DNA from: an uncultured Bacteroidales bacterium
GTDB lineage: Bacteria > Bacteroidota > Bacteroidia > Bacteroidales > UBA932
DNA length: 64,000 nt
NCBI GenBank assembly: GCA_944322575.1
Contig: CALUPK010000005.1
Coordinates: forward strand, 41,323 to 105,322
Direction of reading: 5' to 3'
The notes beneath the pieces were generated by a model. It searched no databases, was not told the origin of the DNA, and saw only the letters and a program-made list of their open reading frames with translations. Both the position numbers and the translations under genes were made by a program. This document shows positions 1 through 64,000 of the stretch, piece after piece (within the stretch, counting starts at the first letter, position 1; every line of letters starts with the position of its first letter).

Positions 1-1020
1 GGAAGCGGCTGCTTTCTTGGCTGCATCTATAGCCTCTGCCTTGCGGTCAAGCTTGGAGAAGAGATAGGTTGCGAGCTCGAAATAGTATTCAGCGTCTTTC
101 TCTGCGTCAGAATCTTCAAAAGCGATGGCCTCGTTCAGATATTTGATAGCCTGCTCGCTTCCGTCAGGAAGTGAAGAATAGAGCTGGAAGAGCAGGTGAG
201 CGGAGTTGGAAGAGGGGTCTACCTTGTAAAGACCTTCCACTGCTTTGAGGAAGAGGTCTTCCTCTGTACATCCGGTCGAGGAGAAAAGAGTTACGATGTT
301 GGAAAGAGTAGCTTCATCTTCAGGGGCTGCATCATAGCGGGGCTGGAATACAGCTACCAGATTCTCACAGCTTGCCACACCGCTTCCAGCAAAGAGGCTC
401 TCAACATCGGCGATAGCGTCATCCACCATCTTAGAGGGCTTCGCGGCCTTAATAAGCTCCAGTGTAGCAACACTCTTTTCAAATGCTGAGAAAACGTCTG
501 AATCCATAAGTCTTCCTGACTTGTAGAGCTGAATGGCATAGTCCACATATCTTACAGCTACAGTCGTTGAAGACTTGGCCTTCGCTATGTCAAGAGCTTC
601 TCCAAGCGCATTGTAAACATCCATCTCACTGCCTGTCTCGGAATAGTTCATCATATCCACAGCCTTGTTGGAAGCTGCTGTTGCTGCATAGTTGGGATAT
701 GTCTCAATTCTCATCTGGTGAAGCATCATCAGAGTATCCACGAGTTCTTTCTTACGGATAGGGTTGCTGCGGAACTGGTTGATTTCTTTCCTCATAATCT
801 TCATACCGTCGAGAAGCATGTTCTGACTGGCTGTAGGAGGGCAGAACTTGATGGCCTTACGCCAGTTAGGGGCTGCATCCTCAAGATTGCCCTGTTTTAC
901 ATACTGTTGGTAGAATGACAGATACTTGATACATTCCGCGCTGTCCGCACCATATCTTCCCTGTCCGAAAACAAGTGTGGACATTAAAATTGCGACTGTT
1001 GCTAATAGAATACGTTTCAT
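1..1020 (-). CDS. Tetratricopeptide-repeat periplasmic/outer-membrane protein (3' end cut by window edge)
   Basis: An open frame of 340 codons runs from an ATG at 1018-1020 to the window edge, so the C-terminus is missing. The N-terminus is a signal peptide (Met-Lys-Arg, then a hydrophobic run ending Val-Phe-Gly-Gln). The rest is helical with TPR-like stretches: a 'QGNLEDAAPNWRKAI' unit near residue 40 and 'SEQAIKYLNEAIAFE' with the following helices near the cut. TPR proteins of this kind are scaffolds for protein contacts; no enzymatic motif is visible. It is the last visible gene of a minus-strand run mfd-coaX-barrel-TPR, 39 nt after the barrel gene, so the two probably act together at the envelope. 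Partner and exact role are unknown. Confidence 0.8.
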   Translation of the reverse strand, partial: MKRILLATVAILMSTLVFGQGRYGADSAECIKYLSFYQQYVKQGNLEDAAPNWRKAIKFCPPTASQNMLLDGMKIMRKEINQFRSNPIRKKELVDTLMMLHQMRIETYPNYAATAASNKAVDMMNYSETGSEMDVYNALGEALDIAKAKSSTTVAVRYVDYAIQLYKSGRLMDSDVFSAFEKSVATLELIKAAKPSKMVDDAIADVESLFAGSGVASCENLVAVFQPRYDAAPEDEATLSNIVTLFSSTGCTEEDLFLKAVEGLYKVDPSSNSAHLLFQLYSSLPDGSEQAIKYLNEAIAFEDSDAEKDAEYYFELATYLFSKLDRKAEAIDAAKKAAAS

Positions 1021-1059
1021 ATGTTTAGAATTAATAATTTGTTATTGTTATTTTCGTTT

Positions 1060-2370
1060 TTAGTCGTATCTGTATTTGACAAACCAGACATCGTGAAGAT
1101 TAATATTGACGATAAAATTCACGTATCTTTCTCTTACAAGATTATGCCTGAGTGTTCCTCTCTGTCCTAAATCCACTGCTACACTCACCGCATTGTGTCC
1201 TCTGAAGATGGGGAAAGAGGCTCCGAATGTGAGACCGAACGAGTTGACCTGATGTCCGTTGACTTTGACATAGGACTGTTCGTAATAGGCACCTGCCCTG
1301 TAAGTTACCCTCTTCATATAATATCTGATGTCGTACTTGTTGGGAGTCAGTTCGAATCCAGCCTTATAGTACCTTGCCGTAGCAGCAGTGAAGTGGGAGA
1401 ACATATTGCCGTCCGGAAAGGTGCTCTTATGCCAGTTCTGCTGAATAAAATCAGCTCCAACTGCCCATTTTGAATTGACTCTGTAAGATACACCCGCTCC
1501 GAATTCATCGGCTATGCGCAGAGCCTGCTGCCCTGTCATACCGGCATATTGTATGGTATCAGATGCTGAATAAGCATACCTGGCCATGGTTCCGTTCATG
1601 GTACTGCCTATGCGGTAGGTGCCGCCGATGACTATTTCCGAATTGTTCTTCTTGATGGGCTGGATATACTGCAGACCGAATTTCCCTGAAAAAGAGTGTA
1701 CTTTGTAATCAAAACCGGTATAGATGGTATTGAAAGAAGAGGAGGAGTTGAACAGGATGTCGTTGTGCTTGTTCATATATCCGAAATAGTAGATGGCCTG
1801 AGCACCTATGGATATACGGTCGAAGAACATGACTGCCCCTCCGAAAAACAGCTGGTAGATACTTCCGGTTCCGTACTGCTGATACTTGACATCTCCGATG
1901 TCGGCTACGATATCGGAGTCCGTTTCCGTCTTCTGAAACTTATAACCGATATCACTGTATGGAGCCAGACCTACGATAAATGCAGAAGACTTGTAGATAG
2001 GGAAAGTAAAGGCGATGTTCTGCATATTGAAAATATTGTAGGCAGACTTGGTGAGATTGTCTCTGTTATAGCTGTTTTTCTCATTGACACCGAAGTCAAA
2101 CATGAAAGCAAGCGTATCCCGGGCTGTGATGGAGGCAGGATTGACATAATTGATGTATCCGTTGTCTCTCATACCGATACCTATACCACCCATTGAATAA
2201 TTATAGGCCGAGCCTTCGCTGAAAATCTGTCCTACACCGAAAAGGGAATAGGGGGAATAAGATCCGAGTGCATCAATCCGCTGTCCTTTCAGCTGGAACA
2301 CTGAAAAGACCAAAAGAAGCGCTGCTACTGCCGCAGATCTATTTATAACAACCTTTTCTACTCTGTACAT
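1060..2370 (-). CDS. Outer-membrane beta-barrel protein (FadL/PorV-like, Bacteroidota type)
   Basis: 436 residues. A signal peptide covers about residues 1-29 and ends Leu-Lys-Gly-Gln. After it comes a 'YSPYSLFGVGQ' segment and a 'SMGGIGIG' segment typical of Bacteroidota barrels related to PorV/FadL. Alternating hydrophobic/aromatic strands continue to the end, and the last residues are aromatic/charged as in barrel C-termini. The ATG lies 32 nt inside the end of coaX, so translation is probably coupled to coaX. Known PorV/FadL proteins are transport or secretion-linked barrels; a substrate cannot be read here. The adjacent TPR protein downstream may be a partner. Confidence 0.75.
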   Translation of the reverse strand: MYRVEKVVINRSAAVAALLLVFSVFQLKGQRIDALGSYSPYSLFGVGQIFSEGSAYNYSMGGIGIGMRDNGYINYVNPASITARDTLAFMFDFGVNEKNSYNRDNLTKSAYNIFNMQNIAFTFPIYKSSAFIVGLAPYSDIGYKFQKTETDSDIVADIGDVKYQQYGTGSIYQLFFGGAVMFFDRISIGAQAIYYFGYMNKHNDILFNSSSSFNTIYTGFDYKVHSFSGKFGLQYIQPIKKNNSEIVIGGTYRIGSTMNGTMARYAYSASDTIQYAGMTGQQALRIADEFGAGVSYRVNSKWAVGADFIQQNWHKSTFPDGNMFSHFTAATARYYKAGFELTPNKYDIRYYMKRVTYRAGAYYEQSYVKVNGHQVNSFGLTFGASFPIFRGHNAVSVAVDLGQRGTLRHNLVRERYVNFIVNINLHDVWFVKYRYD

Positions 2371-3085
2371 TTAACTGTGCTATTTTGGACAAACCGGCCA
2401 AAACAAGATTACAAACTACAAATATCGGGGTTTTTAACATCTTTGCAAAAAAAAGTGCGTCCCCGCCTGTAAATACGACCCTGCATCCCGGATTGCTGTT
2501 AATATACCTCTCTACTTCAAACACTATGCCTAAAACCACCCCATTATTGATTGCTTCTGCTGTACTCTTCCCTCCCACGCGCTCAGGCCTGTACGGCGAC
2601 ACTAACGGAAGTCTGTCAGTATACTGGTGCACAGCGTTAAAACGCATGCTGAGTCCCGGGGATATGTTTCCGCCTGAAAATCTTCCGAGCGCATCTATGA
2701 AATCAACTGTAAGCGCTGTTCCGAAATCAAATACAATGCAGTCACGGTCCGGAAACATGGCATGGGCCCCTACTGCCGCCGCAATCCTGTCTGCTCCGAG
2801 CGTCATAGGTGTATCATAGTCCAATGTTATGGGCATCGGTGTAGTGAAGTCTACCTCTACTAAACTGCCGCACCTGCCCCTGAGCCACTCGGAAAGTTCA
2901 CAATCCTGAGCTGCTACTGAAGACATACAGATTGTGTCCACATGACCTTCTACAGACACTATATCATCTATTGTCTGCCTGAGCATACCCTTAGGTACTC
3001 TATGGACAGACTTGAACAGTGTACCGTCGGCCACGGCTGCCTTACAGCAGGATGAATTGCCTATGTCTATCAGTATACTCTTCAT
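2339..3085 (-). CDS. coaX: Type III pantothenate kinase
   Basis: Catalyses ATP-dependent phosphorylation of pantothenate, the first step of coenzyme A synthesis, in the cytoplasm. 248 residues, normal for CoaX. The phosphate-binding motif DIGNS is at residues 6-10. 'LGADRIAAAVGAH' and the second acidic/glycine motif 'DFGTALTVDF' follow, as in the ASKHA-fold type III enzymes. I take the ATG at 3083-3085 as the start; a TTG two codons earlier is less likely. It lies 34 nt downstream of mfd and its end overlaps the barrel gene start by 32 nt, so it sits in a tightly packed operon. The family is distinct from CoaA (types I and II). Confidence 0.93.
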   Translation of the reverse strand: MKSILIDIGNSSCCKAAVADGTLFKSVHRVPKGMLRQTIDDIVSVEGHVDTICMSSVAAQDCELSEWLRGRCGSLVEVDFTTPMPITLDYDTPMTLGADRIAAAVGAHAMFPDRDCIVFDFGTALTVDFIDALGRFSGGNISPGLSMRFNAVHQYTDRLPLVSPYRPERVGGKSTAEAINNGVVLGIVFEVERYINSNPGCRVVFTGGDALFFAKMLKTPIFVVCNLVLAGLSKIAQLNVQSRKGCYK

Positions 3086-3119
3086 TGACAATATCTTTGA
3101 AAAATGGTGACAAATATAG

Positions 3120-6100
3120 CTACAATTTTGATATCAAGTTGTACGCGCCTTCGATTGTTTTAACATTTTTCACAGTGATATACAGCTTGTCATTGTTCTC
3201 TTTCAGCATATAACGGTTGATATCCTTGTGCTGGATAGTCCTGATGATATCTGAGAAGCGGGTGCTTCTGTAGAATGGCGACATAGAGTTCGATATAAAG
3301 TACATTACCAATGTCCCATTTTTCAGCACTATCTTCTCAAAACCTCGCTCACGTGCGGCCATCCTGAGCCGCACTACAAAGATAAGCTGCTTGAATTCCT
3401 CCGGAATAGGACCGAAACGGTCTTCGATATCAGCGATGAAGCGCTGAAGTGACGGCTCGTCGGAAATGGAATCAAGTTCCTTGTAGAGGCGTATTTTCTC
3501 AGCCGTTATATTGATATACGAATCAGGAATAAGTATCTCCAAATCCGTATCTACAACACAGTCTGTGACATACACCTGCTGCTCTTCCTTTTGCCCGGGA
3601 AGATCAGCCACAGTTCCTTTGATTTCCTCAAATGCTTCAGCCAAAATGCGCTGATATGTCTCAAAACCCATCTCTGCGATATATCCGCTCTGCTCTGCAC
3701 CGAGCATATTGCCCATACCTCTTATATCAAGATCCCTCATCGCAATGTTGAAGCCGCTGCCAAGGTCTGAGAAAGCTTCTATTGCATCCAACCTTCGCTT
3801 GGCATCATCCGACAACGATGTCATGGGAGGAACTATCAGATAACAATATGCCTTGCGGTTAGACCGCCCCACCCTGCCGCGAAGCTGATGGAGGTCACTG
3901 AGTCCGTAATTCTGAGCCTGATTGATAATTATGGTATTGGTATTCGGAATATCTATACCGTTCTCGATAATAGTGGTGGCTATAAGCACGTCATAGTCTC
4001 CGGCCATATACTCTATTATTTTGTTCTCAAGTACTTTCGGTTCCATCTGGCCATGAGCTACACACGTCTTTACACCAGGTACTATCCTTCGTATGATATC
4101 CTCCACCTCATAGATATCCTGCACCCTGTTGTGTACAAAGAATACCTGTCCACCGCGCCCGATCTCCTCATTGATGATATCTCGGACAGTATCCTCATTG
4201 AAATCTATAATCTCAGTTTGGATAGGAAGCCTGTTGGGTGGTGGTGTATTGATGATTGACAGGTCCCTGGCCCCTAATAGGGAAAACTGAAGGGTCCTCG
4301 GAATAGGGGTAGCCGTAAGAGTAAGTGTATCCACTGATAGCTTCAGATGACGCAATGTTTCTTTTGCCGCTACTCCGAATTTCTGTTCCTCATCGATTAT
4401 AAGAAGTCCTAAATCTTTAAAAACTACACTTTTGCCTAAAAGACGATGCGTACCTATGATAATATCTATCTTCCCATTCTTAAGTCTTTCCACTATGTCT
4501 GCTACTTCCTTAGCTGTCCTCAAGCGGCTTAGATACTCTATAGTGCATGGAAAATTACGTAGTCTGTCTTTAAACGTATTGTAATGTTGAAGAGCGAGTA
4601 TGGTAGTAGGAACCAGCACGGCTACCTGCTTACTGTCCGCCACTGCCTTGAATGCAGCACGCATGGCAACTTCTGTTTTTCCGAAACCTACATCTCCGCA
4701 GACAAGCCTGTCCATGGGATATGAGCTTTCCATGTCTTTTTTTACTGCTTCTACAGCCTTTATCTGATCTGGTGTCTCCTCATACTGAAAAGAAGACTCA
4801 AATTCCTGCTGAAGAAATGAATCAGGGCTGAAGGCAAATCCCTTTGCCACCCTTCTCTGAGAATACAGCCGTATAAGGTCTTCCGCTATATCCTTGACTT
4901 TTGACTTGGCACTGTTTTTAAGCTTTTCCCAGTTACCTGTGCCCAATTTGTTGATTTTAGGAGGCTTTGTAGCATCTCCTGAACGGTATTTGGATATACG
5001 GTGAAGACCGTGCACTGACACAAACAGAACATCGTTATCCTTATATATCAGCTTTATAGCTTCTTGAACCTTGCCGTTGATTCGGTTTTTCACCAAACCC
5101 CCAAAACGGCCTATACCATGATCGATATGGACGATATAATCACCTTCCTTGAAGGAGTTGATATCATTCATAGTCAGCCTTTCACTTCTCTCGACAGTCC
5201 TTTTGATCCTTATACGTCGATAACGGTCAAATATCTGATGATCGGTATACAGGCACACCTTTCCGTCATGGTCTATAAAACCCTCCTGGATGGTGTATTC
5301 CATGTAATTGAGAGTGAGGTCGAATGATGAAAAAATATTTCTCAGACGCTCTATCTGGCTTCGGTTCTCACTCATGATATAGACCTTATAGCCTTCTTTA
5401 TGTTTTGACTTGATATCGGATGCGAGGAGGTCAAAATTCTTGTTGAAAGCCGGCTGCGGTGAAGTGTTGAATTCTATTTCCACATCGCAGTCCTGTTTGT
5501 GAAGAGCTGACAGATATACTTTCTTATGTCCTTTTCCCTGTACTCCGCTTTCTTCAAAGTTCTCAACGCCTGATATCCATATAACAGAATCAGAAGGAAG
5601 GACCGAATATATGGTGACTCCTTCTGCTGATGTAATGTTTGAATAGACATTCAGAACATTCAGCTTTTCTCCCACAGTATGCTGAGTGTTGACATCGAAC
5701 ATCCTTATCGAGTCTATCTCATCCCCGAAGAAATCAAGTCTGTAAGGTTTGTCATTACTGTACGAGAAAAGGTCTATTATTCCTCCACGCACAGCATACT
5801 CTCCAGGCCTTGAAACGAAGTCAACTCTCGTAAATCCGAGACCATACAGATCATCCTGCAATTTTTCAAAAGGATACTCTGCACCGGATGAAAGCCTGAG
5901 TATACCTCCGTGCATTTCATTCTCGTCGGGTATATTTTCATCAACAGCTTCCCTGTAACCGACTATTATAAGGTAGTCCCCACTATATGTTCCGCGACAG
6001 TAATCACTCAAGGCACTGATAGCCGATGTTCTCTGCACCTTTGCGGACATATCTTTCATTGTCCCTTTAACTGTCCTTACATCAGACGTAGGGAAAAAAT

Positions 6101-6338
6101 AAACATTACTGTCTCCTATTATATTATATAGGTCATTGACACATCCGGCCGCCTCATCTTTCCCCTGAAGTATCACCAAATGTACACCACTCTCTACAAC
6201 ATCATATATTGCAAAAGCCTTGGCTGAAGAATACAGTCCATTGATACTTACAGTATTAACACTCTTATCAATAATGCTTTCTCTCAGACTTACGATACCC
6301 TGACTTTTCAACAGTCCGTCTATACTTTTCCGGTTCAT
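3120..6338 (-). CDS. mfd: Transcription-repair coupling factor Mfd
   Basis: SNF2-like/RecG-like DNA translocase that removes RNA polymerase stalled at lesions and recruits UvrA. 1072 residues, slightly short for the family. Domains in order: an N-terminal UvrB-homology region (1-350), the RNA-polymerase interaction domain with 'DYIVHIDHGIGRFGG' (about 390-405), then helicase motifs: Walker A 'GDVGFGKTE', the 'DEEQKFG' box, 'TATPIPRTL' and 'QLRGRVGRS'. A C-terminal TRCF domain ends the protein. First gene of the minus-strand run into coaX. Upstream is a 321-bp AT-rich gap shared with divergent ruvB. UvrC, which acts in the same repair pathway, is in the window at 52 kb. Confidence 0.97.
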   Translation of the reverse strand: MNRKSIDGLLKSQGIVSLRESIIDKSVNTVSINGLYSSAKAFAIYDVVESGVHLVILQGKDEAAGCVNDLYNIIGDSNVYFFPTSDVRTVKGTMKDMSAKVQRTSAISALSDYCRGTYSGDYLIIVGYREAVDENIPDENEMHGGILRLSSGAEYPFEKLQDDLYGLGFTRVDFVSRPGEYAVRGGIIDLFSYSNDKPYRLDFFGDEIDSIRMFDVNTQHTVGEKLNVLNVYSNITSAEGVTIYSVLPSDSVIWISGVENFEESGVQGKGHKKVYLSALHKQDCDVEIEFNTSPQPAFNKNFDLLASDIKSKHKEGYKVYIMSENRSQIERLRNIFSSFDLTLNYMEYTIQEGFIDHDGKVCLYTDHQIFDRYRRIRIKRTVERSERLTMNDINSFKEGDYIVHIDHGIGRFGGLVKNRINGKVQEAIKLIYKDNDVLFVSVHGLHRISKYRSGDATKPPKINKLGTGNWEKLKNSAKSKVKDIAEDLIRLYSQRRVAKGFAFSPDSFLQQEFESSFQYEETPDQIKAVEAVKKDMESSYPMDRLVCGDVGFGKTEVAMRAAFKAVADSKQVAVLVPTTILALQHYNTFKDRLRNFPCTIEYLSRLRTAKEVADIVERLKNGKIDIIIGTHRLLGKSVVFKDLGLLIIDEEQKFGVAAKETLRHLKLSVDTLTLTATPIPRTLQFSLLGARDLSIINTPPPNRLPIQTEIIDFNEDTVRDIINEEIGRGGQVFFVHNRVQDIYEVEDIIRRIVPGVKTCVAHGQMEPKVLENKIIEYMAGDYDVLIATTIIENGIDIPNTNTIIINQAQNYGLSDLHQLRGRVGRSNRKAYCYLIVPPMTSLSDDAKRRLDAIEAFSDLGSGFNIAMRDLDIRGMGNMLGAEQSGYIAEMGFETYQRILAEAFEEIKGTVADLPGQKEEQQVYVTDCVVDTDLEILIPDSYINITAEKIRLYKELDSISDEPSLQRFIADIEDRFGPIPEEFKQLIFVVRLRMAARERGFEKIVLKNGTLVMYFISNSMSPFYRSTRFSDIIRTIQHKDINRYMLKENNDKLYITVKNVKTIEGAYNLISKL

Positions 6339-6659
6339 TTCTTATTGATAACCTGTTTATATCTTTTTATAAGTTTTTTTCTTTTTTTAAAAACCCTGTA
6401 TACAGGACGGGTTTTCAACATTTCAAAATTATTACGGATAAACTTTTAAAAAGTTTTTAAATACTTGTCAACAATTTATTGTCAAAAATTTTTTTCGCAA
6501 CAAAATTATTAAGATTTGACAAAATTACTGATATTCCGATGCTTTTTTTGAAGTATCTTTTTTAATTACAGATTTTATCAACATATCAACAAGCATAAAT
6601 AACAATCAAGTCTATTTTTAAAAAGTATCTTTATATTTGTATTCTGTTTATGAAAATGT
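6339..6659. other. AT-rich divergent intergenic region mfd/ruvB
   Basis: This 321-bp gap is the only gene-free stretch above 300 bp. It is strongly AT-rich with many A and T runs. On the minus strand it carries three copies of TAATTTTG (seen as CAAAATTA on plus at 6424-6431, 6501-6508 and 6520-6527), any of which could be an mfd -7 box, though such matches are expected by chance in so AT-rich a region. The plus-strand ruvB box is listed separately. One near-match to a DnaA box (6575-6583) is present but not a cluster. No ORF, tRNA or hairpin terminator is convincing. Confidence 0.5.
6632..6639 (+). promoter_or_regulatory. ruvB promoter -7 box (TATATTTG)
   Basis: Exact match to the Bacteroidota primary-sigma -7 consensus TAnnTTTG. 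It lies 20 nt upstream of the ruvB ATG, leaving a leader of roughly 14-16 nt. A clear -33 TTTG element is not visible at the 19-21 nt spacing; there is a T-rich run instead. Confidence 0.6.
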
Positions 6660-7688
6660 ATGAATAACGAGAATTTTGATGCAAGGGCTCAGAGTGCGGC
6701 CAAAGACAGTGATTTCGAAGGAAAAATCAGGCCACAGGACTTCGGAGAGTTCTCAGGTCAGGAGAAGATTATAGAGAATCTTAAGATTTTCGTCAAGGCA
6801 GCCCTCCTGCGCGGAGAAGCCCTTGATCATATTCTTCTTCATGGTCCTCCGGGATTGGGTAAGACCACGCTTGCTCATATAGTAGCCAATGAGTTGGGGG
6901 TCAATATGAAGATTACATCCGGCCCGATTCTTGACAAGCCCGGTGATCTGGCCGGACTGCTTACAAGCCTTGAAGAGGGAGATGTGCTGTTTATTGATGA
7001 GATACACCGTCTTTCACATGTAGTGGAGGAGTATCTTTACTCTGCTATGGAAGATTTTACTATCGACATCATGATAGACAAGGGTCCTGGTGCCCGTTCC
7101 GTACAGATAGGTCTGAATCATTTTACCCTTATAGGGGCTACTACGAGAAGCGGACTCATTACCTCCCCGTTGAGAGCCAGATTCGGTATAACTGCTCATC
7201 TGGAATACTATGACGCTCCTGTCCTCAAGAACATCATCAGGCGCAGTGCAGCGATTCTCAATATTGACATAGAGGACAAGGCAGCTATGGAAATAGCGCT
7301 TAGGAGCAGGGGAACGCCGCGTATAGCCAATTCATTGCTGCGTAGAGTCAGAGATTTTGCACAGGTCAAGGGTTCAGGATTTGTAGATGTAGAGATAGCC
7401 TCTTATGCTTTGGATGCTCTTAACATAGACAAGCGCGGTCTTGATTCCATAGACAACAAGATACTTAACACTATTATCTATAAGTTTAAAGGAGGTCCTG
7501 TGGGATTGGGTACGATAGCTACCGCAGTCGGGGAGGATCCTGGAACCGTAGAAGAAGTATACGAGCCTTACCTTATAAAAGAGGGATTTATTCATCGTAC
7601 TCCCAGGGGTAGGGAAGCGACTGATTTGGCATATCAGCATTTAGGAGTGGACAGATATGCTCCGGATACATTATTTCAGCAGTTATGA
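6660..7688 (+). CDS. ruvB: Holliday junction branch-migration ATPase RuvB
   Basis: Hexameric AAA+ motor that, with RuvA, drives branch migration of Holliday junctions. 342 residues, typical. Visible motifs: Walker A '[12 protein letters not shown]' near residue 62, Walker B 'LFIDEIHRL' near 115, sensor '[19 protein letters not shown]' near 160, and the C-terminal winged-helix ending with '[20 protein letters not shown]'. It is not next to ruvA, which is at 23.2-23.8 kb on the other strand. Its stop overlaps the start of the downstream GT4 gene by 4 nt, so the polysaccharide block appears co-transcribed with ruvB. Confidence 0.98.
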
Positions 7689-8812
7689 AAGTCCTGATGA
7701 CAGCAGATGCACGCAGTGTGCATACAAAGAGATGGGCGGCGTCATTGAAGGCTTCAGGTGTGGATGTGGCAGTGTATTCACTGTATCCTGCCTCTGATAC
7801 TTTTTTTGAAGAGCACGACATAAGACTGTATGTATTCAATCTCTTCACATACAAGTCAAATAAAGGACTGAAGGCAGCTTTAGGTGCTGTAGTCATGCAC
7901 TGGAGGGCTGTGTCTGATCTCAAGACTGTGTTGAGGGTAGAGTCTCCTGATATCCTGCATGCTCATTATGCGACGAGTTTCGGATTAGTGGCAGCTCTTA
8001 CGGGTTTTCATCCATTTATCATATCGGTATGGGGAAGTGATGTCTATGAGTTTCCATATCTGTCTCCTGTAAACATGAAGGCCGTAAAGTTTATTATGGA
8101 TAAGGCTGACCGTGTACTTTCAACAAGTTTCGCGATGGCTGTACATACATCAGCTTTTACAGATAAAATGATTGATATCACTCCGTTTGGAGTAGATACG
8201 GCTCTGTTTAGAAAAATTGATGACTGTAGTCTGTACGCTGACCGTCAGTTTGTAATAGGTAATGTGAAGACATTGGCACCCAAATACGGTATCGATGTAT
8301 TGATAAAGGCTTTTAAAATCTTACGTGAAAGGAACAGAACACTGTCTCTTAAATTAGTGATAGTAGGTGACGGACCGTGCAGGAATGATTATGTGAGTCT
8401 CGTAGAAGAACTTGGACTGTCAGATGAGGTGGAGTTTGTGGGGAGGGTTCCTAACAATGAGCTTCCGCGGTATTACAATTCATTTTCAGTCGCAGTATCA
8501 CTGTCACGGAGTGAGAGTTTCGGAGTAGTGGCGGTGGAGGCAATGGCTTGCGGATGTCCTGTCGTTGTATCTGATACAGACGGATTCAAAGAGGTCGTAA
8601 TGGATCGGGTAACAGGTTTTGTGGTTCCAGTTGACGAGCCGGAAATTGCTGCTGTAGCCGTGCAGAAATTCATAGATGATCCTACATTACGAGAAAGAAT
8701 GGGCAATGAAGGTATCCGTCATGTAAAGGAAATGTACTCGTGGGATGAATGTGTTTCAAAAATGATAAGTATCTATTCAGATGTCAGAAAGTCTAAAGGC
8801 AAAAACAGCTAA
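7685..8812 (+). CDS. Glycosyltransferase family 4 (GT-B fold)
   Basis: Transfers a sugar from a nucleotide-sugar donor, probably during surface polysaccharide or O-antigen synthesis at the inner face of the cytoplasmic membrane. 375 residues with the two Rossmann-like halves of GT-B enzymes: an N-terminal half with '[14 protein letters not shown]', '[11 protein letters not shown]' and a C-terminal half with 'VIVGDGP' and the donor-site signature '[18 protein letters not shown]' (EX7E type). The ATG overlaps the ruvB stop (ATGA). The next gene, a flippase, overlaps this one by 32 nt, which ties the two together. Donor and acceptor sugars cannot be inferred. Confidence 0.9.
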
Positions 8813-10250
8813 AGGAGTAGGGTGGGGATTTGCGGAGAATATCCTCGGTTCGGGCATATTGGCTCTTGCCAATATAGTCCTGGCACGTATTCTGTCACCT
8901 TCAGACTTTGGAATCATAGGTATGACTACTATTTTTCTTACCTTATCAACATCTTTGGTAGACAGTGGTTTTACAGGAGCTCTAACAAGAAAGAAGGATG
9001 TATGCAATGCTGATCTCAATACAGTTTTCTATTTTAATCTCCTTGTAAGTGCAGTTCTTTATGCTCTTTTATATCTCTGTGCGCCTGCTATCTCGCGTTT
9101 TTTCTCACAGGATATCCTGATACCTGTAATCAGGATTCTCAGTTTGTCTCTTATTGTCAATGCTCTTGGAATAGTTCAGAAAGTACTTTTTGTCAGGCGT
9201 TTGGATTTCCGTACGCAGGCATGGATATCACTCAGTGCGTCAGTTACATCAGGAGTTCTTTCTATAGTGGCTGCAATATCAGGTTATGGAGTGTGGAGTT
9301 TAGTAATTCTTCAACTTTCCCGTCTGACTGTCAATTCACTTCTCTTGTGGATAGTCTCAAGCTGGCATCCAGGTTTTGGATTTTCGCTCAAAAGTTTCAG
9401 GGAGATGTTTTCATTTGGAGGAAGGCTACTTCTAACTTCGATAGTCAGTACGCTGTGGAGTGAGATGTATTCATTTATCATAGGCAAGATGTATACGCCG
9501 TCCACCCTCGGTCAGTTCTCCAGGGCAGAGAAAGTAAAAGGTATGGTTACATCCAATGTGAGTATGGTCATGCAGAGGGTGAGCTATCCAGTGCTGGCTT
9601 CTATTCAGGATGAACGGCAGAGACAGTGTCATGTCTACCGTAAGGTTTTAAAAACAACAGTCCTTATATCATTTACAGCAGTATCCGGGCTTTGGGCCAT
9701 AGCAGGTCCTTTTATGGTTACAGTATTCGGTAATCAGTGGATTACAGCTGTTGATTACCTGAGGATTCTATGTCTTTCAGGACTTTTTCTCCCTTTGATG
9801 ATATGCAGCGCAAATGTGCTCAATGCAGACGGGCGATCTGATATCACCCTTGTCTTAGAGATAATTAAGACTCTCATGGCCGGAATACCGGTTATTTTCG
9901 GAATATTTTTCAGTATTGAAGCCCTTCTGTGGTCTATGGTCGGTACTTATGCCATCTTATATACCGTACATGCTGTTTATGTATCGAAGATTGTATCATA
10001 TAGTGTTTTATCACAGATTAAGGATATTCTTCCTGTTTTTGCAGTGTCTGCAGTGATGGCCTTCTGTGTTAATCTTCTTAATGGTCTCGACCTCGCTCCA
10101 TGGCTGCTTCTGTTAATTCAGCTTGTTACCGGTGCTGTCATCACTGTTCTGATTTATGAGCTGGTATATAAGAATCAGGAGTATCGTGATATAAGAGATG
10201 AACTGTTCAAACAGCTAAGAAAACTGATATGTCGAAAGAAGTCTCTATAG
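8781..10250 (+). CDS. Polysaccharide flippase, Wzx/MATE-like (lipopolysaccharide biosynthesis protein)
   Basis: Predicted to flip lipid-linked oligosaccharide units across the cytoplasmic membrane. 489 residues with about 12-14 hydrophobic segments spread over the whole length and the usual opening of the family: a short basic N-terminus, then 'GVGWGFAENILGSGILALAN', then 'LSPSDFGIIGM' near residue 40. It starts 32 nt inside the GT4 gene, an unusually long overlap but with no suitable later start, and it overlaps the next GT2 gene by 22 nt. The block GT4-flippase-GT2 is small, so the remaining sugar-assembly genes must be elsewhere. Confidence 0.9.
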   Translation: MSESLKAKTAKGVGWGFAENILGSGILALANIVLARILSPSDFGIIGMTTIFLTLSTSLVDSGFTGALTRKKDVCNADLNTVFYFNLLVSAVLYALLYLCAPAISRFFSQDILIPVIRILSLSLIVNALGIVQKVLFVRRLDFRTQAWISLSASVTSGVLSIVAAISGYGVWSLVILQLSRLTVNSLLLWIVSSWHPGFGFSLKSFREMFSFGGRLLLTSIVSTLWSEMYSFIIGKMYTPSTLGQFSRAEKVKGMVTSNVSMVMQRVSYPVLASIQDERQRQCHVYRKVLKTTVLISFTAVSGLWAIAGPFMVTVFGNQWITAVDYLRILCLSGLFLPLMICSANVLNADGRSDITLVLEIIKTLMAGIPVIFGIFFSIEALLWSMVGTYAILYTVHAVYVSKIVSYSVLSQIKDILPVFAVSAVMAFCVNLLNGLDLAPWLLLLIQLVTGAVITVLIYELVYKNQEYRDIRDELFKQLRKLICRKKSL

Positions 10251-11044
10251 TAATAGTCAATTACAACACGGGAAATCTCCTTCTCAACTGCCTTCAAAGC
10301 ATCAGGACGGCACTTACTGTCGATTATGAGGTCATCGTGGTAGACAATGCGTCCTCTGATACTTCAGTCACGCAGTGCGCGGATTTTTCCTTGGATTCAC
10401 GTTTTATCTTTCTAAAGCAGCCTTCCAATTATGGATTTGCCAAGGCCAACAATATAGGTGCCGCACGTTCTGCAGGCCGTATACTTCATTTTTTAAATCC
10501 TGACACAGAAGTCAGTCCGGATCTCAATGCTGATTATGAGTACGCGCTTGAGTTTGACAATATGGTTTATGTCAATCCTCTGCGCAATCCAGACGGTGCT
10601 GTGGAGAACAGACCGATGCCCCTGCCCATTATAAGAGATATGGTTTTATGGTATGTTTCGAGGAAGAAAGCAAGGGTATGGTACAGAGGTGCGTCAGTGA
10701 TGATATCGAGAGACAATTTCTATAAAATAGGTGGATGGTCTGAGGATTATTTTATATATGCTGAGGACCTTGACCTGTTCTATTCATTGTGGCGTTCCGG
10801 CATTCAAGTATGTCTGAGGGGTTCAGAGATATTCCATTTAGGCGGAGGCAGCAGTTCACAGAGGTGGTCCAGTCTTGAGCGCGAAGTAGTTGTACAGCGT
10901 TCAGCCCGTATTTTCTATAAGAAGTATTTCTCTGAATATCAGTATGTTGCCATAAAGATTTATTTTCTTTTCCATTACCTCATCAAAAATCCCCGCAGGG
11001 TTCCCCGTGATATCCGTGCATGGAGGTTAAGCAGTAAGCGCTGA
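10229..11044 (+). CDS. Glycosyltransferase family 2, rhamnosyltransferase-like
   Basis: 271 residues, GT-A fold. The N-terminal nucleotide-binding strand reads 'VSIVIVNYNTGNLLLNCL', followed by 'VVDNASSD' and the metal-binding 'FLNPDTEV' (DXD equivalent, Asn-Pro-Asp) near residue 90. Later come 'RGASVMISRDNFYKIGGWSEDYFIYAEDLDL', with the acceptor-side Glu-Asp, and a basic C-terminus. This arrangement resembles WbbL-type rhamnosyltransferases, but the donor cannot be fixed. Last gene of the ruvB-GT4-flippase-GT2 run; it overlaps the flippase and is followed by the frdA promoter. Confidence 0.9.
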   Translation: MSKEVSIVIVNYNTGNLLLNCLQSIRTALTVDYEVIVVDNASSDTSVTQCADFSLDSRFIFLKQPSNYGFAKANNIGAARSAGRILHFLNPDTEVSPDLNADYEYALEFDNMVYVNPLRNPDGAVENRPMPLPIIRDMVLWYVSRKKARVWYRGASVMISRDNFYKIGGWSEDYFIYAEDLDLFYSLWRSGIQVCLRGSEIFHLGGGSSSQRWSSLEREVVVQRSARIFYKKYFSEYQYVAIKIYFLFHYLIKNPRRVPRDIRAWRLSSKR

Positions 11045-11047
11045 AAG

Positions 11048-11080
11048 TTTTGCAAAAGTGCTGAAAAGTGAGTAAAATTG
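11048..11080 (+). promoter_or_regulatory. frdA promoter (-33 TTTTG, -7 TAAAATTG)
   Basis: A TTTTG element (11048-11052), then exactly 20 nt, then TAAAATTG (11073-11080), one mismatch from TAnnTTTG. Spacing and both elements fit the Bacteroidota -33/-7 promoter. Transcription would begin near 11085, giving a leader of about 24 nt. It separates frdAB from the upstream polysaccharide genes. Confidence 0.6.
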
Positions 11081-11108
11081 CACCAAATTTTAATTCTATT
11101 GATACATT

Positions 11109-13055
11109 ATGGAGGATAAGTTAATTTCCAAAGTACCCGAAGGTCCTTTGGCTGAAAAATGGACTAAGCATAAAGCCGCAATCCGTGTAGTCAGCCCTGC
11201 CAATAAGAGAAAGCTCGACATTATCGTTATCGGCACAGGCCTCGGCGGTGCATCCGCAGCCGCCACTCTCGGTGAACTCGGTTATAATGTCAAGATTTTC
11301 TGCATCAGCGACTCTCCCCGCCGCGCCCACTCTATCGCAGCTCAGGGAGGTATCAACGCCGCCAAGAACTATCAGAATGACAATGACTCAGTGTACCGTC
11401 TCTTCTACGACACCATCAAGGGAGGCGACTACCGCAGCCGTGAGGCCAATGTCTACAGGCTTGCAGAGGTCAGCAATCTGATTATTGACCAGTGCGTTGC
11501 ACAGGGCGTTCCTTTCGCACGTGACTACGGCGGACTGCTCGACAACCGCTCCTTCGGAGGCGCTCAGGTAAGCCGTACATTCTATGCCCGCGGTCAAACC
11601 GGGCAGCAGCTCCTCCTCGGTGCCTACGCTTCCCTGAACCGTCAGATCGCAAAGGGTACGGTGAAATCCTATCCCCGTCATGAGATGCTTGAGCTCGTGG
11701 TCATCAACGGCGAAGCCCGCGGTATCATCACCCGCAATCTCGTAACCGGCGAGATAGAGCGTTTCGGAGCCCACGCTGTAGTGCTGGCTTCCGGAGGATA
11801 CGGAAACACTTATTTCCTCTCAACCAATGCCATGAACTCAAACGGTTCAGCCGCATGGCACTGCTACAAGAAGGGCGCTTACTTTGCAAATCCCTGCTTC
11901 GCCCAGATTCACCCGACCTGTATCCCCGTACACGGTGACCAGCAGTCCAAGCTGACCCTGATGAGTGAGTCCCTCCGTAATGACGGACGTATCTGGGTTC
12001 CCAAGAAGATGGAGGATGTCAAGAAACTCCGTGCAAAGCAGATCAAGGGCTCTCAGATTCCTGAGGAAGACCGTGACTACTATCTCGAGCGCAGATATCC
12101 CGCATTCGGTAATCTCGTTCCCCGTGACGTGGCGTCCCGCGCCGCTAAGGAAAGGTGTGATGCCGGATATGGTGTGAACGAGACAGGACTCGCAGTGTTC
12201 CTCGATTTCTCCTCTGCTATTCAGAGACTCGGAAAGGATGTCATTACAGCCCGTTACGGCAACCTCTTCCAGATGTATGAGAAGATTACAGGCGTTAACC
12301 CTTACGAGGAGCCTATGATGATATATCCCGCCATCCACTATACCATGGGCGGTATCTGGGTAGACTACAACCTCCAGACCACCATCCCCGGACTTTATGC
12401 CATCGGTGAGGCCAACTTCTCCGACCACGGCGGTAACCGTCTCGGTGCATCAGCCCTCATGCAGGGTCTTGCTGACGGATATTTCATCCTCCCTTACACC
12501 ATCGGAGACTATCTGTCGCATAAGATTCAGGAGCCCAAGGTCAATACCAATACTCCTGAGTTCGACGAGGCTGAGAAAGCCGTCAAGGAGCGCATCAACT
12601 ACTTCATCAACAACAAGGGTACACAGCCTGTTGACTACTACCACAAGAAACTCGGACACATCATGTGGGAGAAAGTAGGTATGGCCCGTGACAAGAAGGG
12701 TCTCGAGGAGGCTATCAAGGAGATTCACGACCTCCACGCTGAGTATGTGAAGGATGTGTATGTACCCGGTTCCAATGATGAGTTCAACCAGGAACTTGAG
12801 AAGGCACTCCGTGTCGATGACTTCTTCGAAATCGGCGAGCTGATGGCACGTGACGCTCTCAACCGCAACGAGTCCTGCGGAGGTCACTTCAGAGTAGAGA
12901 TGCAGACAGCTGACGGTGAGACTCTCCGTGATGACAAGCACTACCAGTATGTCAGCGCATGGGAGTATGCCGGAGAGGGCAAGGAGCCTATTTTCCACAA
13001 GGAAGACCTTGTATTTGAATTTGTTAAGCCTTCAACACGTAACTATAAAGACTAA
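11109..13055 (+). CDS. frdA: Fumarate reductase / succinate dehydrogenase flavoprotein subunit
   Basis: Catalytic subunit that carries covalent FAD and interconverts fumarate and succinate; in anaerobic Bacteroidales it acts mainly as fumarate reductase at the inner face of the membrane. 648 residues. FAD-binding '[21 protein letters not shown]' is near residue 38. The flavinylated His region '[18 protein letters not shown]' and the substrate-site segment '[10 protein letters not shown]' follow. '[11 protein letters not shown]' and '[21 protein letters not shown]' are typical of the Bacteroides-type enzyme. Codons are strongly biased to C-ending, suggesting high expression. Followed 14 nt later by frdB. 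No membrane-anchor (frdC/sdhC) gene precedes it: the upstream neighbour is a glycosyltransferase. Confidence 0.96.
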
Positions 13056-13060
13056 GGAGG
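13056..13060 (+). promoter_or_regulatory. Shine-Dalgarno GGAGG before frdB
   Basis: A full GGAGG directly follows the frdA stop and lies 9 nt before the frdB ATG. Such sites are uncommon in this window, where most starts are preceded by A/T-rich sequence, as expected for Bacteroidota. It supports the frdB start and suggests strong translation. Confidence 0.6.
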
Positions 13061-13069
13061 GATATTATT

Positions 13070-13849
13070 ATGAATTTTACTTTGAAAGTATGGCGTCAAC
13101 CTAACGCCAAGACAAAAGGACATTTCGAAACATACAAAGTGTCCAATATATCACCCGACACTTCGTTCCTCGAGATGCTCGATATCCTCAACGATCAGCT
13201 GATACGTGAGGGCAATGACCCTGTTGCAGTAAACAAGGGTTGCAAGAATTCCGGTCCTATCGCATTCGACCACGACTGCCGCGAGGGTATCTGCGGTATG
13301 TGCTCGCTCTATATCAACGGTCATCCCCACGGACCTGACAGCGAGATTACTACCTGCCAGCTTCACATGCGTAAGTTCAAGGACGGCGAAACTATCACTA
13401 TCGAGCCTTGGAGAAGCGCCGGTTTCCCCATCATAAAGGACTTAGTAGTAAACCGCGGTGCATTTGATAAGATTCTTCAGGCAGGTGGATTTATCTCCAT
13501 AAATGCCGGTTCTGCCCAGGATGCCAACGCAATCCCTATTCCTAAGCAGAAAGCAGATGAGAGTATGGATGCTGCTGCCTGTGTAGGTTGTGGTGCTTGT
13601 GTTGCAACATGTAAGAACGGTTCTGCAATGCTTTTCGTTGCTGCACGTGTAAGTTCACTTGCACTCCTTCCTCAGGGACGTCCAGAGGCTGCGCGTAGAG
13701 CCAAAGCTATGGTTGCAAAGATGGATGAGCTTGGTTTCGGCGCCTGCACCAATACTCAGGCCTGTCAGAGCGAGTGCCCCAAAGGCATCACAGTAAGTCA
13801 TATTGCACGTCTTAACCGCGAGTTCCTCTGTGCAAAGCTTAAAGACTAA
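13070..13849 (+). CDS. frdB: Fumarate reductase / succinate dehydrogenase iron-sulfur subunit
   Basis: Electron-transfer subunit between FrdA and the membrane anchor. 259 residues. The N-terminal plant-type ferredoxin domain carries the 2Fe-2S ligands in '[11 protein letters not shown]' and the later Cys of 'TTCQLH'. The C-terminal ferredoxin-like domain carries two Cys clusters, '[11 protein letters not shown]' near residue 170 and '[14 protein letters not shown]' near 225, for the 4Fe-4S and 3Fe-4S centres. Length and layout match the Bacteroides enzyme. The next gene, an alpha/beta hydrolase, begins 2 nt after the stop, so it is probably in the same transcript. Confidence 0.96.
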
Positions 13850-13851
13850 TC

Positions 13852-14655
13852 ATGGAGTACTTCGTCACTTCTAATGGTATTCCTGTCCATGTCAATGAGA
13901 CTGGAAAAGGTGACGAGGCGATTGTGTTGCTCCACGGTTATTTAGAAACTTTATATGTGTGGGAAGACTTAAGGGAATATCTCCCCAAGTCTTCCCATAT
14001 TATTTCTATTGATCTCCCTGGACTCGGTCTTACAGGTTCTGCTATTGAGGTCAATTCTATGGAGTTTGATTCTGCTGTCCTTCTGGGGGTTCTTGACAGG
14101 CTGTCAATTTCCCGAGTTCTAATTGTCGGTCACTCTATGGGAGGTTATGTCGGACAGCGTTTTTTAAGGGACTTCCCAGAGCGTATTTCAGCATTAATCA
14201 ATGTCAATTCCAATCCATTTGCGGATAATCCGGACCGACTTGCAGACAGGCAAAAAGAGATTAATTTCATTCTTAATGGAAAATTAGTTCAGCTTGCGCA
14301 GATTGTTGTTCCAAATATGTTCTGTAAAGATAATCTCCGCAGGTGTGACGAGCGCATTGCAGAGATAGTGGAGATCTGTGAGACGCATGACCCATCCGGT
14401 GTCGCTGCAGTAGTAAGAGGGCTCATGTCCAGGGATGACAATGTAGAGCTTATCCGGAGTTCTTCAGTTCCGGTATGCTTCATTTATGGAGATTCGGATG
14501 TGTACATGCCGTTGTCCAAGGTTGAGGAGCTTCGTGAACTACTGCCTGAATGCCGGCATGAAATAGTATCACAGTCAGGTCATAACACCCATATTGAACA
14601 ACCTGCTGTCCTCGGAGAGGTTATATCCGATATTCTCAGTAAAGTAAGTTGTTAA
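13852..14655 (+). CDS. Alpha/beta-fold hydrolase
   Basis: 267 residues, cytoplasmic. The fold is clear: oxyanion-hole 'LLHGYLETLYVW' near residue 27, nucleophile elbow 'GHSMGGYVGQ' (Ser near 96), 'CFIYGDSDVYMP' with the acid near 210, and catalytic His in 'SGHNTHIEQP' near 245. The substrate cannot be told. It resembles the broad esterase/haloperoxidase-like group. It begins 2 nt after frdB, but its codon use is noticeably more A/T-rich than frdA and frdB. Its 3' end overlaps the convergent hflX gene by 20 nt. Confidence 0.88.
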   Translation: MEYFVTSNGIPVHVNETGKGDEAIVLLHGYLETLYVWEDLREYLPKSSHIISIDLPGLGLTGSAIEVNSMEFDSAVLLGVLDRLSISRVLIVGHSMGGYVGQRFLRDFPERISALINVNSNPFADNPDRLADRQKEINFILNGKLVQLAQIVVPNMFCKDNLRRCDERIAEIVEICETHDPSGVAAVVRGLMSRDDNVELIRSSSVPVCFIYGDSDVYMPLSKVEELRELLPECRHEIVSQSGHNTHIEQPAVLGEVISDILSKVSC

Positions 14656-15820
14656 AGGGGTATCTACCTTCATGTATGGATCTTACCATCTGGTAAATAT
14701 CCTTTCTGAGGCGGTCGATGTTAATCTTTTCTTTTGCTGATATGAAGATGCAGGCTGAGTTTTCTTTAGCAATCCACATCTTTTCCAATGTTTCTAATGA
14801 TACATTCTCAGGTTTTTCCTCTTCAAAGTCAAATTCAGTTTTCTCGATGTAGTTGTATGCATCTATCTTATTGAAAACCATAAAAATAGGTTTATCTTTT
14901 GCACCTATTTCCATCAGAGTCTCGTTCACTGCCTTTATCTGCTCTTCAAAGTCCGGATGCGAGATATCTACTACATGGAGCAGAATATCAGCCTCACGTA
15001 CTTCGTCAAGTGTGCTTTTAAATGATTCTATAAGCTGTGTTGGGAGCTTACGAATGAACCCGACAGTATCTGAAAGCAGGAAGGGCACATTCTCTATAAC
15101 CACTTTTCTTACTGTGGTGTCAAGAGTGGCGAAAAGCTTGTTTTCAGCAAATACATCGCTTTTGGAGAGCAGGTTCATAAGTGTGCTTTTCCCTGCGTTA
15201 GTGTATCCTACGAGGGAAACCCTTACCAATGACCCTCTGTTACCTCTCTGGGACGACATCTGTCTGTCTATTTTCTTGAGCTGTTCTTTCAAGAGACTGA
15301 TTTTACTCAGGATTATACGGCGGTCTGTCTCTATCTGGCTCTCTCCTGGGCCTCTCATGCCTATACCTCCACGCTGTCTTTCAAGATGCGTCCACATTCT
15401 GGTAAGACGGGGTAAAAGGTACTGATATTGTGCAAGTTCAACTTGTGTTTTTGCGTAGGCTGTCTTTGCCCTCTGTGCAAATATGTCTAATATAAGGTTA
15501 GTCCTGTCTAATATTCTGCAGCCAAGCTCCCTTTCTAAGTTCCTCAGTTGTGACGGTGAAAGCTCATCATCAAAGATAACAAGAGATATCCCGTTTTCAA
15601 CGATATATGACTTTATTTCTTCTAACTTACCTGTCCCGACGTAGGTTCTTGAATTGGCCCTTTCAAGCTTTTGAGTGAACCGTTTTTCACTTTTTGCTCC
15701 GGCTGTAAGTGCCAGAAATTCGAGTTCATCAAGGTTCTCTTTGACCCTTCTTTCGTCTATACCCTGTGGTATGACAGAAACTACTACTATTCTTTCGTAT
15801 GTCTCTTCTTTACTGTTCAT
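14636..15820 (-). CDS. hflX: Ribosome-associated GTPase HflX
   Basis: GTPase that binds the 50S subunit and splits stalled ribosomes under stress. 394 residues. The N-terminal HflX domain contains 'GTGKLEEIKSYI' and 'IFDDELSPSQLRNLERELGCRILDRTNLILDIFA'. The linker 'GPGESQIETDRR' follows. The G domain shows G1 'GYTNAGKSTLMN', G3 'DTVGFIRKLP' and G4 'FNKID'. The start codon lies only 5 nt after the T-run of a strong hairpin (15825-15863), and no -7 box is visible in between, so expression may depend on read-through of that hairpin. Converges on the alpha/beta hydrolase with a 20-nt overlap. Confidence 0.95.
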   Translation of the reverse strand: MNSKEETYERIVVVSVIPQGIDERRVKENLDELEFLALTAGAKSEKRFTQKLERANSRTYVGTGKLEEIKSYIVENGISLVIFDDELSPSQLRNLERELGCRILDRTNLILDIFAQRAKTAYAKTQVELAQYQYLLPRLTRMWTHLERQRGGIGMRGPGESQIETDRRIILSKISLLKEQLKKIDRQMSSQRGNRGSLVRVSLVGYTNAGKSTLMNLLSKSDVFAENKLFATLDTTVRKVVIENVPFLLSDTVGFIRKLPTQLIESFKSTLDEVREADILLHVVDISHPDFEEQIKAVNETLMEIGAKDKPIFMVFNKIDAYNYIEKTEFDFEEEKPENVSLETLEKMWIAKENSACIFISAKEKINIDRLRKDIYQMVRSIHEGRYPFNNLLY

Positions 15821-15824
15821 AATC

Positions 15825-15863
15825 CAAAAAAATGAGGCTGACTCTTTTCAGGGACAGCCTCAT
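15825..15863 (-). terminator. Rho-independent terminator after tonB / possible hflX attenuator
   Basis: On the minus strand a perfect 9-bp stem ATGAGGCTG/CAGCCTCAT with a 14-nt loop is followed by seven T. It ends the tonB transcript. Because hflX starts 5 nt beyond the T-run with no visible promoter between, the hairpin may also act as a leader attenuator for hflX. Confidence 0.85.
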
Positions 15864-15882
15864 CTTAATCTGTTAAAAAGTT

Positions 15883-16578
15883 TTAGTTCCTAAGCTGGAA
15901 GAAGATAGGGAAGTTGTAAGTTACTCGAACGGCTTTATCCCTCTGTCTTCCGGGAGTCCATTTCGGTGACATAGATACTACCCTGATTGCTTCCTGATCG
16001 ATCGAGGGGTCAACGCCTCTGAGGACCCTGATGTTGGTCAGTGATCCGTCAGCCTCGATAGTGAACTGGAGTGTAACACGTCCGGAAATACCGTTTTCAC
16101 GTGCTACTTCAGGATACTCAATTTTTGAGTACACCCACTTTGTGAATTCGTTTGCATCACCACCGTTGAAAGAAGGCTTTTCCTCTACGAGGGTGTAGGG
16201 AATAGGAGCTTCCTCGATAGTCTCTTCGGCAACTTCTGCCACGTAGTCCATAATCTCTACTCCCATGTCAACATCGTCCTCAAGGCTGATAAAGAGGTCT
16301 GTGTCGACAACGATGTCGTCATCTACGACTTCGATCATGTCTGAGAGCTGAGGCACCTTAGGTGCTTCAGGAGGGGGCGGAGGTGCCTCTGTTGTTACAG
16401 GAACCTGTTCAACTTCGATTGCCACCGCTTCTTCCTGCTGGATTACGGATTCAGCTTTTTCACTGGTGCTCCACTCGAATGCGCAAAGTATAACTCCGAG
16501 AGCTACAATGAGTCCTAACTCTCTGTAGAAAAGCTTTTTGCTTTCGAGATTCGCTTTAGGAGATTTTTTAACTTCCAT
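15883..16578 (-). CDS. tonB: TonB-family energy-transducing protein
   Basis: Couples the proton motive force to outer-membrane TonB-dependent transporters. 231 residues: one N-terminal membrane segment (about 17-33), a Val/Glu- and Pro-rich periplasmic stretch including 'EAPPPPPEAPKVPQ' (about 60-75), an acidic linker, and a C-terminal TonB domain with 'KIEYPEVARENGISGRVTLQF' and 'SPKWTPGRQRDKAVRVTYNFP'. The C-terminal sequence is well conserved for the family. No exbB/exbD are adjacent. It lies 89 nt after mdh on the same strand and ends at a strong terminator. Bacteroidota carry several tonB paralogs; which receptors this serves is unknown. Confidence 0.92.
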   Translation of the reverse strand: MEVKKSPKANLESKKLFYRELGLIVALGVILCAFEWSTSEKAESVIQQEEAVAIEVEQVPVTTEAPPPPPEAPKVPQLSDMIEVVDDDIVVDTDLFISLEDDVDMGVEIMDYVAEVAEETIEEAPIPYTLVEEKPSFNGGDANEFTKWVYSKIEYPEVARENGISGRVTLQFTIEADGSLTNIRVLRGVDPSIDQEAIRVVSMSPKWTPGRQRDKAVRVTYNFPIFFQLRN

Positions 16579-16667
16579 TTTTATTTGTGTTTTCTAATTT
16601 TCCAACTGTAAAAATAGGAATAATTTCTGAAACGACACAAAAATTGTTGAAAAATCTGTTAAAAACT

Positions 16668-17609
16668 TTAGATAAGACCAAGTTCGTGGAGAATCTTGTT
16701 GGTGTTTCTCTGCTTCTCGGCGCCCTCGTGGAATCTCTTTTCCTCGTCGGCTGTAAGTTCAACTTTTACAATGCCTTCAACACCGTCCTTACCGATAACT
16801 ACGGGAACACCGAGGCAGATGTCGTCCTCGCCGTACTCACCATTCTGAGGAACGCTGCAGGGGATGATTCTCTTCTCGTCGTGCAGGATGGCGCGGACGA
16901 TGCTTGCTGCGCAGGCGCCGGGTGCGTAGTATGCTGAGGTACCCATCAGTTTGGTGATGGTTGCACCGCCTACCATGGTGTCTGCTATCACTTTCTCGCG
17001 CTGCTCTGCTGTGAGGAGCTTTTCGATCTTGCCGCCCTTGTAGAGCACGCTGCTCATCAGGGGAACCATTGTTGCGTCGCCGTGTGCACCGATAACCATG
17101 CCGTCAATCTCGCACATAGGCACGTTGAGAGCCTGGCTCAGATAGTATGTAAAACGGCTGCTGTCTAATGCGCCGCCCATACCGATGAGGTGGTTCTTCT
17201 TTACGCCGCTGGTCTTGTAAGTAAGGTAGGTCATGGTGTCCATGGGGTTGGAGACCATAACGATGAATGCCTCGGGGGAGTTCTTTACCACGTTGGCTAC
17301 AACCTCGCTGACGATCTTTGCGTTGGTGCCGATGAGGTCCTCTCTGGACATACCCGGCTTGCGGGGCATACCGGAGGTGATGACTACTACGTCGGAGCCT
17401 GCTGTGGCCTCGTAGTTGTTGGTCACTCCTGTGATCTTGGTGTTGATACCCATTATTTTGGCAGACTGCTGGATGTCGATGGCCTTGCCCTCTGCGAAAC
17501 CCTCTCTAACGTCGAGAAGTACGACTTCTTTGCAGATGTTCCAGCTTGCGAGTACGTTGGCGCAGGTTGCACCTACATTGCCAACTCCGATAACACTAAC
17601 TTTTGACAT
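16668..17609 (-). CDS. mdh: Malate dehydrogenase
   Basis: NAD-dependent oxaloacetate/malate interconversion, the step before fumarase on the reductive branch to succinate. 313 residues. The dinucleotide motif 'VIGVGNVGATCANVL' is at the N-terminus, the substrate Arg and loop are in 'SGMPRKPGMSREDL', and the catalytic His is in 'IGAHGDATMVPLMS'. I chose the ATG at 17607-17609 (Met-Ser-Lys-Val); an upstream in-frame Met would add 13 non-conserved residues. Divergent from ybeY across 51 bp with no clear -7 box. Functional link to frdAB at 11-13.8 kb. Confidence 0.95.
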   Translation of the reverse strand: MSKVSVIGVGNVGATCANVLASWNICKEVVLLDVREGFAEGKAIDIQQSAKIMGINTKITGVTNNYEATAGSDVVVITSGMPRKPGMSREDLIGTNAKIVSEVVANVVKNSPEAFIVMVSNPMDTMTYLTYKTSGVKKNHLIGMGGALDSSRFTYYLSQALNVPMCEIDGMVIGAHGDATMVPLMSSVLYKGGKIEKLLTAEQREKVIADTMVGGATITKLMGTSAYYAPGACAASIVRAILHDEKRIIPCSVPQNGEYGEDDICLGVPVVIGKDGVEGIVKVELTADEEKRFHEGAEKQRNTNKILHELGLI

Positions 17610-17660
17610 AGTTGTAATTTTATTAATTTTACAAAAATTTTTAAGCAAAAATCAGACCGC

Positions 17661-18146
17661 ATGATAAGATTTGAAGTCATAGATGCAACCTTCAATTTGC
17701 GACGCAAAAATGCAATTAAAAATTGGATTAACGAAATCATTCTGAGTAAAAATCGCAAAACAGGCTCAGTAAATTACCTCTTTGCGTCCGATGAGTATGT
17801 ACTCGGTGTCAACCGTCAGTATTTAGCTCACGACTACTATACTGACATCATTACATTCGACACCTCCGATTATGAGGTCCCTCAGTCCGGCAAAAGGTCT
17901 GATGAGATTCTTTCTGCTGATATAGTAATAAGTCTTGATACTGTCCTTGCAAACAGTGCGACATATGGTTCTACTTTCTCTGCTGAGCTTTATAGGGTTA
18001 TGGCTCATGGTATCCTTCATTTATTAGGCTTTGATGATCATACCGATGCAGAGAGAATCCAGATGCGGAATGCAGAGGATAAGGCTTTAAATTTACTAAC
18101 CCAGTTCGGTCTTGGAGAAGACCAAGTCTATCATTCGACAAATTAA
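17661..18146 (+). CDS. ybeY: Endoribonuclease YbeY (16S rRNA maturation)
   Basis: Zinc-dependent single-strand RNase needed for 16S rRNA 3'-end maturation and ribosome quality control. 161 residues. The zinc-binding signature '[16 protein letters not shown]' is near residue 113, and '[11 protein letters not shown]' in the central part is also family-typical. The stop codon is 1 nt before the mnmG ATG, so the two genes form an operon. Confidence 0.95.
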
Positions 18147-18147
18147 G

Positions 18148-20121
18148 ATGCTAAGTCAATACGATATTATAGTAATAGGCGCCGGTCATGCCGGATGTGA
18201 AGCTGCCTATGCCTCTGCTGTCTTGGGGGCATCCACTCTTCTTATTACAATGGATCTCAATAAGATAGCTCAAATGTCCTGCAATCCCTCAATTGGTGGC
18301 ATTGCTAAAGGACAGATAATCAGAGAGATAGATGCCTTAGGCGGAATGTCTGCTATAGTAACAGATGCCAGTACCCTCCAATTCCGCATGCTTAACAGCT
18401 CCAAAGGGCCTGCAATGTGGAGTCCGCGGGCCCAGTGTGACAGAATTTCTTATTCTCAGAATTGGAGATGGATTCTCGAGAATACACCTGGTTTGTATCT
18501 ATGGCAGGATACAGTCACTGCTTTCACTTTCTCGAATCAAGGAGATATACTCTCACTCGAGACATCCCTTGGTGGCAAGTTTTCTGCGCGTTCTTATATT
18601 TTGACTGCCGGAACTTTTTTAAACGGACGCATTTTTGTCGGTGACCGAACAGCTGAGGGTGGGAGAGTCGCAGAGCCTTCATCATATCTGATTTCCTCCC
18701 AACTCCGTGACAGTGGGATTCAGACATCAAGAATGAAAACCGGTACGCCGCCACGTGTGGATGTCCGTTCTGTCAATCTTTCGAGTCTTATTCTCCAGTC
18801 CGGTGATGAGTCACCGGAAAAGTTTTCATATCTGCCGTATATTTCTTCGGCGCAACGTCACGATATTCCGCAGATGAACTGCTATATCGCTCACACCAAT
18901 CCTAACGTACATGAAATCCTCCGCTCCGGTTTTGACAGGTCACCGCTTTTCTCCGGAAAGATAACCGGAATTGGACCACGATATTGTCCAAGTATCGAAG
19001 ACAAGCTCCGAACATTTTCGGATAAGGATTCTCATCAGATATTTCTTGAGCCTGAAGGAAGAAATTCAACGGAGTATTATCTGCAGGGGTTCTCTTCATC
19101 ACTGCCTTTTGAGGTTCAGTTACAGGCTCTGTTGCATGTTGAGGGTTTCGAGAGTGTCCATTTTCTGCGTCCCGCTTATGCCATCGAATATGATTACTTT
19201 GATCCCACGCAGCTTGACCACACCCTGCGCTCAAAAGTCATTTCCAATCTATACCTTGCCGGACAGGTCAACGGAACAACCGGATATGAGGAAGCTGCAG
19301 CGCAAGGAATTGTAGCGGGAATTAACGCAGTTCTTCGTATTAGAGATAAGAAGGAATTAATCCTTTCCCGTGATTCATCATATATCGGAGTTCTCATAGA
19401 TGACCTCGTTACAAAAGGAGTTGACGAACCCTATAGGATGTTTACATCCCGAGCTGAGTACCGCATACTCCTCCGTCAGGACAACGCGGATGAGCGTCTG
19501 ACTCCTCTGTCTCATAAAATAGGTTTAGCCTCGGATTATAGGATGCACCTTTTGGAAGTGAAGCGGACTTCAGTCAGCGCACTATTCAAAGCTTGTTCGC
19601 AGACCCGTCCTTCAATCGCAGATATTAATCCTATTTTGGACGCCAATGCAACATCACTGTTGTCCTCCCCAAAGTCCATTTCATCCCTTGTTACCAGGCC
19701 TCAGATATCTTTGCGCGACGCCCTACAATTTGTTCCACGTGGAACAATCGAAGAAGTTAAACAAGCATCGCTTCTTCCTTTATCTCTTCCGGACTTCTTG
19801 CCTTCAACTGCGCTCCCAGAAACATTCAAGAGTGTTTCCCCGGCCAGCCCTTCTATTTTTTCTAATGTTGTCTCCTCGACTGAGATTGCTATAAAATACT
19901 CAGGTTATATTGAGCGTGAGGCGGAACTTGCAAAGAAGTTGAAGAAATTGGAGGGTCTGAAAATCCCTCATGAGTTCGACTATTCGCGCATTGAGTCGCT
20001 TTCGATAGAATCACGGATCAAACTGACGAAACATCGCCCAAGAACTATAGCCGAAGCGTCGCGTATTCCCGGTGTGTCTCCTTCAGATATTTCCGTTCTC
20101 CTTGTGTATTTCGGTAGATAG
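18148..20121 (+). CDS. mnmG: tRNA uridine-5-carboxymethylaminomethyl modification enzyme MnmG (GidA)
   Basis: FAD-dependent partner of MnmE in making (carboxymethyl)aminomethyl-U34 of tRNAs. 657 residues from the ATG at 18148, which follows the ybeY stop. FAD motif '[17 protein letters not shown]' is near residue 8, and '[13 protein letters not shown]', 'KTGTPPRV', '[11 protein letters not shown]' and '[16 protein letters not shown]' follow. The C-terminal helical domain ends '[18 protein letters not shown]'. Between '[10 protein letters not shown]' and 'IKYSGYI' there is an extra Ser/Pro-rich stretch of roughly 30 residues, and that stretch starts over a parS-like palindrome (19731-19746). 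In many bacteria mnmG lies near the replication origin. Confidence 0.96.
19731..19746. other. parS-like ParB-binding site 1 (inside mnmG)
   Basis: TGTTCCACGTGGAACA, a perfect 16-bp palindrome. It matches the bacterial parS consensus TGTTTCACGTGAAACA except for the symmetric T/A to C/G change at one pair. It encodes part of Phe-Val-Pro-Arg-Gly-Thr in mnmG. A second copy lies 392 bp downstream. ParB spreading from such sites organises origin-proximal DNA. Confidence 0.85.
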
Positions 20122-20122
20122 C

Positions 20123-20138
20123 TGTTCCACGTGGAACG
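20123..20138. other. parS-like ParB-binding site 2 (between mnmG and GNAT gene)
   Basis: TGTTCCACGTGGAACG contains the same perfect 14-bp core palindrome GTTCCACGTGGAAC as site 1. It fills almost the whole 19-bp convergent gap between the mnmG stop and the end of the GNAT gene. It has no loop or T-run, so it is not a terminator. Confidence 0.83.
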
Positions 20139-20140
20139 CG

Positions 20141-20956
20141 TTACTCCATTGCAAAACTAAAGAACGCTGAACTGTCGGGTAGGAACGAGAGTGGTTTGCA
20201 AAGTAAGTACTCTTCTCCGGATACTTGCGGTGGAGTGGATAGAAGAACGCTTGCAGTATCCGGATACAGAATGCGGAGGGCTGATAGAATGACCGGTAAG
20301 GATGTTATCTCGATGCCGAGTCCGGCCTCTTCGCATATTATGACGCCGTTGTCTTCGGGGGAGGGATAGGATAGGAGGTAGGACTCACCGCCGTTGATCT
20401 CTACGGCATGTCCCCGGCAGTAACCGATATAGGACAAAATGTATCCACAGGTGTCTTCCGACCACTCTACCAGTCCTGTCCAGCTGTAGAATCTACGACG
20501 GAGGGAATAGTAGCGCGCAGCGGACAGCGGGCTTGTCTCTATTTCTGCCGGTATCATGGGCAGTGGAAGTATCTCCCGATGCCTGTATATATTATAGGAG
20601 TAACCTTGCTTTTGATAATATCCGAACAGTGTCGGGTCCGCAGGCCTCAGCAGGAAGAATTCCATGCCCTCATTCTCCATGCAGTACCGCTCGACTTCCT
20701 GCAGCAGTTTGAAGGCATAGCCGTGCCCGCGCTGAGCCGGATCGGTGCATACTCCGTAGACGTAGCCTCCCGCGTGTCCTTTGTAGGAGACAGGAAAAAC
20801 AGAGAGAGCGGAGACTGTCGTCCCCTCCCTCTCTAAAGTGTATGTCATGCAAAGTCTGAATCCATAGCCGAAGAACAGATCCAGAAAGGAGGAGTCAGCT
20901 TCGAAACACTGCTTCCAAAGGCGGCGGAGGACAGGTATGTTATCGGTAGATCTCAC
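20141..20956 (-). CDS. GNAT-family N-acetyltransferase
   Basis: 271 residues. The acetyl-CoA pyrophosphate-binding loop is visible in 'GVCTDPAQRGHGYAFKLLQEVERYC' (about residues 70-94), preceded by 'VSALSVFPVSYKG'. The N-terminal 'LRRLWKQCFEAD' is common in Bacteroidales GNAT proteins of this size, which have a second, weaker GNAT-like half. The start is a GTG at 20954-20956 overlapping the end of the acyl-CoA synthetase gene by 17 nt, which implies translational coupling. The acceptor is unknown. The gene ends 2 nt from parS-like site 2. Confidence 0.82.
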   Translation of the reverse strand: MRSTDNIPVLRRLWKQCFEADSSFLDLFFGYGFRLCMTYTLEREGTTVSALSVFPVSYKGHAGGYVYGVCTDPAQRGHGYAFKLLQEVERYCMENEGMEFFLLRPADPTLFGYYQKQGYSYNIYRHREILPLPMIPAEIETSPLSAARYYSLRRRFYSWTGLVEWSEDTCGYILSYIGYCRGHAVEINGGESYLLSYPSPEDNGVIICEEAGLGIEITSLPVILSALRILYPDTASVLLSTPPQVSGEEYLLCKPLSFLPDSSAFFSFAME

Positions 20957-22721
20957 TTATGATGCCGCTGTATTTAGATGTAAGTTTTGCCCGTTTCAGT
21001 TTCAGTGTCTGGGACAGCAGGCCGTTTGTGGGTGTCCACTCATCGCATACGACACGCTCGCGTTTTATCTGTTCGTGTGGAGCCAGCTTGGAGTTGGTCT
21101 GGTCTACGATGCTGTGGATGAACGCGACAGCCTTGGGCTCTGCTGCAAGCTGGTGGTTGTCCAGTTCTCCGAGTCCGTTTTCCTGAGCCCAGTGGCGCAG
21201 GTGGTCGAAGTCGGGGACGATGACGGCCGAGGCAAATTTCTGATTCTCTCCAAAGACAAAGCAGTTCTGGATATACGGAGACTCCTTGAGCAGGTTCTCG
21301 ATTACCTGCGGGGCTACGTATTTGCCGAGAGAGAGTTTGAAGATTTCCTTCTTGCGGTCAGTTATCTGAAGGTACTTGCCGTCTACAAGGCGTCCGATAT
21401 CTCCGGTGTGGAGGAATCCGTCTGAATCGATTACTTCGCTGGTTGCCTCAGGATTCTTGTAGTAACCGAGCATGACGTGTGGCCCTTTGGTGAGAATCTC
21501 GCCATCCTCGGCAAACTTCAGTTCTGTGCGTTCCATCGGCTTGCCGACGGTGCCGATGATGTTGATGCCCTCCACCGGATTGTTCACTGCGATGACGGGG
21601 GAGGCCTCGGTCATACCGTAGCCTTCGTAGATGTGGAGGCGTGCGGCATTGAAGAGTCGGATGATCTTGGCCTGAATGGAAGAGCCGCCGGATACTATGA
21701 GCATCTCGTGACCGCCGAGATTGTCTCTCCACTTGCTGTAGACGAGACGGTCGTATAGATTGCGTTTCGCTCTGTATATCAGACGATTATTGTAGTTATC
21801 GTAGTTGTTGGCAAAGTTCCAGGCGAGTCTATAGACAGTCTTTTTGAAGCCTTTTAGATGCTTGCCGGCCGCTTCGAGCTTCGAGTACATCATTTCTAAA
21901 ACACGCGGCACAGCACAGAATCCGTCGGCGTGACAGTCGGCCAAATCTCTGGCCAAAGTACCTAAACTCTCTGCGTAATAGATACTTATGCCGATATACT
22001 GGTATTCGTAGTTCATGCTTCTCTCGTAGACGTGGCACAAGGGCAGGAAGCTGAGCATCTTCTGGTCAGAGCGGACGGTCTGCTTGACGGCATGGCCGTA
22101 GGCGTTGAACATCAGGTTGTGGTGGGAGAGGACTACGCCTTTGGGGGTACCGGTGGTGCCTGAGGTATAGATGATGGAGACGGGCTCGTCAGTATCGGTT
22201 TCGGTCTTAATCTTCTCTATCACAGGCTTCTGGACAAGTTCCACACGTTCTCCTATCTGATATAAATCTCTGAAACACTGGATGTTGTCCGAGTCGTCCA
22301 TGAGGATAATCCGTGCCGGCTGCTTCATCTTTTGTACTATCGGCTCTATTTTGCGGTACTGGCTCATGGTCCCGATGATGATGATCTTGGCATCGCTGTG
22401 GTTGAATATATAGAGGTATTCATCGGCACTGAGGGTAGGGTAGACGGGTACGTGTATGAGGCCGGCCATGCTCAGGCCCATGTCGGTGAAGTTCCATTCG
22501 GGCCGGTTGTTGCAGATGGTCACGACCTTGTCGCCCTTGCCGTATCCCATGGATGAGAGGGCGTAGGCAATGAGATGTGAATAGCGTACGTAGTCCTTGA
22601 CACTGAATCGGATCCATTCCTTACCGCTGCGGCGGCAGAGCATATCCTGTTTGTCCGGAAACCTCTCTTCGAGCTTGGTCAGTAGGTCGTAGATGTGGGC
22701 GACTTCTTGTAACATAGGCAT
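20940..22721 (-). CDS. Long-chain acyl-CoA synthetase (AMP-forming)
   Basis: Activates fatty acids to acyl-CoA through an acyl-adenylate. 593 residues. The AMP-binding signature 'IIYTSGTTGTPKGVVLSHHN' is near residue 190. 'GYGMTEASPVIAVN', 'LHTGDIGRLVDGKYLQITDRKKEIFKLSLGKYVAPQ' and a C-terminal subdomain follow, as in FadD/Faa-type enzymes. It has its own -7 box 20 nt upstream, immediately after the gcvH terminator. Co-transcribed with the GNAT gene. A second, different acyl-CoA ligase is at 58.8 kb; the two are paralogs of distinct subfamilies. Confidence 0.92.
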   Translation of the reverse strand: MPMLQEVAHIYDLLTKLEERFPDKQDMLCRRSGKEWIRFSVKDYVRYSHLIAYALSSMGYGKGDKVVTICNNRPEWNFTDMGLSMAGLIHVPVYPTLSADEYLYIFNHSDAKIIIIGTMSQYRKIEPIVQKMKQPARIILMDDSDNIQCFRDLYQIGERVELVQKPVIEKIKTETDTDEPVSIIYTSGTTGTPKGVVLSHHNLMFNAYGHAVKQTVRSDQKMLSFLPLCHVYERSMNYEYQYIGISIYYAESLGTLARDLADCHADGFCAVPRVLEMMYSKLEAAGKHLKGFKKTVYRLAWNFANNYDNYNNRLIYRAKRNLYDRLVYSKWRDNLGGHEMLIVSGGSSIQAKIIRLFNAARLHIYEGYGMTEASPVIAVNNPVEGINIIGTVGKPMERTELKFAEDGEILTKGPHVMLGYYKNPEATSEVIDSDGFLHTGDIGRLVDGKYLQITDRKKEIFKLSLGKYVAPQVIENLLKESPYIQNCFVFGENQKFASAVIVPDFDHLRHWAQENGLGELDNHQLAAEPKAVAFIHSIVDQTNSKLAPHEQIKRERVVCDEWTPTNGLLSQTLKLKRAKLTSKYSGIISEIYR

Positions 22722-22740
22722 AAGAATTTAGTGTTTCTGA

Positions 22741-22748
22741 CAAAGATA
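22741..22748 (-). promoter_or_regulatory. Acyl-CoA synthetase promoter -7 box (TATCTTTG)
   Basis: Exact TAnnTTTG match on the minus strand, 20 nt before the ATG at 22721 and only 2 nt after the T-run of the gcvH terminator. The -33 region therefore overlaps the terminator stem. Confidence 0.65.
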
Positions 22749-22750
22749 CG

Positions 22751-22778
22751 AAAAAGGCCGGACATTACTGCCCGGCCT
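22751..22778 (-). terminator. Rho-independent terminator after gcvH
   Basis: On the minus strand a 7-bp stem AGGCCGG/CCGGCCT with a 10-nt loop is followed by five T. It lies 27 nt past the gcvH stop and separates it from the acyl-CoA synthetase promoter. Confidence 0.85.
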
Positions 22779-22804
22779 GTGCTGTTATGTGTACACTTTT
22801 CAGA

Positions 22805-23179
22805 CTAAAGGATGGCTGTGTATGCGTCGGCGTCCATCAGCTCATCGAGCTCAGCGGGGTTGGTGAGCTTAATCTTGATCATCCAGCCCTCTCCGTAAGG
22901 ATCGGTGTTGACGGTCTGAGGAGCTCCCTCGAGAGCAGCGTTGACCTCGATAATCTCGCCGGATACAGGCATGAAGGCATCGGCAACTGTCTTAACAGCC
23001 TCGATGGCTCCGAAAACCTCTTCCTTGTCAAGGGTCTCGCCCTGTGTCTGAATGTCTACGAAGACGATGTCTCCGAGCTGATCCTGAGCGTAATCGGTGA
23101 TGCCGACGGTAGCTACATCGCCGTCAACCTTTACCCACTCGTGATCCTTGGTGTACTTCAAATTGCTAGGTATGTTCAT
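22805..23179 (-). CDS. gcvH: Glycine cleavage system H protein
   Basis: Lipoylated carrier that shuttles the aminomethyl group between the P, T and L proteins of the glycine cleavage system. 124 residues, typical. The lipoyl-lysine is Lys63 in '[13 protein letters not shown]'. The N-terminal '[34 protein letters not shown]' is characteristic. No gcvT, gcvP or lpd is in the window, so the gene is detached from its partners. It has its own promoter and terminator and is thus a single-gene unit between ruvA and the acyl-CoA synthetase. Confidence 0.96.
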
Positions 23180-23209
23180 AACCGGTTATATTTAATTGTT
23201 AAACTGGTG

Positions 23210-23217
23210 CAAATTTA
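23210..23217 (-). promoter_or_regulatory. gcvH promoter -7 box (TAAATTTG)
   Basis: Exact TAnnTTTG match on the minus strand, 30 nt before the gcvH ATG. It sits in the 55-bp gap after ruvA and shows that gcvH can be expressed independently of ruvA. Confidence 0.65.
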
Positions 23218-23234
23218 TTAAAAAGCTTTTTAGT

Positions 23235-23816
23235 CTACAACATTTTTAAGGCTTTTTTGATGATGTCTTCCAGAGACAGGCCGGGTTCTTTTTTGACGAT
23301 TGAGGCAACGGTTTTCTCTACAGCATTTTTCGTAAATCCCAGCATTAGAAGGGCCGAGCATGCCTCCGATGTATTGGCTGCCGAGGATCCTCCTGATAGG
23401 TCGAGATCCGCTCCTCCCTTGGAAATCTTGTCCTTGAGCTCGATGATGACCTTCTGGGCGGTCTTTAGCCCGATGCCCTTCACCCCCTTGATGCGGTTCA
23501 CGTCGCCTGAGGCTATCGCTGTGGAAACCTCGTCGGCCGTGAGGGACGAGAGCATCATCCGGGCGGTGTTGGGACCTATGCCGGAGACTCCGATGAGGAG
23601 TGCGAAGATACGCCGCTCTTCCTTGTCACAGAAGCCGTAGAGCGTCTCCTCGTCCTCGCGCAGGTGGTGATGGACGTACAGCCTGACCTCTTTCTGCCCC
23701 TGCAGGCGGTCGTAGGTGTTGAGGGATATCTGGAGCTTGAAGCCGATGCCGTGGCACTCTACCACTGCCTCCGCGGGCGAGAGTTCCTCGAGCGTTCCTT
23801 TGATATAGTCGTACAT
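23235..23816 (-). CDS. ruvA: Holliday junction DNA-binding protein RuvA
   Basis: Tetrameric junction-binding partner of RuvB. 193 residues. Domain I OB-fold is at 1-62 ('MYDYIKGTLEELSPAEAVVEC'). Two helix-hairpin-helix motifs follow in 'FALLIGVSGIGPNTARMMLS' and 'IKGVKGIGLKTAQKVIIEL'. The C-terminal domain III 'ALLMLGFTKNAVEKTVASI' contacts RuvB. The gene is separated from ruvB by about 16 kb. It is divergent from sufS and shares a bidirectional promoter with it. Confidence 0.96.
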   Translation of the reverse strand: MYDYIKGTLEELSPAEAVVECHGIGFKLQISLNTYDRLQGQKEVRLYVHHHLREDEETLYGFCDKEERRIFALLIGVSGIGPNTARMMLSSLTADEVSTAIASGDVNRIKGVKGIGLKTAQKVIIELKDKISKGGADLDLSGGSSAANTSEACSALLMLGFTKNAVEKTVASIVKKEPGLSLEDIIKKALKML

Positions 23817-23841
23817 GACGTTTTTTTCTGATAAGTTTCTG

Positions 23842-23859
23842 CAAATTTAGTTACTTTTG
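23842..23859. promoter_or_regulatory. Bidirectional promoter ruvA/sufS (back-to-back -7 boxes)
   Basis: CAAATTTA (23842-23849; minus strand TAAATTTG for ruvA) is followed after 2 nt by TACTTTTG (23852-23859, plus strand, for sufS). Both are exact TAnnTTTG matches. The boxes lie 25 nt from the ruvA ATG and 24 nt from the sufS ATG. The two polymerase footprints must overlap. Confidence 0.7.
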
Positions 23860-23883
23860 TAAGATATTTGAAAAATAAAAGCC

Positions 23884-25110
23884 ATGATACAGGATATAGA
23901 CCAGATAAGGAGCCATTTCCCCTATCTCTATTGTGCGCGGGGAGGGGACAGGCAGCTGATATATTTCGACAATGCCGCCACCACGCAGAAGCCCCGGGCC
24001 GTCATTGACGCCACTTCCCGCTGGCTGCAGGAGGCCAATGCCAATGTCCACCGCGCCATCTACGGTCTTGCCGCCTCCGCCACCGAACACTACGAGGCCG
24101 GGAGGGAGGCCGTCCGCGGACTCATCAACGCCGCCTCGAAGGACGAGATAGTCCTTACCTCCGGTACCACCGCCTCCATCAACCTGCTGGCCAATATCTA
24201 CGGACAGCAGTACATCCGTCCCGGGGATGAGATTCTCCTTTCGGAGGGAGAGCATCACTCCAACATTGTTCCCTGGCAGATGCTTTGCGCCCGGACGGGG
24301 GCACGCCTGAGATATTTTCCCGTAAGGGAGGACGGGCAGTGGGACCTCGGGGCTGCGGAGCGGATCCTGGCTGAGGGCAAGGTGAAAATAGTCTCTGCCG
24401 CCCATATTTCCAATGTGCTGGGCATCGTCAATCCTGTGGGGGAGCTTACCGTGCTGGCTCACAGCTACGGCGCAGTGATACATCTGGACGGGGCGCAGGG
24501 GATAGTCCACGAGGGCATTGACGTGCAGGAGACACCCTGCGACTTCTATTCTTTCTCCGGGCATAAGCTCTATGCGCTGACCGGTACAGGAGTGCTCTAC
24601 GGCCGCCGCAGCCTGCTGGAGACCATGCCGCCGTGGATGGGAGGCGGGGAGATGGTGGACACGGTGACGTATGAGAGGACCACGTACGCTCCGGTTCCGC
24701 TGAGATTCGAGGCCGGAACACCTAATTTCATAGCAGCTGCTACTTTAAAGCCCGCTATCGATTTTGTCACTTCAGTAGATGTACCGCAAGTAAGGGAAAA
24801 TGAAAAGCGGATGACCGATTATCTCATGCAGGAATTGAATGCTGTGGACGGTCTGAGGATTATCGGAAGCGGCGGAAAGAAGGCCCCGCTGATATCATTT
24901 ACCGTCGAAGGGACGCATCACAGTGACATTGCCACCCTTTTAGACAAAATGGGAGTAGCTGTCCGCTCCGGACAGATGTGCTCGGAGCCGCTGCTGGCCA
25001 AGTTCGGGCTGACGGGAGCGGTGCGGGTCTCGCTGGCGGCCTACAACACTATGCAGGAGTGCGAGGCGTTCATGGGTGCTCTGCGCAGGGTGCTGGCAAT
25101 GTTGAGATAA
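23884..25110 (+). CDS. sufS: Cysteine desulfurase SufS
   Basis: PLP enzyme that supplies sulfur from cysteine for Fe-S cluster assembly, passing it to SufE. 408 residues. The PLP lysine is Lys228 in 'SFSGHKLYALTGTG'. The persulfide Cys is Cys366 in 'RSGQMCSEPLL'. 'YFDNAATTQKP' and 'NVHRAIYGLA' at the N-terminus are typical of the group II (SufS/CsdA) enzymes. Followed by sufE 32 nt later and a MIP18/SufT-like gene, so this is a partial suf operon; sufBCD are not in the window. Positions 24721-24840 are distinctly A/T-rich compared with the flanking parts of the same gene. Confidence 0.95.
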   Translation: MIQDIDQIRSHFPYLYCARGGDRQLIYFDNAATTQKPRAVIDATSRWLQEANANVHRAIYGLAASATEHYEAGREAVRGLINAASKDEIVLTSGTTASINLLANIYGQQYIRPGDEILLSEGEHHSNIVPWQMLCARTGARLRYFPVREDGQWDLGAAERILAEGKVKIVSAAHISNVLGIVNPVGELTVLAHSYGAVIHLDGAQGIVHEGIDVQETPCDFYSFSGHKLYALTGTGVLYGRRSLLETMPPWMGGGEMVDTVTYERTTYAPVPLRFEAGTPNFIAAATLKPAIDFVTSVDVPQVRENEKRMTDYLMQELNAVDGLRIIGSGGKKAPLISFTVEGTHHSDIATLLDKMGVAVRSGQMCSEPLLAKFGLTGAVRVSLAAYNTMQECEAFMGALRRVLAMLR

Positions 25111-25142
25111 ACAGAATTCATTTCAATAAAAGATACAGGACA

Positions 25143-25574
25143 ATGACAGACAATACATCATCTATCAGGCAGGTTCAGCAGGAGATAGTGGACGAGTTCG
25201 CCGCCTTCGGGGACTGGATGGACAAGTACGAGTATCTCATCGAGCTGGGCCATTCCCTGCCCGTCATCGACGAGCAGAAAAAGCAGGAGGACCGCCTCAT
25301 CAAGGGCTGCCAGTCCCGGGTGTGGCTTGACAGCGAGTTCCGTGACGGCCGACTGTGGTTTACGGCGGACAGCGATGCCATCATCACAAAGGGTATCATC
25401 TCCCTCCTCATCCGGGTCTACAACGGCAGGACCCCGGACGAGATACTCTCCGCCGACAATTCATTTATCGAGGAGATAGGACTCCGTGAGAATCTGTCGC
25501 CGACCCGGGCCAACGGATTAGTGTCGATGATGGAGCAGATACGCGAGGACGCCCTGAAGTACAAAGGACAGTAA
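25143..25574 (+). CDS. sufE: Cysteine desulfuration protein SufE
   Basis: Accepts persulfide sulfur from SufS and hands it to the SufBCD scaffold. 143 residues. The acceptor Cys56 is in 'EDRLIKGCQSRVWL', a family signature, and the C-terminal 'IEEIGLRENLSPTRANGLVSMMEQI' is also conserved. I chose the ATG at 25143; the frame is open further upstream inside sufS, but that stretch is not SufE-like. It is 3 nt from the next gene. Confidence 0.95.
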   Translation: MTDNTSSIRQVQQEIVDEFAAFGDWMDKYEYLIELGHSLPVIDEQKKQEDRLIKGCQSRVWLDSEFRDGRLWFTADSDAIITKGIISLLIRVYNGRTPDEILSADNSFIEEIGLRENLSPTRANGLVSMMEQIREDALKYKGQ

Positions 25575-25577
25575 GTT

Positions 25578-25889
25578 ATGGATAAAACGACTCTCACCCG
25601 CGATGTAGTGCGGGCCCTCAAGCAGGTCTACGACCCCGAGATACCGGTCAATATCTATGATCTGGGTCTCATCTACGATATGACCATAGATGACGACCAC
25701 AAGGTTCACATCAAGATGACTCTGACGGCGCCCAACTGCCCGATGTCCGACACTTTAGTAGAGGACGTGCACACGGCCGTGGCCGATACGCCTGGAGTTA
25801 CGGACGTGGCTATAGAGATTACATTCGACCCGCCCTGGGACAAGTCCCGGATGAGCGACGAGGCTTTACTTGAATTAGGACTGCTATGA
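25578..25889 (+). CDS. MIP18-family Fe-S assembly protein (SufT/PaaD-like, DUF59)
   Basis: 103 residues, a single DUF59/MIP18 domain: 'VVRALKQVYDPEIPVNIYDLGLIYDM', then 'MTLTAPNCPMSDTLVEDVHTAV' with the conserved Cys, ending 'FDPPWDKSRMSDEALLELGLL'. SufT-type members help maturation of Fe-S proteins. The position directly after sufS-sufE supports that role here. Its stop overlaps the folK start (ATGA). Confidence 0.92.
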   Translation: MDKTTLTRDVVRALKQVYDPEIPVNIYDLGLIYDMTIDDDHKVHIKMTLTAPNCPMSDTLVEDVHTAVADTPGVTDVAIEITFDPPWDKSRMSDEALLELGLL

Positions 25890-26344
25890 CACCGGAACCT
25901 CAGCCCGTAAGGGTATATCTCATCCTCGGTAGCAATATGGGGAACAGGCGGCGCAACCTCAGCACCGCCGTATCGCTTTTAGTCACTCAGCTGGCCCCCT
26001 GGCTCTTTTCCGATATCCGTGAGTCCGAGGTGCTCGAGACCGAGCCCTGGGGCATGGCGCCGGGTTCCGAGCCGTTTCTCAACCAGGCCATATCCTTCGA
26101 GACCACTGTCCCGCCCGAGCCTCTGTTGGAGGTCTGCAAATGGGTGGAGCAGAAGCTGGGCCGTATAGCCCGTGATCCGGAGTATGATGCGGAGGGCCGC
26201 CGGATCTATCATTCCAGGACTATCGATATCGACATCGTCCTGTACGGGGACCGTCATATAGATACCCCGACATTAAAAATCCCTCATCCTCAGATCGAGG
26301 AGAGGGATTATGCCAAGCGTCTGCTGAGGCAGATTCTATACTGA
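25886..26344 (+). CDS. folK: 2-amino-4-hydroxy-6-hydroxymethyldihydropteridine diphosphokinase
   Basis: Transfers pyrophosphate from ATP to 6-hydroxymethyl-dihydropterin in folate synthesis. 152 residues. 'YLILGSNMGNRRRNL' at the N-terminus, 'EPWGMAPGSEPFLNQAI', the magnesium/substrate motif 'HSRTIDIDIVLYGD' near residue 110, and 'IPHPQIEERDYA' are all HPPK signatures. Last gene of the sufS run, with a 4-nt overlap to the MIP18 gene; the pairing with Fe-S genes has no obvious functional reason. It converges on dsbD with a 7-nt gap. Confidence 0.95.
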   Translation: MTPEPQPVRVYLILGSNMGNRRRNLSTAVSLLVTQLAPWLFSDIRESEVLETEPWGMAPGSEPFLNQAISFETTVPPEPLLEVCKWVEQKLGRIARDPEYDAEGRRIYHSRTIDIDIVLYGDRHIDTPTLKIPHPQIEERDYAKRLLRQILY

Positions 26345-26351
26345 TTCCTTT

Positions 26352-28196
26352 TTAGAAATTCAGGAACTCCAGGAATTCCTCCTCTGAGCAGCTTCCGACG
26401 GGGCCGGAGAGGGTGCTGCCCTCAGCGTCCACCACCGCGTAGAGCGGCTGCGATGCCGAGGCGAACTGCCTCATCTCTAAGTCGCGGTAGCGGCGGCCTA
26501 AGGTGCGGAACTCCGCGTCCTCCGTCTTGTCGTCCACGTAGAGGTGGGCGATGACGAAGTCATCCGACAGCCTGTCCATGACGGCAGCCGACGAGAGGAC
26601 GGTGGCCTCCATCTGCTTGCACACGCTGCACGTGTGGGACTTGAACACCACGAATACCGGCTTGCCGGTGGCCGCGCTCTCCGCCAGGGCCTCGTCCAGG
26701 TCGGTGTGGTAACCCAGGGTCGAGTAGCCTGAAGCGGCCGCATTGTCACCGGAGGAAGCCTGCGGGCTGCCCTGCGACAGCGTCAGCGTCGAGCCGTCCA
26801 TCGGCGGGATGAGGCCGGAGATGCTCTGCAGCGGGGCGCCGAAGAGTCCGGGGATGAGGTAGAAGGCGAAGGTGATGCAGATGATGGCCGCGATGTGCCT
26901 GCCCCAGCCGATGCCGTCAGTAGGCGAGTCGTGGCTGGTGCGGAACACCCCGAGGAAGTACAGGCCCAGGAGCAGGGCCAGGACAACCCACGAGGCGATG
27001 AAGCCCAGGCGGGTGATGACGCCCCATCCGAAGTACGCGTCGATGTTGTAGAGGAACTTCATCGCGAAGGCCAGCATGATGTATGCGAAGACGACCTTGA
27101 CCATGTTGAGCCAGCCGCCGGACTTCGGGAGCTTCTTCATAACTCCGGGGAAGAAGGAGAGGACTACGAAGGGCAGTGAGAATCCGAGTCCGAAGACGGC
27201 CATGCCGACGATGGGCCTGAGGGCCACCCCGTCGAGGACGGCGGCGGCGAGGATGGAGCCCACGAAGGGACCGGTGCAGGAGAAGGAGACGATGACCATC
27301 GCTAAGGCCACGAAGAAGGCGGCCACGTACCCGCCCTTGTCCGCCTCGCGGTCGGCCTTGTTGGCTAAGCCCGAGGGCAGGGTTATCTCGAACGCGCCGA
27401 GGAACGACACGGCGAAGACGAGGAAGAGGAGGGCGAAGATGAGGTTGGGTATCCAGTGTGTGCCGATGGCGTCGGTGGCCGCGGTGCTCTGGAAGAGGGC
27501 CACGATCAGGCCCAGCAGGGTGTAGATGACCATGATGGAGAGGCCGAAGATGACGCCCTTGAGGACGCCGGCCCTCCTGGTGCTGCCTCCTCCGATGAGG
27601 AAGCCCACGGTCATGGGTATCATGGGGAAGACGCAGGGGGTGATGACCCCGGCGAGTCCGGCGAGGAAGGCTATGAGCAGGAAGCTCCAGAAGCCCTGGC
27701 CGCCGGCCTTGCTGCCCTTGGCGGAGTCAGCGGAGGGAGCCGCGGAGGGGTCCACCTTTATGGACACCTCGCTCTCGTTGAGGGTGCACTCGGCCCCGTT
27801 GCAGGTCTGGTACTCGAGGTATCCGGTCACGGTGAAGGTCTCCTGCGAGGCGGGGACGATGACCTGGCGGAATTGCGCAGTGCCCTCGAAGTACTTGACG
27901 TCGATGCCGAAGCCCTCGTCGAATTTGACGTGGGCCTCCTCCACGTCCTGCAGCCCTCCGGAGAGGGTGAAGGCGGAGCTTTCGTCGGCGGTGAATGAGG
28001 TGGCCATCGGGCCGCCGCTCACCGGCACGGTGCTGTACATGTACCAGCCCGGCTCGAGGCTGACGGTCAGCAGCAGCTCGACGTTCCCGTCGGGCAGGAC
28101 GGAGGCTTTCGAGTCTACTGAGATTACTCCCTGAGCGCTGGCGCACAGGGTTATAAGGCCGGCTAAGACGGCCATGACAGTTCTTTTGAGTCTCAT
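26352..28196 (-). CDS. dsbD: Thiol:disulfide interchange protein DsbD
   Basis: Moves reducing power from cytoplasmic thioredoxin across the inner membrane to periplasmic partners. 614 residues from the ATG at 28194-28196, which starts a signal peptide; a longer frame would run into glyS. Order: an N-terminal immunoglobulin-like alpha domain with the Cys pair in 'YQTCNGAECTLNE', an eight-helix membrane domain with the Cys of 'GVITPCVFPMIPMT' and of 'VSFSCTGPFVGS', and a C-terminal thioredoxin domain with 'SHTCSVCKQME'. All six functional cysteines are present. The gene is very G/C-rich. Divergent from glyS with a paired promoter. Confidence 0.94.
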   Translation of the reverse strand: MRLKRTVMAVLAGLITLCASAQGVISVDSKASVLPDGNVELLLTVSLEPGWYMYSTVPVSGGPMATSFTADESSAFTLSGGLQDVEEAHVKFDEGFGIDVKYFEGTAQFRQVIVPASQETFTVTGYLEYQTCNGAECTLNESEVSIKVDPSAAPSADSAKGSKAGGQGFWSFLLIAFLAGLAGVITPCVFPMIPMTVGFLIGGGSTRRAGVLKGVIFGLSIMVIYTLLGLIVALFQSTAATDAIGTHWIPNLIFALLFLVFAVSFLGAFEITLPSGLANKADREADKGGYVAAFFVALAMVIVSFSCTGPFVGSILAAAVLDGVALRPIVGMAVFGLGFSLPFVVLSFFPGVMKKLPKSGGWLNMVKVVFAYIMLAFAMKFLYNIDAYFGWGVITRLGFIASWVVLALLLGLYFLGVFRTSHDSPTDGIGWGRHIAAIICITFAFYLIPGLFGAPLQSISGLIPPMDGSTLTLSQGSPQASSGDNAAASGYSTLGYHTDLDEALAESAATGKPVFVVFKSHTCSVCKQMEATVLSSAAVMDRLSDDFVIAHLYVDDKTEDAEFRTLGRRYRDLEMRQFASASQPLYAVVDAEGSTLSGPVGSCSEEEFLEFLNF

Positions 28197-28224
28197 ATTT
28201 GTGTTATTGTAGATTTTCTTCGGG

Positions 28225-28252
28225 CAAAAGTATGAAATAATTCTTATTTTTG
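28225..28252. promoter_or_regulatory. Divergent promoters dsbD/glyS
   Basis: CAAAAGTA (28225-28232; minus strand TACTTTTG for dsbD) and TATTTTTG (28245-28252, plus strand, for glyS) are both exact TAnnTTTG matches, 12 nt apart. The plus box would start transcription near 28257, downstream of a possible GTG at 28254, which favours the glyS ATG at 28275. Confidence 0.65.
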
Positions 28253-28274
28253 CGTGATTAATTCCAATAAACAC

Positions 28275-29825
28275 ATGACACAGGAAGAAGTATTCAAACA
28301 ACTTACCGCCCATGCCAAGGAGTATGGCTTTGTTTTCCCTTCAAGTGAGATTTACGACGGACTCAGCGCCGTCTATGATTACGGACAGATGGGCGTTGAG
28401 CTCAAGAACAATATCAAGAAATACTGGTGGGACGCCATGGTGCGCCTCAACGAGAATATAGTCGGTATCGACTCCGCTATCTTCATGCACCCTAAGATCT
28501 GGCAGGCATCGGGCCACGTGGGAGCGTTCAACGACCCTCTCATAGACAATAAGGACTCCAAGAAACGCTACCGTGCGGATGTGCTCATAGAGGACTATCT
28601 GGGCAAGCTGGACGAGAAGATAGAAAAGGAGGTGGAGAAGGGCCGCCGCAAATTCGGCGAGAGCTTCGACGAGGCCCAGTTCCGCGCGACCAATCCCAAT
28701 GTGCTGCGCAACAAGCAGAAAAGGGACGAGGTCCATGCCCGCATGACCGAGGCGCTGAATGCCAACGACCTGCAGGCCCTGCGCGATATCATCATAGACT
28801 GCGGGATAGTCTGCCCGATCTCAGGTACCAAGAACTGGACAGAAGTGCGTCAGTTCAACCTGATGTTCTCCACCCAGCTCGGCAACATCTCCGGAGAGGA
28901 CGGCATTATCTACCTCCGTCCCGAGACAGCCCAGGGCATATTTGTCAACTTCCTGAATGTTCAGAAGACCGGCCGTATGAAGATTCCTTTCGGCATCGCC
29001 CAGATAGGCAAGGCCTTCCGCAATGAGATAGTGGCCCGTCAGTTCATCTTCCGCATGAGGGAGTTCGAGCAGATGGAGATGCAGTTCTTCGTGCGTCCCG
29101 GCTCGGAGCTCGAGTGGTTCGCCAAATGGAAGGAGGCCCGCCTGCAGTGGCACAAGGCCCTCGGCCTGGGCGATGAGAAGTACCGCTTCCACGACCACGA
29201 GAAGCTGGCCCACTACGCCAATGCCGCCACCGATATTGAATTTGAGTTCCCCTTCGGTTTCAAGGAACTCGAAGGCATTCATTCCCGTACTGACTTCGAC
29301 TTAGGCAACCACCAGAAGTTCTCCGGCCGCAAGATACAGTATTTCGATCCCGAGACCGGAGAGAGCTATACTCCTTACGTAGTGGAGACCTCCATCGGTC
29401 TGGACAGAATGTTCTTAGCCGTGCTCTCCGCCGCCTACCGCGAGGAGAAATTAGAGAACGGAGAGGAGAGGGTAGTCCTCCGCATTCCTCCTGTGCTGGC
29501 CCCGGTGAAACTTGCAGTACTGCCTTTGGTCAAGAAGGACGGGCTGCCTGAGATTGCCCGCGATATCATCGATGACCTGAAGTTTGACTTCAACTGCCAG
29601 TATGACGAGAAGGACAGCATCGGCAAGCGCTACCGCCGTCAGGATGCCATCGGCACACCGTTCTGCATCACCGTGGACCATCAGACAAAGGAGGATAACT
29701 GCGTGACCATCCGCGACCGCGATACCATGTCCCAGGAGCGTATACCCGTAGCGGAGGTCGGCAGGATTATCCGCGAGAGGACGGATTTCAGGACAGTCAT
29801 GAAAAAACTGAATAAAATAGGATAA
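28275..29825 (+). CDS. glyS: Glycyl-tRNA synthetase (class II, homodimeric type)
   Basis: Charges tRNA-Gly. 516 residues from the ATG at 28275. An in-frame GTG at 28254 lies before the predicted transcription start and adds seven residues not expected in the family. The opening 'FVFPSSEIYDGLSAVYDYGQMG' is the signature of the archaeal/eukaryotic-like alpha2 GlyRS. Class II motifs are in 'RPETAQGIFVNFLNV', 'GIAQIGKAFRNEI' and 'ETSIGLDRMFLAVL'. The C-terminal anticodon-binding domain is at about 410-516. Codon use is highly biased. Followed by the dihydroorotate-dehydrogenase-like gene. Confidence 0.96.
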   Translation: MTQEEVFKQLTAHAKEYGFVFPSSEIYDGLSAVYDYGQMGVELKNNIKKYWWDAMVRLNENIVGIDSAIFMHPKIWQASGHVGAFNDPLIDNKDSKKRYRADVLIEDYLGKLDEKIEKEVEKGRRKFGESFDEAQFRATNPNVLRNKQKRDEVHARMTEALNANDLQALRDIIIDCGIVCPISGTKNWTEVRQFNLMFSTQLGNISGEDGIIYLRPETAQGIFVNFLNVQKTGRMKIPFGIAQIGKAFRNEIVARQFIFRMREFEQMEMQFFVRPGSELEWFAKWKEARLQWHKALGLGDEKYRFHDHEKLAHYANAATDIEFEFPFGFKELEGIHSRTDFDLGNHQKFSGRKIQYFDPETGESYTPYVVETSIGLDRMFLAVLSAAYREEKLENGEERVVLRIPPVLAPVKLAVLPLVKKDGLPEIARDIIDDLKFDFNCQYDEKDSIGKRYRRQDAIGTPFCITVDHQTKEDNCVTIRDRDTMSQERIPVAEVGRIIRERTDFRTVMKKLNKIG

Positions 29826-29840
29826 ATAAAAACTACAGCC

Positions 29841-30824
29841 ATGGCAACAACAGACGTGAAGTATCTCGGTCTGGACCTCAAGAGTCCCATAGTGGTCAGC
29901 AGCTGCTCGCTGACAGCCGATGTCGACAAAGTTAAGGAAATGGAAAGCTGCGGTGCCGGAGCCGTGGTCATGAAGTCCCTCTTTGAGGAGCAGATCCGCG
30001 GCGAGGTGGAGTTCATGGCTTCCGCCGGACACTCATGGCCGGAGATGGATGACTATCTCCATGCGTACATCCGTTCCAACTCCATAGCCCAGTATACAGA
30101 GAAAGTCCGTGCCCTCAAGCAGGCCGTATCGATACCGGTCATCGCCAGCATCAACTGCTACAGTGCAGGAGAATGGGTGGAATATGCCAGACAGATAGAG
30201 GCTGCCGGAGCCGATGCCCTGGAGATCAACCTCTACGACCTGGCCCTGGATCCCAGGACCTCGCCTGCCTCGATCGAAGACGGATATGTCAACGTGGTCC
30301 GTTCGATAGTCTCGGAGCTCCGCATACCGGTAGCAGTGAAGATAGGTCCGCACTATACCAGCATCGTCAATTTCGTGGACCGCATCGCTACTGCTGGAGC
30401 CAAGGGAGTGGTGATATTCAACCGTTTCTTCACCCCTGACATCGACCTGGAGAAGTTCTGCCTCGTGCCGGCCGCACCCCTTTCCCACGAGGGCGAATAC
30501 GCAGAAATCCTGCGCTGGACCGCCATTCTTGCCTCTGCAGTGAAGAATGTAGATATCGCCACCACAACAGGTGTCCATAGTGCAGAGAGCGCCCTAAAGA
30601 TGATTCTCGCCGGCGCCGATGCCGTTCAGGTATGTTCTGTGATTTACAAGCACGGACCCGCCGTCATAAGGGATTTTAATGGGAAAATAGCCGCTTTCCT
30701 CGAGAAGAACAATGTGGAAAGCCTCTCCCAGATCCGCGGCCGCCTGAGCTACTCCACCATCCCTGATCCCGCGATGTACGAGAGGGTTCAGTTCATGAAG
30801 ACCTTCGGCTCTTTGGCCCTATAG
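29841..30824 (+). CDS. Dihydroorotate dehydrogenase-like protein (PyrD fold, catalytic Cys absent)
   Basis: 327 residues with the TIM-barrel flavoprotein fold of class 1 dihydroorotate dehydrogenases: 'YLGLDLKSPIVVSSC', 'SIPVIASINCYSAGEWVEYARQIEAAGADALEIN', 'VAVKIGPHYTSI', and FMN-phosphate loops 'TTGVHSAES' and 'LAGADAVQVCSVIYKHG'. In true class 1 enzymes the strand after the first of these ends Asn-Leu-Ser-Cys-Pro-Asn, with Cys as catalytic base. Here residues 130-135 are Asn-Leu-Tyr-Asp-Leu-Ala, so the base is missing. Canonical pyrimidine activity is therefore doubtful. The stop codon abuts the 3' end of tRNA-Pro on the other strand. Confidence 0.85.
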   Translation: MATTDVKYLGLDLKSPIVVSSCSLTADVDKVKEMESCGAGAVVMKSLFEEQIRGEVEFMASAGHSWPEMDDYLHAYIRSNSIAQYTEKVRALKQAVSIPVIASINCYSAGEWVEYARQIEAAGADALEINLYDLALDPRTSPASIEDGYVNVVRSIVSELRIPVAVKIGPHYTSIVNFVDRIATAGAKGVVIFNRFFTPDIDLEKFCLVPAAPLSHEGEYAEILRWTAILASAVKNVDIATTTGVHSAESALKMILAGADAVQVCSVIYKHGPAVIRDFNGKIAAFLEKNNVESLSQIRGRLSYSTIPDPAMYERVQFMKTFGSLAL

Positions 30825-30898
30825 TCGGGGTAAAAGGACTCGAACCTTCGACCCCCTGCTCCCAAAGCAGGTGCGCTAGCCAACTGCGCCACACCCCG
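30825..30898 (-). tRNA. tRNA-Pro (anticodon UGG)
   Basis: 74-nt cloverleaf on the minus strand. Acceptor stem CGGGGTG/TACCCCG (one G-T pair), D arm GCGC..GCGC, anticodon stem CCTGC/GCAGG with loop TTTGGGA (anticodon TGG, G37), T stem GAAGG/CCTTT with loop TTCGAGT, discriminator A. CCA is not encoded. The 3' end touches the stop codon of the convergent upstream gene. Confidence 0.96.
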
Positions 30899-30913
30899 AT
30901 TGATTGTGAGGTG

Positions 30914-30921
30914 CAAATATA
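30914..30921 (-). promoter_or_regulatory. tRNA-Pro promoter -7 box (TATATTTG)
   Basis: Exact TAnnTTTG match on the minus strand (seen as CAAATATA on plus), 15 nt upstream of the mature tRNA 5' end. Divergent to the response-regulator promoter 45 bp away. Confidence 0.65.
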
Positions 30922-30965
30922 GGCTTATTTTCGGATAATTTCAGTTTCTTTTCAGAATTACTCCA

Positions 30966-30973
30966 TAAATTTG
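30966..30973 (+). promoter_or_regulatory. Response-regulator operon promoter -7 box (TAAATTTG)
   Basis: Exact TAnnTTTG match 25 nt before the ATG at 30999. A TTTC at 30945-30948 is a weak -33 candidate at 17 nt. It drives the regulator-kinase pair and possibly the PepSY genes. Confidence 0.6.
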
Positions 30974-30998
30974 TATCTCAATCTGAAAAGACATATGT

Positions 30999-31703
30999 AT
31001 GAAACTGCTTATTGTTGAGGATGACTCCTCGCTCAGGGAGCTGATGCAGAGGGCTCTGACGGAGGAGGGTTATGTGGTCGAGACGGCATCTACCTTCGAT
31101 GAGGCGGACGCCAAGGTCTCCGGTTACAGTTATGACTGTATCCTGCTGGATATCATGCTTCCGGGCGGCAGCGGCCTTCAGTTGCTGGATCACATCAAAC
31201 ACATGCAGAAACGGGAGAACGTCATCATCATCTCGGCCAAGGACTCCCTGGACGACAAGGTCTACGGCCTGGAGCACGGGGCTGACGACTACCTGCCCAA
31301 GCCCTTCCACATGGCCGAACTCAAGGCACGCATCCGCAGCGTGCTCCGCAGGGGACGGACCGGCGGCAATCTCACCATCGAGTACGGCAATGTCACCATC
31401 CAGCCCGAGAACGGTTATGTGGAGGTTGCCGGTGCTCAGGTGGAACTACTTAAAAAAGAGTTCGATATACTGCTCTATTTCATGCAGCGGCCCAACCATC
31501 TGGTGGATAAGTCAGTCCTTGCCGAGGCCGTGTGGGGCGACCACGCTGACCAGGCTGACGACTACCATTTCGTCTACGCGCAGATGAAGAACCTGCGCCG
31601 TAAGCTTCAGGCGGCAGGAGCCGACATCGAAATCAAGGCCGTGTACGGCTTCGGATATAAACTTGTGCCCCGGTCAGGAGCGCAGCAGCAGCACGAGTCA
31701 TGA
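30999..31703 (+). CDS. OmpR/PhoB-family response regulator
   Basis: 234 residues. Receiver domain with acidic pocket Glu7-Asp8-Asp9 and phospho-acceptor Asp51 ('YDCILLDIMLPGG'), then conserved Lys of 'LPKPFHMAELKARI'. The C-terminal winged-helix DNA-binding domain covers about residues 130-228, with 'LLKKEFDILLYFMQRPNHLVDKSVLAEAVWG'. Its stop overlaps the kinase start by 4 nt. The operon layout, with PepSY-like secreted proteins downstream, suggests these are its targets, as for other Bacteroidota systems of this type. Signal unknown. Confidence 0.95.
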   Translation: MKLLIVEDDSSLRELMQRALTEEGYVVETASTFDEADAKVSGYSYDCILLDIMLPGGSGLQLLDHIKHMQKRENVIIISAKDSLDDKVYGLEHGADDYLPKPFHMAELKARIRSVLRRGRTGGNLTIEYGNVTIQPENGYVEVAGAQVELLKKEFDILLYFMQRPNHLVDKSVLAEAVWGDHADQADDYHFVYAQMKNLRRKLQAAGADIEIKAVYGFGYKLVPRSGAQQQHES

Positions 31704-32965
31704 AGCTGATGTACCGCATAGCCATGCGCTTAGCGCTGGTGCTCCTCCCTCTGATGGCTGTCTGGGCCGGATTTTTCTATTTCAAAACATTAGACGAGGT
31801 TAATGACGAGACCGACGATGCCTTAGACGAGTTCACCGAGAAGGTCATCGCCCGTATGCTCTCCGGCCGTGAACTTCCCTCCAACGAGGGGGCAAATATC
31901 CTATACGACATCATTCCTATCGGAGCGCAGTTCGCCCATGACCACCCCTCCATCCGCTATTATTTCAACGATGAGTATTTTCCCTCAATCGGTCACGAAC
32001 CGGCCAGAGTCCTTACCACGGTATTCCAGACCGATGACGACCAATATTTTCTGCTGAAAGCCTACACTCCCACCATCGATAAGGAAGAGCTGATGCACGG
32101 CACCCTTGTCTGGGTGATAATCCTGTACTTCACCCTCCTGCTGACGGTCATGACAGTGACTATCCTGGTATTTTACCGCAACATGCGTCCGCTCTACCGC
32201 CTGCTGGACTGGATGGACCGCCTGAAGGTCGGCGGCAAGAATCCTCCGTTAGACAACCCGACCGGCATTACTGAGTTCAAGAGGCTCAACGTGGCCGCGG
32301 AGAAGGCCCTCAACCGCTATGAGGAGGCCTTCGAGGCGCAGAAGGAGTTCATCGGCAACGCCTCGCACGAGCTCCAGACTCCTTTAGCGGTCATGGGTAA
32401 CCGCATCGAGTGGCTGCTGGACAACACGGAGCTGGACGAGAGACAGATAGGCGAGCTGCTGGGTATCCAGCGTACTCTGAGCGGGGTGGTTCGTCTCAAC
32501 AAGACCCTCCTCCTGCTGACTAAGATAGACAACGGCCAGTTCCCCGAAAGCACGGATGTCTTCATCCCTGCCCTCGTGCAGGAGAGCGTGGAGGTTTTCT
32601 CAGAAATCTACGAGGACAAGGAGATAGAGGTCGACTTCCCCCGTCCCGACAGCCTGATGGTGAGGATGAATGAATCCCTGGCCCGGACCCTGACCGGCAA
32701 TCTGCTCAAGAACGCCTTTATATATACTCCCGCACACGGGAGGATCTGCATCAGTATTAAAGGCAGGACTCTGGAGATAGCCAATACCGGAGAAACACCG
32801 CTCGACGCGGACCACATCTTCGACCGGTTCTACAAGAGCGGAGGCCGTGAGGGCTCCCTCGGCTTAGGTCTGGCTATAGTCGGAGCCGTGCAGAGGTACT
32901 ATGATCTGGAGGTGAAATACAGATTTGAGGAAAAAATGCACATTTTTTCTGTAAAATGGAGATAA
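31700..32965 (+). CDS. Sensor histidine kinase
   Basis: 421 residues. Two membrane segments (about 8-28 and 134-158) enclose a periplasmic sensor of about 105 residues with no recognised fold. H-box 'EFIGNASHELQTPLAVM' has phospho-acceptor His223. The N box 'GNLLKNAFIYTP', G1 'IANTG', F box 'IFDRFYKSGG' and G2 'GLGLAIVGAV' are present, so the ATPase domain appears complete. Gln instead of the common Arg/Lys after His-Glu-Leu is usual in Bacteroidota. Overlaps the regulator gene by 4 nt; the first PepSY gene begins 83 nt downstream. Confidence 0.94.
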   Translation: MKLMYRIAMRLALVLLPLMAVWAGFFYFKTLDEVNDETDDALDEFTEKVIARMLSGRELPSNEGANILYDIIPIGAQFAHDHPSIRYYFNDEYFPSIGHEPARVLTTVFQTDDDQYFLLKAYTPTIDKEELMHGTLVWVIILYFTLLLTVMTVTILVFYRNMRPLYRLLDWMDRLKVGGKNPPLDNPTGITEFKRLNVAAEKALNRYEEAFEAQKEFIGNASHELQTPLAVMGNRIEWLLDNTELDERQIGELLGIQRTLSGVVRLNKTLLLLTKIDNGQFPESTDVFIPALVQESVEVFSEIYEDKEIEVDFPRPDSLMVRMNESLARTLTGNLLKNAFIYTPAHGRICISIKGRTLEIANTGETPLDADHIFDRFYKSGGREGSLGLGLAIVGAVQRYYDLEVKYRFEEKMHIFSVKWR

Positions 32966-33048
32966 TTTTAAATTCATTTCAGAATCTGGGGTAATCTTTG
33001 CACCGTAAAACAAAAGAAGCAGTATTAATTTTAAAAAAAGTAAAGAAT

Positions 33049-33489
33049 ATGAAAAAGATTATGATCCTTGCAGCCGCCATGCTGCTCCTCTCCGTGACCT
33101 CAGCCCGTGCCGACCACGACCGCCCGATTCAGTTCAACCAGCTTCCCGTTGCAGCTCAGGAGTTTGTAAACACCTATTTCTCAGACCAGAAAGTATCCTT
33201 TGCCAAGGAGGAGCGCGACTTCATGGAAGTGCGTTACGAGGTGATGTTCACCAATTCCATCAAGATCGAGTTCTACAAGGACGGCCAGTGGAAGGAGGTA
33301 AACTGCAAGTATTCAGTGATTCCCGCAGGTATAGTGCCCGAGCAGATCATGACGTATGTCAACAGCAATTTCCCAGGAGTGCAGGTACATTCCATCGACC
33401 GTGACCGCCGGGACATCGAGGTAGAGCTCACAAACGGTCTGGAGCTGACCTTCGACCTCTACTACAACCTCATCGACATGGATGACTAA
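33049..33489 (+). CDS. Secreted PepSY-like protein
   Basis: 146 residues from the ATG at 33049. Signal peptide 'MKKIMILAAAMLLLSVTSARA' cut before Asp-His-Asp (an upstream in-frame TTG is not needed). The mature part contains two beta-alpha-beta PepSY-like halves: 'QLPVAAQEFVNTYFSDQKVSFAKEE' with 'YEVMFTNSIKIEFYKDGQWKEV', and 'IMTYVNSNFPGVQVHSIDRD' with 'IEVELTNGLELTFD'. The second half mirrors the first. The family (PF11396-like) is exported, and members often sit beside two-component systems; molecular role is not known. Followed by a strong terminator at 33524-33559. Confidence 0.88.
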   Translation: MKKIMILAAAMLLLSVTSARADHDRPIQFNQLPVAAQEFVNTYFSDQKVSFAKEERDFMEVRYEVMFTNSIKIEFYKDGQWKEVNCKYSVIPAGIVPEQIMTYVNSNFPGVQVHSIDRDRRDIEVELTNGLELTFDLYYNLIDMDD

Positions 33490-33523
33490 CCGCATGTGAC
33501 AGACCATATAGAATAACTCGAGG

Positions 33524-33559
33524 ACGGGCCCTGGCGCGGATGCACACAGGGCCCGTTTT
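33524..33559 (+). terminator. Rho-independent terminator after secreted PepSY gene
   Basis: A perfect 10-bp stem ACGGGCCCTG/CAGGGCCCGT with a 13-nt loop, followed by TTTT. It ends the regulator-kinase-PepSY transcript 35 nt past the stop. Confidence 0.92.
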
Positions 33560-33631
33560 CCTAAAAACTGTCACAAAGTCCCCGTCATGTCATTAAATCC
33601 AGAATTTTTCAATTTTTAAACAGTCACTTTT

Positions 33632-34939
33632 ATGAAGACGAATTTGAAACTTATTGTATCAGGGTGCATTTTGTCCCTTATGCTTCTGGCAGCCTCCTGC
33701 AATAAGCAGAGGCCGGAGAACCTCCAGAACATTGAAGCCACACCGGAGCTTCAGGCTGCGCTGTTCGACCTTTATCCCGAGGCGCAGGATGTAAAGTGGT
33801 CGATGAAAAACGGTTACTATGTAGCAGACTTCAAGGCTCCCGCCGGCGAGACTCCGGCAGTCCGCTCAGATAACGGCCAGATAGTCAATTATTCCGCATG
33901 GTTCGACTCTCACTATCAGTGGCAGATGACGGAGACCGACCTGCCTCAGGGCATGGTGCCCGATGCAGTCTGGGCCGCCTTTGACGCCACAGAGTACGCT
34001 GACTGGCGGATTGACGACATCGATATGCTGCGCAGGGACGGGGTCGAGACCATCTACATCATCGAAGTTGAGGGTACCAAAGAAGGAGTATATCAGGAAG
34101 TCGACCTCTACTTCTCCGAGGACGGAGTGCTGGTCAAGACCGTCATCGACGCCGAGGAGGACTACGACTACAACGATTTTATTCCTGACACCCCTTCAGG
34201 CAGCATTCAGGAGTACATTGCAACCCATTATCCCGATGCCAGGATAGTCGAGATAGACATAGAGCACGGCATGACAGAGGTGGAGATCATAGACGGCCGC
34301 GTGTGCCGCGAGCTCTTCTTCGACTCCTCCCAGAACTGGATGCTGACCCGCACCGAGCTTCGCCACAGTCAGGTGCCCGAGGATATTCTGGGCTACCTCA
34401 GAAGCTCCGAGTACGGCAGCTACCGTATGGACGACGTGGACTTCTACCAGACACCCGAAGGCGAGTTCTACCGCTTCGAACTGGAATACAGGGATGACGA
34501 CATCGAGGTAGATGTCTACGCAGACGGCACCGTCACCCTTGTCACCGGTAACGGAGACAATCCCGGAGGCGGGGACAACAGCGGCGGCATGGTAGGCGGC
34601 AGCATCGAGGAGTTCATCGCAGACAGATACCCCGGGGCCCGTATCCTCGAGCAGGACTGGGACGACGGCTATTTACAAGTGGAGATCTGGCACGACAACA
34701 AGGAAAAAGACATCTACTTTAACGGAGCCGGAGAATGGGTCCGCTCACAGTGGGATGTCCGCATCAGCGAACTGCCCGAGGCAGTGACCGACACCTTGTC
34801 AAAGGAGTATCCGGATTACCGTATAGATGACGCCGAGTACATCCAGACCCCCGAAAGCGAGTACTACCTCATCGAACTGGAAGGCCGCGGCGACCGCGAG
34901 ATGAACGTACGCATCACCTCCGACGGAACGATTCTCTAA
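33632..34939 (+). CDS. Multi-repeat PepSY-like lipoprotein
   Basis: 435 residues. Lipoprotein signal with lipobox Leu-Ala-Ala-Ser-Cys (Cys at about 23). The mature protein has three repeats of about 120-135 residues, each made of two PepSY-like halves: a first half like 'SIQEYIATHYPDARIVEIDIEHG' or 'SIEEFIADRYPGARILEQDWDDG' and a second half containing 'YRMDDVDFYQTPEGEFYRFELEYR' or 'YRIDDAEYIQTPESEYYLIELEGR'. A Gly/Asn/Asp-rich linker near residue 310 separates repeats two and three. The surface is strongly acidic. It follows a terminator, so it may be expressed separately from the kinase genes although it is related to the PepSY protein just upstream. Confidence 0.88.
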   Translation: MKTNLKLIVSGCILSLMLLAASCNKQRPENLQNIEATPELQAALFDLYPEAQDVKWSMKNGYYVADFKAPAGETPAVRSDNGQIVNYSAWFDSHYQWQMTETDLPQGMVPDAVWAAFDATEYADWRIDDIDMLRRDGVETIYIIEVEGTKEGVYQEVDLYFSEDGVLVKTVIDAEEDYDYNDFIPDTPSGSIQEYIATHYPDARIVEIDIEHGMTEVEIIDGRVCRELFFDSSQNWMLTRTELRHSQVPEDILGYLRSSEYGSYRMDDVDFYQTPEGEFYRFELEYRDDDIEVDVYADGTVTLVTGNGDNPGGGDNSGGMVGGSIEEFIADRYPGARILEQDWDDGYLQVEIWHDNKEKDIYFNGAGEWVRSQWDVRISELPEAVTDTLSKEYPDYRIDDAEYIQTPESEYYLIELEGRGDREMNVRITSDGTIL

Positions 34940-34962
34940 TCAAACCTCTCATAGAATAACAG

Positions 34963-35006
34963 AAATTCCCGGACAAGCTCCTAAGGCTGTCCGGGAATTT
35001 TATTTT
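34963..35006. terminator. Bidirectional terminator between PepSY lipoprotein and floA
   Basis: A perfect 13-bp stem AAATTCCCGGACA/TGTCCGGGAATTT with a 12-nt loop. It is followed on plus by TATTTT and on minus by a T-containing tail, and it serves both convergent transcripts. Confidence 0.93.
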
Positions 35007-35031
35007 GCGTGGTATCTCCTGCGTACGTAAT

Positions 35032-36000
35032 TTATACGCTTTCCTTGGCGATATTCTCGCGCATGTCAGTGTCGGCCTGGATATTCTTTATCCGGTAGTA
35101 ATCCATGATGCCGAGGTTGCCGGAGCGGAAGGCATCCGCCATAGCCAGAGGAATCTCTCTCTCGGCCTCGATGACCTGAGCCCTGGCCTCCTGTGCCTTG
35201 GCCTTCATCTCCTGCTCGAGAGCTACGGCCATCGCACGGCGCTCCTCGGCGCGGGCCTGGGCGATATTCTTGTCGGCATTGGCCTGATCGATCTGCAGTA
35301 CCGCGCCGATATTCTTGCCTATGTCGATATCAGCGATATCAATCGAAAGAATCTCGAAAGCCGTACCCGCATCGAGGCCTTTGGCCAGCACCACCTTGGA
35401 AATCGAATCAGGGTGCTCCAGCACATCCTTGTGCGACTCCGACGCACCGATGCTGGACACGATACCCTCACCTACGCGGGCGAGAACGGTCTCCTCACCG
35501 GCACCGCCGACGAGCTGCTTGATATTGGCCCGGACAGTAACCCTTGCCTTGGCTATCATCTGGATACCGTCCTTGGCGACAGCCGTCACGGGCGGAGTGT
35601 TGATTACCTTGGGATTTACAGACATCTGAACGGCCTCAAACACGTCGCGGCCGGCGAGGTCGATGGCTGCGGCCATCTTGAAGTCGAGGTTGATATTGGC
35701 TTTGTCTGCGGAAATCAGGGCATTGACCACATTGGGAACATTGCCTTTCGCCAGATAGTGCGCCTCAAGCGCGTTGGCATCCAGCTTCAGGCCTGCCTTG
35801 GTGCCTGTGACCATAGCCATGACGATGGTGCTCGGCGGAACTTTTCTCCACCTCATGAGCACTAACTGGATGAGCGATATGCGCACTCCTGAGATCAGAG
35901 CCTGGAACCACAGGGTCACGGGGAAGAACCAGAGCAGGATGATAAGGGCTACTATGGCTACAGCAGCCCAGATAATTGCTATTCCTACGGAAGAAATCAT
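35032..36000 (-). CDS. floA: Flotillin-like protein FloA
   Basis: SPFH-domain scaffold that organises functional membrane microdomains. 322 residues. N-terminal hydrophobic hairpin about 5-45, then '[27 protein letters not shown]', '[30 protein letters not shown]', and '[50 protein letters not shown]', then a coiled-coil C-terminus. This is the UPF0365/FloA family rather than FloT. It is 11 nt downstream of nfeD, the usual operon partner. Confidence 0.95.
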
Positions 36001-36011
36001 AAAATGAACAG

Positions 36012-36473
36012 TTATTTGAGTTTTACAAAGATTTTATTGTCTTCGATGAGGATGACCTCTACATTCTTACCGGAGTCGATGATGCCGTTGCGTACAGAAC
36101 ATTCGACAGTGGTATCTCCGAAAAGAACTTTACCCATAGGGGCAAGGCGGGTGACTGTAACACCCTCGCGGCCTACTTCGATGCCCTTGGATTCTGGGCT
36201 GGTGTCTGCCCGGCTGTCTATCTCGGTGTGGAGAGAGAGCTTTTTCCAAGTCCGTGAGCGGAGTGAGAGTACGGTACATGCCACGGCAAGCAGTGCATTG
36301 GCTGCGATGGTTATATAGCCGGCGTCCGGACCGAAGTTTTCGAATGCGAGCCAGCAGGCTCCGGCCATTGAGACTAAACCGAGAGTGCCTGCGACGAAAA
36401 TACCTGGAATGAGAACTATCTCTGCTATAATTAGCAGAATACCTAAGATAGACAAGGAAATAATGAGAGCCAT
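36012..36473 (-). CDS. NfeD-family membrane protein
   Basis: 153 residues, the short form without the N-terminal serine-protease domain. Two to three hydrophobic segments cover about 1-75. A cytoplasmic OB-fold follows, with '[57 protein letters not shown]'. NfeD proteins work with flotillin-like proteins, and floA follows directly. The upstream gene ends 6 nt before the start. Confidence 0.9.
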
Positions 36474-36479
36474 CCTATA

Positions 36480-38405
36480 TTAGAGTTTAATACTTTCGAG
36501 TGAAACATTGCTTATGTCTAAGTCCTGAAGGATTCTCAACAGGAACTCGGCGTCATCCCGGTCAGAGAACGGGCCTACTGCGAAGACTGTCTCTCCGTCG
36601 GATACTGACTTGGTTATGTCTTTGGTGCAACTCTGTCTGATAGTGGTAATCACCGATGAGGGAAGAGATGTTCCGTAGCCCTTGAGGACTACCTGATATG
36701 ACATGTCTCCCGAGGAGCCGGAGGCAGTCTGCCTGCGGCCTTCCATGGCTCTGGCGTTCTTCACCGGGATGCTCTTGCCGTTATCGAATGCGATTATGAA
36801 GGCTTCGGAGAATCCGTTCTTGCGTACTTTCCCGAGGTTGGACATGGCTTCCTGATATGTGGTGAACAGTCCTACTGTATGGAGGTACTTCCCTGATTTG
36901 AGCTTGGTGACAAAGACCGGGCTCATTCCCCGGATGTCCTTGACATCGGCGTGATTAGACAGCACCATGAACTGAATCTGATAGATGATGCCGTCAGGCA
37001 GGGTATTGTCTTCTGCGAACTGTCCTTCGTTGCGCCCGAGTATCTTGAAGCTGTAGTCGAATTTGGGTTCGGGCACTTCTACGACTATATACGGAACCCG
37101 CCCCATGGTATGCTTGCTGAAGATGTATTCTTCCGTAGAGTCAACGGTCCGCTCCTGCTCCGTATCCTTACCGCCGGTCTGTTCCGTGTCCTCTTCGACC
37201 ACCGGTATTATTCCCTTGGCCAGAAACTCTATCTCTATCTGCTGGATATCAGCGGATATACCGTCCATCTGACGTTTTATCTGCATGGCTTCCTGTTCTA
37301 CGTCCCGGATGATGCCCGCCAAGAATTTTTTGTCCTCAGCTGAGGCGGTCTCGTAGATTCCGCGGCTCTCTTCTATCTTGTCCAATTTTTCCTTATGCTC
37401 TGTCTGTAGCCGGCGGAGCCGGTGCATAAGTTTTGAATAATCGGCCATCTCCGGATCAACGGAAGAGTTTTGCGGATCTGACGCGGCTTCTGCGGCTGGC
37501 TGAGAGTCAGGTGTGCTGCTGCTGATAAATGAGGCGATTGCAAGAGGTGATTCGTTCTTGCCAATAGGGGTTTTTACTGGAGTTGCAATATAGTCAGTGA
37601 CATAGATTCTGACTGAATCTCCGGAGGTCTCGCGGTTGGAAACGACTATGGAATAGCGGCCGTCCCTGCTGTCTATGTACAGAATGTCGTCCCCTGTGGA
37701 GGAATATGGGAATCCCATGTTTTCGGGAACTCCCCAGTCACCGGCCTCATCATCCCATCTGCTGTAGAACAAGTCATACCCTCCCATGCCCGGAAGTCCG
37801 TCCGACGCAAAATAGAGTGTGCGTCCATCACGGCTGAGGATGGGAAATATCTCATTGCGGCCTGAAAGGATGTTTTCGCTGAGGAGGGCGGGAACGGACC
37901 ATGTGGTGCTGTCAACTTTTGAGGATGTGTACAGATTCCATGCTCCTGTTCCATCCGGCGCAGAATAGATTATACGGTCTTGCCTGTCCGGCATGTACAT
38001 GGCTGTGTAGAATGGGTTACGCTCTTTGTCTGATGTCTTGATGAACGGGTTGGGAACCGGAATCCAGGAGCGGTCTTCCAAATCTCCGAGATATAGGTAG
38101 AAATCATCAGTCCTGAATGTCCCTGTGGTGACCAATGTGGGCCGTACGATGTATTCGAGGAGGCTTTTCCCATTGGCGCACTGCAGCAGCCTGTCTGCGA
38201 TAGACGGTCTCTGCAGGGAGTCAGTAGTAAGCTCCAGAGCTTTGCGATAGTACTCAGCGGCTTTCTCAAATTCATAGTTGTTGTGGAACACAGCGGCCTT
38301 TCTCAGGGCTGCGTCCGCGCTGCTGCCATTCTCCTGTCCCGTGGCGGGAAGGCAGAACAAAAAAATCGCGGCAAGTGTGAGAAAATACTTGTTCAAGGCA
38401 GTCAT
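36480..38405 (-). CDS. Exported PD40 (WD40-like propeller) and SPOR-domain protein
   Basis: 641 residues. Signal peptide 1-23 ends Ala-Thr-Gly-Gln. Then a TPR-like helix pair (about 28-70, 'YEFEKAAEYYRKALEL'), PD40 propeller strands ('DRIIYSAPDGTGAWNLYTSSKVDSTTW', 'ILSRDGRTLYFASDGLPGMGGYDLFYS'), a coiled-coil segment about 320-400 ('KLMHRLRRLQTEHKEKLDKIEESR') and, near the C-terminus, two SPOR-like repeats ('YQIQFMVLSNHADVKDIRG' and 'YQVVLKGYGTSLPSSVI'). SPOR domains bind denuded glycan strands of peptidoglycan, so a cell-wall-bound periplasmic role is likely. First gene of the operon with nfeD and floA. Confidence 0.82.
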   Translation of the reverse strand: MTALNKYFLTLAAIFLFCLPATGQENGSSADAALRKAAVFHNNYEFEKAAEYYRKALELTTDSLQRPSIADRLLQCANGKSLLEYIVRPTLVTTGTFRTDDFYLYLGDLEDRSWIPVPNPFIKTSDKERNPFYTAMYMPDRQDRIIYSAPDGTGAWNLYTSSKVDSTTWSVPALLSENILSGRNEIFPILSRDGRTLYFASDGLPGMGGYDLFYSRWDDEAGDWGVPENMGFPYSSTGDDILYIDSRDGRYSIVVSNRETSGDSVRIYVTDYIATPVKTPIGKNESPLAIASFISSSTPDSQPAAEAASDPQNSSVDPEMADYSKLMHRLRRLQTEHKEKLDKIEESRGIYETASAEDKKFLAGIIRDVEQEAMQIKRQMDGISADIQQIEIEFLAKGIIPVVEEDTEQTGGKDTEQERTVDSTEEYIFSKHTMGRVPYIVVEVPEPKFDYSFKILGRNEGQFAEDNTLPDGIIYQIQFMVLSNHADVKDIRGMSPVFVTKLKSGKYLHTVGLFTTYQEAMSNLGKVRKNGFSEAFIIAFDNGKSIPVKNARAMEGRRQTASGSSGDMSYQVVLKGYGTSLPSSVITTIRQSCTKDITKSVSDGETVFAVGPFSDRDDAEFLLRILQDLDISNVSLESIKL

Positions 38406-38424
38406 ATTCGAATATTATAGTCAA

Positions 38425-38470
38425 CAAAATTACTAAATACTTTACAAATAAGAAAAAAATAGTACTTTTG
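38425..38470. promoter_or_regulatory. Divergent promoters PD40-SPOR operon / secDF
   Basis: CAAAATTA (38425-38432; minus strand TAATTTTG) lies 20 nt from the ATG at 38405. TACTTTTG (38463-38470, plus) lies 41 nt from the secDF ATG. Both match TAnnTTTG exactly; 30 nt separate them. Confidence 0.65.
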
Positions 38471-38510
38471 TACCCTCAATTTTTACGCAAATTTTAAAAA
38501 GGAATTTGAT

Positions 38511-41500
38511 ATGCAAAGTAAAGGAGCCATTACTTTTTTGGCGGTTTTGATCGCTCTGGCCTGCATTTACCAGCTTTCCTTCACAGGTGTGTCCTCCATC
38601 ATTAAGAACAAGGCGGACAAGTATGCGGAGGCAGCTGTGGCAGCAGAGCAGCAGAAACCCTCCTTCGCGGAGGTGTCTGATCTGGATAAGGCTTATTATC
38701 TGGATTCTATTAGAAAAGAAAGAAACAGGTTCTATCTCGACTCGATGAGTGCGGAGAAGGTCTACCTCGGCTACACTTTCAAGGAAGTGCAGGAGAAGGA
38801 GATCAACCTCGGCCTGGACCTCAAGGGCGGTATGAACGTCATGCTGGAGGTACAGCTGAGCGACCTGGTGAGGGCATTGTCCAACTACAATGAGTCTCCT
38901 CAGTTCAACCAGGCCCTTGCCCTCGCCAAGGAGAGAGAGACAGCTCTCGGAGGAAGCACTGACTTCATAACCCTCTTCTATGAGGCATGGAATGAGGTGG
39001 CTCCCGACCAGAGACTGGCTCAGATATTCGGAACTATCGACCTGAGGGACAGGATCAACGCCCAGAGCACCAACGATGAGGTGATCGCCGTGATCCGCGA
39101 GCAGGCCGAGAGTGCCGTGGCCAACTCTTTCAACGTGCTGCGCAACCGTATCGACCGCTTCGGTGTGACTTCTCCCAATATCCAGAGGCTCGGCAACTCC
39201 AGCCGTATCCTCGTCGAGCTTCCCGGTGTCAAGGAGCCCGAGCGTGTGCGCAACCTCCTTCAGGGAACCGCTTCCCTCGAGTTCTGGACTACCTACGAGA
39301 ATCCCGAGGTATTCCGTTATCTCCAGGAGGTCAATACTATCGTAAAGGACTATGTGGCTCAGGAAGAGGGTCTGACAGCAGAGGCACAGCCCGCTGAGAC
39401 CGAAGCCAAGGCAGCTCCCGCAGCCGCCGGCAGCGCTTCCGACGACCTCGTGGCCGAACTGGCACAGCAGGAGGATTCTCTCTCCGCAGACGAGCTCAAC
39501 TACGCCAAGAACAATCCTTTCTTCTACGCCCTCAACCCCTCGATGTACAACGGTCAGCTGATGCCCGGTCCCGTAATCGGCGTCGCTCACTACAGGGATA
39601 CAGCCAAGATCAACTCCTGGCTCCGTCTGCCCCAGGTAAAGGCAGCTCTTCCCGCCGACCTCGTGCCGATGTGGACAGTGAAGGCTTCCTCCCAGTATCC
39701 CGGAGGCAACTATTTTGAACTTGTCGCTATCAAAGTCAATACACGTGACGGCAAAGCACCTCTCGACGGAGGTGTGGTATCGGATGCCCGTCTTTCCTAT
39801 AATAATATGGGCGGACAGCCTCAGGTCGACATGGCCATGAATGCAGAGGGCGCCCAGACATGGGCTCGTCTGACTGCTGATAACATAGGCAAGTGCATCG
39901 CCATCGTACTCGACGGCATGGTATATTCCTTCCCCCGCGTGAACGCCGAGATTACCGGTGGCCGCTCGGTCATCGAGGGCAACTTCACCATCGAGGAGGC
40001 CACCGACCTTGCCAACGTGCTCAACTCCGGTAAGCTCCCCGCTCCCGCCACCATCGTTCAGGAGCAGGTGGTAGGTCCTTCCCTCGGTAGCGCTTCTATC
40101 CAGGCAGGTATGATTTCCTTCGTGATTGCCTTCGTCTTAGTGCTGCTTTACATGCTCTTCTTCTATAAGGGTGCCGGTGTCGCAGCCGATGCCGCCCTGC
40201 TCTGCAACGTGCTCTTCCTCTTCGGTGCCCTCGCATCCTTCGGAGCCGTCCTCACCCTCCCCGGTATCGCCGGTCTGGTGCTGACCCTCGGTATGGCCGT
40301 GGACGCCAACGTGATCATCTACGAGCGCGTCAAGGAGGAGATCCGCGCAGGCAAGGCCCTCCGTCTGGCTATCTCCGACGGTTACAAGCACGCTTACTCA
40401 GCTATTATCGACGGTAACCTCACCACCATCATCACCGGTCTGGTACTCTTCTTCTTCGGTTCCGGTCCTGTACAGGGCTTCGCCACCACACTGGTTATCG
40501 GTCTGATTACCTCGATGCTGACCTCGATCTTCATCTCCAGACTGATCTTCGAGGCCCGTCTGGCACGCGGCAAGAACATCTCGTTCTACACCCACTTCAC
40601 CAAGAACTTCCTGCAGAACACCCATATCGACTTCGTCAGGATACGTAAGTACGCCTACATCTTCTCCACTGTCCTCATGGTAATATGCTTCGCCTCCATC
40701 ATCTTCAAGGGCTTCTCCTACGGTGTAGACTTCACCGGTGGCCGTACATACGTGGTCCGCTTCGACCAGGATGTGACCGCTGAGGAGATCAGGGAGGCCG
40801 TTCTGGATGAGTTTGAGGAAGGTGTCGAGGTAAAGCAGTTCGGAGGTGCCAGCCAGATGAAGATCACCACCACCTACATGATCGAGGACCAGAGCACAGA
40901 GACCGACAAGATCGTGGACACCAAGCTGTATGAGGCTCTGAAGGGCTTCTTCGCCAACCCCATCACCTACGATGAGTTCATCTCCACCCTCGAGAATCCT
41001 AACGGTATCATCCAGTCCGACAAGGTAGGTCCTACCATCGCAAACGACATGAAGCGCGACTCCCTGATAGCCGTAGCCATCGCCCTGTTCGCGATCTTCG
41101 CCTACATCGCCGTCCGCTTCAAGGGCTGGACATGGGGTCTCGGAGGAGTTGTCTCCACCGCCCACGACGCCATCGTGACAGTCGGCTTCTTCTCCCTGTT
41201 CTCCGGTATCCTGCCGTTTACCCTGGACGTGGACCAGACCTTCATCGCCGCCGTGCTGACCATCATCGGTTACTCCATCAACGACAGCGTGATCATCTTC
41301 GACAGGATCCGCGAGTACCGCCGCCTGTATCCCAAGCGTGAGCTCTACCAGAATATCAACGACGCCATCAACAGCACCTTAGCCCGTACCGTCAACACGT
41401 CCGGTACCACCTTCATCGTGATGCTCGCCATCGCTATCTTCGGAGGTGAGGTGATCAGGGGATTTGCAGTGGCTCTGCTCGTAGGTATCTTCGTAGGTAC

Positions 41501-41597
41501 ATACTCGTCCGTATTCGTAGGAACACCTATCATGTACGACCTGTACCAGCGCAAGGCCCGCAAGGAAGCCAAGAAGCTGAAAGCTGCCGGCAAATAG
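38511..41597 (+). CDS. secDF: Protein translocase SecDF (fused)
   Basis: Inner-membrane RND-type component that uses the proton gradient to complete Sec-dependent export. 1028 residues, SecD and SecF in one chain as is usual in Bacteroidota. SecD half: helix near residue 5-25, 'INLGLDLKGGMNVMLEV', large periplasmic P1 domain with an Ala/Glu-rich insertion near 290-320, 'GRSVIEGNFTIEEATDLANVLNSGKLPAP' and 'TLGMAVDANVIIYERVKEE'. SecF half from about 700: 'FSYGVDFTGGRTYVVRF' and 'IIGYSINDSVIIFDRIREYRR'. Highly C-ending codons. A terminator follows. Confidence 0.97.
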   Translation: MQSKGAITFLAVLIALACIYQLSFTGVSSIIKNKADKYAEAAVAAEQQKPSFAEVSDLDKAYYLDSIRKERNRFYLDSMSAEKVYLGYTFKEVQEKEINLGLDLKGGMNVMLEVQLSDLVRALSNYNESPQFNQALALAKERETALGGSTDFITLFYEAWNEVAPDQRLAQIFGTIDLRDRINAQSTNDEVIAVIREQAESAVANSFNVLRNRIDRFGVTSPNIQRLGNSSRILVELPGVKEPERVRNLLQGTASLEFWTTYENPEVFRYLQEVNTIVKDYVAQEEGLTAEAQPAETEAKAAPAAAGSASDDLVAELAQQEDSLSADELNYAKNNPFFYALNPSMYNGQLMPGPVIGVAHYRDTAKINSWLRLPQVKAALPADLVPMWTVKASSQYPGGNYFELVAIKVNTRDGKAPLDGGVVSDARLSYNNMGGQPQVDMAMNAEGAQTWARLTADNIGKCIAIVLDGMVYSFPRVNAEITGGRSVIEGNFTIEEATDLANVLNSGKLPAPATIVQEQVVGPSLGSASIQAGMISFVIAFVLVLLYMLFFYKGAGVAADAALLCNVLFLFGALASFGAVLTLPGIAGLVLTLGMAVDANVIIYERVKEEIRAGKALRLAISDGYKHAYSAIIDGNLTTIITGLVLFFFGSGPVQGFATTLVIGLITSMLTSIFISRLIFEARLARGKNISFYTHFTKNFLQNTHIDFVRIRKYAYIFSTVLMVICFASIIFKGFSYGVDFTGGRTYVVRFDQDVTAEEIREAVLDEFEEGVEVKQFGGASQMKITTTYMIEDQSTETDKIVDTKLYEALKGFFANPITYDEFISTLENPNGIIQSDKVGPTIANDMKRDSLIAVAIALFAIFAYIAVRFKGWTWGLGGVVSTAHDAIVTVGFFSLFSGILPFTLDVDQTFIAAVLTIIGYSINDSVIIFDRIREYRRLYPKRELYQNINDAINSTLARTVNTSGTTFIVMLAIAIFGGEVIRGFAVALLVGIFVGTYSSVFVGTPIMYDLYQRKARKEAKKLKAAGK

Positions 41598-41620
41598 CAG
41601 CCAAGGCAGGATGACATACA

Positions 41621-41664
41621 AGCCGGTACGGTCCGCGTGTGACCGCCCCGGCTTTATTTTTTTG
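41621..41664 (+). terminator. Rho-independent terminator after secDF
   Basis: Stem AAGCCGG/CCGGCTT with an inner GGTC/GACC pairing and a T-rich tail (TTTATTTTTTT). It starts 23 nt past the secDF stop and separates it from tnaA. Confidence 0.8.
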
Positions 41665-41697
41665 CAGAAATTTGAGAGGTTCTATTACAATTATGCT

Positions 41698-41705
41698 TAA
41701 ATTTG
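41698..41705 (+). promoter_or_regulatory. tnaA promoter -7 box (TAAATTTG)
   Basis: Exact TAnnTTTG match 28 nt before the tnaA ATG. A TTTG at 41672-41675 gives a -33 candidate with 22-nt spacing. No TnaC-like leader peptide with a Trp codon is present between the terminator and tnaA. Confidence 0.6.
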
Positions 41706-41733
41706 GGGATAATTTTTAAAATTTGATATCATC

Positions 41734-43116
41734 ATGGAACTTCCTTTTGCAGAATCTTACAGAATCAAGATGGTGGAGACCATCCGTAAAAGTACCCGCG
41801 AGGAGCGCGAGAAATGGATTAAAGAGGCAAAGTACAACCTTTTCCTCCTGAAAAGCGACTACGTGTTCATCGACCTGCTGACCGACTCCGGTACCGGAGC
41901 CATGAGCGACAAGCAGTGGGCCGCCATCATGGAGGGCGACGAGAGCTACGCCGGAGCCCGCTCGTTCTACAGACTGAAAGACACTATCGAGATGCTGACC
42001 GGACTTCCCTACATACTCCCTTCGCATCAGGGCCGTGCAGCTGAGAACGTGCTGTTCTCGAGCATTGTGAAGGAGGGTGACATCCTTCCCGGCAACTCCC
42101 ATTTCGACACCACCAAGGGCCACATCGAGTACCGCAAGGCCATAGCGTTGGACTGCACCATCAAGGAGGCCTCCAACACTGAGCTGGAGATTCCCTTCAA
42201 GGGCAACATGGACTTAGAAAGGCTCGAGGAAGTGCTCAGGACCACTCCCCGTGAGAAGATTCCGTGCGTAGTGCTGACCGTCACCAACAACACCGCCGGC
42301 GGACAGCCCGTATCCATGGAGAACATCAAGGGCGTATCCGCGCTGTGTAAGAAATACGGCGTCAAGCTGCTTATGGACTCCGCGCGCTTCGCCGAGAACG
42401 CCTACTTCATCAAGACCCGCGAGAAGGGCTATGAGAACAAGTCCATCCGCGAGATCGTGCATGAGATGTACGAGGGCGCAGACTATATGACCATGTCGGC
42501 CAAGAAGGACGCCATCGTCAATATCGGAGGTTTCGTGGCATTCCGTGACGAGGCTGATATGCGCAAGGCCCAGATGTTCACCATCATGAACGAGGGCTTC
42601 CTGACCTACGGCGGTATGGCCGGCCGCGACATGAACGCACTGGCTCAGGGTCTGCTCGAGGGTACCGAGTTCGAGTACCTGGAGACCCGCATCAACCAGG
42701 TGGCCTACCTCGGCAAGAAGCTGGACGAGTACGGAGTGCCTTATCAGAGACCTGCCGGCGGACACGCCATCTTCCTCGATGCCAAGAAGATCCTGACTCA
42801 CCTTCCCAAGGAGGAGTTCATCGCCCAGACCCTCGGTATCGAGCTTTACCTCGAGGCCGGTATCCGCGGCGTGGAGATCGGCTCGCTGCTCGCTGACCGC
42901 GACCCCGTCACCCGCGAGAACCGTTATCCCGCCCTCGAGCTGCTCCGTTTAGCCATCCCCCGCAGGGTGTACACCAACAACCACATGGACTACATCGCAG
43001 CCGCCGCCAAGAACGTCTACGACCGCCGCGAGTCCATCACCCGCGGTTATAAGATTGTCAAGGAGCTGCCCATCATGAGGCACTTCACCATTGAGCTCGA
43101 AAGGGCCGACAGATAA
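41734..43116 (+). CDS. tnaA: Tryptophanase (tryptophan indole-lyase)
   Basis: PLP-dependent beta-elimination of L-tryptophan to indole, pyruvate and ammonia. 460 residues. 'DSGTGAMSDKQWAAIM', 'PSHQGRAAEN' and the PLP-lysine region 'MSAKKDAIVNIGG' (second Lys, 258) are shared by tryptophanase and tyrosine phenol-lyase. Two features favour tryptophanase: 'FDTTKGH' in the substrate region, and Ile382 in 'GVEIGSLL' where tyrosine phenol-lyase has the phenol-binding Arg. Other stretches ('VETIRKSTREER', 'AGRDMNALAQGL') look closer to tyrosine phenol-lyase, so the enzyme lies between the two groups. Strong codon bias suggests high expression. No tryptophan permease is adjacent. Confidence 0.9.
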   Translation: MELPFAESYRIKMVETIRKSTREEREKWIKEAKYNLFLLKSDYVFIDLLTDSGTGAMSDKQWAAIMEGDESYAGARSFYRLKDTIEMLTGLPYILPSHQGRAAENVLFSSIVKEGDILPGNSHFDTTKGHIEYRKAIALDCTIKEASNTELEIPFKGNMDLERLEEVLRTTPREKIPCVVLTVTNNTAGGQPVSMENIKGVSALCKKYGVKLLMDSARFAENAYFIKTREKGYENKSIREIVHEMYEGADYMTMSAKKDAIVNIGGFVAFRDEADMRKAQMFTIMNEGFLTYGGMAGRDMNALAQGLLEGTEFEYLETRINQVAYLGKKLDEYGVPYQRPAGGHAIFLDAKKILTHLPKEEFIAQTLGIELYLEAGIRGVEIGSLLADRDPVTRENRYPALELLRLAIPRRVYTNNHMDYIAAAAKNVYDRRESITRGYKIVKELPIMRHFTIELERADR

Positions 43117-43135
43117 TCCTGAAAAGTGAGAGGAA

Positions 43136-44140
43136 ATGGGAGACACGGAAGAGCGTATTTTCGGGATTGACACACCGGAGGCATTCACTGCCTGCGCACT
43201 GGAGACATTCCGCTGTCAGTATGCCCTCTGCCCTCAGTACCGTCAGTATGCTGACCTGCTGGAGGCCGCTCCTGACAGAGTACGGGACATCGCGGATATC
43301 CCCTTCCTGCCCATCCGTTTCTTCAAGCAGTACGACATCATATCTTCTGCGGAGCCGCAGCCGGTGGCGCCGCAGAAGATTTTTTTCAGCAGCTCCACCA
43401 CAGGCCAGAGGCCGTCGCGTCACTGTGTGCTGGACCTGAGCCTTTACGAAAGGAGCTTTTTGGCCGGTTTCCGGCATTTTTACGGTGCTCCGGAGGAGTA
43501 CGTCATTCTCGCCCTGCTCCCCGCATATTTAGAGCGTGAGGGCTCTTCCCTGGTCTATATGGCGGACCGTCTGATACGGGAGAGCGGCCGCCCGGAGAGC
43601 GGTTATTATCTCTACGACCACGACCGCCTCTACAGCACTCTCATGGAGATGCGTGCGAGGGGACAGAAGACCCTGCTGATAGGAGTGGCATTCGCCCTCA
43701 TAGATTTTACGGAAAAATACATGATGGAAGGTCCTAATGACCCCTGGCTCACCGTCATGGAGACAGGGGGGATGAAGGGGCGCCGCGAGGAGCTCACTCG
43801 GGAGGAGCTGCACCGCCGTCTGAGCACAGGTTTCGGCCTTGGGGCCGTTCATTCCGAGTACGGGATGTGTGAGCTGCTCTCCCAGGCCTATTCTTCAGGA
43901 AACGGTATCTTCCGCACACCCGCGTGGATGAAGATAGTCATCCGCGATATCAACGACCCTTTCAGGGAATCTGCCCCAGGTCAGAGGGGTATCATCCACA
44001 TCATTGACCTTGCCAATCTCTATTCCTGCTCTTTCATCGAGACAGAAGATACAGGCCGCGCCTGGCCTGACGGGACCTTCACTGTCGAAGGCCGCCTTCA
44101 GGGCTCAGAGCGCCGTGGCTGCAATATGCTGATAGAGTAA
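43136..44140 (+). CDS. LuxE-family acyl-protein synthetase / acyltransferase-like
   Basis: 334 residues resembling LuxE (PF04443), the ATP-dependent fatty-acyl-protein ligase of bacterial bioluminescence. The adenylation-type loop 'KIFFSSSTTGQRPSRH' is near residue 82; 'ILALLPAYLEREGSSLVYM', 'METGGMKGRREELTREELH' and 'VHSEYGMCELLSQAY' follow, and the C-terminal 'DLANLYSCSFIETEDTGR' resembles the adenylate-forming hinge region. No other lux genes are present, so light production is excluded. In Bacteroidota such genes usually sit near surface-glycan or lipid genes. Here it begins 19 nt after tnaA and is likely in the same transcript. Substrate unknown. Confidence 0.82.
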   Translation: MGDTEERIFGIDTPEAFTACALETFRCQYALCPQYRQYADLLEAAPDRVRDIADIPFLPIRFFKQYDIISSAEPQPVAPQKIFFSSSTTGQRPSRHCVLDLSLYERSFLAGFRHFYGAPEEYVILALLPAYLEREGSSLVYMADRLIRESGRPESGYYLYDHDRLYSTLMEMRARGQKTLLIGVAFALIDFTEKYMMEGPNDPWLTVMETGGMKGRREELTREELHRRLSTGFGLGAVHSEYGMCELLSQAYSSGNGIFRTPAWMKIVIRDINDPFRESAPGQRGIIHIIDLANLYSCSFIETEDTGRAWPDGTFTVEGRLQGSERRGCNMLIE

Positions 44141-47100
44141 TCAGAAAGTGGACTTGAGGAAGTCCTGCAGTGTATTGCTGTACTTTTCTGCTTTTTCAGG
44201 GTCTCCAGCGTAGAGAGCCTCGATGCCGTAATGGTAGAGCTGGATGTTGCTCTCCAAGTCAATCTGAGAGAGAACCGTCCCCTTATATGGCTGTGCAAAG
44301 AGTCTGATAGCCTGCATGGTCTCTTCTAAGAAACGGTCTGCCATGGCTATGCCTTTGTCTTTCTGTCCGCATTTGATGTACAGGTCGATGGCGTGGATTA
44401 CCATCATCTCGTTGACATACTGTACGGCCGCAGAGCTGTTGTAGGGGAAGTTCCGGTCGGGGAAGGTTTCTTCCATCCGGTCGAGTATCTGTACGGCTTT
44501 GTCTTTCTCGCCTTTGTTGAACAGAGCGATGGCTGTCTGTACGAAGACAAAGCGCTGGGAGGCCACGCCGTTGAAGGTTGACAGGTTCTGGTAGTCTACG
44601 AAGAAGTCTTTCGAGAAGCTGTCATAGTGGAAGACGTTCATGATGCGGTCGTACATTCTGTCCGTGTCTATCTGGTTGATTTCGGTCAGAGTGGTGCGGC
44701 TCTTGATAGGTACGAACTTGTATGCGTATCCGTCGAACTGGAGGTAGTCCCTGATACCTATCTCGAGAGCGCCGCCCTGAGTGAAGAAGTAGATAGGACG
44801 GTCCCACTCATAGGTGGAGAGCATATCGAGAATCATAAGCTCTGTCTTCTCGAGGAAATTCTTGCCCTCAGGCAGGTTGAGGTACACCGTGTCGAGCATC
44901 TTGTCAGCATCATTGGGGGATACAATACCGTGTTTCAAGGCATTTTCCCTGTTCACAGGTATGGCAAGGCAGCGTGAGGCGAGATAGCTTTCCTGACGTC
45001 CGTAGATATTGACTTTTACTCGCGGATCGTTGAAAAGAGCGATTGCGTCACTGAGCAGGATGGGGCGGTTGAAACGGTCGATGATGTGGACGTAGTCGTT
45101 GGTGCCGTAGAGGTAGTTGATGCGGGGTGTGGTAAAATGTATAGGCTCAGCATCGTACTGCTTCCACTGCATCTGGTCTATGTACCAGTCGATGCCGAGG
45201 AGGGAGGTGTTCATCACCCTTGCGTCTAAGCGTACGCCCTCCACTTCCTGGATGTACCACAGGGGGAAGGTATCGTTGTCTCCGTGAGTGATAAGGATTG
45301 CCTGAGGGTCGGTGGACATGAAGTAGTTGTAGGCCATGTCGCGTACTGTGTAGCGGTTGCTGCGGTCATGGTCGTCCCAGTTCTCGAAGGCCATCAGCAA
45401 AGGTACTTGGAACAGCAATACAAAAACCACAATCGCCGTAGACTGCTCGGAAATTATTCTGGAAGCCGGCTTGCGCAGCCAGTCGTACACGGCCAGCACG
45501 GCCAGTCCTATCCATATCGAGAACATGTAGAACGAGCCGGCATAGGCGTAGTCGCGCTCGCGGACCTGATAAGGAGACTGGTTGAGGTACAGGATGATGG
45601 CTATGCCTGTGAGGAAGAACAGCAGGAAGGTGATCCACCAGTTGCGCTTGTCCTTGCCCAGCTGGTACAGAAGGCCGATGATGCCGAGCAGAAGAGGCAG
45701 CATATAGTAGTGGTTCTTGCCCTTGTTGTTCACTATGTAGTCCGGTCCCTCGCTCTGGTCTCCGAGCCTGGCGCGGTCGATGAACCCGATACCGCATTCC
45801 CAGTTGCCTCTCAGAGGGTCTCCGGGAACCTGACCGTGGATATCATTCTGACGGCCGGCGAAGTTCCACATGAAGTAACGCATGTACATGTAGTTGAACT
45901 GATAGTCGAAGAAGAACTTCAGGTTGTCCCCGAAAGTAGGCATCTTCTCGTCAGTGCCGGGGATGGCTTTGCCGCGTCCCTGGGTGTAGCTCTTGTAAAA
46001 GCGGATATGCGAGGGGTCCTTGCTGTGCATTCTCGGGAAGAACATCTTGCTCTCAGAGGGGTAGATTACATCTATGGGGCTGGGAGCCTTGATGTAGCGG
46101 TCTCCTAATTTAGTATGATATGAGGATTCCTTGTAGTCAGTGTATACGGATGCATAGGTCTGTCCGTAGAGCAGGGGGGCACTGCCGTACTGCTCGCGTC
46201 CGAGATATTTGACTAGAGCGAAGGGGTTGTCAGGCTGTCCCTCGTTGGTGGGGGTGTTGTTGGCCGAGCGGATGACTACCATCGCGAAAGCGGAGTATCC
46301 GATGACTATCATCGTGAAACTCAGCAATGCTGTGTTCAATATGGGTTTGTCCTTCTTGCGGGTGTAGTACACTGCCCAGAAGCAGAGCGCGAGCAGAACT
46401 ATTACGAAGAATGCTGCTCCGGTGTTGAAAGGCAGGTGGAATACATTTACGAAAAGCAGGTCGAATACAGCGGCAATCTTTGGCAGGTAGGGGATGATGC
46501 CCCAGAGTATCACGGCGAGAATGACTGCCGAGAGGACAAATACTCCGATGCAGCCCCAGGTTGTCACTTTGGAGGCTTTCTTATAGTAGTAGACGAATGC
46601 TATAGCGGGGATGACAAGCAGGTTGAGCAGATGTACTCCTATCGAGAGTCCCATCAGGAAGGCGATGGCCACAATCCATCGGTCCGCGTATTCGCTGTCT
46701 GCCTGTTCCTCCCATTTCAGAATCATCCAGAACACGGCCGCGGTAAATAGGGAGGACATGGCGTAGACCTCGGCCTCCACGGCGGAGAACCAGAAAGTAT
46801 CGGACCAGCAGTAGGCGAGGGAACCTACAACACCGGCTCCAATAAGGGAGAGGGCTTCTCCCATGGAGAGGGTACCTGTGCTGCCGTTCTTTTCAATTAT
46901 GCGGCGTCCTAAATGTACGATGGTCAGATACAGGAAGAAAATAGTGAATGCGGAGCAGAGGGCGCTCATGATATTGACCGCCATAGCCGCATGTTCGGGG
47001 GAGGCGAACATGGTGAAGAAGCGGGCAATCATCTGGAACACGGGGTTGCCTGGTGCGTGTCCCACCTCTAATTTATAGGAAGAGGCGATAAACTCACCGC

Positions 47101-47212
47101 AGTCCCAGAAACTGACTGTGGGTTCTATTGTCAATAAGTATGTGATGGAAGCGGTCAGAAGGACTATGACCGAAAAGATGCGGTTGAAGAAAGTAAACTT
47201 TTTCTGCTCCAT
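44141..47212 (-). CDS. DUF2723 membrane protein (glycosyltransferase family 117, GT-C-like)
   Basis: 1023 residues. The N-terminal half has about 11-13 membrane segments and opens with the DUF2723 signature 'YLLTIEPTVSFWDCGEFIASSYKLEVGHAPGNPVF', whose acidic Asp-Cys-Gly-Glu loop resembles the catalytic first loop of GT-C enzymes. The C-terminal half (about 600-1023) is soluble, with 'HGDNDTFPLWYIQEVEGVRLDARVMNTSLL' and TPR-like helices at the end. Family members are proposed to act in protein or envelope glycosylation in Bacteroidota. Single-gene unit; its promoter is back-to-back with that of the SUI1 gene. The stop abuts the stop of the LuxE-like gene. Confidence 0.9.
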   Translation of the reverse strand: MEQKKFTFFNRIFSVIVLLTASITYLLTIEPTVSFWDCGEFIASSYKLEVGHAPGNPVFQMIARFFTMFASPEHAAMAVNIMSALCSAFTIFFLYLTIVHLGRRIIEKNGSTGTLSMGEALSLIGAGVVGSLAYCWSDTFWFSAVEAEVYAMSSLFTAAVFWMILKWEEQADSEYADRWIVAIAFLMGLSIGVHLLNLLVIPAIAFVYYYKKASKVTTWGCIGVFVLSAVILAVILWGIIPYLPKIAAVFDLLFVNVFHLPFNTGAAFFVIVLLALCFWAVYYTRKKDKPILNTALLSFTMIVIGYSAFAMVVIRSANNTPTNEGQPDNPFALVKYLGREQYGSAPLLYGQTYASVYTDYKESSYHTKLGDRYIKAPSPIDVIYPSESKMFFPRMHSKDPSHIRFYKSYTQGRGKAIPGTDEKMPTFGDNLKFFFDYQFNYMYMRYFMWNFAGRQNDIHGQVPGDPLRGNWECGIGFIDRARLGDQSEGPDYIVNNKGKNHYYMLPLLLGIIGLLYQLGKDKRNWWITFLLFFLTGIAIILYLNQSPYQVRERDYAYAGSFYMFSIWIGLAVLAVYDWLRKPASRIISEQSTAIVVFVLLFQVPLLMAFENWDDHDRSNRYTVRDMAYNYFMSTDPQAILITHGDNDTFPLWYIQEVEGVRLDARVMNTSLLGIDWYIDQMQWKQYDAEPIHFTTPRINYLYGTNDYVHIIDRFNRPILLSDAIALFNDPRVKVNIYGRQESYLASRCLAIPVNRENALKHGIVSPNDADKMLDTVYLNLPEGKNFLEKTELMILDMLSTYEWDRPIYFFTQGGALEIGIRDYLQFDGYAYKFVPIKSRTTLTEINQIDTDRMYDRIMNVFHYDSFSKDFFVDYQNLSTFNGVASQRFVFVQTAIALFNKGEKDKAVQILDRMEETFPDRNFPYNSSAAVQYVNEMMVIHAIDLYIKCGQKDKGIAMADRFLEETMQAIRLFAQPYKGTVLSQIDLESNIQLYHYGIEALYAGDPEKAEKYSNTLQDFLKSTF

Positions 47213-47240
47213 TTGTTGTCGTTTTCGTATGTATAAGCCG

Positions 47241-47257
47241 CAAATATACTAAATTTG
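47241..47257. promoter_or_regulatory. Bidirectional promoter DUF2723/SUI1 (back-to-back -7 boxes)
   Basis: CAAATATA (47241-47248; minus strand TATATTTG) is followed after a single nt by TAAATTTG (47250-47257, plus). Both are exact TAnnTTTG matches. Minus box to ATG 47212: 28 nt; plus box to ATG 47274: 16 nt. The two form an almost perfect palindrome. Confidence 0.7.
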
Positions 47258-47273
47258 CACAAAAATTACCTTT

Positions 47274-47591
47274 ATGTCCCTGGTTTACTCTACAAATCCT
47301 GAAATACGTATCCCCGCCGAGGAAGAAAAGACTGTGGAGACACTGCCGCCTTCCAAGCAGAAGCTGACGGTATACATAGACAGGCGTAACCGTGGCGGTA
47401 AGCAAGTTACAGTAGTCAAAGGCTTCATTGGAAGTGAGGAGGACCTCTCGGAACTCGGACGCAGGCTTAAGAGCCGCTGCGGTACGGGAGGCAGTGTCAA
47501 GGACGGGGAAATACTCATACAGGGGGACTGCAGGGACAAGGTGACAACTGTTCTGACATCCTTGGGTTATGTGGCAAAGCGGGGCAATTGA
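47274..47591 (+). CDS. SUI1/eIF1-like translation initiation factor (YciH family)
   Basis: 105 residues. The eIF1/SUI1 domain covers about 28-105: 'KLTVYIDRRNRGGKQVTVVKGF', 'LSELGRRLKSRCGTGGSVKDGEILIQGDCRDKVTTVLTSLGY'. YciH proteins influence start-site fidelity on the 30S subunit. First gene of a six-gene run to yidD; the next gene overlaps it by 23 nt. Confidence 0.92.
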   Translation: MSLVYSTNPEIRIPAEEEKTVETLPPSKQKLTVYIDRRNRGGKQVTVVKGFIGSEEDLSELGRRLKSRCGTGGSVKDGEILIQGDCRDKVTTVLTSLGYVAKRGN

Positions 47592-48279
47592 GTCCGTAAG
47601 GACAGTGGAAGACTTGTGGCAGGGTTCGGTACTGCAGGAATACGGCGTATATGCCGGATCCGTACCTGTGGTTCAGGGAGCACAGTATTTTGTATGGGCA
47701 TTTCTCTTTCTTATATTCTTCTGTCTTGTTTTCCGTTCACAGACGGGAGTGCTCTTTTCCTGGGCGGGCGGGTTTCTCCTCTCTCCAGGTAAGCGCACCT
47801 ATTTCGATACATCCGCTTCTGTACGTTACGGCCTGCCTATGTCCATGCTGATACTTCTGCCGTTGGCGGCTTTCCTTGTCTACGGTACATCGGCAGTTGA
47901 GGTACCTTATGTATGGATACTCGGAAGCATTGCCGGATATCTTCTGCTCCGCCTCCTCCTGCTTCAGGGGATTGCCTATGTGTCAGGAAGCACTGAGATA
48001 GTGACGGTTCTTCAGCGAATGACATTTATCGTCTTTGCGATAGTTGTGATAGTCTTCTGTGTTATTCTGATGATAGGAATGTTTATCCCCGGCATCTATC
48101 CTCTGCTTATGGACAGAGTCGTATGGGTGGTCACATCAGTACTCCTTTTCTTATACTTAGTGGAGCTGTTGAGAATATTTTTTATGTACAGAGAGCCGCT
48201 TTTACTTTCTATTTTGTATCTTTGCACGCTTGAATTTTTACCTATAGCGTTGGCTATAGTTACTGTATTAAAGTTTTAA
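47569..48279 (+). CDS. DUF4271 integral membrane protein
   Basis: 236 residues with about six membrane segments (around 43-60, 95-112, 115-135, 155-180, 190-208, 215-234). 'FAIVVIVFCVILMIGMFIPGIYPLLM' and the C-terminal 'FFMYREPLLLSILYLCTLEFLPIALAIV' fit DUF4271, a Bacteroidota family of unknown function that is usually next to a HemD-like gene, as here. It starts inside the SUI1 gene, which implies coupled translation. Confidence 0.85.
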   Translation: MWQSGAIESVRTVEDLWQGSVLQEYGVYAGSVPVVQGAQYFVWAFLFLIFFCLVFRSQTGVLFSWAGGFLLSPGKRTYFDTSASVRYGLPMSMLILLPLAAFLVYGTSAVEVPYVWILGSIAGYLLLRLLLLQGIAYVSGSTEIVTVLQRMTFIVFAIVVIVFCVILMIGMFIPGIYPLLMDRVVWVVTSVLLFLYLVELLRIFFMYREPLLLSILYLCTLEFLPIALAIVTVLKF

Positions 48280-48292
48280 TTAGCAGAAAGTG

Positions 48293-49036
48293 ATGAAGAT
48301 AAGCGATATTTTAGTCTCCCAGCCTGCACCGGGCAATACACTGTCTCCTTTTTCGGAGATTACTTCCAAGTTCGGAGTCCATATCGACTATTTCCCTTTT
48401 TTCCATATCGAACCTTTGACAGCCAAGGAGTTCAGGGCTCAGAAAGTGGCTATTCTCGATTATACGGCGATATTTTTTTCCGCAAAGTCCTCTATAGATG
48501 CTTTCTTCGCAGTGTGTGAGGCCATGAGGGTGACGGTGCCGGAGACCATGAAATATTTCTGCACAACCGAAGCTATCGCACTCTATCTTCAGAAACACAT
48601 CGTATACCGCAAGCGCAAGATATTCTTCGGCAAGGGTACGGTGGATTCGGTGATAGACACTATCGGTACAAAACACAAAGGAGAGAACTTCCTGATCGCT
48701 TCGACAGACAGCACCAAGCCTGAGGTAATCAAGGCTTTTACCAAGGCCGGGGTCAAGTTCGGCAATGCCGTTTTCAGCAAGACAGTCTACAGTGACTTGA
48801 AAGAGATAGACTTAACCAGATACCAGATGGTAGTGTTCTACAGTCCGTCAGATGTCAAGTCACTTGTCAACAGCTATCCTGAGTTCAAGCAGGACGGTCT
48901 GCTTTTCGTCACTTACGGTCCGTCGACAGCCAAGGCTCTCAAAGACCACGGGTTTTCTGTAGAAGTAGAGGCTCCCACTCCGGAGGCACCCTCTGTATCC
49001 AAAGCTCTTCTGCTGTATCTCGAAAAGATCAAATAG
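48293..49036 (+). CDS. hemD: Uroporphyrinogen-III synthase-like protein (HemD)
   Basis: 247 residues with the two-lobed HemD fold: 'DYTAIFFSAKSSIDAFF' (first lobe) and 'YQMVVFYSPSDVKSLVNS' with 'LFVTYGPSTAKALKDHGFSVEVEAPTPEAPSVSKALLLYLEK' (second lobe). HemD makes the D-ring inversion in tetrapyrrole synthesis. No other heme or cobalamin gene is in the window. The segment usually Leu-Arg/Pro-Arg-Gly after the inter-lobe strand is 'STDSTKPEV' here. The start may be the ATG at 48293 or the GTG just before. It sits 13 nt after DUF4271, its customary neighbour. Confidence 0.82.
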   Translation: MKISDILVSQPAPGNTLSPFSEITSKFGVHIDYFPFFHIEPLTAKEFRAQKVAILDYTAIFFSAKSSIDAFFAVCEAMRVTVPETMKYFCTTEAIALYLQKHIVYRKRKIFFGKGTVDSVIDTIGTKHKGENFLIASTDSTKPEVIKAFTKAGVKFGNAVFSKTVYSDLKEIDLTRYQMVVFYSPSDVKSLVNSYPEFKQDGLLFVTYGPSTAKALKDHGFSVEVEAPTPEAPSVSKALLLYLEKIK

Positions 49037-49038
49037 AT

Positions 49039-49845
49039 ATGGGCCGTTTCAGGCACATAGCAGTGTTGTCCGTCACGGTGGCATGCGCATTATGGTTACT
49101 GCACTCGTGCAATGCCCAGAGCCCGGCGTATAACCGTGAGAATATCAAGGCTACCTGGATAGTGGATACCTACGACGGACAGCCGTTGGATGAGAAAAGC
49201 TATACCGTGATGACGTTCTCTTCTTCTTACACGGTTACATGGGCCGGTGTCCTTACTCAGGCAGACGGCAATTTTCAGTGGGGAGAGAACACCCTGATGT
49301 ATGATGTGTACTGCTGCGATCTGTCCATAGCCGGTACATACTCCGGACTTTTCGGTCATCTCGTTCCGATGGAGACATCTCAGGAGTATAGCTTCGTTGA
49401 TTCACAGGACTCGCTCATGACCATCGGGGTAGAAAGCTGGATGCTCGGAGGTGCCGGGACTGTTCCTGAATTCTCTCAGATGACTATGCGCAAGCTCCCC
49501 TCTACTTATGCCGATGCCGATACGATCTACGGTGTATGGCAGTTCAATAGCCGGAATGGAGAGGATTTCTCGGCCTACCGTCTTCAGTTTCAGCCTGACG
49601 GGGTCCTGACAATGTCGCAGCGTACAGGAGAGAATTCGTGGATGCCTATGGGAGAGGGTGAGGATTACTACAGGCTATATGATGATTATCTCACTATGAC
49701 CCTGTATGACAATCAGGTATTCGGAACACCGTCCAAGTGGGATGTAAAATGCTTCCTTATAGACAGTATCTCCACTGTCTCCAACACTATGTCCATACGC
49801 TCCGGCGCCGACAGCTATATCCTCTCATATATATCTTCTAACTGA
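49039..49845 (+). CDS. Lipocalin-like lipoprotein of unknown function
   Basis: 268 residues. Lipobox Leu-Leu-His-Ser-Cys puts the lipidated Cys near residue 24. The mature part is beta-rich and appears to hold two similar halves, each opening with a Trp-containing strand: 'IKATWIVDTYDGQPLDEKSYTVMTF' and 'IYGVWQFNSRNGEDFSAYRLQFQ'. Each is followed by strands like 'LTMSQRTGENSWMPMG', which suggests tandem lipocalin-like barrels. No family name can be given. It begins 2 nt after hemD and ends 1 nt before rnpA, so it is fixed within the operon. Confidence 0.8.
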   Translation: MGRFRHIAVLSVTVACALWLLHSCNAQSPAYNRENIKATWIVDTYDGQPLDEKSYTVMTFSSSYTVTWAGVLTQADGNFQWGENTLMYDVYCCDLSIAGTYSGLFGHLVPMETSQEYSFVDSQDSLMTIGVESWMLGGAGTVPEFSQMTMRKLPSTYADADTIYGVWQFNSRNGEDFSAYRLQFQPDGVLTMSQRTGENSWMPMGEGEDYYRLYDDYLTMTLYDNQVFGTPSKWDVKCFLIDSISTVSNTMSIRSGADSYILSYISSN

Positions 49846-49846
49846 T

Positions 49847-50155
49847 ATGACCCTCGCAGAGACTATACATTCCGAAGGGACCAAGCTGTATTCCTATCCC
49901 TACCGCATCTACATTCTTGACTGCAGGGAGGGAGAAGAGGAAAAAATCATCATATCAGTCCCCAAGAAGCTTTTCAAGCGTGCGGTCATACGGAACCTGA
50001 TAAGGCGTCGTATCCGCGAGGCTTTCCGCCATATCAGGGCTGATTATCCTGCGGTGGCGGGAAAGCATATAATGCTGGTGTATACTGCCAATACAGTTTT
50101 GGATTATGGAACGGTCTCGGAAGGACTTGGAACAGCGCTGGGCAAGATTGAGTAA
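49847..50155 (+). CDS. rnpA: Ribonuclease P protein component
   Basis: Basic protein subunit of RNase P, which trims tRNA 5' ends. 102 residues, short but complete: '[33 protein letters not shown]' includes the RNR-box lead-in, followed by '[13 protein letters not shown]' and the C-terminal strand '[13 protein letters not shown]'. The following yidD overlaps it by 50 nt in another frame, the usual rnpA-yidD arrangement. rpmH and yidC are not in the window. Confidence 0.93.
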
Positions 50156-50381
50156 GGGTCTGAGGAAAGTGCTCATTTTCCCTTTCGTCTTTCTTATACG
50201 GTTCTATCAGCTGTGCATATCACCGTATAAGCCGGCATCATGCCGTTTTACGCCTACTTGCTCGGCCTATGCCCTCGAGGCTTTCCGCAAGCACGGCCCC
50301 GTCAAGGGACTGTATCTCTCAGTACGCCGGATTCTCAGATGCCATCCATGGGGAGGAAGCGGCTACGATCCTGTGCCGTAG
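50106..50381 (+). CDS. yidD: Membrane protein insertion efficiency factor YidD
   Basis: 91 residues. The signature '[33 protein letters not shown]' followed by '[24 protein letters not shown]' is complete, including three conserved Cys and an amphipathic N-terminal helix. It supports YidC-dependent insertion at the inner membrane. It begins inside rnpA, and its end overlaps the convergent acyltransferase gene by 19 nt. Confidence 0.93.
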
Positions 50382-52159
50382 AATCTGTCGATAAGCCCCT
50401 CCGGATCATCGCTTCCCTTGGTCAGCATTTCTATCTCGCTGCGGGGGACCAATGCCATGTCTAAGAATATCATTCCGTCCACGCAGTAGTTGAATTCACG
50501 GTCTACATTGAAGGCCAGAATCTCTGCCTGGAGCTTGACATATTTCTTGATGAGGGTCGGAATACGGTAGCGTCCGTCGCTCAGCCGCTGGATATACTTG
50601 TCAAAATAATCTATGCTCTCTAACCTGTTCTCGAGCAGCAGAGCGGGATCGACTCTCAGAAAGTCGTACTTGAAAGGAGTTCTCGGAATGACATAACCTT
50701 TGTGGGCCTGAGGAGTGAACTTTGTGAGCCCATATACTATCAGGCTCCTGTAGAATGGAGGAAGCCAGCTTGTTATGCTCGCCGGGCCGAAGAGGTACTT
50801 GCAGTCTTTGTATCTAAGTACAGTGTAAAACAGCCCTTTGATAAGCAGCATCAGGGGCAGGGCTTCTTTTTTATACTCGACGGAGAGGAAAGAGCGGCCG
50901 AGCTCGATGCATTCAGGGAGTATGGAGCAGAAGTCATCAGAGTATCTGAACAGAGTGTGCGTGTAGAATCCTTTCACTCCGTATTTCTCATAGATCTCCC
51001 TGCCTATACCGAGACGGTATGCCCCGGCAAGCTGACAGGCATCCTTGTCCCAAAGAATGAGGTGCTTGTAGTATAGGTCGAATGAGTCGGTGTCGATACT
51101 TGCACCGGTGCCTTCTCCTACCTGTCTGAAAGACTCTTCCCTGCGGCGGCCGATTTCCTGCATCATGTAGGGTATCTGATCTGTGCCGGCTAAAAAGCAC
51201 TGGTACTTGTGCGCTTCAAAAAGGGGAGTGAGTGCCTCCATCTCTTTCTGCAGCGCAGACGTGGGGACAGGCGGCAGAAGCGGTTCCTGTGCTCCGGAGG
51301 CCTGTTGGCGGGGCTCGTTGCGGGGTACATTGGCCTCCATGGCGTATACCCTGTTTCTAAGCATTTTCCCGAGTTCGTTAGGATTGCTGAACTTTGCGGC
51401 CTCCTGAGCAGGTATGGGCTTGCCGATGCGCATGGTGACTGTCTTGCCGCTGCGGCGGATAAGCTCATTGGGCAGATTGAGCGTCCTTAGCACAGGGTGT
51501 ATCCTTCCCACTAAATGGAACCAAGTGGAGTTAGTTCCGTCGAAATATACGGGCACCACCGGGACCTTGCTCGTGCTTACGAGTTTCATGACCGTGTGTG
51601 TCCATTCTTTATCGGTAGTGTATCTGCTTCCTTTGTATTTGGTGGATACCTCTCCGGCAGGGAATATTCCCACGCAACCTCCGTTTTCGAGGGCTTCTTT
51701 GGCGGCTTTCAGTCCAGGGTAGCTGCTGCGCAGCTTCTTGTTGTCAGAAAACGGGTTGACGGCCAGAAAGCTGTCCCGGAGATTGGGTATGAAGGAGAGA
51801 ATGAAATTGGTCAGAATCTTGAACTCCGGTCTCACGGCGGCAACAGTGTTGTAGAGCACGATGCCGTCCCATCCCCCGAAAGGGTGGTTGGACACAATGA
51901 TAAAGGGGCCCTCCTTGGGGATATACTCCACTTCCTCCGGCAGGATGTCGGTGGAGATGCGGAAAGTCTTCATCGCCTCTTTTGTGAATTCCCTGCCGTG
52001 AAATGCTCCGAACTGAGAGTAGAGCCGGTTGATGCGGTTCAGTCCCATCAGTGACATGGCGCACGATGCAATCAGGGAACCGAACGGCCCTTTGAGGCCG
52101 GCCGCCTTACGGATATCCGATTTATTAATTAACTTTGTGCCTGAGTTGTTAGTGTTCAT
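50363..52159 (-). CDS. Bifunctional O-acyltransferase / N-acyltransferase (OlsF/GlsF-like aminolipid synthase)
   Basis: 598 residues. N-terminal PlsC-like domain with '[15 protein letters not shown]' (His-x5-Asp form seen in this subgroup) and '[14 protein letters not shown]', about 85-290. A Pro/Gln-rich linker follows near 290-310. The C-terminal GNAT-like domain (PF13444, OlsB/GlsB type) has '[24 protein letters not shown]', '[15 protein letters not shown]' and '[11 protein letters not shown]'. Together they would make a di-acylated ornithine or glycine lipid: first N-acylation, then O-acylation. I chose the ATG at 52159; an earlier in-frame codon lies on the -7 box. The ATG is 2 nt from the uvrC ATG. 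Confidence 0.85.
52130..52137 (+). promoter_or_regulatory. uvrC promoter -7 box (TAACTTTG)
   Basis: Exact TAnnTTTG match, 24 nt before the uvrC ATG. It lies inside the coding region of the divergent acyltransferase gene. Confidence 0.6.
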
Positions 52160-52161
52160 AT

Positions 52162-53994
52162 ATGACGAAACATCCTGCAAATATAAATATTATTTTGAAA
52201 ATGCTTCCCCACAGTCCAGGCGTATACCGCTTCTTAGACTCATCGGGAACCGTCATATACGTAGGAAAGGCAAAGGATCTTAAGAACCGGGTGTCACAGT
52301 ATTTCCGATCCGGCGGTCTGAACCGCAAGACTCAGGTCATGGTTTCCAAGATATCTGACATACAGCATACTGTGGTTGGCTCGGAGTCAGATGCCTTCCT
52401 TCTTGAGAACAACCTTATCAAGCAGTTCCAGCCTCGGTACAATATCCTTCTCAAGGACGGCAAGACCTATCCCTGGATTTGTCTTAAGAATGAGAAGTTT
52501 CCCCGGGTAGTCGTCACCCGCCGTTTTGTGCGTGACGGCTCAAAATATTTCGGGCCTTACAGCTCGGCCATGCACGCCCATAATCTGCAGGCTCTGATAA
52601 GCTCTCTTTACAAGCTGAGAACGTGTAATCTGTCAATAACGGACGATGGTATTGCTAAAGGTAAATACAAGGTATGCCTTAATTATCATCTCGGTAAATG
52701 TGCGGGGCCTTGTGCCGGAAAGATGAGTGAACAGGAGTACAATGCGCAGGTGGAGGCAATCGTTCAGATACTAAAGGGCAATTCGTGGTCCCTGATTAAG
52801 GATTTTGAGCGGAGGATGAAAGAAAGTGCGGCAGCCCTGCAGTTTGAGGACGCCGAGGTGTGGAAAGAGAAGATGGAACTCCTTGAGAAGCATTATGCCC
52901 GCTCACTTATTGTCAATGCAAGGGGTATCAATGTCGATGTCTTCTACATCATATTTGAGGGACAGGATGCTTTCGGCAGTTTCCTGAGAGTCCACGACGG
53001 AGGTATCATACAATCCATGAATATGGAAATCAAGATGAGGATAGAGGAAAGGGAGACGGAGGTGCTCGGCTCGTTCATATCCGGAATTTACGGGAAGCTG
53101 CAGGATTTTGAGGGTGCGGGGGAGAGACCTTCGGAGATAGTGGTTCCTTTTATGCCCGATATGCCAGAAGCCCTGCCTGGAGTAATATTTACTGTTCCGG
53201 AAAAGGGAGACCGTCTTGCTCTTTTGGAGCTTGGCCGCAAAAATGCCGCAGCCATCAAGTTTGAACGTCTCCGTCAGGAGGAGTTTGTCAATCCAGAAGA
53301 ACATTCCCAGCGTGTCGTTGAGAACCTCCGCAGAGACCTCGGAATGGATATGCCCCCGACTCACATCGAGTGTTTTGACAACTCCAATATCCAGGGCACC
53401 AATCCGGTGGCCTCATGTGTAGTGTTCCGGAACGGAGCTCCGTCAAAAAAGGATTACCGGCATTTTAACATCAAGACTGTGGTGGGTGCAAATGACTTCG
53501 CGTCGATGAAGGAGGTTGTCAACCGCCGTTATACCCGAATGATGGCAGAAGGAGAGGAGCTGCCTCAACTGATAGTTATAGACGGCGGCCGCGGTCAGGT
53601 CAATGCCGCGTACGAGGCGCTGGATGAGATAGGCCTTATCGGCAAAGTGAAGCTTATAGGACTTGCCAAGCGTATGGAGGAAATCATAGTCCCGGGAGAT
53701 CCTTATCCGCACTTTATCGACCGGAACTCCACATCCCTGAAAGTGCTGATGCACATACGTGATGAGGCTCACCGCTTCGGCATCACCCATCACCGCAACC
53801 GGCGCAGCGCGTCCTCCTTGGTTTCCGAGCTGGACAATATCCCAGGTGTAGGTGCAGTGAGCCGTGAGAAACTCGTGGCAAAATACAAGACAGTGTCCAA
53901 AATCAAAAAGGCACCTTACCGGGAGGTTGTCAATGTTATCGGCAAGCGTGCAGCCGATGCTCTTTTCGGGTGGTTTGCGTTAGATAAGTCTTAG
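52162..53994 (+). CDS. uvrC: Excinuclease ABC subunit C
   Basis: Makes the two incisions beside a UvrB-bound lesion. 610 residues. N-terminal GIY-YIG nuclease 'LPHSPGVYRFLDSSGTVIYVGKAKDLKNRVSQYF' (about 15-48), UVR coiled coil near 200-235 ('LQFEDAEVWKEKMELLEKHY'), RNase H-like nuclease with 'IECFDNSNIQGTNPVASCVVF' and 'LIVIDGGRGQVNAAYE', and C-terminal helix-hairpin-helix ('LDNIPGVGAVSREKLVAKY'). The ATG at 52162 fits the promoter; a second Met at 52201 is a possible alternative. The stop overlaps the convergent gene by 4 nt. Confidence 0.96.
   Translation: MTKHPANINIILKMLPHSPGVYRFLDSSGTVIYVGKAKDLKNRVSQYFRSGGLNRKTQVMVSKISDIQHTVVGSESDAFLLENNLIKQFQPRYNILLKDGKTYPWICLKNEKFPRVVVTRRFVRDGSKYFGPYSSAMHAHNLQALISSLYKLRTCNLSITDDGIAKGKYKVCLNYHLGKCAGPCAGKMSEQEYNAQVEAIVQILKGNSWSLIKDFERRMKESAAALQFEDAEVWKEKMELLEKHYARSLIVNARGINVDVFYIIFEGQDAFGSFLRVHDGGIIQSMNMEIKMRIEERETEVLGSFISGIYGKLQDFEGAGERPSEIVVPFMPDMPEALPGVIFTVPEKGDRLALLELGRKNAAAIKFERLRQEEFVNPEEHSQRVVENLRRDLGMDMPPTHIECFDNSNIQGTNPVASCVVFRNGAPSKKDYRHFNIKTVVGANDFASMKEVVNRRYTRMMAEGEELPQLIVIDGGRGQVNAAYEALDEIGLIGKVKLIGLAKRMEEIIVPGDPYPHFIDRNSTSLKVLMHIRDEAHRFGITHHRNRRSASSLVSELDNIPGVGAVSREKLVAKYKTVSKIKKAPYREVVNVIGKRAADALFGWFALDKS
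52178..52185 (-). promoter_or_regulatory. Acyltransferase promoter -7 box (TATATTTG)
   Basis: Exact TAnnTTTG match on the minus strand (seen as CAAATATA on plus), 18 nt before the ATG at 52159 and inside uvrC codons 6-8. It supports 52159 rather than a more upstream start. Confidence 0.6.
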
Positions 53995-56990
53995 TTGAAA
54001 GATACGTCAAACAGAAGTCCGAAATAGTTCTGAGAGCCTGTCTGCGGGCCAGTGCGGGCATACCGAATACCCACACTGAGAGGAAAGTTGAGCCGTAATG
54101 CGATGAAGTCCACTTTCAGATCAGCTCCATACGAGTAGTACTGCCGCATGGCTCCGCTGCCGTATTCCGTCCCCATGGCATAGTCTCCGAATGGAATAAG
54201 CTGCAGGCGCTTGAGATAGAGCAGGGGGCCGATGCTTACGTCCCCTAAGTAGACAGGAACCGCATAGTCGAGAGAGACGCTTCCGAAACACTCGTCAAAG
54301 CTGTATCCGGAATATCCTCTCGGAAGTATTGTGAATGAGCTCATGTACAGCTTACCGTCTACGAACTGTTTTTGGGCGGCAAAGCCGATTCTTATACCCT
54401 GCTGGTGCGTGATGCCGGGCAGATAGGCGTATCCGGAAGCATAGGCCACGTGTCCGAAATAATCACGGGAGTTGACGGTAGAACTTCCCTGCAGGGAGAT
54501 TCCGAATCCCCAGCGCGGGTAAATCTGGGATGTGGCTATGGACAGATTCTGTGAATAGGAGATGCCGTACACCAGCTGATGTCTCATGATAGGAGTTCCG
54601 GTGGTTTGCTGGATGCTTCCATCGCTGAAATTGTAGGAGAATGCGTAATACCGGTCATTGTTGAAGGTCCATGAGATATATGGGGTCAGTCCGCGATACC
54701 ACCCGCGGCTTGTGAAATTCATAGGATAGTAAACAGTTGCATTGGCCGCTACATAGGGAGTTCCGAGGTTCTCCTTAGAGAACTGGTGGCCGAGTACGGC
54801 GTCATAGGAGTTGTCGCGGGAGTTACGTTCATTGATGTCTATCCCAAGTTCTATACTTAAATTGCCGAATATATCTGCAACCATCGTAAAATGACCGGAA
54901 TGGAAGTATTTCCAGGTATAGAAATCCCGCACATATCCATAGCTGAGGCTTGAAGTGATGTTGCCTAAGCTGTTTTGCGACAGTAGTGTGGCTCCGAGTG
55001 AGGCGGTCTGCGTGAAATTCTGGAATGTGAATGACATCAGCCGGTCCATGTTGACGTAGACGGGGAACCAGGAATGTATCCGGAATGCATGCAGGAACTT
55101 GGAGTATCGTTTTGAAGGGTATTTCTCCGGATCAAGAATATCCGGATCCGCGCAGTCAGTGCTGTCGCCGGTGTCCTGAAGTTTTTTAAAATGTCCTTCG
55201 CTCTGGCGTGACAGCATCTCTGCGACGGGATGCCGGTACGGATTAGAAAAATCGGCCGGAATCTGCAGCAGCCTCTCTGGCGTGGAACTTACAGGGCGGT
55301 ATCCTTTCAGTCCGTATTCGCAGTAATATACTCTGCGGCCTGTAGGGTCGTAGTACGGATAGTCGGCACCGTATTCTGAGTTGGTCATGCGCAGCAGGGT
55401 GCCGCTGTCTATGTCATACCGATAGATGTTGAGTACGCCGTTGAGGTCGCTGGAGAAGTAAAGGCTGCGGCTGAATATTTTCAGACCGGATATGCTCTGT
55501 CCCTGCGGGGAGATTATCTCCGACCATTTTCCTTCTCGGTAAAGGAAGATTCCGATACCGCCGTCCTGTATGACAGAACAGTAGATATCCTTTCCGTCGA
55601 ATACTGTCTCACGTACCTGTCCGTTGCCGGGTGCCTTTATGCGTTCTATGACTTCTCCGTCTCCGGCATGAACTAACGTCAGCCATGTGCCGCCCTCTAC
55701 CGGATATTCAGCTACGGCGACTGTATCTCCGGTAGGAGAAGGCGCCGGGTTGAAGTACTTGGTCCTGTGTTTTTGAGAAGTGACCCTGCCGGTAACTACA
55801 TCAAATCTCATGATGACAGAGAAATCCTCTAAGTCCGCCGCCTCATTCGACACCGGTTCGGTCCAGTATATGAACCGTTTTCCATCGTATGTCAGGCGGG
55901 ATGACGTATAGCTGAAGAACCTTATGAAGCGCTCGCGTCCGGAACTGTCGATGCTGACCATCTTGCGGGCAGTTTCCATGCCGCTTTTCAGCATGATGAC
56001 AGAGCCGTTCCAGGGTGAGTCTCCGTTGTGAATGTAAATGGGGTCGGTAAATTCGGTATACAGCCTGTCCGGCCTGTTCTTCAGATTGTCAGATTCGGTA
56101 AACTTTCCTCTTGAGAGATAGTCGTAGCGCCACATCTCGCTGAGCAGGCCCTGTGACCGTTCCAAAATACTGAATCTGGATTCTCCGATAAGTTTCTTCC
56201 CGGGGTCAAGAAGAAGCGGCAGGCTGTACCAGTGCTTTACAGGAGTTCTGAAATACTTGCCGCAATAATCTGCCAGTCCTGTCTGGTATCTTACATAGCT
56301 TCCGAGTGCGTAGCCGAACACATAGGCGTTCGGGGTGTAGTGTCTGAAAGAACCGAACTGCAGCTTGTCCCAATTCCTGAAATCCCCGTTGATATACATG
56401 GCTCTCAGGTATTTGGTAAAGTCGGCATTGCGCCCACGTCCACCGTTGGTGAGCTCTGTCTCGGCTATGACGGCGTCTCCTTCCATGGCGTATCTGTTGG
56501 CAAAGAGGCCGACGCCTATGCCTGTGACCTGCTCTCCGAGAAGATAGTAGAATACATTGTAGATACCTCTGGTAAAATGTTCCACCTGACCCACATGTCT
56601 CGACTCATGTATGCTCAGGTGCTGAATCCACGGGTCCGGGTTGCTGCCGTACGGGTCGGGGGAGGTGAAAAGCTCCATTCTCTTCGGGGCCCATGTTACG
56701 ACTCCGTTGCTTTGAGTGATATACGGGTGCAGTACCACCGGTATGGGTCTTGGGTCAATATTGAGTTCTGCCATGACTCTTGGCCTTACTTTCTCGAGGG
56801 TGTACAGGTAAAGGCGTGCGATGGAGTCTGTCTCTTCAGGATATATCAGCCGGTAGTGTTCGGATGTGATGGTGCGCCAACGGGCCCTTCCGGGGTCATT
56901 GCCCAATGTATAGTACTGGCCGTAGACTGCAGTCCAGGACAGGGTAAGCAGCAGGATGGCTATTAAAAAAGGTTTAGTCAAGTGCAACAT
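53991..56990 (-). CDS. Outer-membrane protein with gluzincin-type peptidase domain, beta-propeller and beta-barrel
   Basis: 999 residues from the ATG at 56988-56990; the upstream frame lies in the promoter. Signal peptide 1-25 ends Val-Tyr-Gly-Gln. The peptidase-MA-like domain (about 35-330) has zinc motif His-Glu-Ser-Arg-His at 128-132 and a candidate third ligand Glu170 in 'YAMEGDAVIAETEL', 38 residues after the second His, as in gluzincins. PD40/TolB-like propeller strands cover about 340-620 ('GKRFIYWTEP', 'SSDLNGVLNIYRYDIDSG', 'YYDPTGRRVYYCEYG'). The C-terminal 330 residues are a barrel with strands such as 'LGATLLSQNSLGNITSSLSYGYV' and end in Phe-Asn. Substrate unknown. Catalytic activity is inferred, not certain. 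Confidence 0.82.
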   Translation of the reverse strand: MLHLTKPFLIAILLLTLSWTAVYGQYYTLGNDPGRARWRTITSEHYRLIYPEETDSIARLYLYTLEKVRPRVMAELNIDPRPIPVVLHPYITQSNGVVTWAPKRMELFTSPDPYGSNPDPWIQHLSIHESRHVGQVEHFTRGIYNVFYYLLGEQVTGIGVGLFANRYAMEGDAVIAETELTNGGRGRNADFTKYLRAMYINGDFRNWDKLQFGSFRHYTPNAYVFGYALGSYVRYQTGLADYCGKYFRTPVKHWYSLPLLLDPGKKLIGESRFSILERSQGLLSEMWRYDYLSRGKFTESDNLKNRPDRLYTEFTDPIYIHNGDSPWNGSVIMLKSGMETARKMVSIDSSGRERFIRFFSYTSSRLTYDGKRFIYWTEPVSNEAADLEDFSVIMRFDVVTGRVTSQKHRTKYFNPAPSPTGDTVAVAEYPVEGGTWLTLVHAGDGEVIERIKAPGNGQVRETVFDGKDIYCSVIQDGGIGIFLYREGKWSEIISPQGQSISGLKIFSRSLYFSSDLNGVLNIYRYDIDSGTLLRMTNSEYGADYPYYDPTGRRVYYCEYGLKGYRPVSSTPERLLQIPADFSNPYRHPVAEMLSRQSEGHFKKLQDTGDSTDCADPDILDPEKYPSKRYSKFLHAFRIHSWFPVYVNMDRLMSFTFQNFTQTASLGATLLSQNSLGNITSSLSYGYVRDFYTWKYFHSGHFTMVADIFGNLSIELGIDINERNSRDNSYDAVLGHQFSKENLGTPYVAANATVYYPMNFTSRGWYRGLTPYISWTFNNDRYYAFSYNFSDGSIQQTTGTPIMRHQLVYGISYSQNLSIATSQIYPRWGFGISLQGSSTVNSRDYFGHVAYASGYAYLPGITHQQGIRIGFAAQKQFVDGKLYMSSFTILPRGYSGYSFDECFGSVSLDYAVPVYLGDVSIGPLLYLKRLQLIPFGDYAMGTEYGSGAMRQYYSYGADLKVDFIALRLNFPLSVGIRYARTGPQTGSQNYFGLLFDVSFN

Positions 56991-56994
56991 GGCA

Positions 56995-57022
56995 CAAAGA
57001 TAGTTATATTTGCATAATTTTG
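56995..57022. promoter_or_regulatory. Bidirectional promoter metallopeptidase-barrel gene / Na-Pi cotransporter
   Basis: CAAAGATA (56995-57002; minus strand TATCTTTG) is followed after 2 nt by TATATTTG (57005-57012, plus) and then a second plus box TAATTTTG (57015-57022). All match TAnnTTTG exactly. The minus box is 4 nt from the ATG at 56990, so that transcript would have almost no leader. Confidence 0.68.
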
Positions 57023-57039
57023 ATGAAATATACAGATAT

Positions 57040-58731
57040 ATGAGCACCGTATTCCAGATACTGTCCCTTCTCGGCGCTTTGGGTATGTTCCTGTACGGAA
57101 TGACCCTTATGAGTGAAGGCCTTCAAAAGGTGGCCGGAAGCAGACTCCGTTCGATACTGTCGGCCATGACGGCCAATTCATTCACCAGAGTCCTTACCGG
57201 AACTCTTATCACTGCGGTCATACAGTCATCGAGTGCGACTACAGTCATGATAGTCAGCTTTGTCAATGCAGGACTGCTGAGCCTTACCCAGGCCGTCGGA
57301 GTGATTATGGGTGCCAATATCGGTACGACCGTGACATCCTGGCTGATTTCTCTTTTAGGATTTACAGCGGACATATCGGTGCTGTCCATCCCGTTAGTGG
57401 GTGTAGGCTTTGTGTTTATGATGTTCAAGTCGCAGAAACGCAAGAGTATCGGCGAGATGATCATAGGTTTCGCACTGCTTTTCTTAGGACTTACTTTCCT
57501 CAAGGATTCCGTTCCGGACCTGAGCGCAAATCCCGAAGCCATAGCATTCATTCAGAAATGGACCGGATGGGGCTTCCCCTCAGTCCTGGTATTTGTCCTT
57601 GTAGGAACAGTTCTGACCATCATCCTTCAGTCCTCGAGCGCCACTGTTGCCCTCACTCTCGTTATGGCCAGCCAGGGATGGATTCCATTTGAGATTGCTG
57701 CGGCAATGGTTCTCGGAGAGAACATAGGAACAACCATCACTGCCAATATCGCTGCGTCCGTAGGCAATATCTCAGCTAAGCGTGCCGCCCTCGCGCACAC
57801 AGTCTTCAATGTCTTCGGAGTAATCTGGGTGCTTGCTGTTTACAAACCGTTCTTGTGGTTGGTTTCCAAGATTGTAATAGGACTTGGCGGATCCGATCCA
57901 TTTACATCACCGGACTCGCTGCTTTATGCCATCTCGACAGTCCATACCCTTTTCAATATCACCAACACATGTATCCTTATATGGTTTACGCCTCAGATAG
58001 TAAAGTTCGTAACATGGATTATCAAAGGACATAAGGACGAGGAGGAAGTATTCCGTCTCAGATATATTCAGGGCGGTATGATGAGCACCGCTGAGCTGTC
58101 TTTGGAACAGGCCGAGCAGGAAGTAGTACATTTCTCCGAGATAGTCAAGAGGCAGTATGCATACGCCCGTCAGGCTGTCAATGAGGCGGACAATGAAAAC
58201 CGTTTCGACGAGCTGTTCAAGAAACTCGAGCACTATGAGCAGATAACAGACAGAATAGAGTTCGAGATAGCCAAATATCTGAGCAATATCGGTGAAGGTG
58301 AGCTCAGTCAGGAAGGAACCAACAGGATGCATGCCCTGTACAAGATTATCAGTGAGCTCGAGAGCATGGGTGACTCCGGTTTCAATATCGGCCGTATACT
58401 ACAGCGCAAGAACCTTCACGGTCAGAAGTTCGATGAGAGTACTGTCAAGAAACTCAACCACATGCTTGACTTGGTAGATACAGCCATCGACAGTATGATT
58501 GTGAATCTCCGTCAGGGCTTCCATCATATCATCAACATATCCAATGCACAGGATGCCGAGCATGATATCAACGAGTACCGGGACAATCTGAAAGAAGAGC
58601 ATCTCCGCCACATCGAAGCAGAGGAAAGCGAGTATCTGCGCGGTGTCTACTATATGGACCTTGTTTCCGAGTGCGAGCGTGTAGGAGACTTTGCCATCAA
58701 TATCTCGGAAGCATTGGTAGAAGTGAACTGA
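57040..58731 (+). CDS. Na+/phosphate cotransporter family protein with PhoU-like C-terminus
   Basis: 563 residues from the ATG at 57040; an in-frame TTG at 57010 lies inside the promoter box. Two inverted Na_Pi_cotrans repeats carry the paired signatures 'TAVIQSSSATTVMIVSFVNAG' (about 55) and 'TIILQSSSATVALTLVMASQG' (about 190), with 'VIMGANIGTTVTSW' and 'MVLGENIGTTITANI' after each. About nine membrane segments reach to residue 325. The C-terminal 220 residues are a helical PhoU-like domain ('LYKIISELESMGDSGFNIGRIL', 'VSECERVGDFAINISEAL'). Imports phosphate or a related anion, or keeps phosphate signalling in balance. Confidence 0.92.
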   Translation: MSTVFQILSLLGALGMFLYGMTLMSEGLQKVAGSRLRSILSAMTANSFTRVLTGTLITAVIQSSSATTVMIVSFVNAGLLSLTQAVGVIMGANIGTTVTSWLISLLGFTADISVLSIPLVGVGFVFMMFKSQKRKSIGEMIIGFALLFLGLTFLKDSVPDLSANPEAIAFIQKWTGWGFPSVLVFVLVGTVLTIILQSSSATVALTLVMASQGWIPFEIAAAMVLGENIGTTITANIAASVGNISAKRAALAHTVFNVFGVIWVLAVYKPFLWLVSKIVIGLGGSDPFTSPDSLLYAISTVHTLFNITNTCILIWFTPQIVKFVTWIIKGHKDEEEVFRLRYIQGGMMSTAELSLEQAEQEVVHFSEIVKRQYAYARQAVNEADNENRFDELFKKLEHYEQITDRIEFEIAKYLSNIGEGELSQEGTNRMHALYKIISELESMGDSGFNIGRILQRKNLHGQKFDESTVKKLNHMLDLVDTAIDSMIVNLRQGFHHIINISNAQDAEHDINEYRDNLKEEHLRHIEAEESEYLRGVYYMDLVSECERVGDFAINISEALVEVN

Positions 58732-58753
58732 ACAAACCCTATAACCTGTTTAT

Positions 58754-60484
58754 ATGTCTGAGAACAAATCTGTCAAAACACCGTGGTATCCCTTCACAGA
58801 GGGAGTTCCGGTGCATTTGAATTATTTTAAGGGCTCGATGTTCGACATGGTCGCCTCCGTCGCAGCCCGCTACCCTAAGAACGTGGCCTTTGACTTCATG
58901 GGCAAGTCGACCACCTACGCTAAGATGATCAAGAAGATAGAGCAGTGCGCCCGCGCCCTGAAGACCATCGGCATCCGCAAGGGCGACTGCGTGACCATCG
59001 CCATGCCCAACTGCCCCCAGGCCATCTACATGTTCTATGCCATCAACCTCATAGGAGGTATAGCCAGCATGGTGCATCCGCTCTCGAGCGAGAAGGAGAT
59101 TGAGTTCTACCTCAACGAGTCGAACAGCATCACCGTCATAACCCTCGACCAGTTCTACGGCAAGATCGAGGCCATCCGTAAGAACACCGGCATCGTCAAT
59201 GTCATCCTCGCCCGCATCAAGGACGAGCTGACTCAGCCCCTGAAGACCGGTTACATGATCACCGAGGGCTATAAGATCGCCAAGATTCCCGAGGACGCTC
59301 CGGTCATCCGCTGGAAAGAGTTCATGAAGCTGGCCAAGTGCTGCTTCTACAACTACAAGGTGGAGCGCAGTGACGATGACCCCGCCGTCATCCTCTACTC
59401 CGGCGGCACTACCGGCACCACCAAGGGCATCATGCTCACCAACCGCAACTTCAACGCCCTCGCCGAGCAGGTCATCGCCACCAACCCGATGTTCGGTCCC
59501 GGGGACAAGATGCTGGCCGCCATGCCCGTCTTCCACGGCTTCGGCCTCGGTGTCTGCATCCACACGATGCTGGCCAAGGGCGGAAGGTGCGTCCTCGTGC
59601 CCCGCTTCACCCCCAAGAGCTACTCCAAGCTCATAACCAAGAACAAATGCAACTTCATCGCCGGCGTACCCACCCTCTACGAGGCCATGCTGCGCCTGCC
59701 CAATATGGAGAAGGCCGATTTCTCCCACCTCAAGGGCGTGTTCTCCGGCGGAGACTCCCTGTCCATCGAGCTCAAGAAGAAGATGGACAAGTTCCTCGCC
59801 GACCACAAGGCCACCATCAAGGTGCGCGAGGGCTACGGTACCACCGAGTGCGTCACCGCCTGCTGCCTGACTCCGGTCAAGCTCCAGAAAGAGGGCAGTA
59901 TCGGCATACCCTTCCCCGACACCTATTTCAAGATAGTCAAGCCAGACACCGAGGAAGAGGTGCCCTACGGCGAGGAGGGCGAGATCGTGCTCTCCGGTCC
60001 CACCGTCATGCTCGGCTACTACGGCAAGCCCGAGGAGACGGCCAAGACCCTGCGCAAGCACTCCGACGGCCTGACCTGGCTCTACACCGGTGACCTCGGC
60101 AGCATGGACGACCAGGGCTTCGTCTACTTCCGCGGCCGTATCAAGAGGATGATCGTCACCTCCGGCTACAACGTCTATCCCGCTCAGCTCGAGAACATCC
60201 TCGACGCCCACGAGAAGGTGCAGATGAGCTGTATCATCGGCGTGCCCGACCCCTACAAGATGCAGAAGGTAAAGGCCTTCGTCATGCTCCGTCCCGGCAA
60301 CGAGCCCACTCAGGAGACCAAGGACGAGCTTCTGGCCTACTGCCGCAAGTACATCGCCAAGTACGCCATGCCCTACGACATCGAGTTCCGCAGCGAGCTG
60401 CCCAAGACCCTTGTAGGCAAGGTGGCATACCGCGTGCTCGAAGAGGAAGAGGCTAAGAAGAACCAGACTGCTGACCAAAAGTAA
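58754..60484 (+). CDS. Acyl-CoA ligase (AMP-forming)
   Basis: 576 residues. The adenylation motif 'VILYSGGTTGTTKGIMLTNRN' is near residue 215. 'MPVFHGFGLGVCIHTML', 'GYGTTECVTACCLTP', 'LYTGDLGSMDDQGFVYFRGRIKRMIVTSGYNVYPAQLEN' and the catalytic Lys region 'PKTLVGKVAYR' near the end follow. It activates a fatty or aryl acid to its CoA ester; chain length cannot be read. Extreme C-ending codon bias leaves a 589-residue open frame on the opposite strand, which I treat as a shadow. It is followed 5 nt later by a PlsC-type acyltransferase gene, so the two probably form a module. Confidence 0.92.
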   Translation: MSENKSVKTPWYPFTEGVPVHLNYFKGSMFDMVASVAARYPKNVAFDFMGKSTTYAKMIKKIEQCARALKTIGIRKGDCVTIAMPNCPQAIYMFYAINLIGGIASMVHPLSSEKEIEFYLNESNSITVITLDQFYGKIEAIRKNTGIVNVILARIKDELTQPLKTGYMITEGYKIAKIPEDAPVIRWKEFMKLAKCCFYNYKVERSDDDPAVILYSGGTTGTTKGIMLTNRNFNALAEQVIATNPMFGPGDKMLAAMPVFHGFGLGVCIHTMLAKGGRCVLVPRFTPKSYSKLITKNKCNFIAGVPTLYEAMLRLPNMEKADFSHLKGVFSGGDSLSIELKKKMDKFLADHKATIKVREGYGTTECVTACCLTPVKLQKEGSIGIPFPDTYFKIVKPDTEEEVPYGEEGEIVLSGPTVMLGYYGKPEETAKTLRKHSDGLTWLYTGDLGSMDDQGFVYFRGRIKRMIVTSGYNVYPAQLENILDAHEKVQMSCIIGVPDPYKMQKVKAFVMLRPGNEPTQETKDELLAYCRKYIAKYAMPYDIEFRSELPKTLVGKVAYRVLEEEEAKKNQTADQK

Positions 60485-60489
60485 GCTGC

Positions 60490-61695
60490 ATGAAGTCAGA
60501 CAGTTCAAAGATTACCAAAGGCGTAGGCTTCCAGCGCGGGGTCTACGCCTTTTGCCGTACATTCGTAGGCCCTTTCGTCAACATTATCCTGCATATCACT
60601 TATAAACCCTGCAAGGTGAAGAGCCGCACTTTCCTGTGCCTGGGCAACCACACCCAGAACCTCGACCCCGCCCTGATGGTCATCGGCACCCGGAGGCACA
60701 TGCGCTTCGTGGCCAATGCCTCCCTGACCCGGGGCATTGCAGGATTCTTCCTCAACCCCCTCTTCGGCATTATCCCCCGGGAGAAGGGTGCCAAGGGAGA
60801 TGCTGCCATTGCCCTGATAGAGGACAATCTGAGGGCAGGCGTCTCCGTGGGAATGTTCCCCGAGGGCAACCGCAGCTGGGACGGGGAGACTGAGTACATC
60901 TCACCCCGCACCGCCGCCTTAGTTAAGGATACGGGCGTGGCCCTGCTGACCTACCGCCTCACAGGCGGGTATCTGCTTAAGCCGCGATGGGCCGATCACA
61001 AGCGGAGGGGGCCGATGCGGGGGGAATTGGTCCATGAATACACTCCGGAGGAAATATCCCGCATGACGGTCGAGGAGGTCTATGCCGCCATCTGCCGGGA
61101 CCTGCGGGTCAATGCCTATGAGGAGCAGGCCGCTTCGGGAGCTCTCTACCATGGGAAGGCGCTGGCCGAGGGGCTGCAGTACGCCGCCTACCTCTGTCCG
61201 CACTGCCTCCGTTTCGGCACCGTGGAGACGCGGGGCAACTGGCTCACATGCAGCTGCGGCCTGACGGCCAAATATTTAGAGACCGGTTCGTTCGAGAAGG
61301 GGATGTACATGCCTTTCGACAATTTTGCCGAGTGGAACCGCTTCCAGAAGCGCTGGGTGCATGAGCACTGCGCGGAACTGCGGCAGCAGACCGAGGAGCC
61401 GATAGTCCACGACGACGGCTGCTTCAAGCTGACGTTGAAAAAGGACGGCGTCTTCACCCACTTGTCCGACAAAGCTTCTGTGGCCATGTGTGGCGACCGT
61501 CTGGAACTTTCATACGAGGGACACCACGAGGTCTTCCGCATCGGGGATATAACCGGATACGGCACCTTCCTGTCCCGCTCGATGTACTTCAACTGCGGGC
61601 CTTCGCTTCGCTACCAGCTCATTGCTACCAAGCCGGTATCCACGCTGAAATACTACGCTCTCTGGCGCGGTCTTTCCGGCCGGGAATACCTTTAG
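60490..61695 (+). CDS. PlsC-type acyltransferase with C-terminal zinc ribbon
   Basis: 401 residues. The PlsC domain at about 45-205 has the catalytic motif 'NHTQNLD' (His54-x4-Asp59), 'FVANASLTRGIAGFFLNPLFGIIPREKG' and 'MFPEGNRSWDG' (acceptor-phosphate binding). After it, a zinc-ribbon-like Cys-x2-Cys at 236-239 and Cys-x-Cys at 254-256 open a C-terminal extension that ends in a beta-rich segment ('FKLTLKKDGVFTHLSDKASVAM'). The extension is unusual for 1-acyl-glycerol-3-phosphate acyltransferases. The acyl donor may come from the ligase encoded 5 nt upstream. Exact acceptor unknown. Confidence 0.87.
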   Translation: MKSDSSKITKGVGFQRGVYAFCRTFVGPFVNIILHITYKPCKVKSRTFLCLGNHTQNLDPALMVIGTRRHMRFVANASLTRGIAGFFLNPLFGIIPREKGAKGDAAIALIEDNLRAGVSVGMFPEGNRSWDGETEYISPRTAALVKDTGVALLTYRLTGGYLLKPRWADHKRRGPMRGELVHEYTPEEISRMTVEEVYAAICRDLRVNAYEEQAASGALYHGKALAEGLQYAAYLCPHCLRFGTVETRGNWLTCSCGLTAKYLETGSFEKGMYMPFDNFAEWNRFQKRWVHEHCAELRQQTEEPIVHDDGCFKLTLKKDGVFTHLSDKASVAMCGDRLELSYEGHHEVFRIGDITGYGTFLSRSMYFNCGPSLRYQLIATKPVSTLKYYALWRGLSGREYL

Positions 61696-62657
61696 AGTCT
61701 TTCTAACTGGAGCATCAGCATGTTCGGGGAGATATCCTTGAACAGGATTTTCTTATCCCTGTCGAGCAGGTAGAGGGAGGGGATGGCGCGGACGTCGTAG
61801 ATGAGGGCATCGCGGATGGTCAGGTCCTGATTGTAGCCGGTAATCCACTCTTCAGGATAGTCGGACAGGCCCTTGAACCATTCGGCCACGTCCTCGTCGA
61901 TGTAGATGCTCAGCAGGGTCATGCGGCCGTCCCGCACCATGGAGTTGATCTGGGGGCTGTCTTTCAGCAGGGAGATAATCCCGCGGCAGGCAGGGCAGCC
62001 AGGATTGGAGAAGAGCAGCAGGGTATATTCGCCCGGCGTGCCGTAGAGGCTGTGCGGACGGCCCTTGGCGTCGGTAAATGTGAAGTCGGCGGCAGGGGTG
62101 CTGGGACTGTTGTTCAGGCAGGTGGTCAGCTGCTGCTGATAGTAGGCGCTGTAGTGTTCCCCGGTGCGTCTGGTCCTCAGTATGCTCTCGATGACAGGTA
62201 TGTAAAGCCCCTCGTTGCGCAGCTCCGACAGGGGATTCCACAGGGCGGATTCCATGGTGGCGGTGAACCAGTCGTAGATGTGTCCGCTGGTGTCCCGTTC
62301 TATGGATGTCTCCGCTAAGGACATCAGATGTGTCTGGGCTTTGAAAGCCCGGTCGTAGGGTATGGACCAGAGGGCGAGAAGATACTCGCGGACGGCAGCT
62401 GTCATGTCCTCCTGTCTTACTCCGCCGATGAGGGTGTCGGAGATGCCGGCCCATGCTGCGGTGGAGTCGAAATATCTGTTCCAGAAATGTTCCGCGGCGT
62501 ATTCCGCTGCGTCCTGGCCGGACAGCATGGCAGGTACGGAGACAGCGGGGAAGGGCTTAGACCCGCGTTGCCCGGTCTCATTATGAAAATTACACCCGCT
62601 GATGAACAGGGGTGTAATTGTCAAAAAAAGTAAAGTTATGAAAAAAGATTTTGTCAT
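61692..62657 (-). CDS. DUF5106-thioredoxin-like lipoprotein
   Basis: 321 residues. Lipobox Phe-Ile-Ser-Gly-Cys places the lipidated Cys near residue 22. The central helical region (about 45-190) matches the DUF5106 family of Bacteroidota. The C-terminal thioredoxin-like domain has 'LLLFSNPGCPACRGIISLL' (Cys-x2-Cys), a cis-Pro in 'VRAIPSLYLLDRDKKILFKD' and the usual strand order. Predicted periplasmic thiol-disulfide role; DsbD in this window could be its reductant, an inference. The ATG lies 7 nt after the mature 3' end of tRNA-Gln on the same strand, so its transcript must include or border the tRNA. Confidence 0.88.
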   Translation of the reverse strand: MTKSFFITLLFLTITPLFISGCNFHNETGQRGSKPFPAVSVPAMLSGQDAAEYAAEHFWNRYFDSTAAWAGISDTLIGGVRQEDMTAAVREYLLALWSIPYDRAFKAQTHLMSLAETSIERDTSGHIYDWFTATMESALWNPLSELRNEGLYIPVIESILRTRRTGEHYSAYYQQQLTTCLNNSPSTPAADFTFTDAKGRPHSLYGTPGEYTLLLFSNPGCPACRGIISLLKDSPQINSMVRDGRMTLLSIYIDEDVAEWFKGLSDYPEEWITGYNQDLTIRDALIYDVRAIPSLYLLDRDKKILFKDISPNMLMLQLERL

Positions 62658-62664
62658 TGTGCTG

Positions 62665-62735
62665 TTGACCTAAGAGGATTCGAACCTCTACAGACAGAAC
62701 CAAAATCTGTAGTGCTACCATTACACCATAGGTCA
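62665..62735 (-). tRNA. tRNA-Gln (anticodon UUG)
   Basis: 71-nt cloverleaf on the minus strand. Acceptor stem TGACCTA/TAGGTCA, D loop 'GGTGTAATGGTAGCAC', anticodon stem ACAGA/TCTGT with loop TTTTGGT (anticodon TTG), T stem AGAGG/CCTCT with loop TTCGAAT, discriminator A. CCA is not encoded. A lipoprotein gene starts 7 nt downstream. Confidence 0.96.
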
Positions 62736-62745
62736 ATACCGGGTG

Positions 62746-62753
62746 CAAAGTTA
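62746..62753 (-). promoter_or_regulatory. tRNA-Gln / DUF5106 promoter -7 box (TAACTTTG)
   Basis: Exact TAnnTTTG match on the minus strand (seen as CAAAGTTA on plus), 10 nt upstream of the tRNA 5' end. It is the only visible promoter for both the tRNA and the lipoprotein gene behind it. Confidence 0.68.
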
Positions 62754-62762
62754 CACATTTTT

Positions 62763-63227
62763 TTAAAACGTCGGCAGGCTGTCGCCGAAAATGTAGTAGA
62801 GGGCCAGCCAGAAAGCGAAACGGGTGCCCTTTCCGATGAGCATGAAGAGAGCGCAGCGGCCGAAGTGCAGCTTGTAGAAGCCCAGGCCGATGGCGAAGAC
62901 GTCGCCTACGAAGGGCAGCCAGGTCAGGAAGGCCAGCAGTGAGCCGTACTTGTCTATTTTCGACTTCTGTTTCAGCAGGGTCTCCTCCTTGACATGAAAC
63001 CACTTTTCTATCCACTCCCACTTGCCGATGCGGCCTATCCAGTAGGAGGTCAGGCCTCCGAGCCAGTTGCCGGCAGTGGCGCAGATCCAGGATACGAGCG
63101 GGTCGCCTCCGGCTATGAGGATGCCGATGATGAGGAAATCCGATGAGAACGGGACGACGGTAGCGGCGATGAAGGTGCCGATGAACAGGCCGATGTAGCC
63201 GAGGTCGAGCAGAAATTCTAAGTCCAT
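62763..63227 (-). CDS. YqaA/DedA-like membrane protein (VTT domain)
   Basis: 154 residues with about four to five hydrophobic segments, a short VTT (SNARE-associated) domain protein: 'GLFIGTFIAATVVPFSSDFLIIG', 'GNWLGGLTSYWIGRIG', 'AFLTWLPFVGDVFAIGLGFYKL'. The central Gly-rich and Pro-Phe residues are typical of YqaA. Larger DedA relatives have been linked to lipid scrambling and membrane homeostasis; the role of this short form is unproven. It lies 7 nt after tadA in the same orientation. Confidence 0.88.
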   Translation of the reverse strand: MDLEFLLDLGYIGLFIGTFIAATVVPFSSDFLIIGILIAGGDPLVSWICATAGNWLGGLTSYWIGRIGKWEWIEKWFHVKEETLLKQKSKIDKYGSLLAFLTWLPFVGDVFAIGLGFYKLHFGRCALFMLIGKGTRFAFWLALYYIFGDSLPTF

Positions 63228-63234
63228 TGTCCGG

Positions 63235-63675
63235 TCAGCGTCTTATCTTTTTGAAAAATTCTGTCATAATGGCGCTGCACTCTTCTGACAGCACTCCGTT
63301 GCAGACCTTCGTCCTCGGATGAAGGAGGGAAGGGGAGAAGAGGGTGTAGCCGCGCTTGGGGTCGGGTGCTCCGTAGACTACCGCTCCGACCTGAGTCCAG
63401 GCCATCGCGGCGGCGCACATCGGGCAGGGCTCGACAGTGACGTAGAGGGTACATTCCGGGAGGTACTTGCCTCCGATGTAGGCGGTGGCAGCCGTCATGG
63501 CCAGCATCTCGGCATGGGCCGTGGGGTCGTGCAGGGTCTCGGTCTGGTTGTGCGCCCGGGCGATGATCCGCCCCTCGCACACCACCACCGCTCCGATGGG
63601 GATCTCCCCCTCGGCCTCGGCTCTCCGCGCTTCCTTCAGGGCCTCGCGCATGTATTTCTCGTGGTCAGTGTTCAT
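63235..63675 (-). CDS. tadA: Nucleoside deaminase, TadA-like (tRNA adenosine-34 deaminase)
   Basis: Zinc-dependent deaminase that converts A34 to inosine in tRNA-Arg(ACG), or, in close paralogs, deaminates free guanine. 146 residues. Zinc site: His54-Ala-Glu56 ('DPTAHAEMLAM') and Pro-Cys84-Pro-Met-Cys87 ('VEPCPMCAAAMAW'). The C-terminal 'GVLSEECSAIMTEFFKKIRR' is TadA-like. The start overlaps a small upstream ORF by 11 nt. Confidence 0.9.
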   Translation of the reverse strand: MNTDHEKYMREALKEARRAEAEGEIPIGAVVVCEGRIIARAHNQTETLHDPTAHAEMLAMTAATAYIGGKYLPECTLYVTVEPCPMCAAAMAWTQVGAVVYGAPDPKRGYTLFSPSLLHPRTKVCNGVLSEECSAIMTEFFKKIRR

Positions 63676-63823
63676 TGCCGTTCAATATTTTCCAGGATTC
63701 GTTTTTCTTTGCGCCTGTCCTTTCTATGATGCCTTTCCGATCAAATTGTTTAAAGGTTCGGAATGAACCTTTAATCCGTCCGCTTTTATATGCAGGGTCC
63801 TGTTCCTCAAAGTCCGTTATCAT
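63665..63823 (-). CDS. Small ORF upstream of tadA (52 residues, winged-helix-like fragment)
   Basis: From the ATG at 63821-63823 a 52-residue frame reads into the tadA start with an 11-nt overlap. The sequence 'GSFRTFKQFDRKGIIERTGAKKNESWKIL' looks like the recognition end of a winged helix as found at the C-terminus of ATPases or regulators. It could be a small protein, a leader ORF, or a remnant of a longer gene. A -7 box lies 10 nt upstream, so it is at least transcribed in the tadA leader. I do not recognise a family. Confidence 0.4.
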   Translation of the reverse strand: MITDFEEQDPAYKSGRIKGSFRTFKQFDRKGIIERTGAKKNESWKILNGNEH

Positions 63824-63833
63824 AATAGCAGAG

Positions 63834-63841
63834 CAAAGATA
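63834..63841 (-). promoter_or_regulatory. tadA operon promoter -7 box (TATCTTTG)
   Basis: Exact TAnnTTTG match on the minus strand (CAAAGATA on plus), giving a transcription start near 63829, 6 nt before the small ORF and about 154 nt before tadA. Confidence 0.55.
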
Positions 63842-63890
63842 CGCAAAGTCGTCCACATGGCAAAGTGACATTTTGGCAGAGTGTGCGGAG

Positions 63891-63905
63891 TGGCACTCAA
63901 TTTGT
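63891..63905 (+). promoter_or_regulatory. Sigma-54-like -24/-12 promoter before groES
   Basis: TGGCAC, then five nt (TCAAT), then TTGT: one mismatch from the TGGCAC-N5-TTGC consensus with correct spacing. Transcription would start near 63916, 34 nt before the groES ATG. Two further TGGCA copies lie at 63858 and 63874. No CIRCE (HrcA) inverted repeat is visible, and no TAnnTTTG box lies between here and the ATG. Confidence 0.45.
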
Positions 63906-63949
63906 TTAATGTGTCTGTGCAAGTTGAAAACAACTAAAAATTAAAAGAT

Positions 63950-64000
63950 ATGAACATTAGACCTTTAGCAGACAGAGTGCTCGTAGAGCCCAAAGAAGCT
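63950..64000 (+). CDS. groS: Co-chaperonin GroES (5' end only)
   Basis: Only the first 17 residues are in the window. They read Met-Asn-Ile-Arg-Pro-Leu-Ala-Asp-Arg-Val-Leu-Val-Glu-Pro-Lys-Glu-Ala, the invariant N-terminus of GroES (cap of the GroEL folding chamber). groEL is expected beyond the edge. Confidence 0.93.
   Translation, partial: MNIRPLADRVLVEPKEA

Follow-up and report, generated by a model that had tools for sequence, protein, structure and literature searches.

We identify, in the genome of an uncultured Bacteroidales bacterium, a protein that we read, with a probability of about 50%, as a zinc peptidase anchored in the outer membrane by an Omp85-like barrel, which would act on the periplasmic side and cut envelope proteins. 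The domain order, the conserved site, the gluzincin and TolB folds, a barrel of 16 strands that is probably of Omp85 type and the near-universal presence in the organism's family are supported by sequence and structure modelling; zinc binding and cleavage, the periplasmic topology, the substrate class and a role in quality control or processing are what we infer. The original prediction had proposed a gluzincin zinc site, followed by a propeller and a C-terminal outer-membrane barrel, and this order of parts is upheld by the sequence and by the structure model of the whole chain (pTM 0.90 over 999 residues).

The whole gene occupies 53991..56990 on the minus strand of the window (the entire 64,000-nucleotide stretch of DNA analysed; protein features below are all on that strand) and encodes 999 residues plus a stop from an ATG start; an alternative GTG start at 57047, 57 bases upstream of the ATG, would add 19 residues. 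A search at E ≤ 1 found a single match to the window protein in its own genome. Conservation was assessed in two alignments, with the N-termini of relatives placed by a simple Met rule: A1 contains the window protein and its 28 best-scoring full-length relatives from a whole-protein search (29 rows from 29 of 30 loci, one incomplete row having been dropped; 31–60% identical), and A2 contains the window protein and 78 of 80 loci (79 rows; L035 and L052 were dropped for odd length), its counts being partly selected because EGDAV was part of one of its two seeds. The chain begins with a signal peptide at residues 1–24 (56919..56990; helix 2–17, low pLDDT at 16–25), presumably cleaved before Gln25 in the manner of the Bacteroidota Q-rule, and this glutamine is present in 29/29 rows of A1 and 77/79 of A2, the remaining two being gaps. 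It is followed by a gluzincin-fold domain (residues 26–296; 56103..56915), a TolB-like beta-propeller (297–575; 55266..56102), a linker with a helix at 588–606 in the structure model (576–637; 55080..55265) and a 16-strand outer-membrane barrel (638–999; 53994..55079), the last assigned from model strands, Foldseek and hhalign.

The candidate zinc site, recognised in the sequence, the alignments and the model, consists of HESRH at residues 128–132 (56595..56609), on a helix spanning 121–140, and Glu170 (56481..56483), the candidate third zinc ligand, which lies on a helix at 166–180 and opens an EGD motif (170–172) 38 residues past His132. Shuffling the protein 20,000 times with its composition preserved gave any HExxH in 365 cases and an HExxH with E[GSA] 33–38 residues further on in 25; on these figures and the conservation in A1, a chance motif was rejected. 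H128, E129, R131, H132, E170, D172, A173, E177, R185 and R187 are invariant in the 29 rows of A1 and again in all 79 of the partly seeded A2, where G171 joins them; in A1, two rows have EA or ES at that point. Across all family loci, H128, E129, H132 and E170 are intact in 140 of 145 rows (a set in which some genes, present in two collections, are counted more than once), changed in four and missing from one fragment without the region. Of the 57 positive family genomes, the 56 that were read all carry at least one copy with an intact site (the match in the 57th, G026, has no N-domain). The site is likewise kept in 17 of 20 weaker family matches (28–36% identical) and lost in three. The gluzincin zinc-site pattern named in the original prediction thus stands, and the survey of homologs that it proposed found that most have not lost the motif.

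Ahead of the active-site helix lies a conserved strand (residues 100–108; 56667..56693; model strand 103–108), with W100 kept in 76, P102 in 79 and R104 in 77 of the 79 rows of A2, which is a candidate for the substrate-binding edge strand. Two further motifs occur in this domain. GRGR (residues 184–187; window 56430–56441) follows the glutamate helix and possibly takes part in substrate binding; R187 is present in 79/79 rows of A2 and 20/20 weaker rows, and R185 in 79/79 and 17/20, being lost in the three site-less copies. Asp55-Ser56-Ile (residues 55–57; window 56820–56828), whose first two residues are kept in 29/29 rows of A1, may fit the Bacteroidota O-glycosylation sequon, given as D(S,T)(A,L,V,I,M,T) in the available text of its description (PMC4604654), and could equally be a helix cap.

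Structure comparison places the predicted N-domain fold among the gluzincins, with resemblance to Peptidase_MA_2 (PF13485) and to M30, M1, M9 and M61 enzymes, in line with the peptidase-MA/M1 comparison that had been suggested as a check. With these families the window-protein family has in common the fold and the HExxH...E site, whereas the HExRH, EGDA and GRGR signatures are peculiar to it. No scanned member reaches the PF13485 model, which found no match in the window protein or its own genome, nor, at E ≤ 10, in any of 79 N-domains. Searches of the N-domain and barrel against Pfam, NCBIfam and PDB sequences gave no informative match; for the window protein, Pfam returned a sub-threshold PD40 (17 bits, cut-off 20.9) and one chance-level match, and NCBIfam returned TolB far below its cut-off (21.2 bits of 343, E 1.2e-4). 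The family N-domain profile matches the N-domains of a sister type marked by HEFTH (described below) at 1.2e-13, and one HEFTH protein (L147) exceeds the PF13485 cut-off (34.7 vs 32.4).

The predicted propeller was also recovered, as a clear beta-propeller in the model that is closest to TolB. TolB, BamB and BamI (the last a surface lipoprotein of the Bacteroidota BAM) have propellers of the same fold, but the propeller of the window protein differs from theirs in being fused in one chain with a peptidase and a barrel. Propellers filled the whole-model VIA-align list, which therefore says nothing of the barrel.

The C-terminal transmembrane barrel that had been proposed appears in the model as 16 strands running from residue 638 to 996, and it is probably Omp85-like, an assignment that has good but indirect support from the strand number, an RG motif, an aspartate and a stepwise profile link through sister types. 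The Omp85 pattern comprises an RG(F/Y) motif in loop 6 and an Asp in strand 13. In the window protein, alignments and model place PRGY (residues 890–893; 54312..54323) in the loop that joins strands 11 and 12, which we take to be the loop-6 position, and Asp936 (54183..54185) in strand 13, presumably a candidate partner of the loop-6 arginine as in Omp85. P890 is kept in 76, R891 in 71 and G892 in all 79 rows of A2, and R891 and G892 in 20 and 16 of the 20 weaker rows; Asp936 is kept in 76/79 and 20/20. A simple RG search succeeded in 17/20 Bacteroidia, 6/13 HEFTH and 13/15 HELVH rows, with some matches outside the loop.

Against an Omp85 profile built from 30 rows, taken from the own genome and related ones, hhalign scored the barrel directly at 0.0058 over 68 columns with a probability of 6% (reversed control 0.096). 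The stepwise route runs from the barrel to the HELVH sister at 3.7e-11 and from there to Omp85 at 5.9e-4 (reversed control 0.0074), and from the barrel to the HEFTH sister at 4.1e-4 over 356 columns (probability 35%) and onwards at 1.5e-12 over 187 columns; Bacteroidia relatives matched Omp85 at 1.1e-4, and FadL, shuffled and reversed controls ranged from 0.0074 to 0.9. Foldseek with the whole model listed, among many propeller rows, FhaC (4ql0, 5.0e-5), BamA (4k3c, 8.0e-5) and chain A of B. thetaiotaomicron BamADG (9hiv, taken to be BamA; 9.9e-5), the FhaC and BamA matches having rmsd 7.8–9.4 and target TM 0.32–0.36 in a whole-model search without ranges. The Pfam Omp85 model (PF01103) matched none of 40 whole proteins at E ≤ 1 and none of 79 barrels at E ≤ 10; two other Omp85 proteins in the same genome are over the Pfam cut-off. 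POTRA is absent, as the model places only 62 residues with one long helix between propeller and barrel, and Omp85 subfamilies without POTRA are described in the available portion of a published survey (PMC4104836). A FadL-type barrel was rejected (hhalign 0.5, with a control alignment of seven rows, three of them over the Pfam cut-off). The first barrel strand opens with an HSWxP motif (residues 639–643; window 55062–55076), of which H639, W641 and P643 are invariant in A1 and in the partly seeded A2; P643 is kept in 20 and H639 in 17 of the 20 weaker rows.

The enzyme would lie in the periplasm, because an even-stranded barrel has both ends on one side and because the enzyme domain of PlpD is exclusively periplasmic according to the accessible text of a 2024 study (PMC11116518). 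Were the peptidase instead to reach the cell surface, passing through the barrel or alongside it in a type Vd-like manner, it might act on host, dietary or cell-surface proteins; many carriers are labelled as gut or faecal MAGs, and an N-terminal enzyme with a C-terminal Omp85 barrel is the order for which secretion was once proposed in PlpD, as far as the available sources go. We consider such export unlikely, given the barrel geometry and the location of the PlpD enzyme, a pTM of 0.90 that suggests a fixed unit and a presence in 57/59 family genomes that looks housekeeping. The earlier suggestion that the protein might secrete surface proteins in a new way is not supported, and the nearest characterised analogue keeps its enzyme domain periplasmic in the text available (PMC11116518).

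Improbable, too, is a device for peptide or protein uptake, in which the barrel would admit oligopeptides and the periplasmic peptidase would trim them. An enzyme–barrel fusion would suit coupled transport and trimming, and the gluzincin fold class, by what we take its activities to be, covers endo- and exopeptidases; however, we know of no Omp85-like barrel that serves as a nutrient porin, the propeller resembles TolB, a partner-binding protein, and the scanned neighbours are not peptide-utilisation genes. The gene sits between uvrC and a Na/Pi cotransporter gene, neighbours that give no functional hint. A protein family scanned as DUF5106 plus thioredoxin-like (in the window at 61692–62657, minus strand) has a member near the gene in 41/81 contexts, window included, though not always adjacent to it. 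Elsewhere on the minus strand of the window are a fused acyltransferase and GNAT protein (50363–52180), which presumably resembles bifunctional amino-acid lipid synthases of the OlsF kind, and a 1023-residue protein with a TMEM260-like O-mannosyl-transferase domain (44141–47212).

Matches in 57 of 59 genomes of the organism's own family (own genome included) and across the phylum rule out a fusion peculiar to one genome. The genome is near Candidatus Coprenecus, and the closest named locus is 76% identical to the window protein. The N-domain profile matches 151 of 395 phylum genomes at 1e-5, with a strong group of 38 phylum-draw genomes, own included (E up to 1.6e-47; the next is 2.1e-27), and HExRH and EGDA occur in 29/29 N-domains read from the other 37. 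Sampling of the remaining listed matches yielded two sister types, HELVH (14 rows, EG at 33–38) and HEFTH (13 rows, EG at 56), and HExxH and EG are kept in 27/27 sister rows, the 47 distant rows having been hand-picked from N-domain profile matches such that motif-less relatives could be missed. A tree of 57 N-domains (including 10 of the 79 rows of alignment A4, with L150 left out and L231 added) splits the three types at 100/97, 100/99 and 100/100; since genome G092 carries one of each, the three types are old paralogs. Loci labelled Tannerellaceae and Massilibacteroides carry the gene, although within the phylum draw none of the five genomes that belong to two other families of the order gave a match. 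The phage collection searched likewise gave none, and a phage origin was rejected.

A place in the type IX secretion system (T9SS) is highly improbable. SprA is present in 34/38 strong carriers against 302/395 genomes overall, which would favour that reading, but no SprA match was found in the own genome (92% complete, making absence likely rather than certain) or in G060, G327 and G417, and many SprA-positive genomes have no match to the window-protein family. The four strong carriers without an SprA match indicate that T9SS is not required, and an obligate T9SS part was accordingly discarded.

The four changed copies among the family loci, L233 (G014), L241 (G015), L248 (G022) and the second gene of L069 (a Cryptobacteroides MAG), are full length, keep propeller and barrel, and are each accompanied by an intact partner (L020/L254, L252, L253 and the first gene of L069, respectively). 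In L069 (genes at 5914–9166 and 9169–12145) and in G022, the intact gene is immediately followed, on the same strand, by the site-less one; in G014 and G015 the pair is on separate contigs. A 43-row tree, in which the 34 other rows are a random draw and L233 is on a long branch, puts the four in three places, with 0% of 200 bootstrap trees uniting them and the L069 and L248 copies as sisters (100/100), giving at least three separate losses of the zinc site. That loss is confined to copies with an intact partner (4/4) suggests that activity is needed, and that four full-length copies go without the site means that the scaffold has some use without it; we read this as activity that is kept, on a scaffold that is reusable without that activity. 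At another locus, L109, two intact family members lie on opposite strands.

The same copies bear on whether the protein is an Omp85-type insertase or translocase, with the gluzincin fold as a binding platform without catalysis. The N-domain structure matches include a TFIID subunit with a gluzincin fold (7edx), which we take to be catalytically inactive. That match, the propeller and barrel kept in four site-less paralogs and the precedent for assembly or translocation that the accessible text of the survey gives for the Omp85 superfamily (PMC4104836) would suit a platform. We nevertheless judge it quite improbable, as every lost-site copy has an intact partner and the four site residues are kept in 140/145 family rows, in 29/29 wider relatives and, in equivalent form, in 27/27 sisters.

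Our literature search, which covered sources outside subscription papers, found no description of a gluzincin–propeller–Omp85 chain. The original prediction knew of no characterised protein with this order of parts, and the accessible text of the PlpD paper calls the metalloprotease and WD40-like Omp85 groups still not well characterised (PMC11116518). The prediction had missed a print record of a related group dating from 2014, when Heinz and Lithgow described a WD40-Omp85 subfamily with an N-terminal TolB-like propeller and an Omp85 barrel (PMC4104836, available portion). It had also missed the probable Omp85 superfamily membership, the three clades across the phylum and the paralogs without the site. 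Compared by description only, the WD40-Omp85 subfamily is like the window protein in its propeller and want of POTRA and probably in its barrel, and unlike it in that the available text mentions no gluzincin domain (PMC4104836). The 'Metallo' subfamily of the same source likewise has on its Omp85 barrel an enzyme called a metalloprotease, but that domain is PF00149, not a gluzincin, and no propeller is mentioned in the available text (PMC4104836). PF00149 is named Metallophos in Pfam. We take it to be a metallophosphoesterase. Given the Pfam name, the 'metalloprotease' label in the accessible text looks wrong (PMC4104836). PlpD, the patatin-like Omp85 protein, also has an N-terminal periplasmic enzyme on an Omp85 barrel, but it is a homodimeric patatin lipase with a POTRA domain and, in the text available, no mention of a propeller (PMC11116518). 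A Tannerella vesicle 'WD40-like protein' was set aside, since at 54 kDa it falls outside the family.

By analogy, the best functional model may be E. coli BepA, a zinc peptidase that, in the accessible part of its description, acts at BamA and, probably on the BAM complex, either promotes LptD or degrades it. As is proposed here for the window protein, BepA works in the periplasm and has a barrel protein as its target (PMC8423444). The own genome of the window protein also has an M48 peptidase. To our knowledge BepA has no barrel or propeller of its own, unlike the window protein. In the mechanism we propose for a barrel-anchored periplasmic peptidase, the chain would be exported by Sec and its signal peptide cut before Gln25, the 16-strand barrel would sit in the outer membrane, and the propeller and gluzincin domain would lie on the periplasmic side. 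Its substrates would be envelope proteins in an extended or misfolded state, among which barrel proteins or precursors of surface proteins are the most plausible; they would be held by the propeller, lie along the edge strand of the peptidase and be cut at the HExxH/Glu zinc site, so that the protein would be a single-chain counterpart of a BepA-like peptidase beside BamA. More tentatively, the three ancient Bacteroidota versions might be self-contained outer-membrane triage machines of one chain each, in which the barrel engages a client (another barrel or a surface-protein precursor) that is held by the propeller and either matured or destroyed by the fused peptidase, with site-less copies present as if active and receptor subunits were paired.

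The Bacteroidota outer membrane is loaded with barrel–lipoprotein complexes, and its BAM complex has recently been shown, in the available account, to differ from the known one. This widespread protein is a good candidate for an unrecognised envelope protease, and the natural site-less second copies offer a built-in comparison. The WD40-Omp85 group gains a concrete, testable enzymatic hypothesis, and a conserved peptidase carried by an Omp85-like barrel would fill a gap in the picture of how Bacteroidota process or police their surface proteins.
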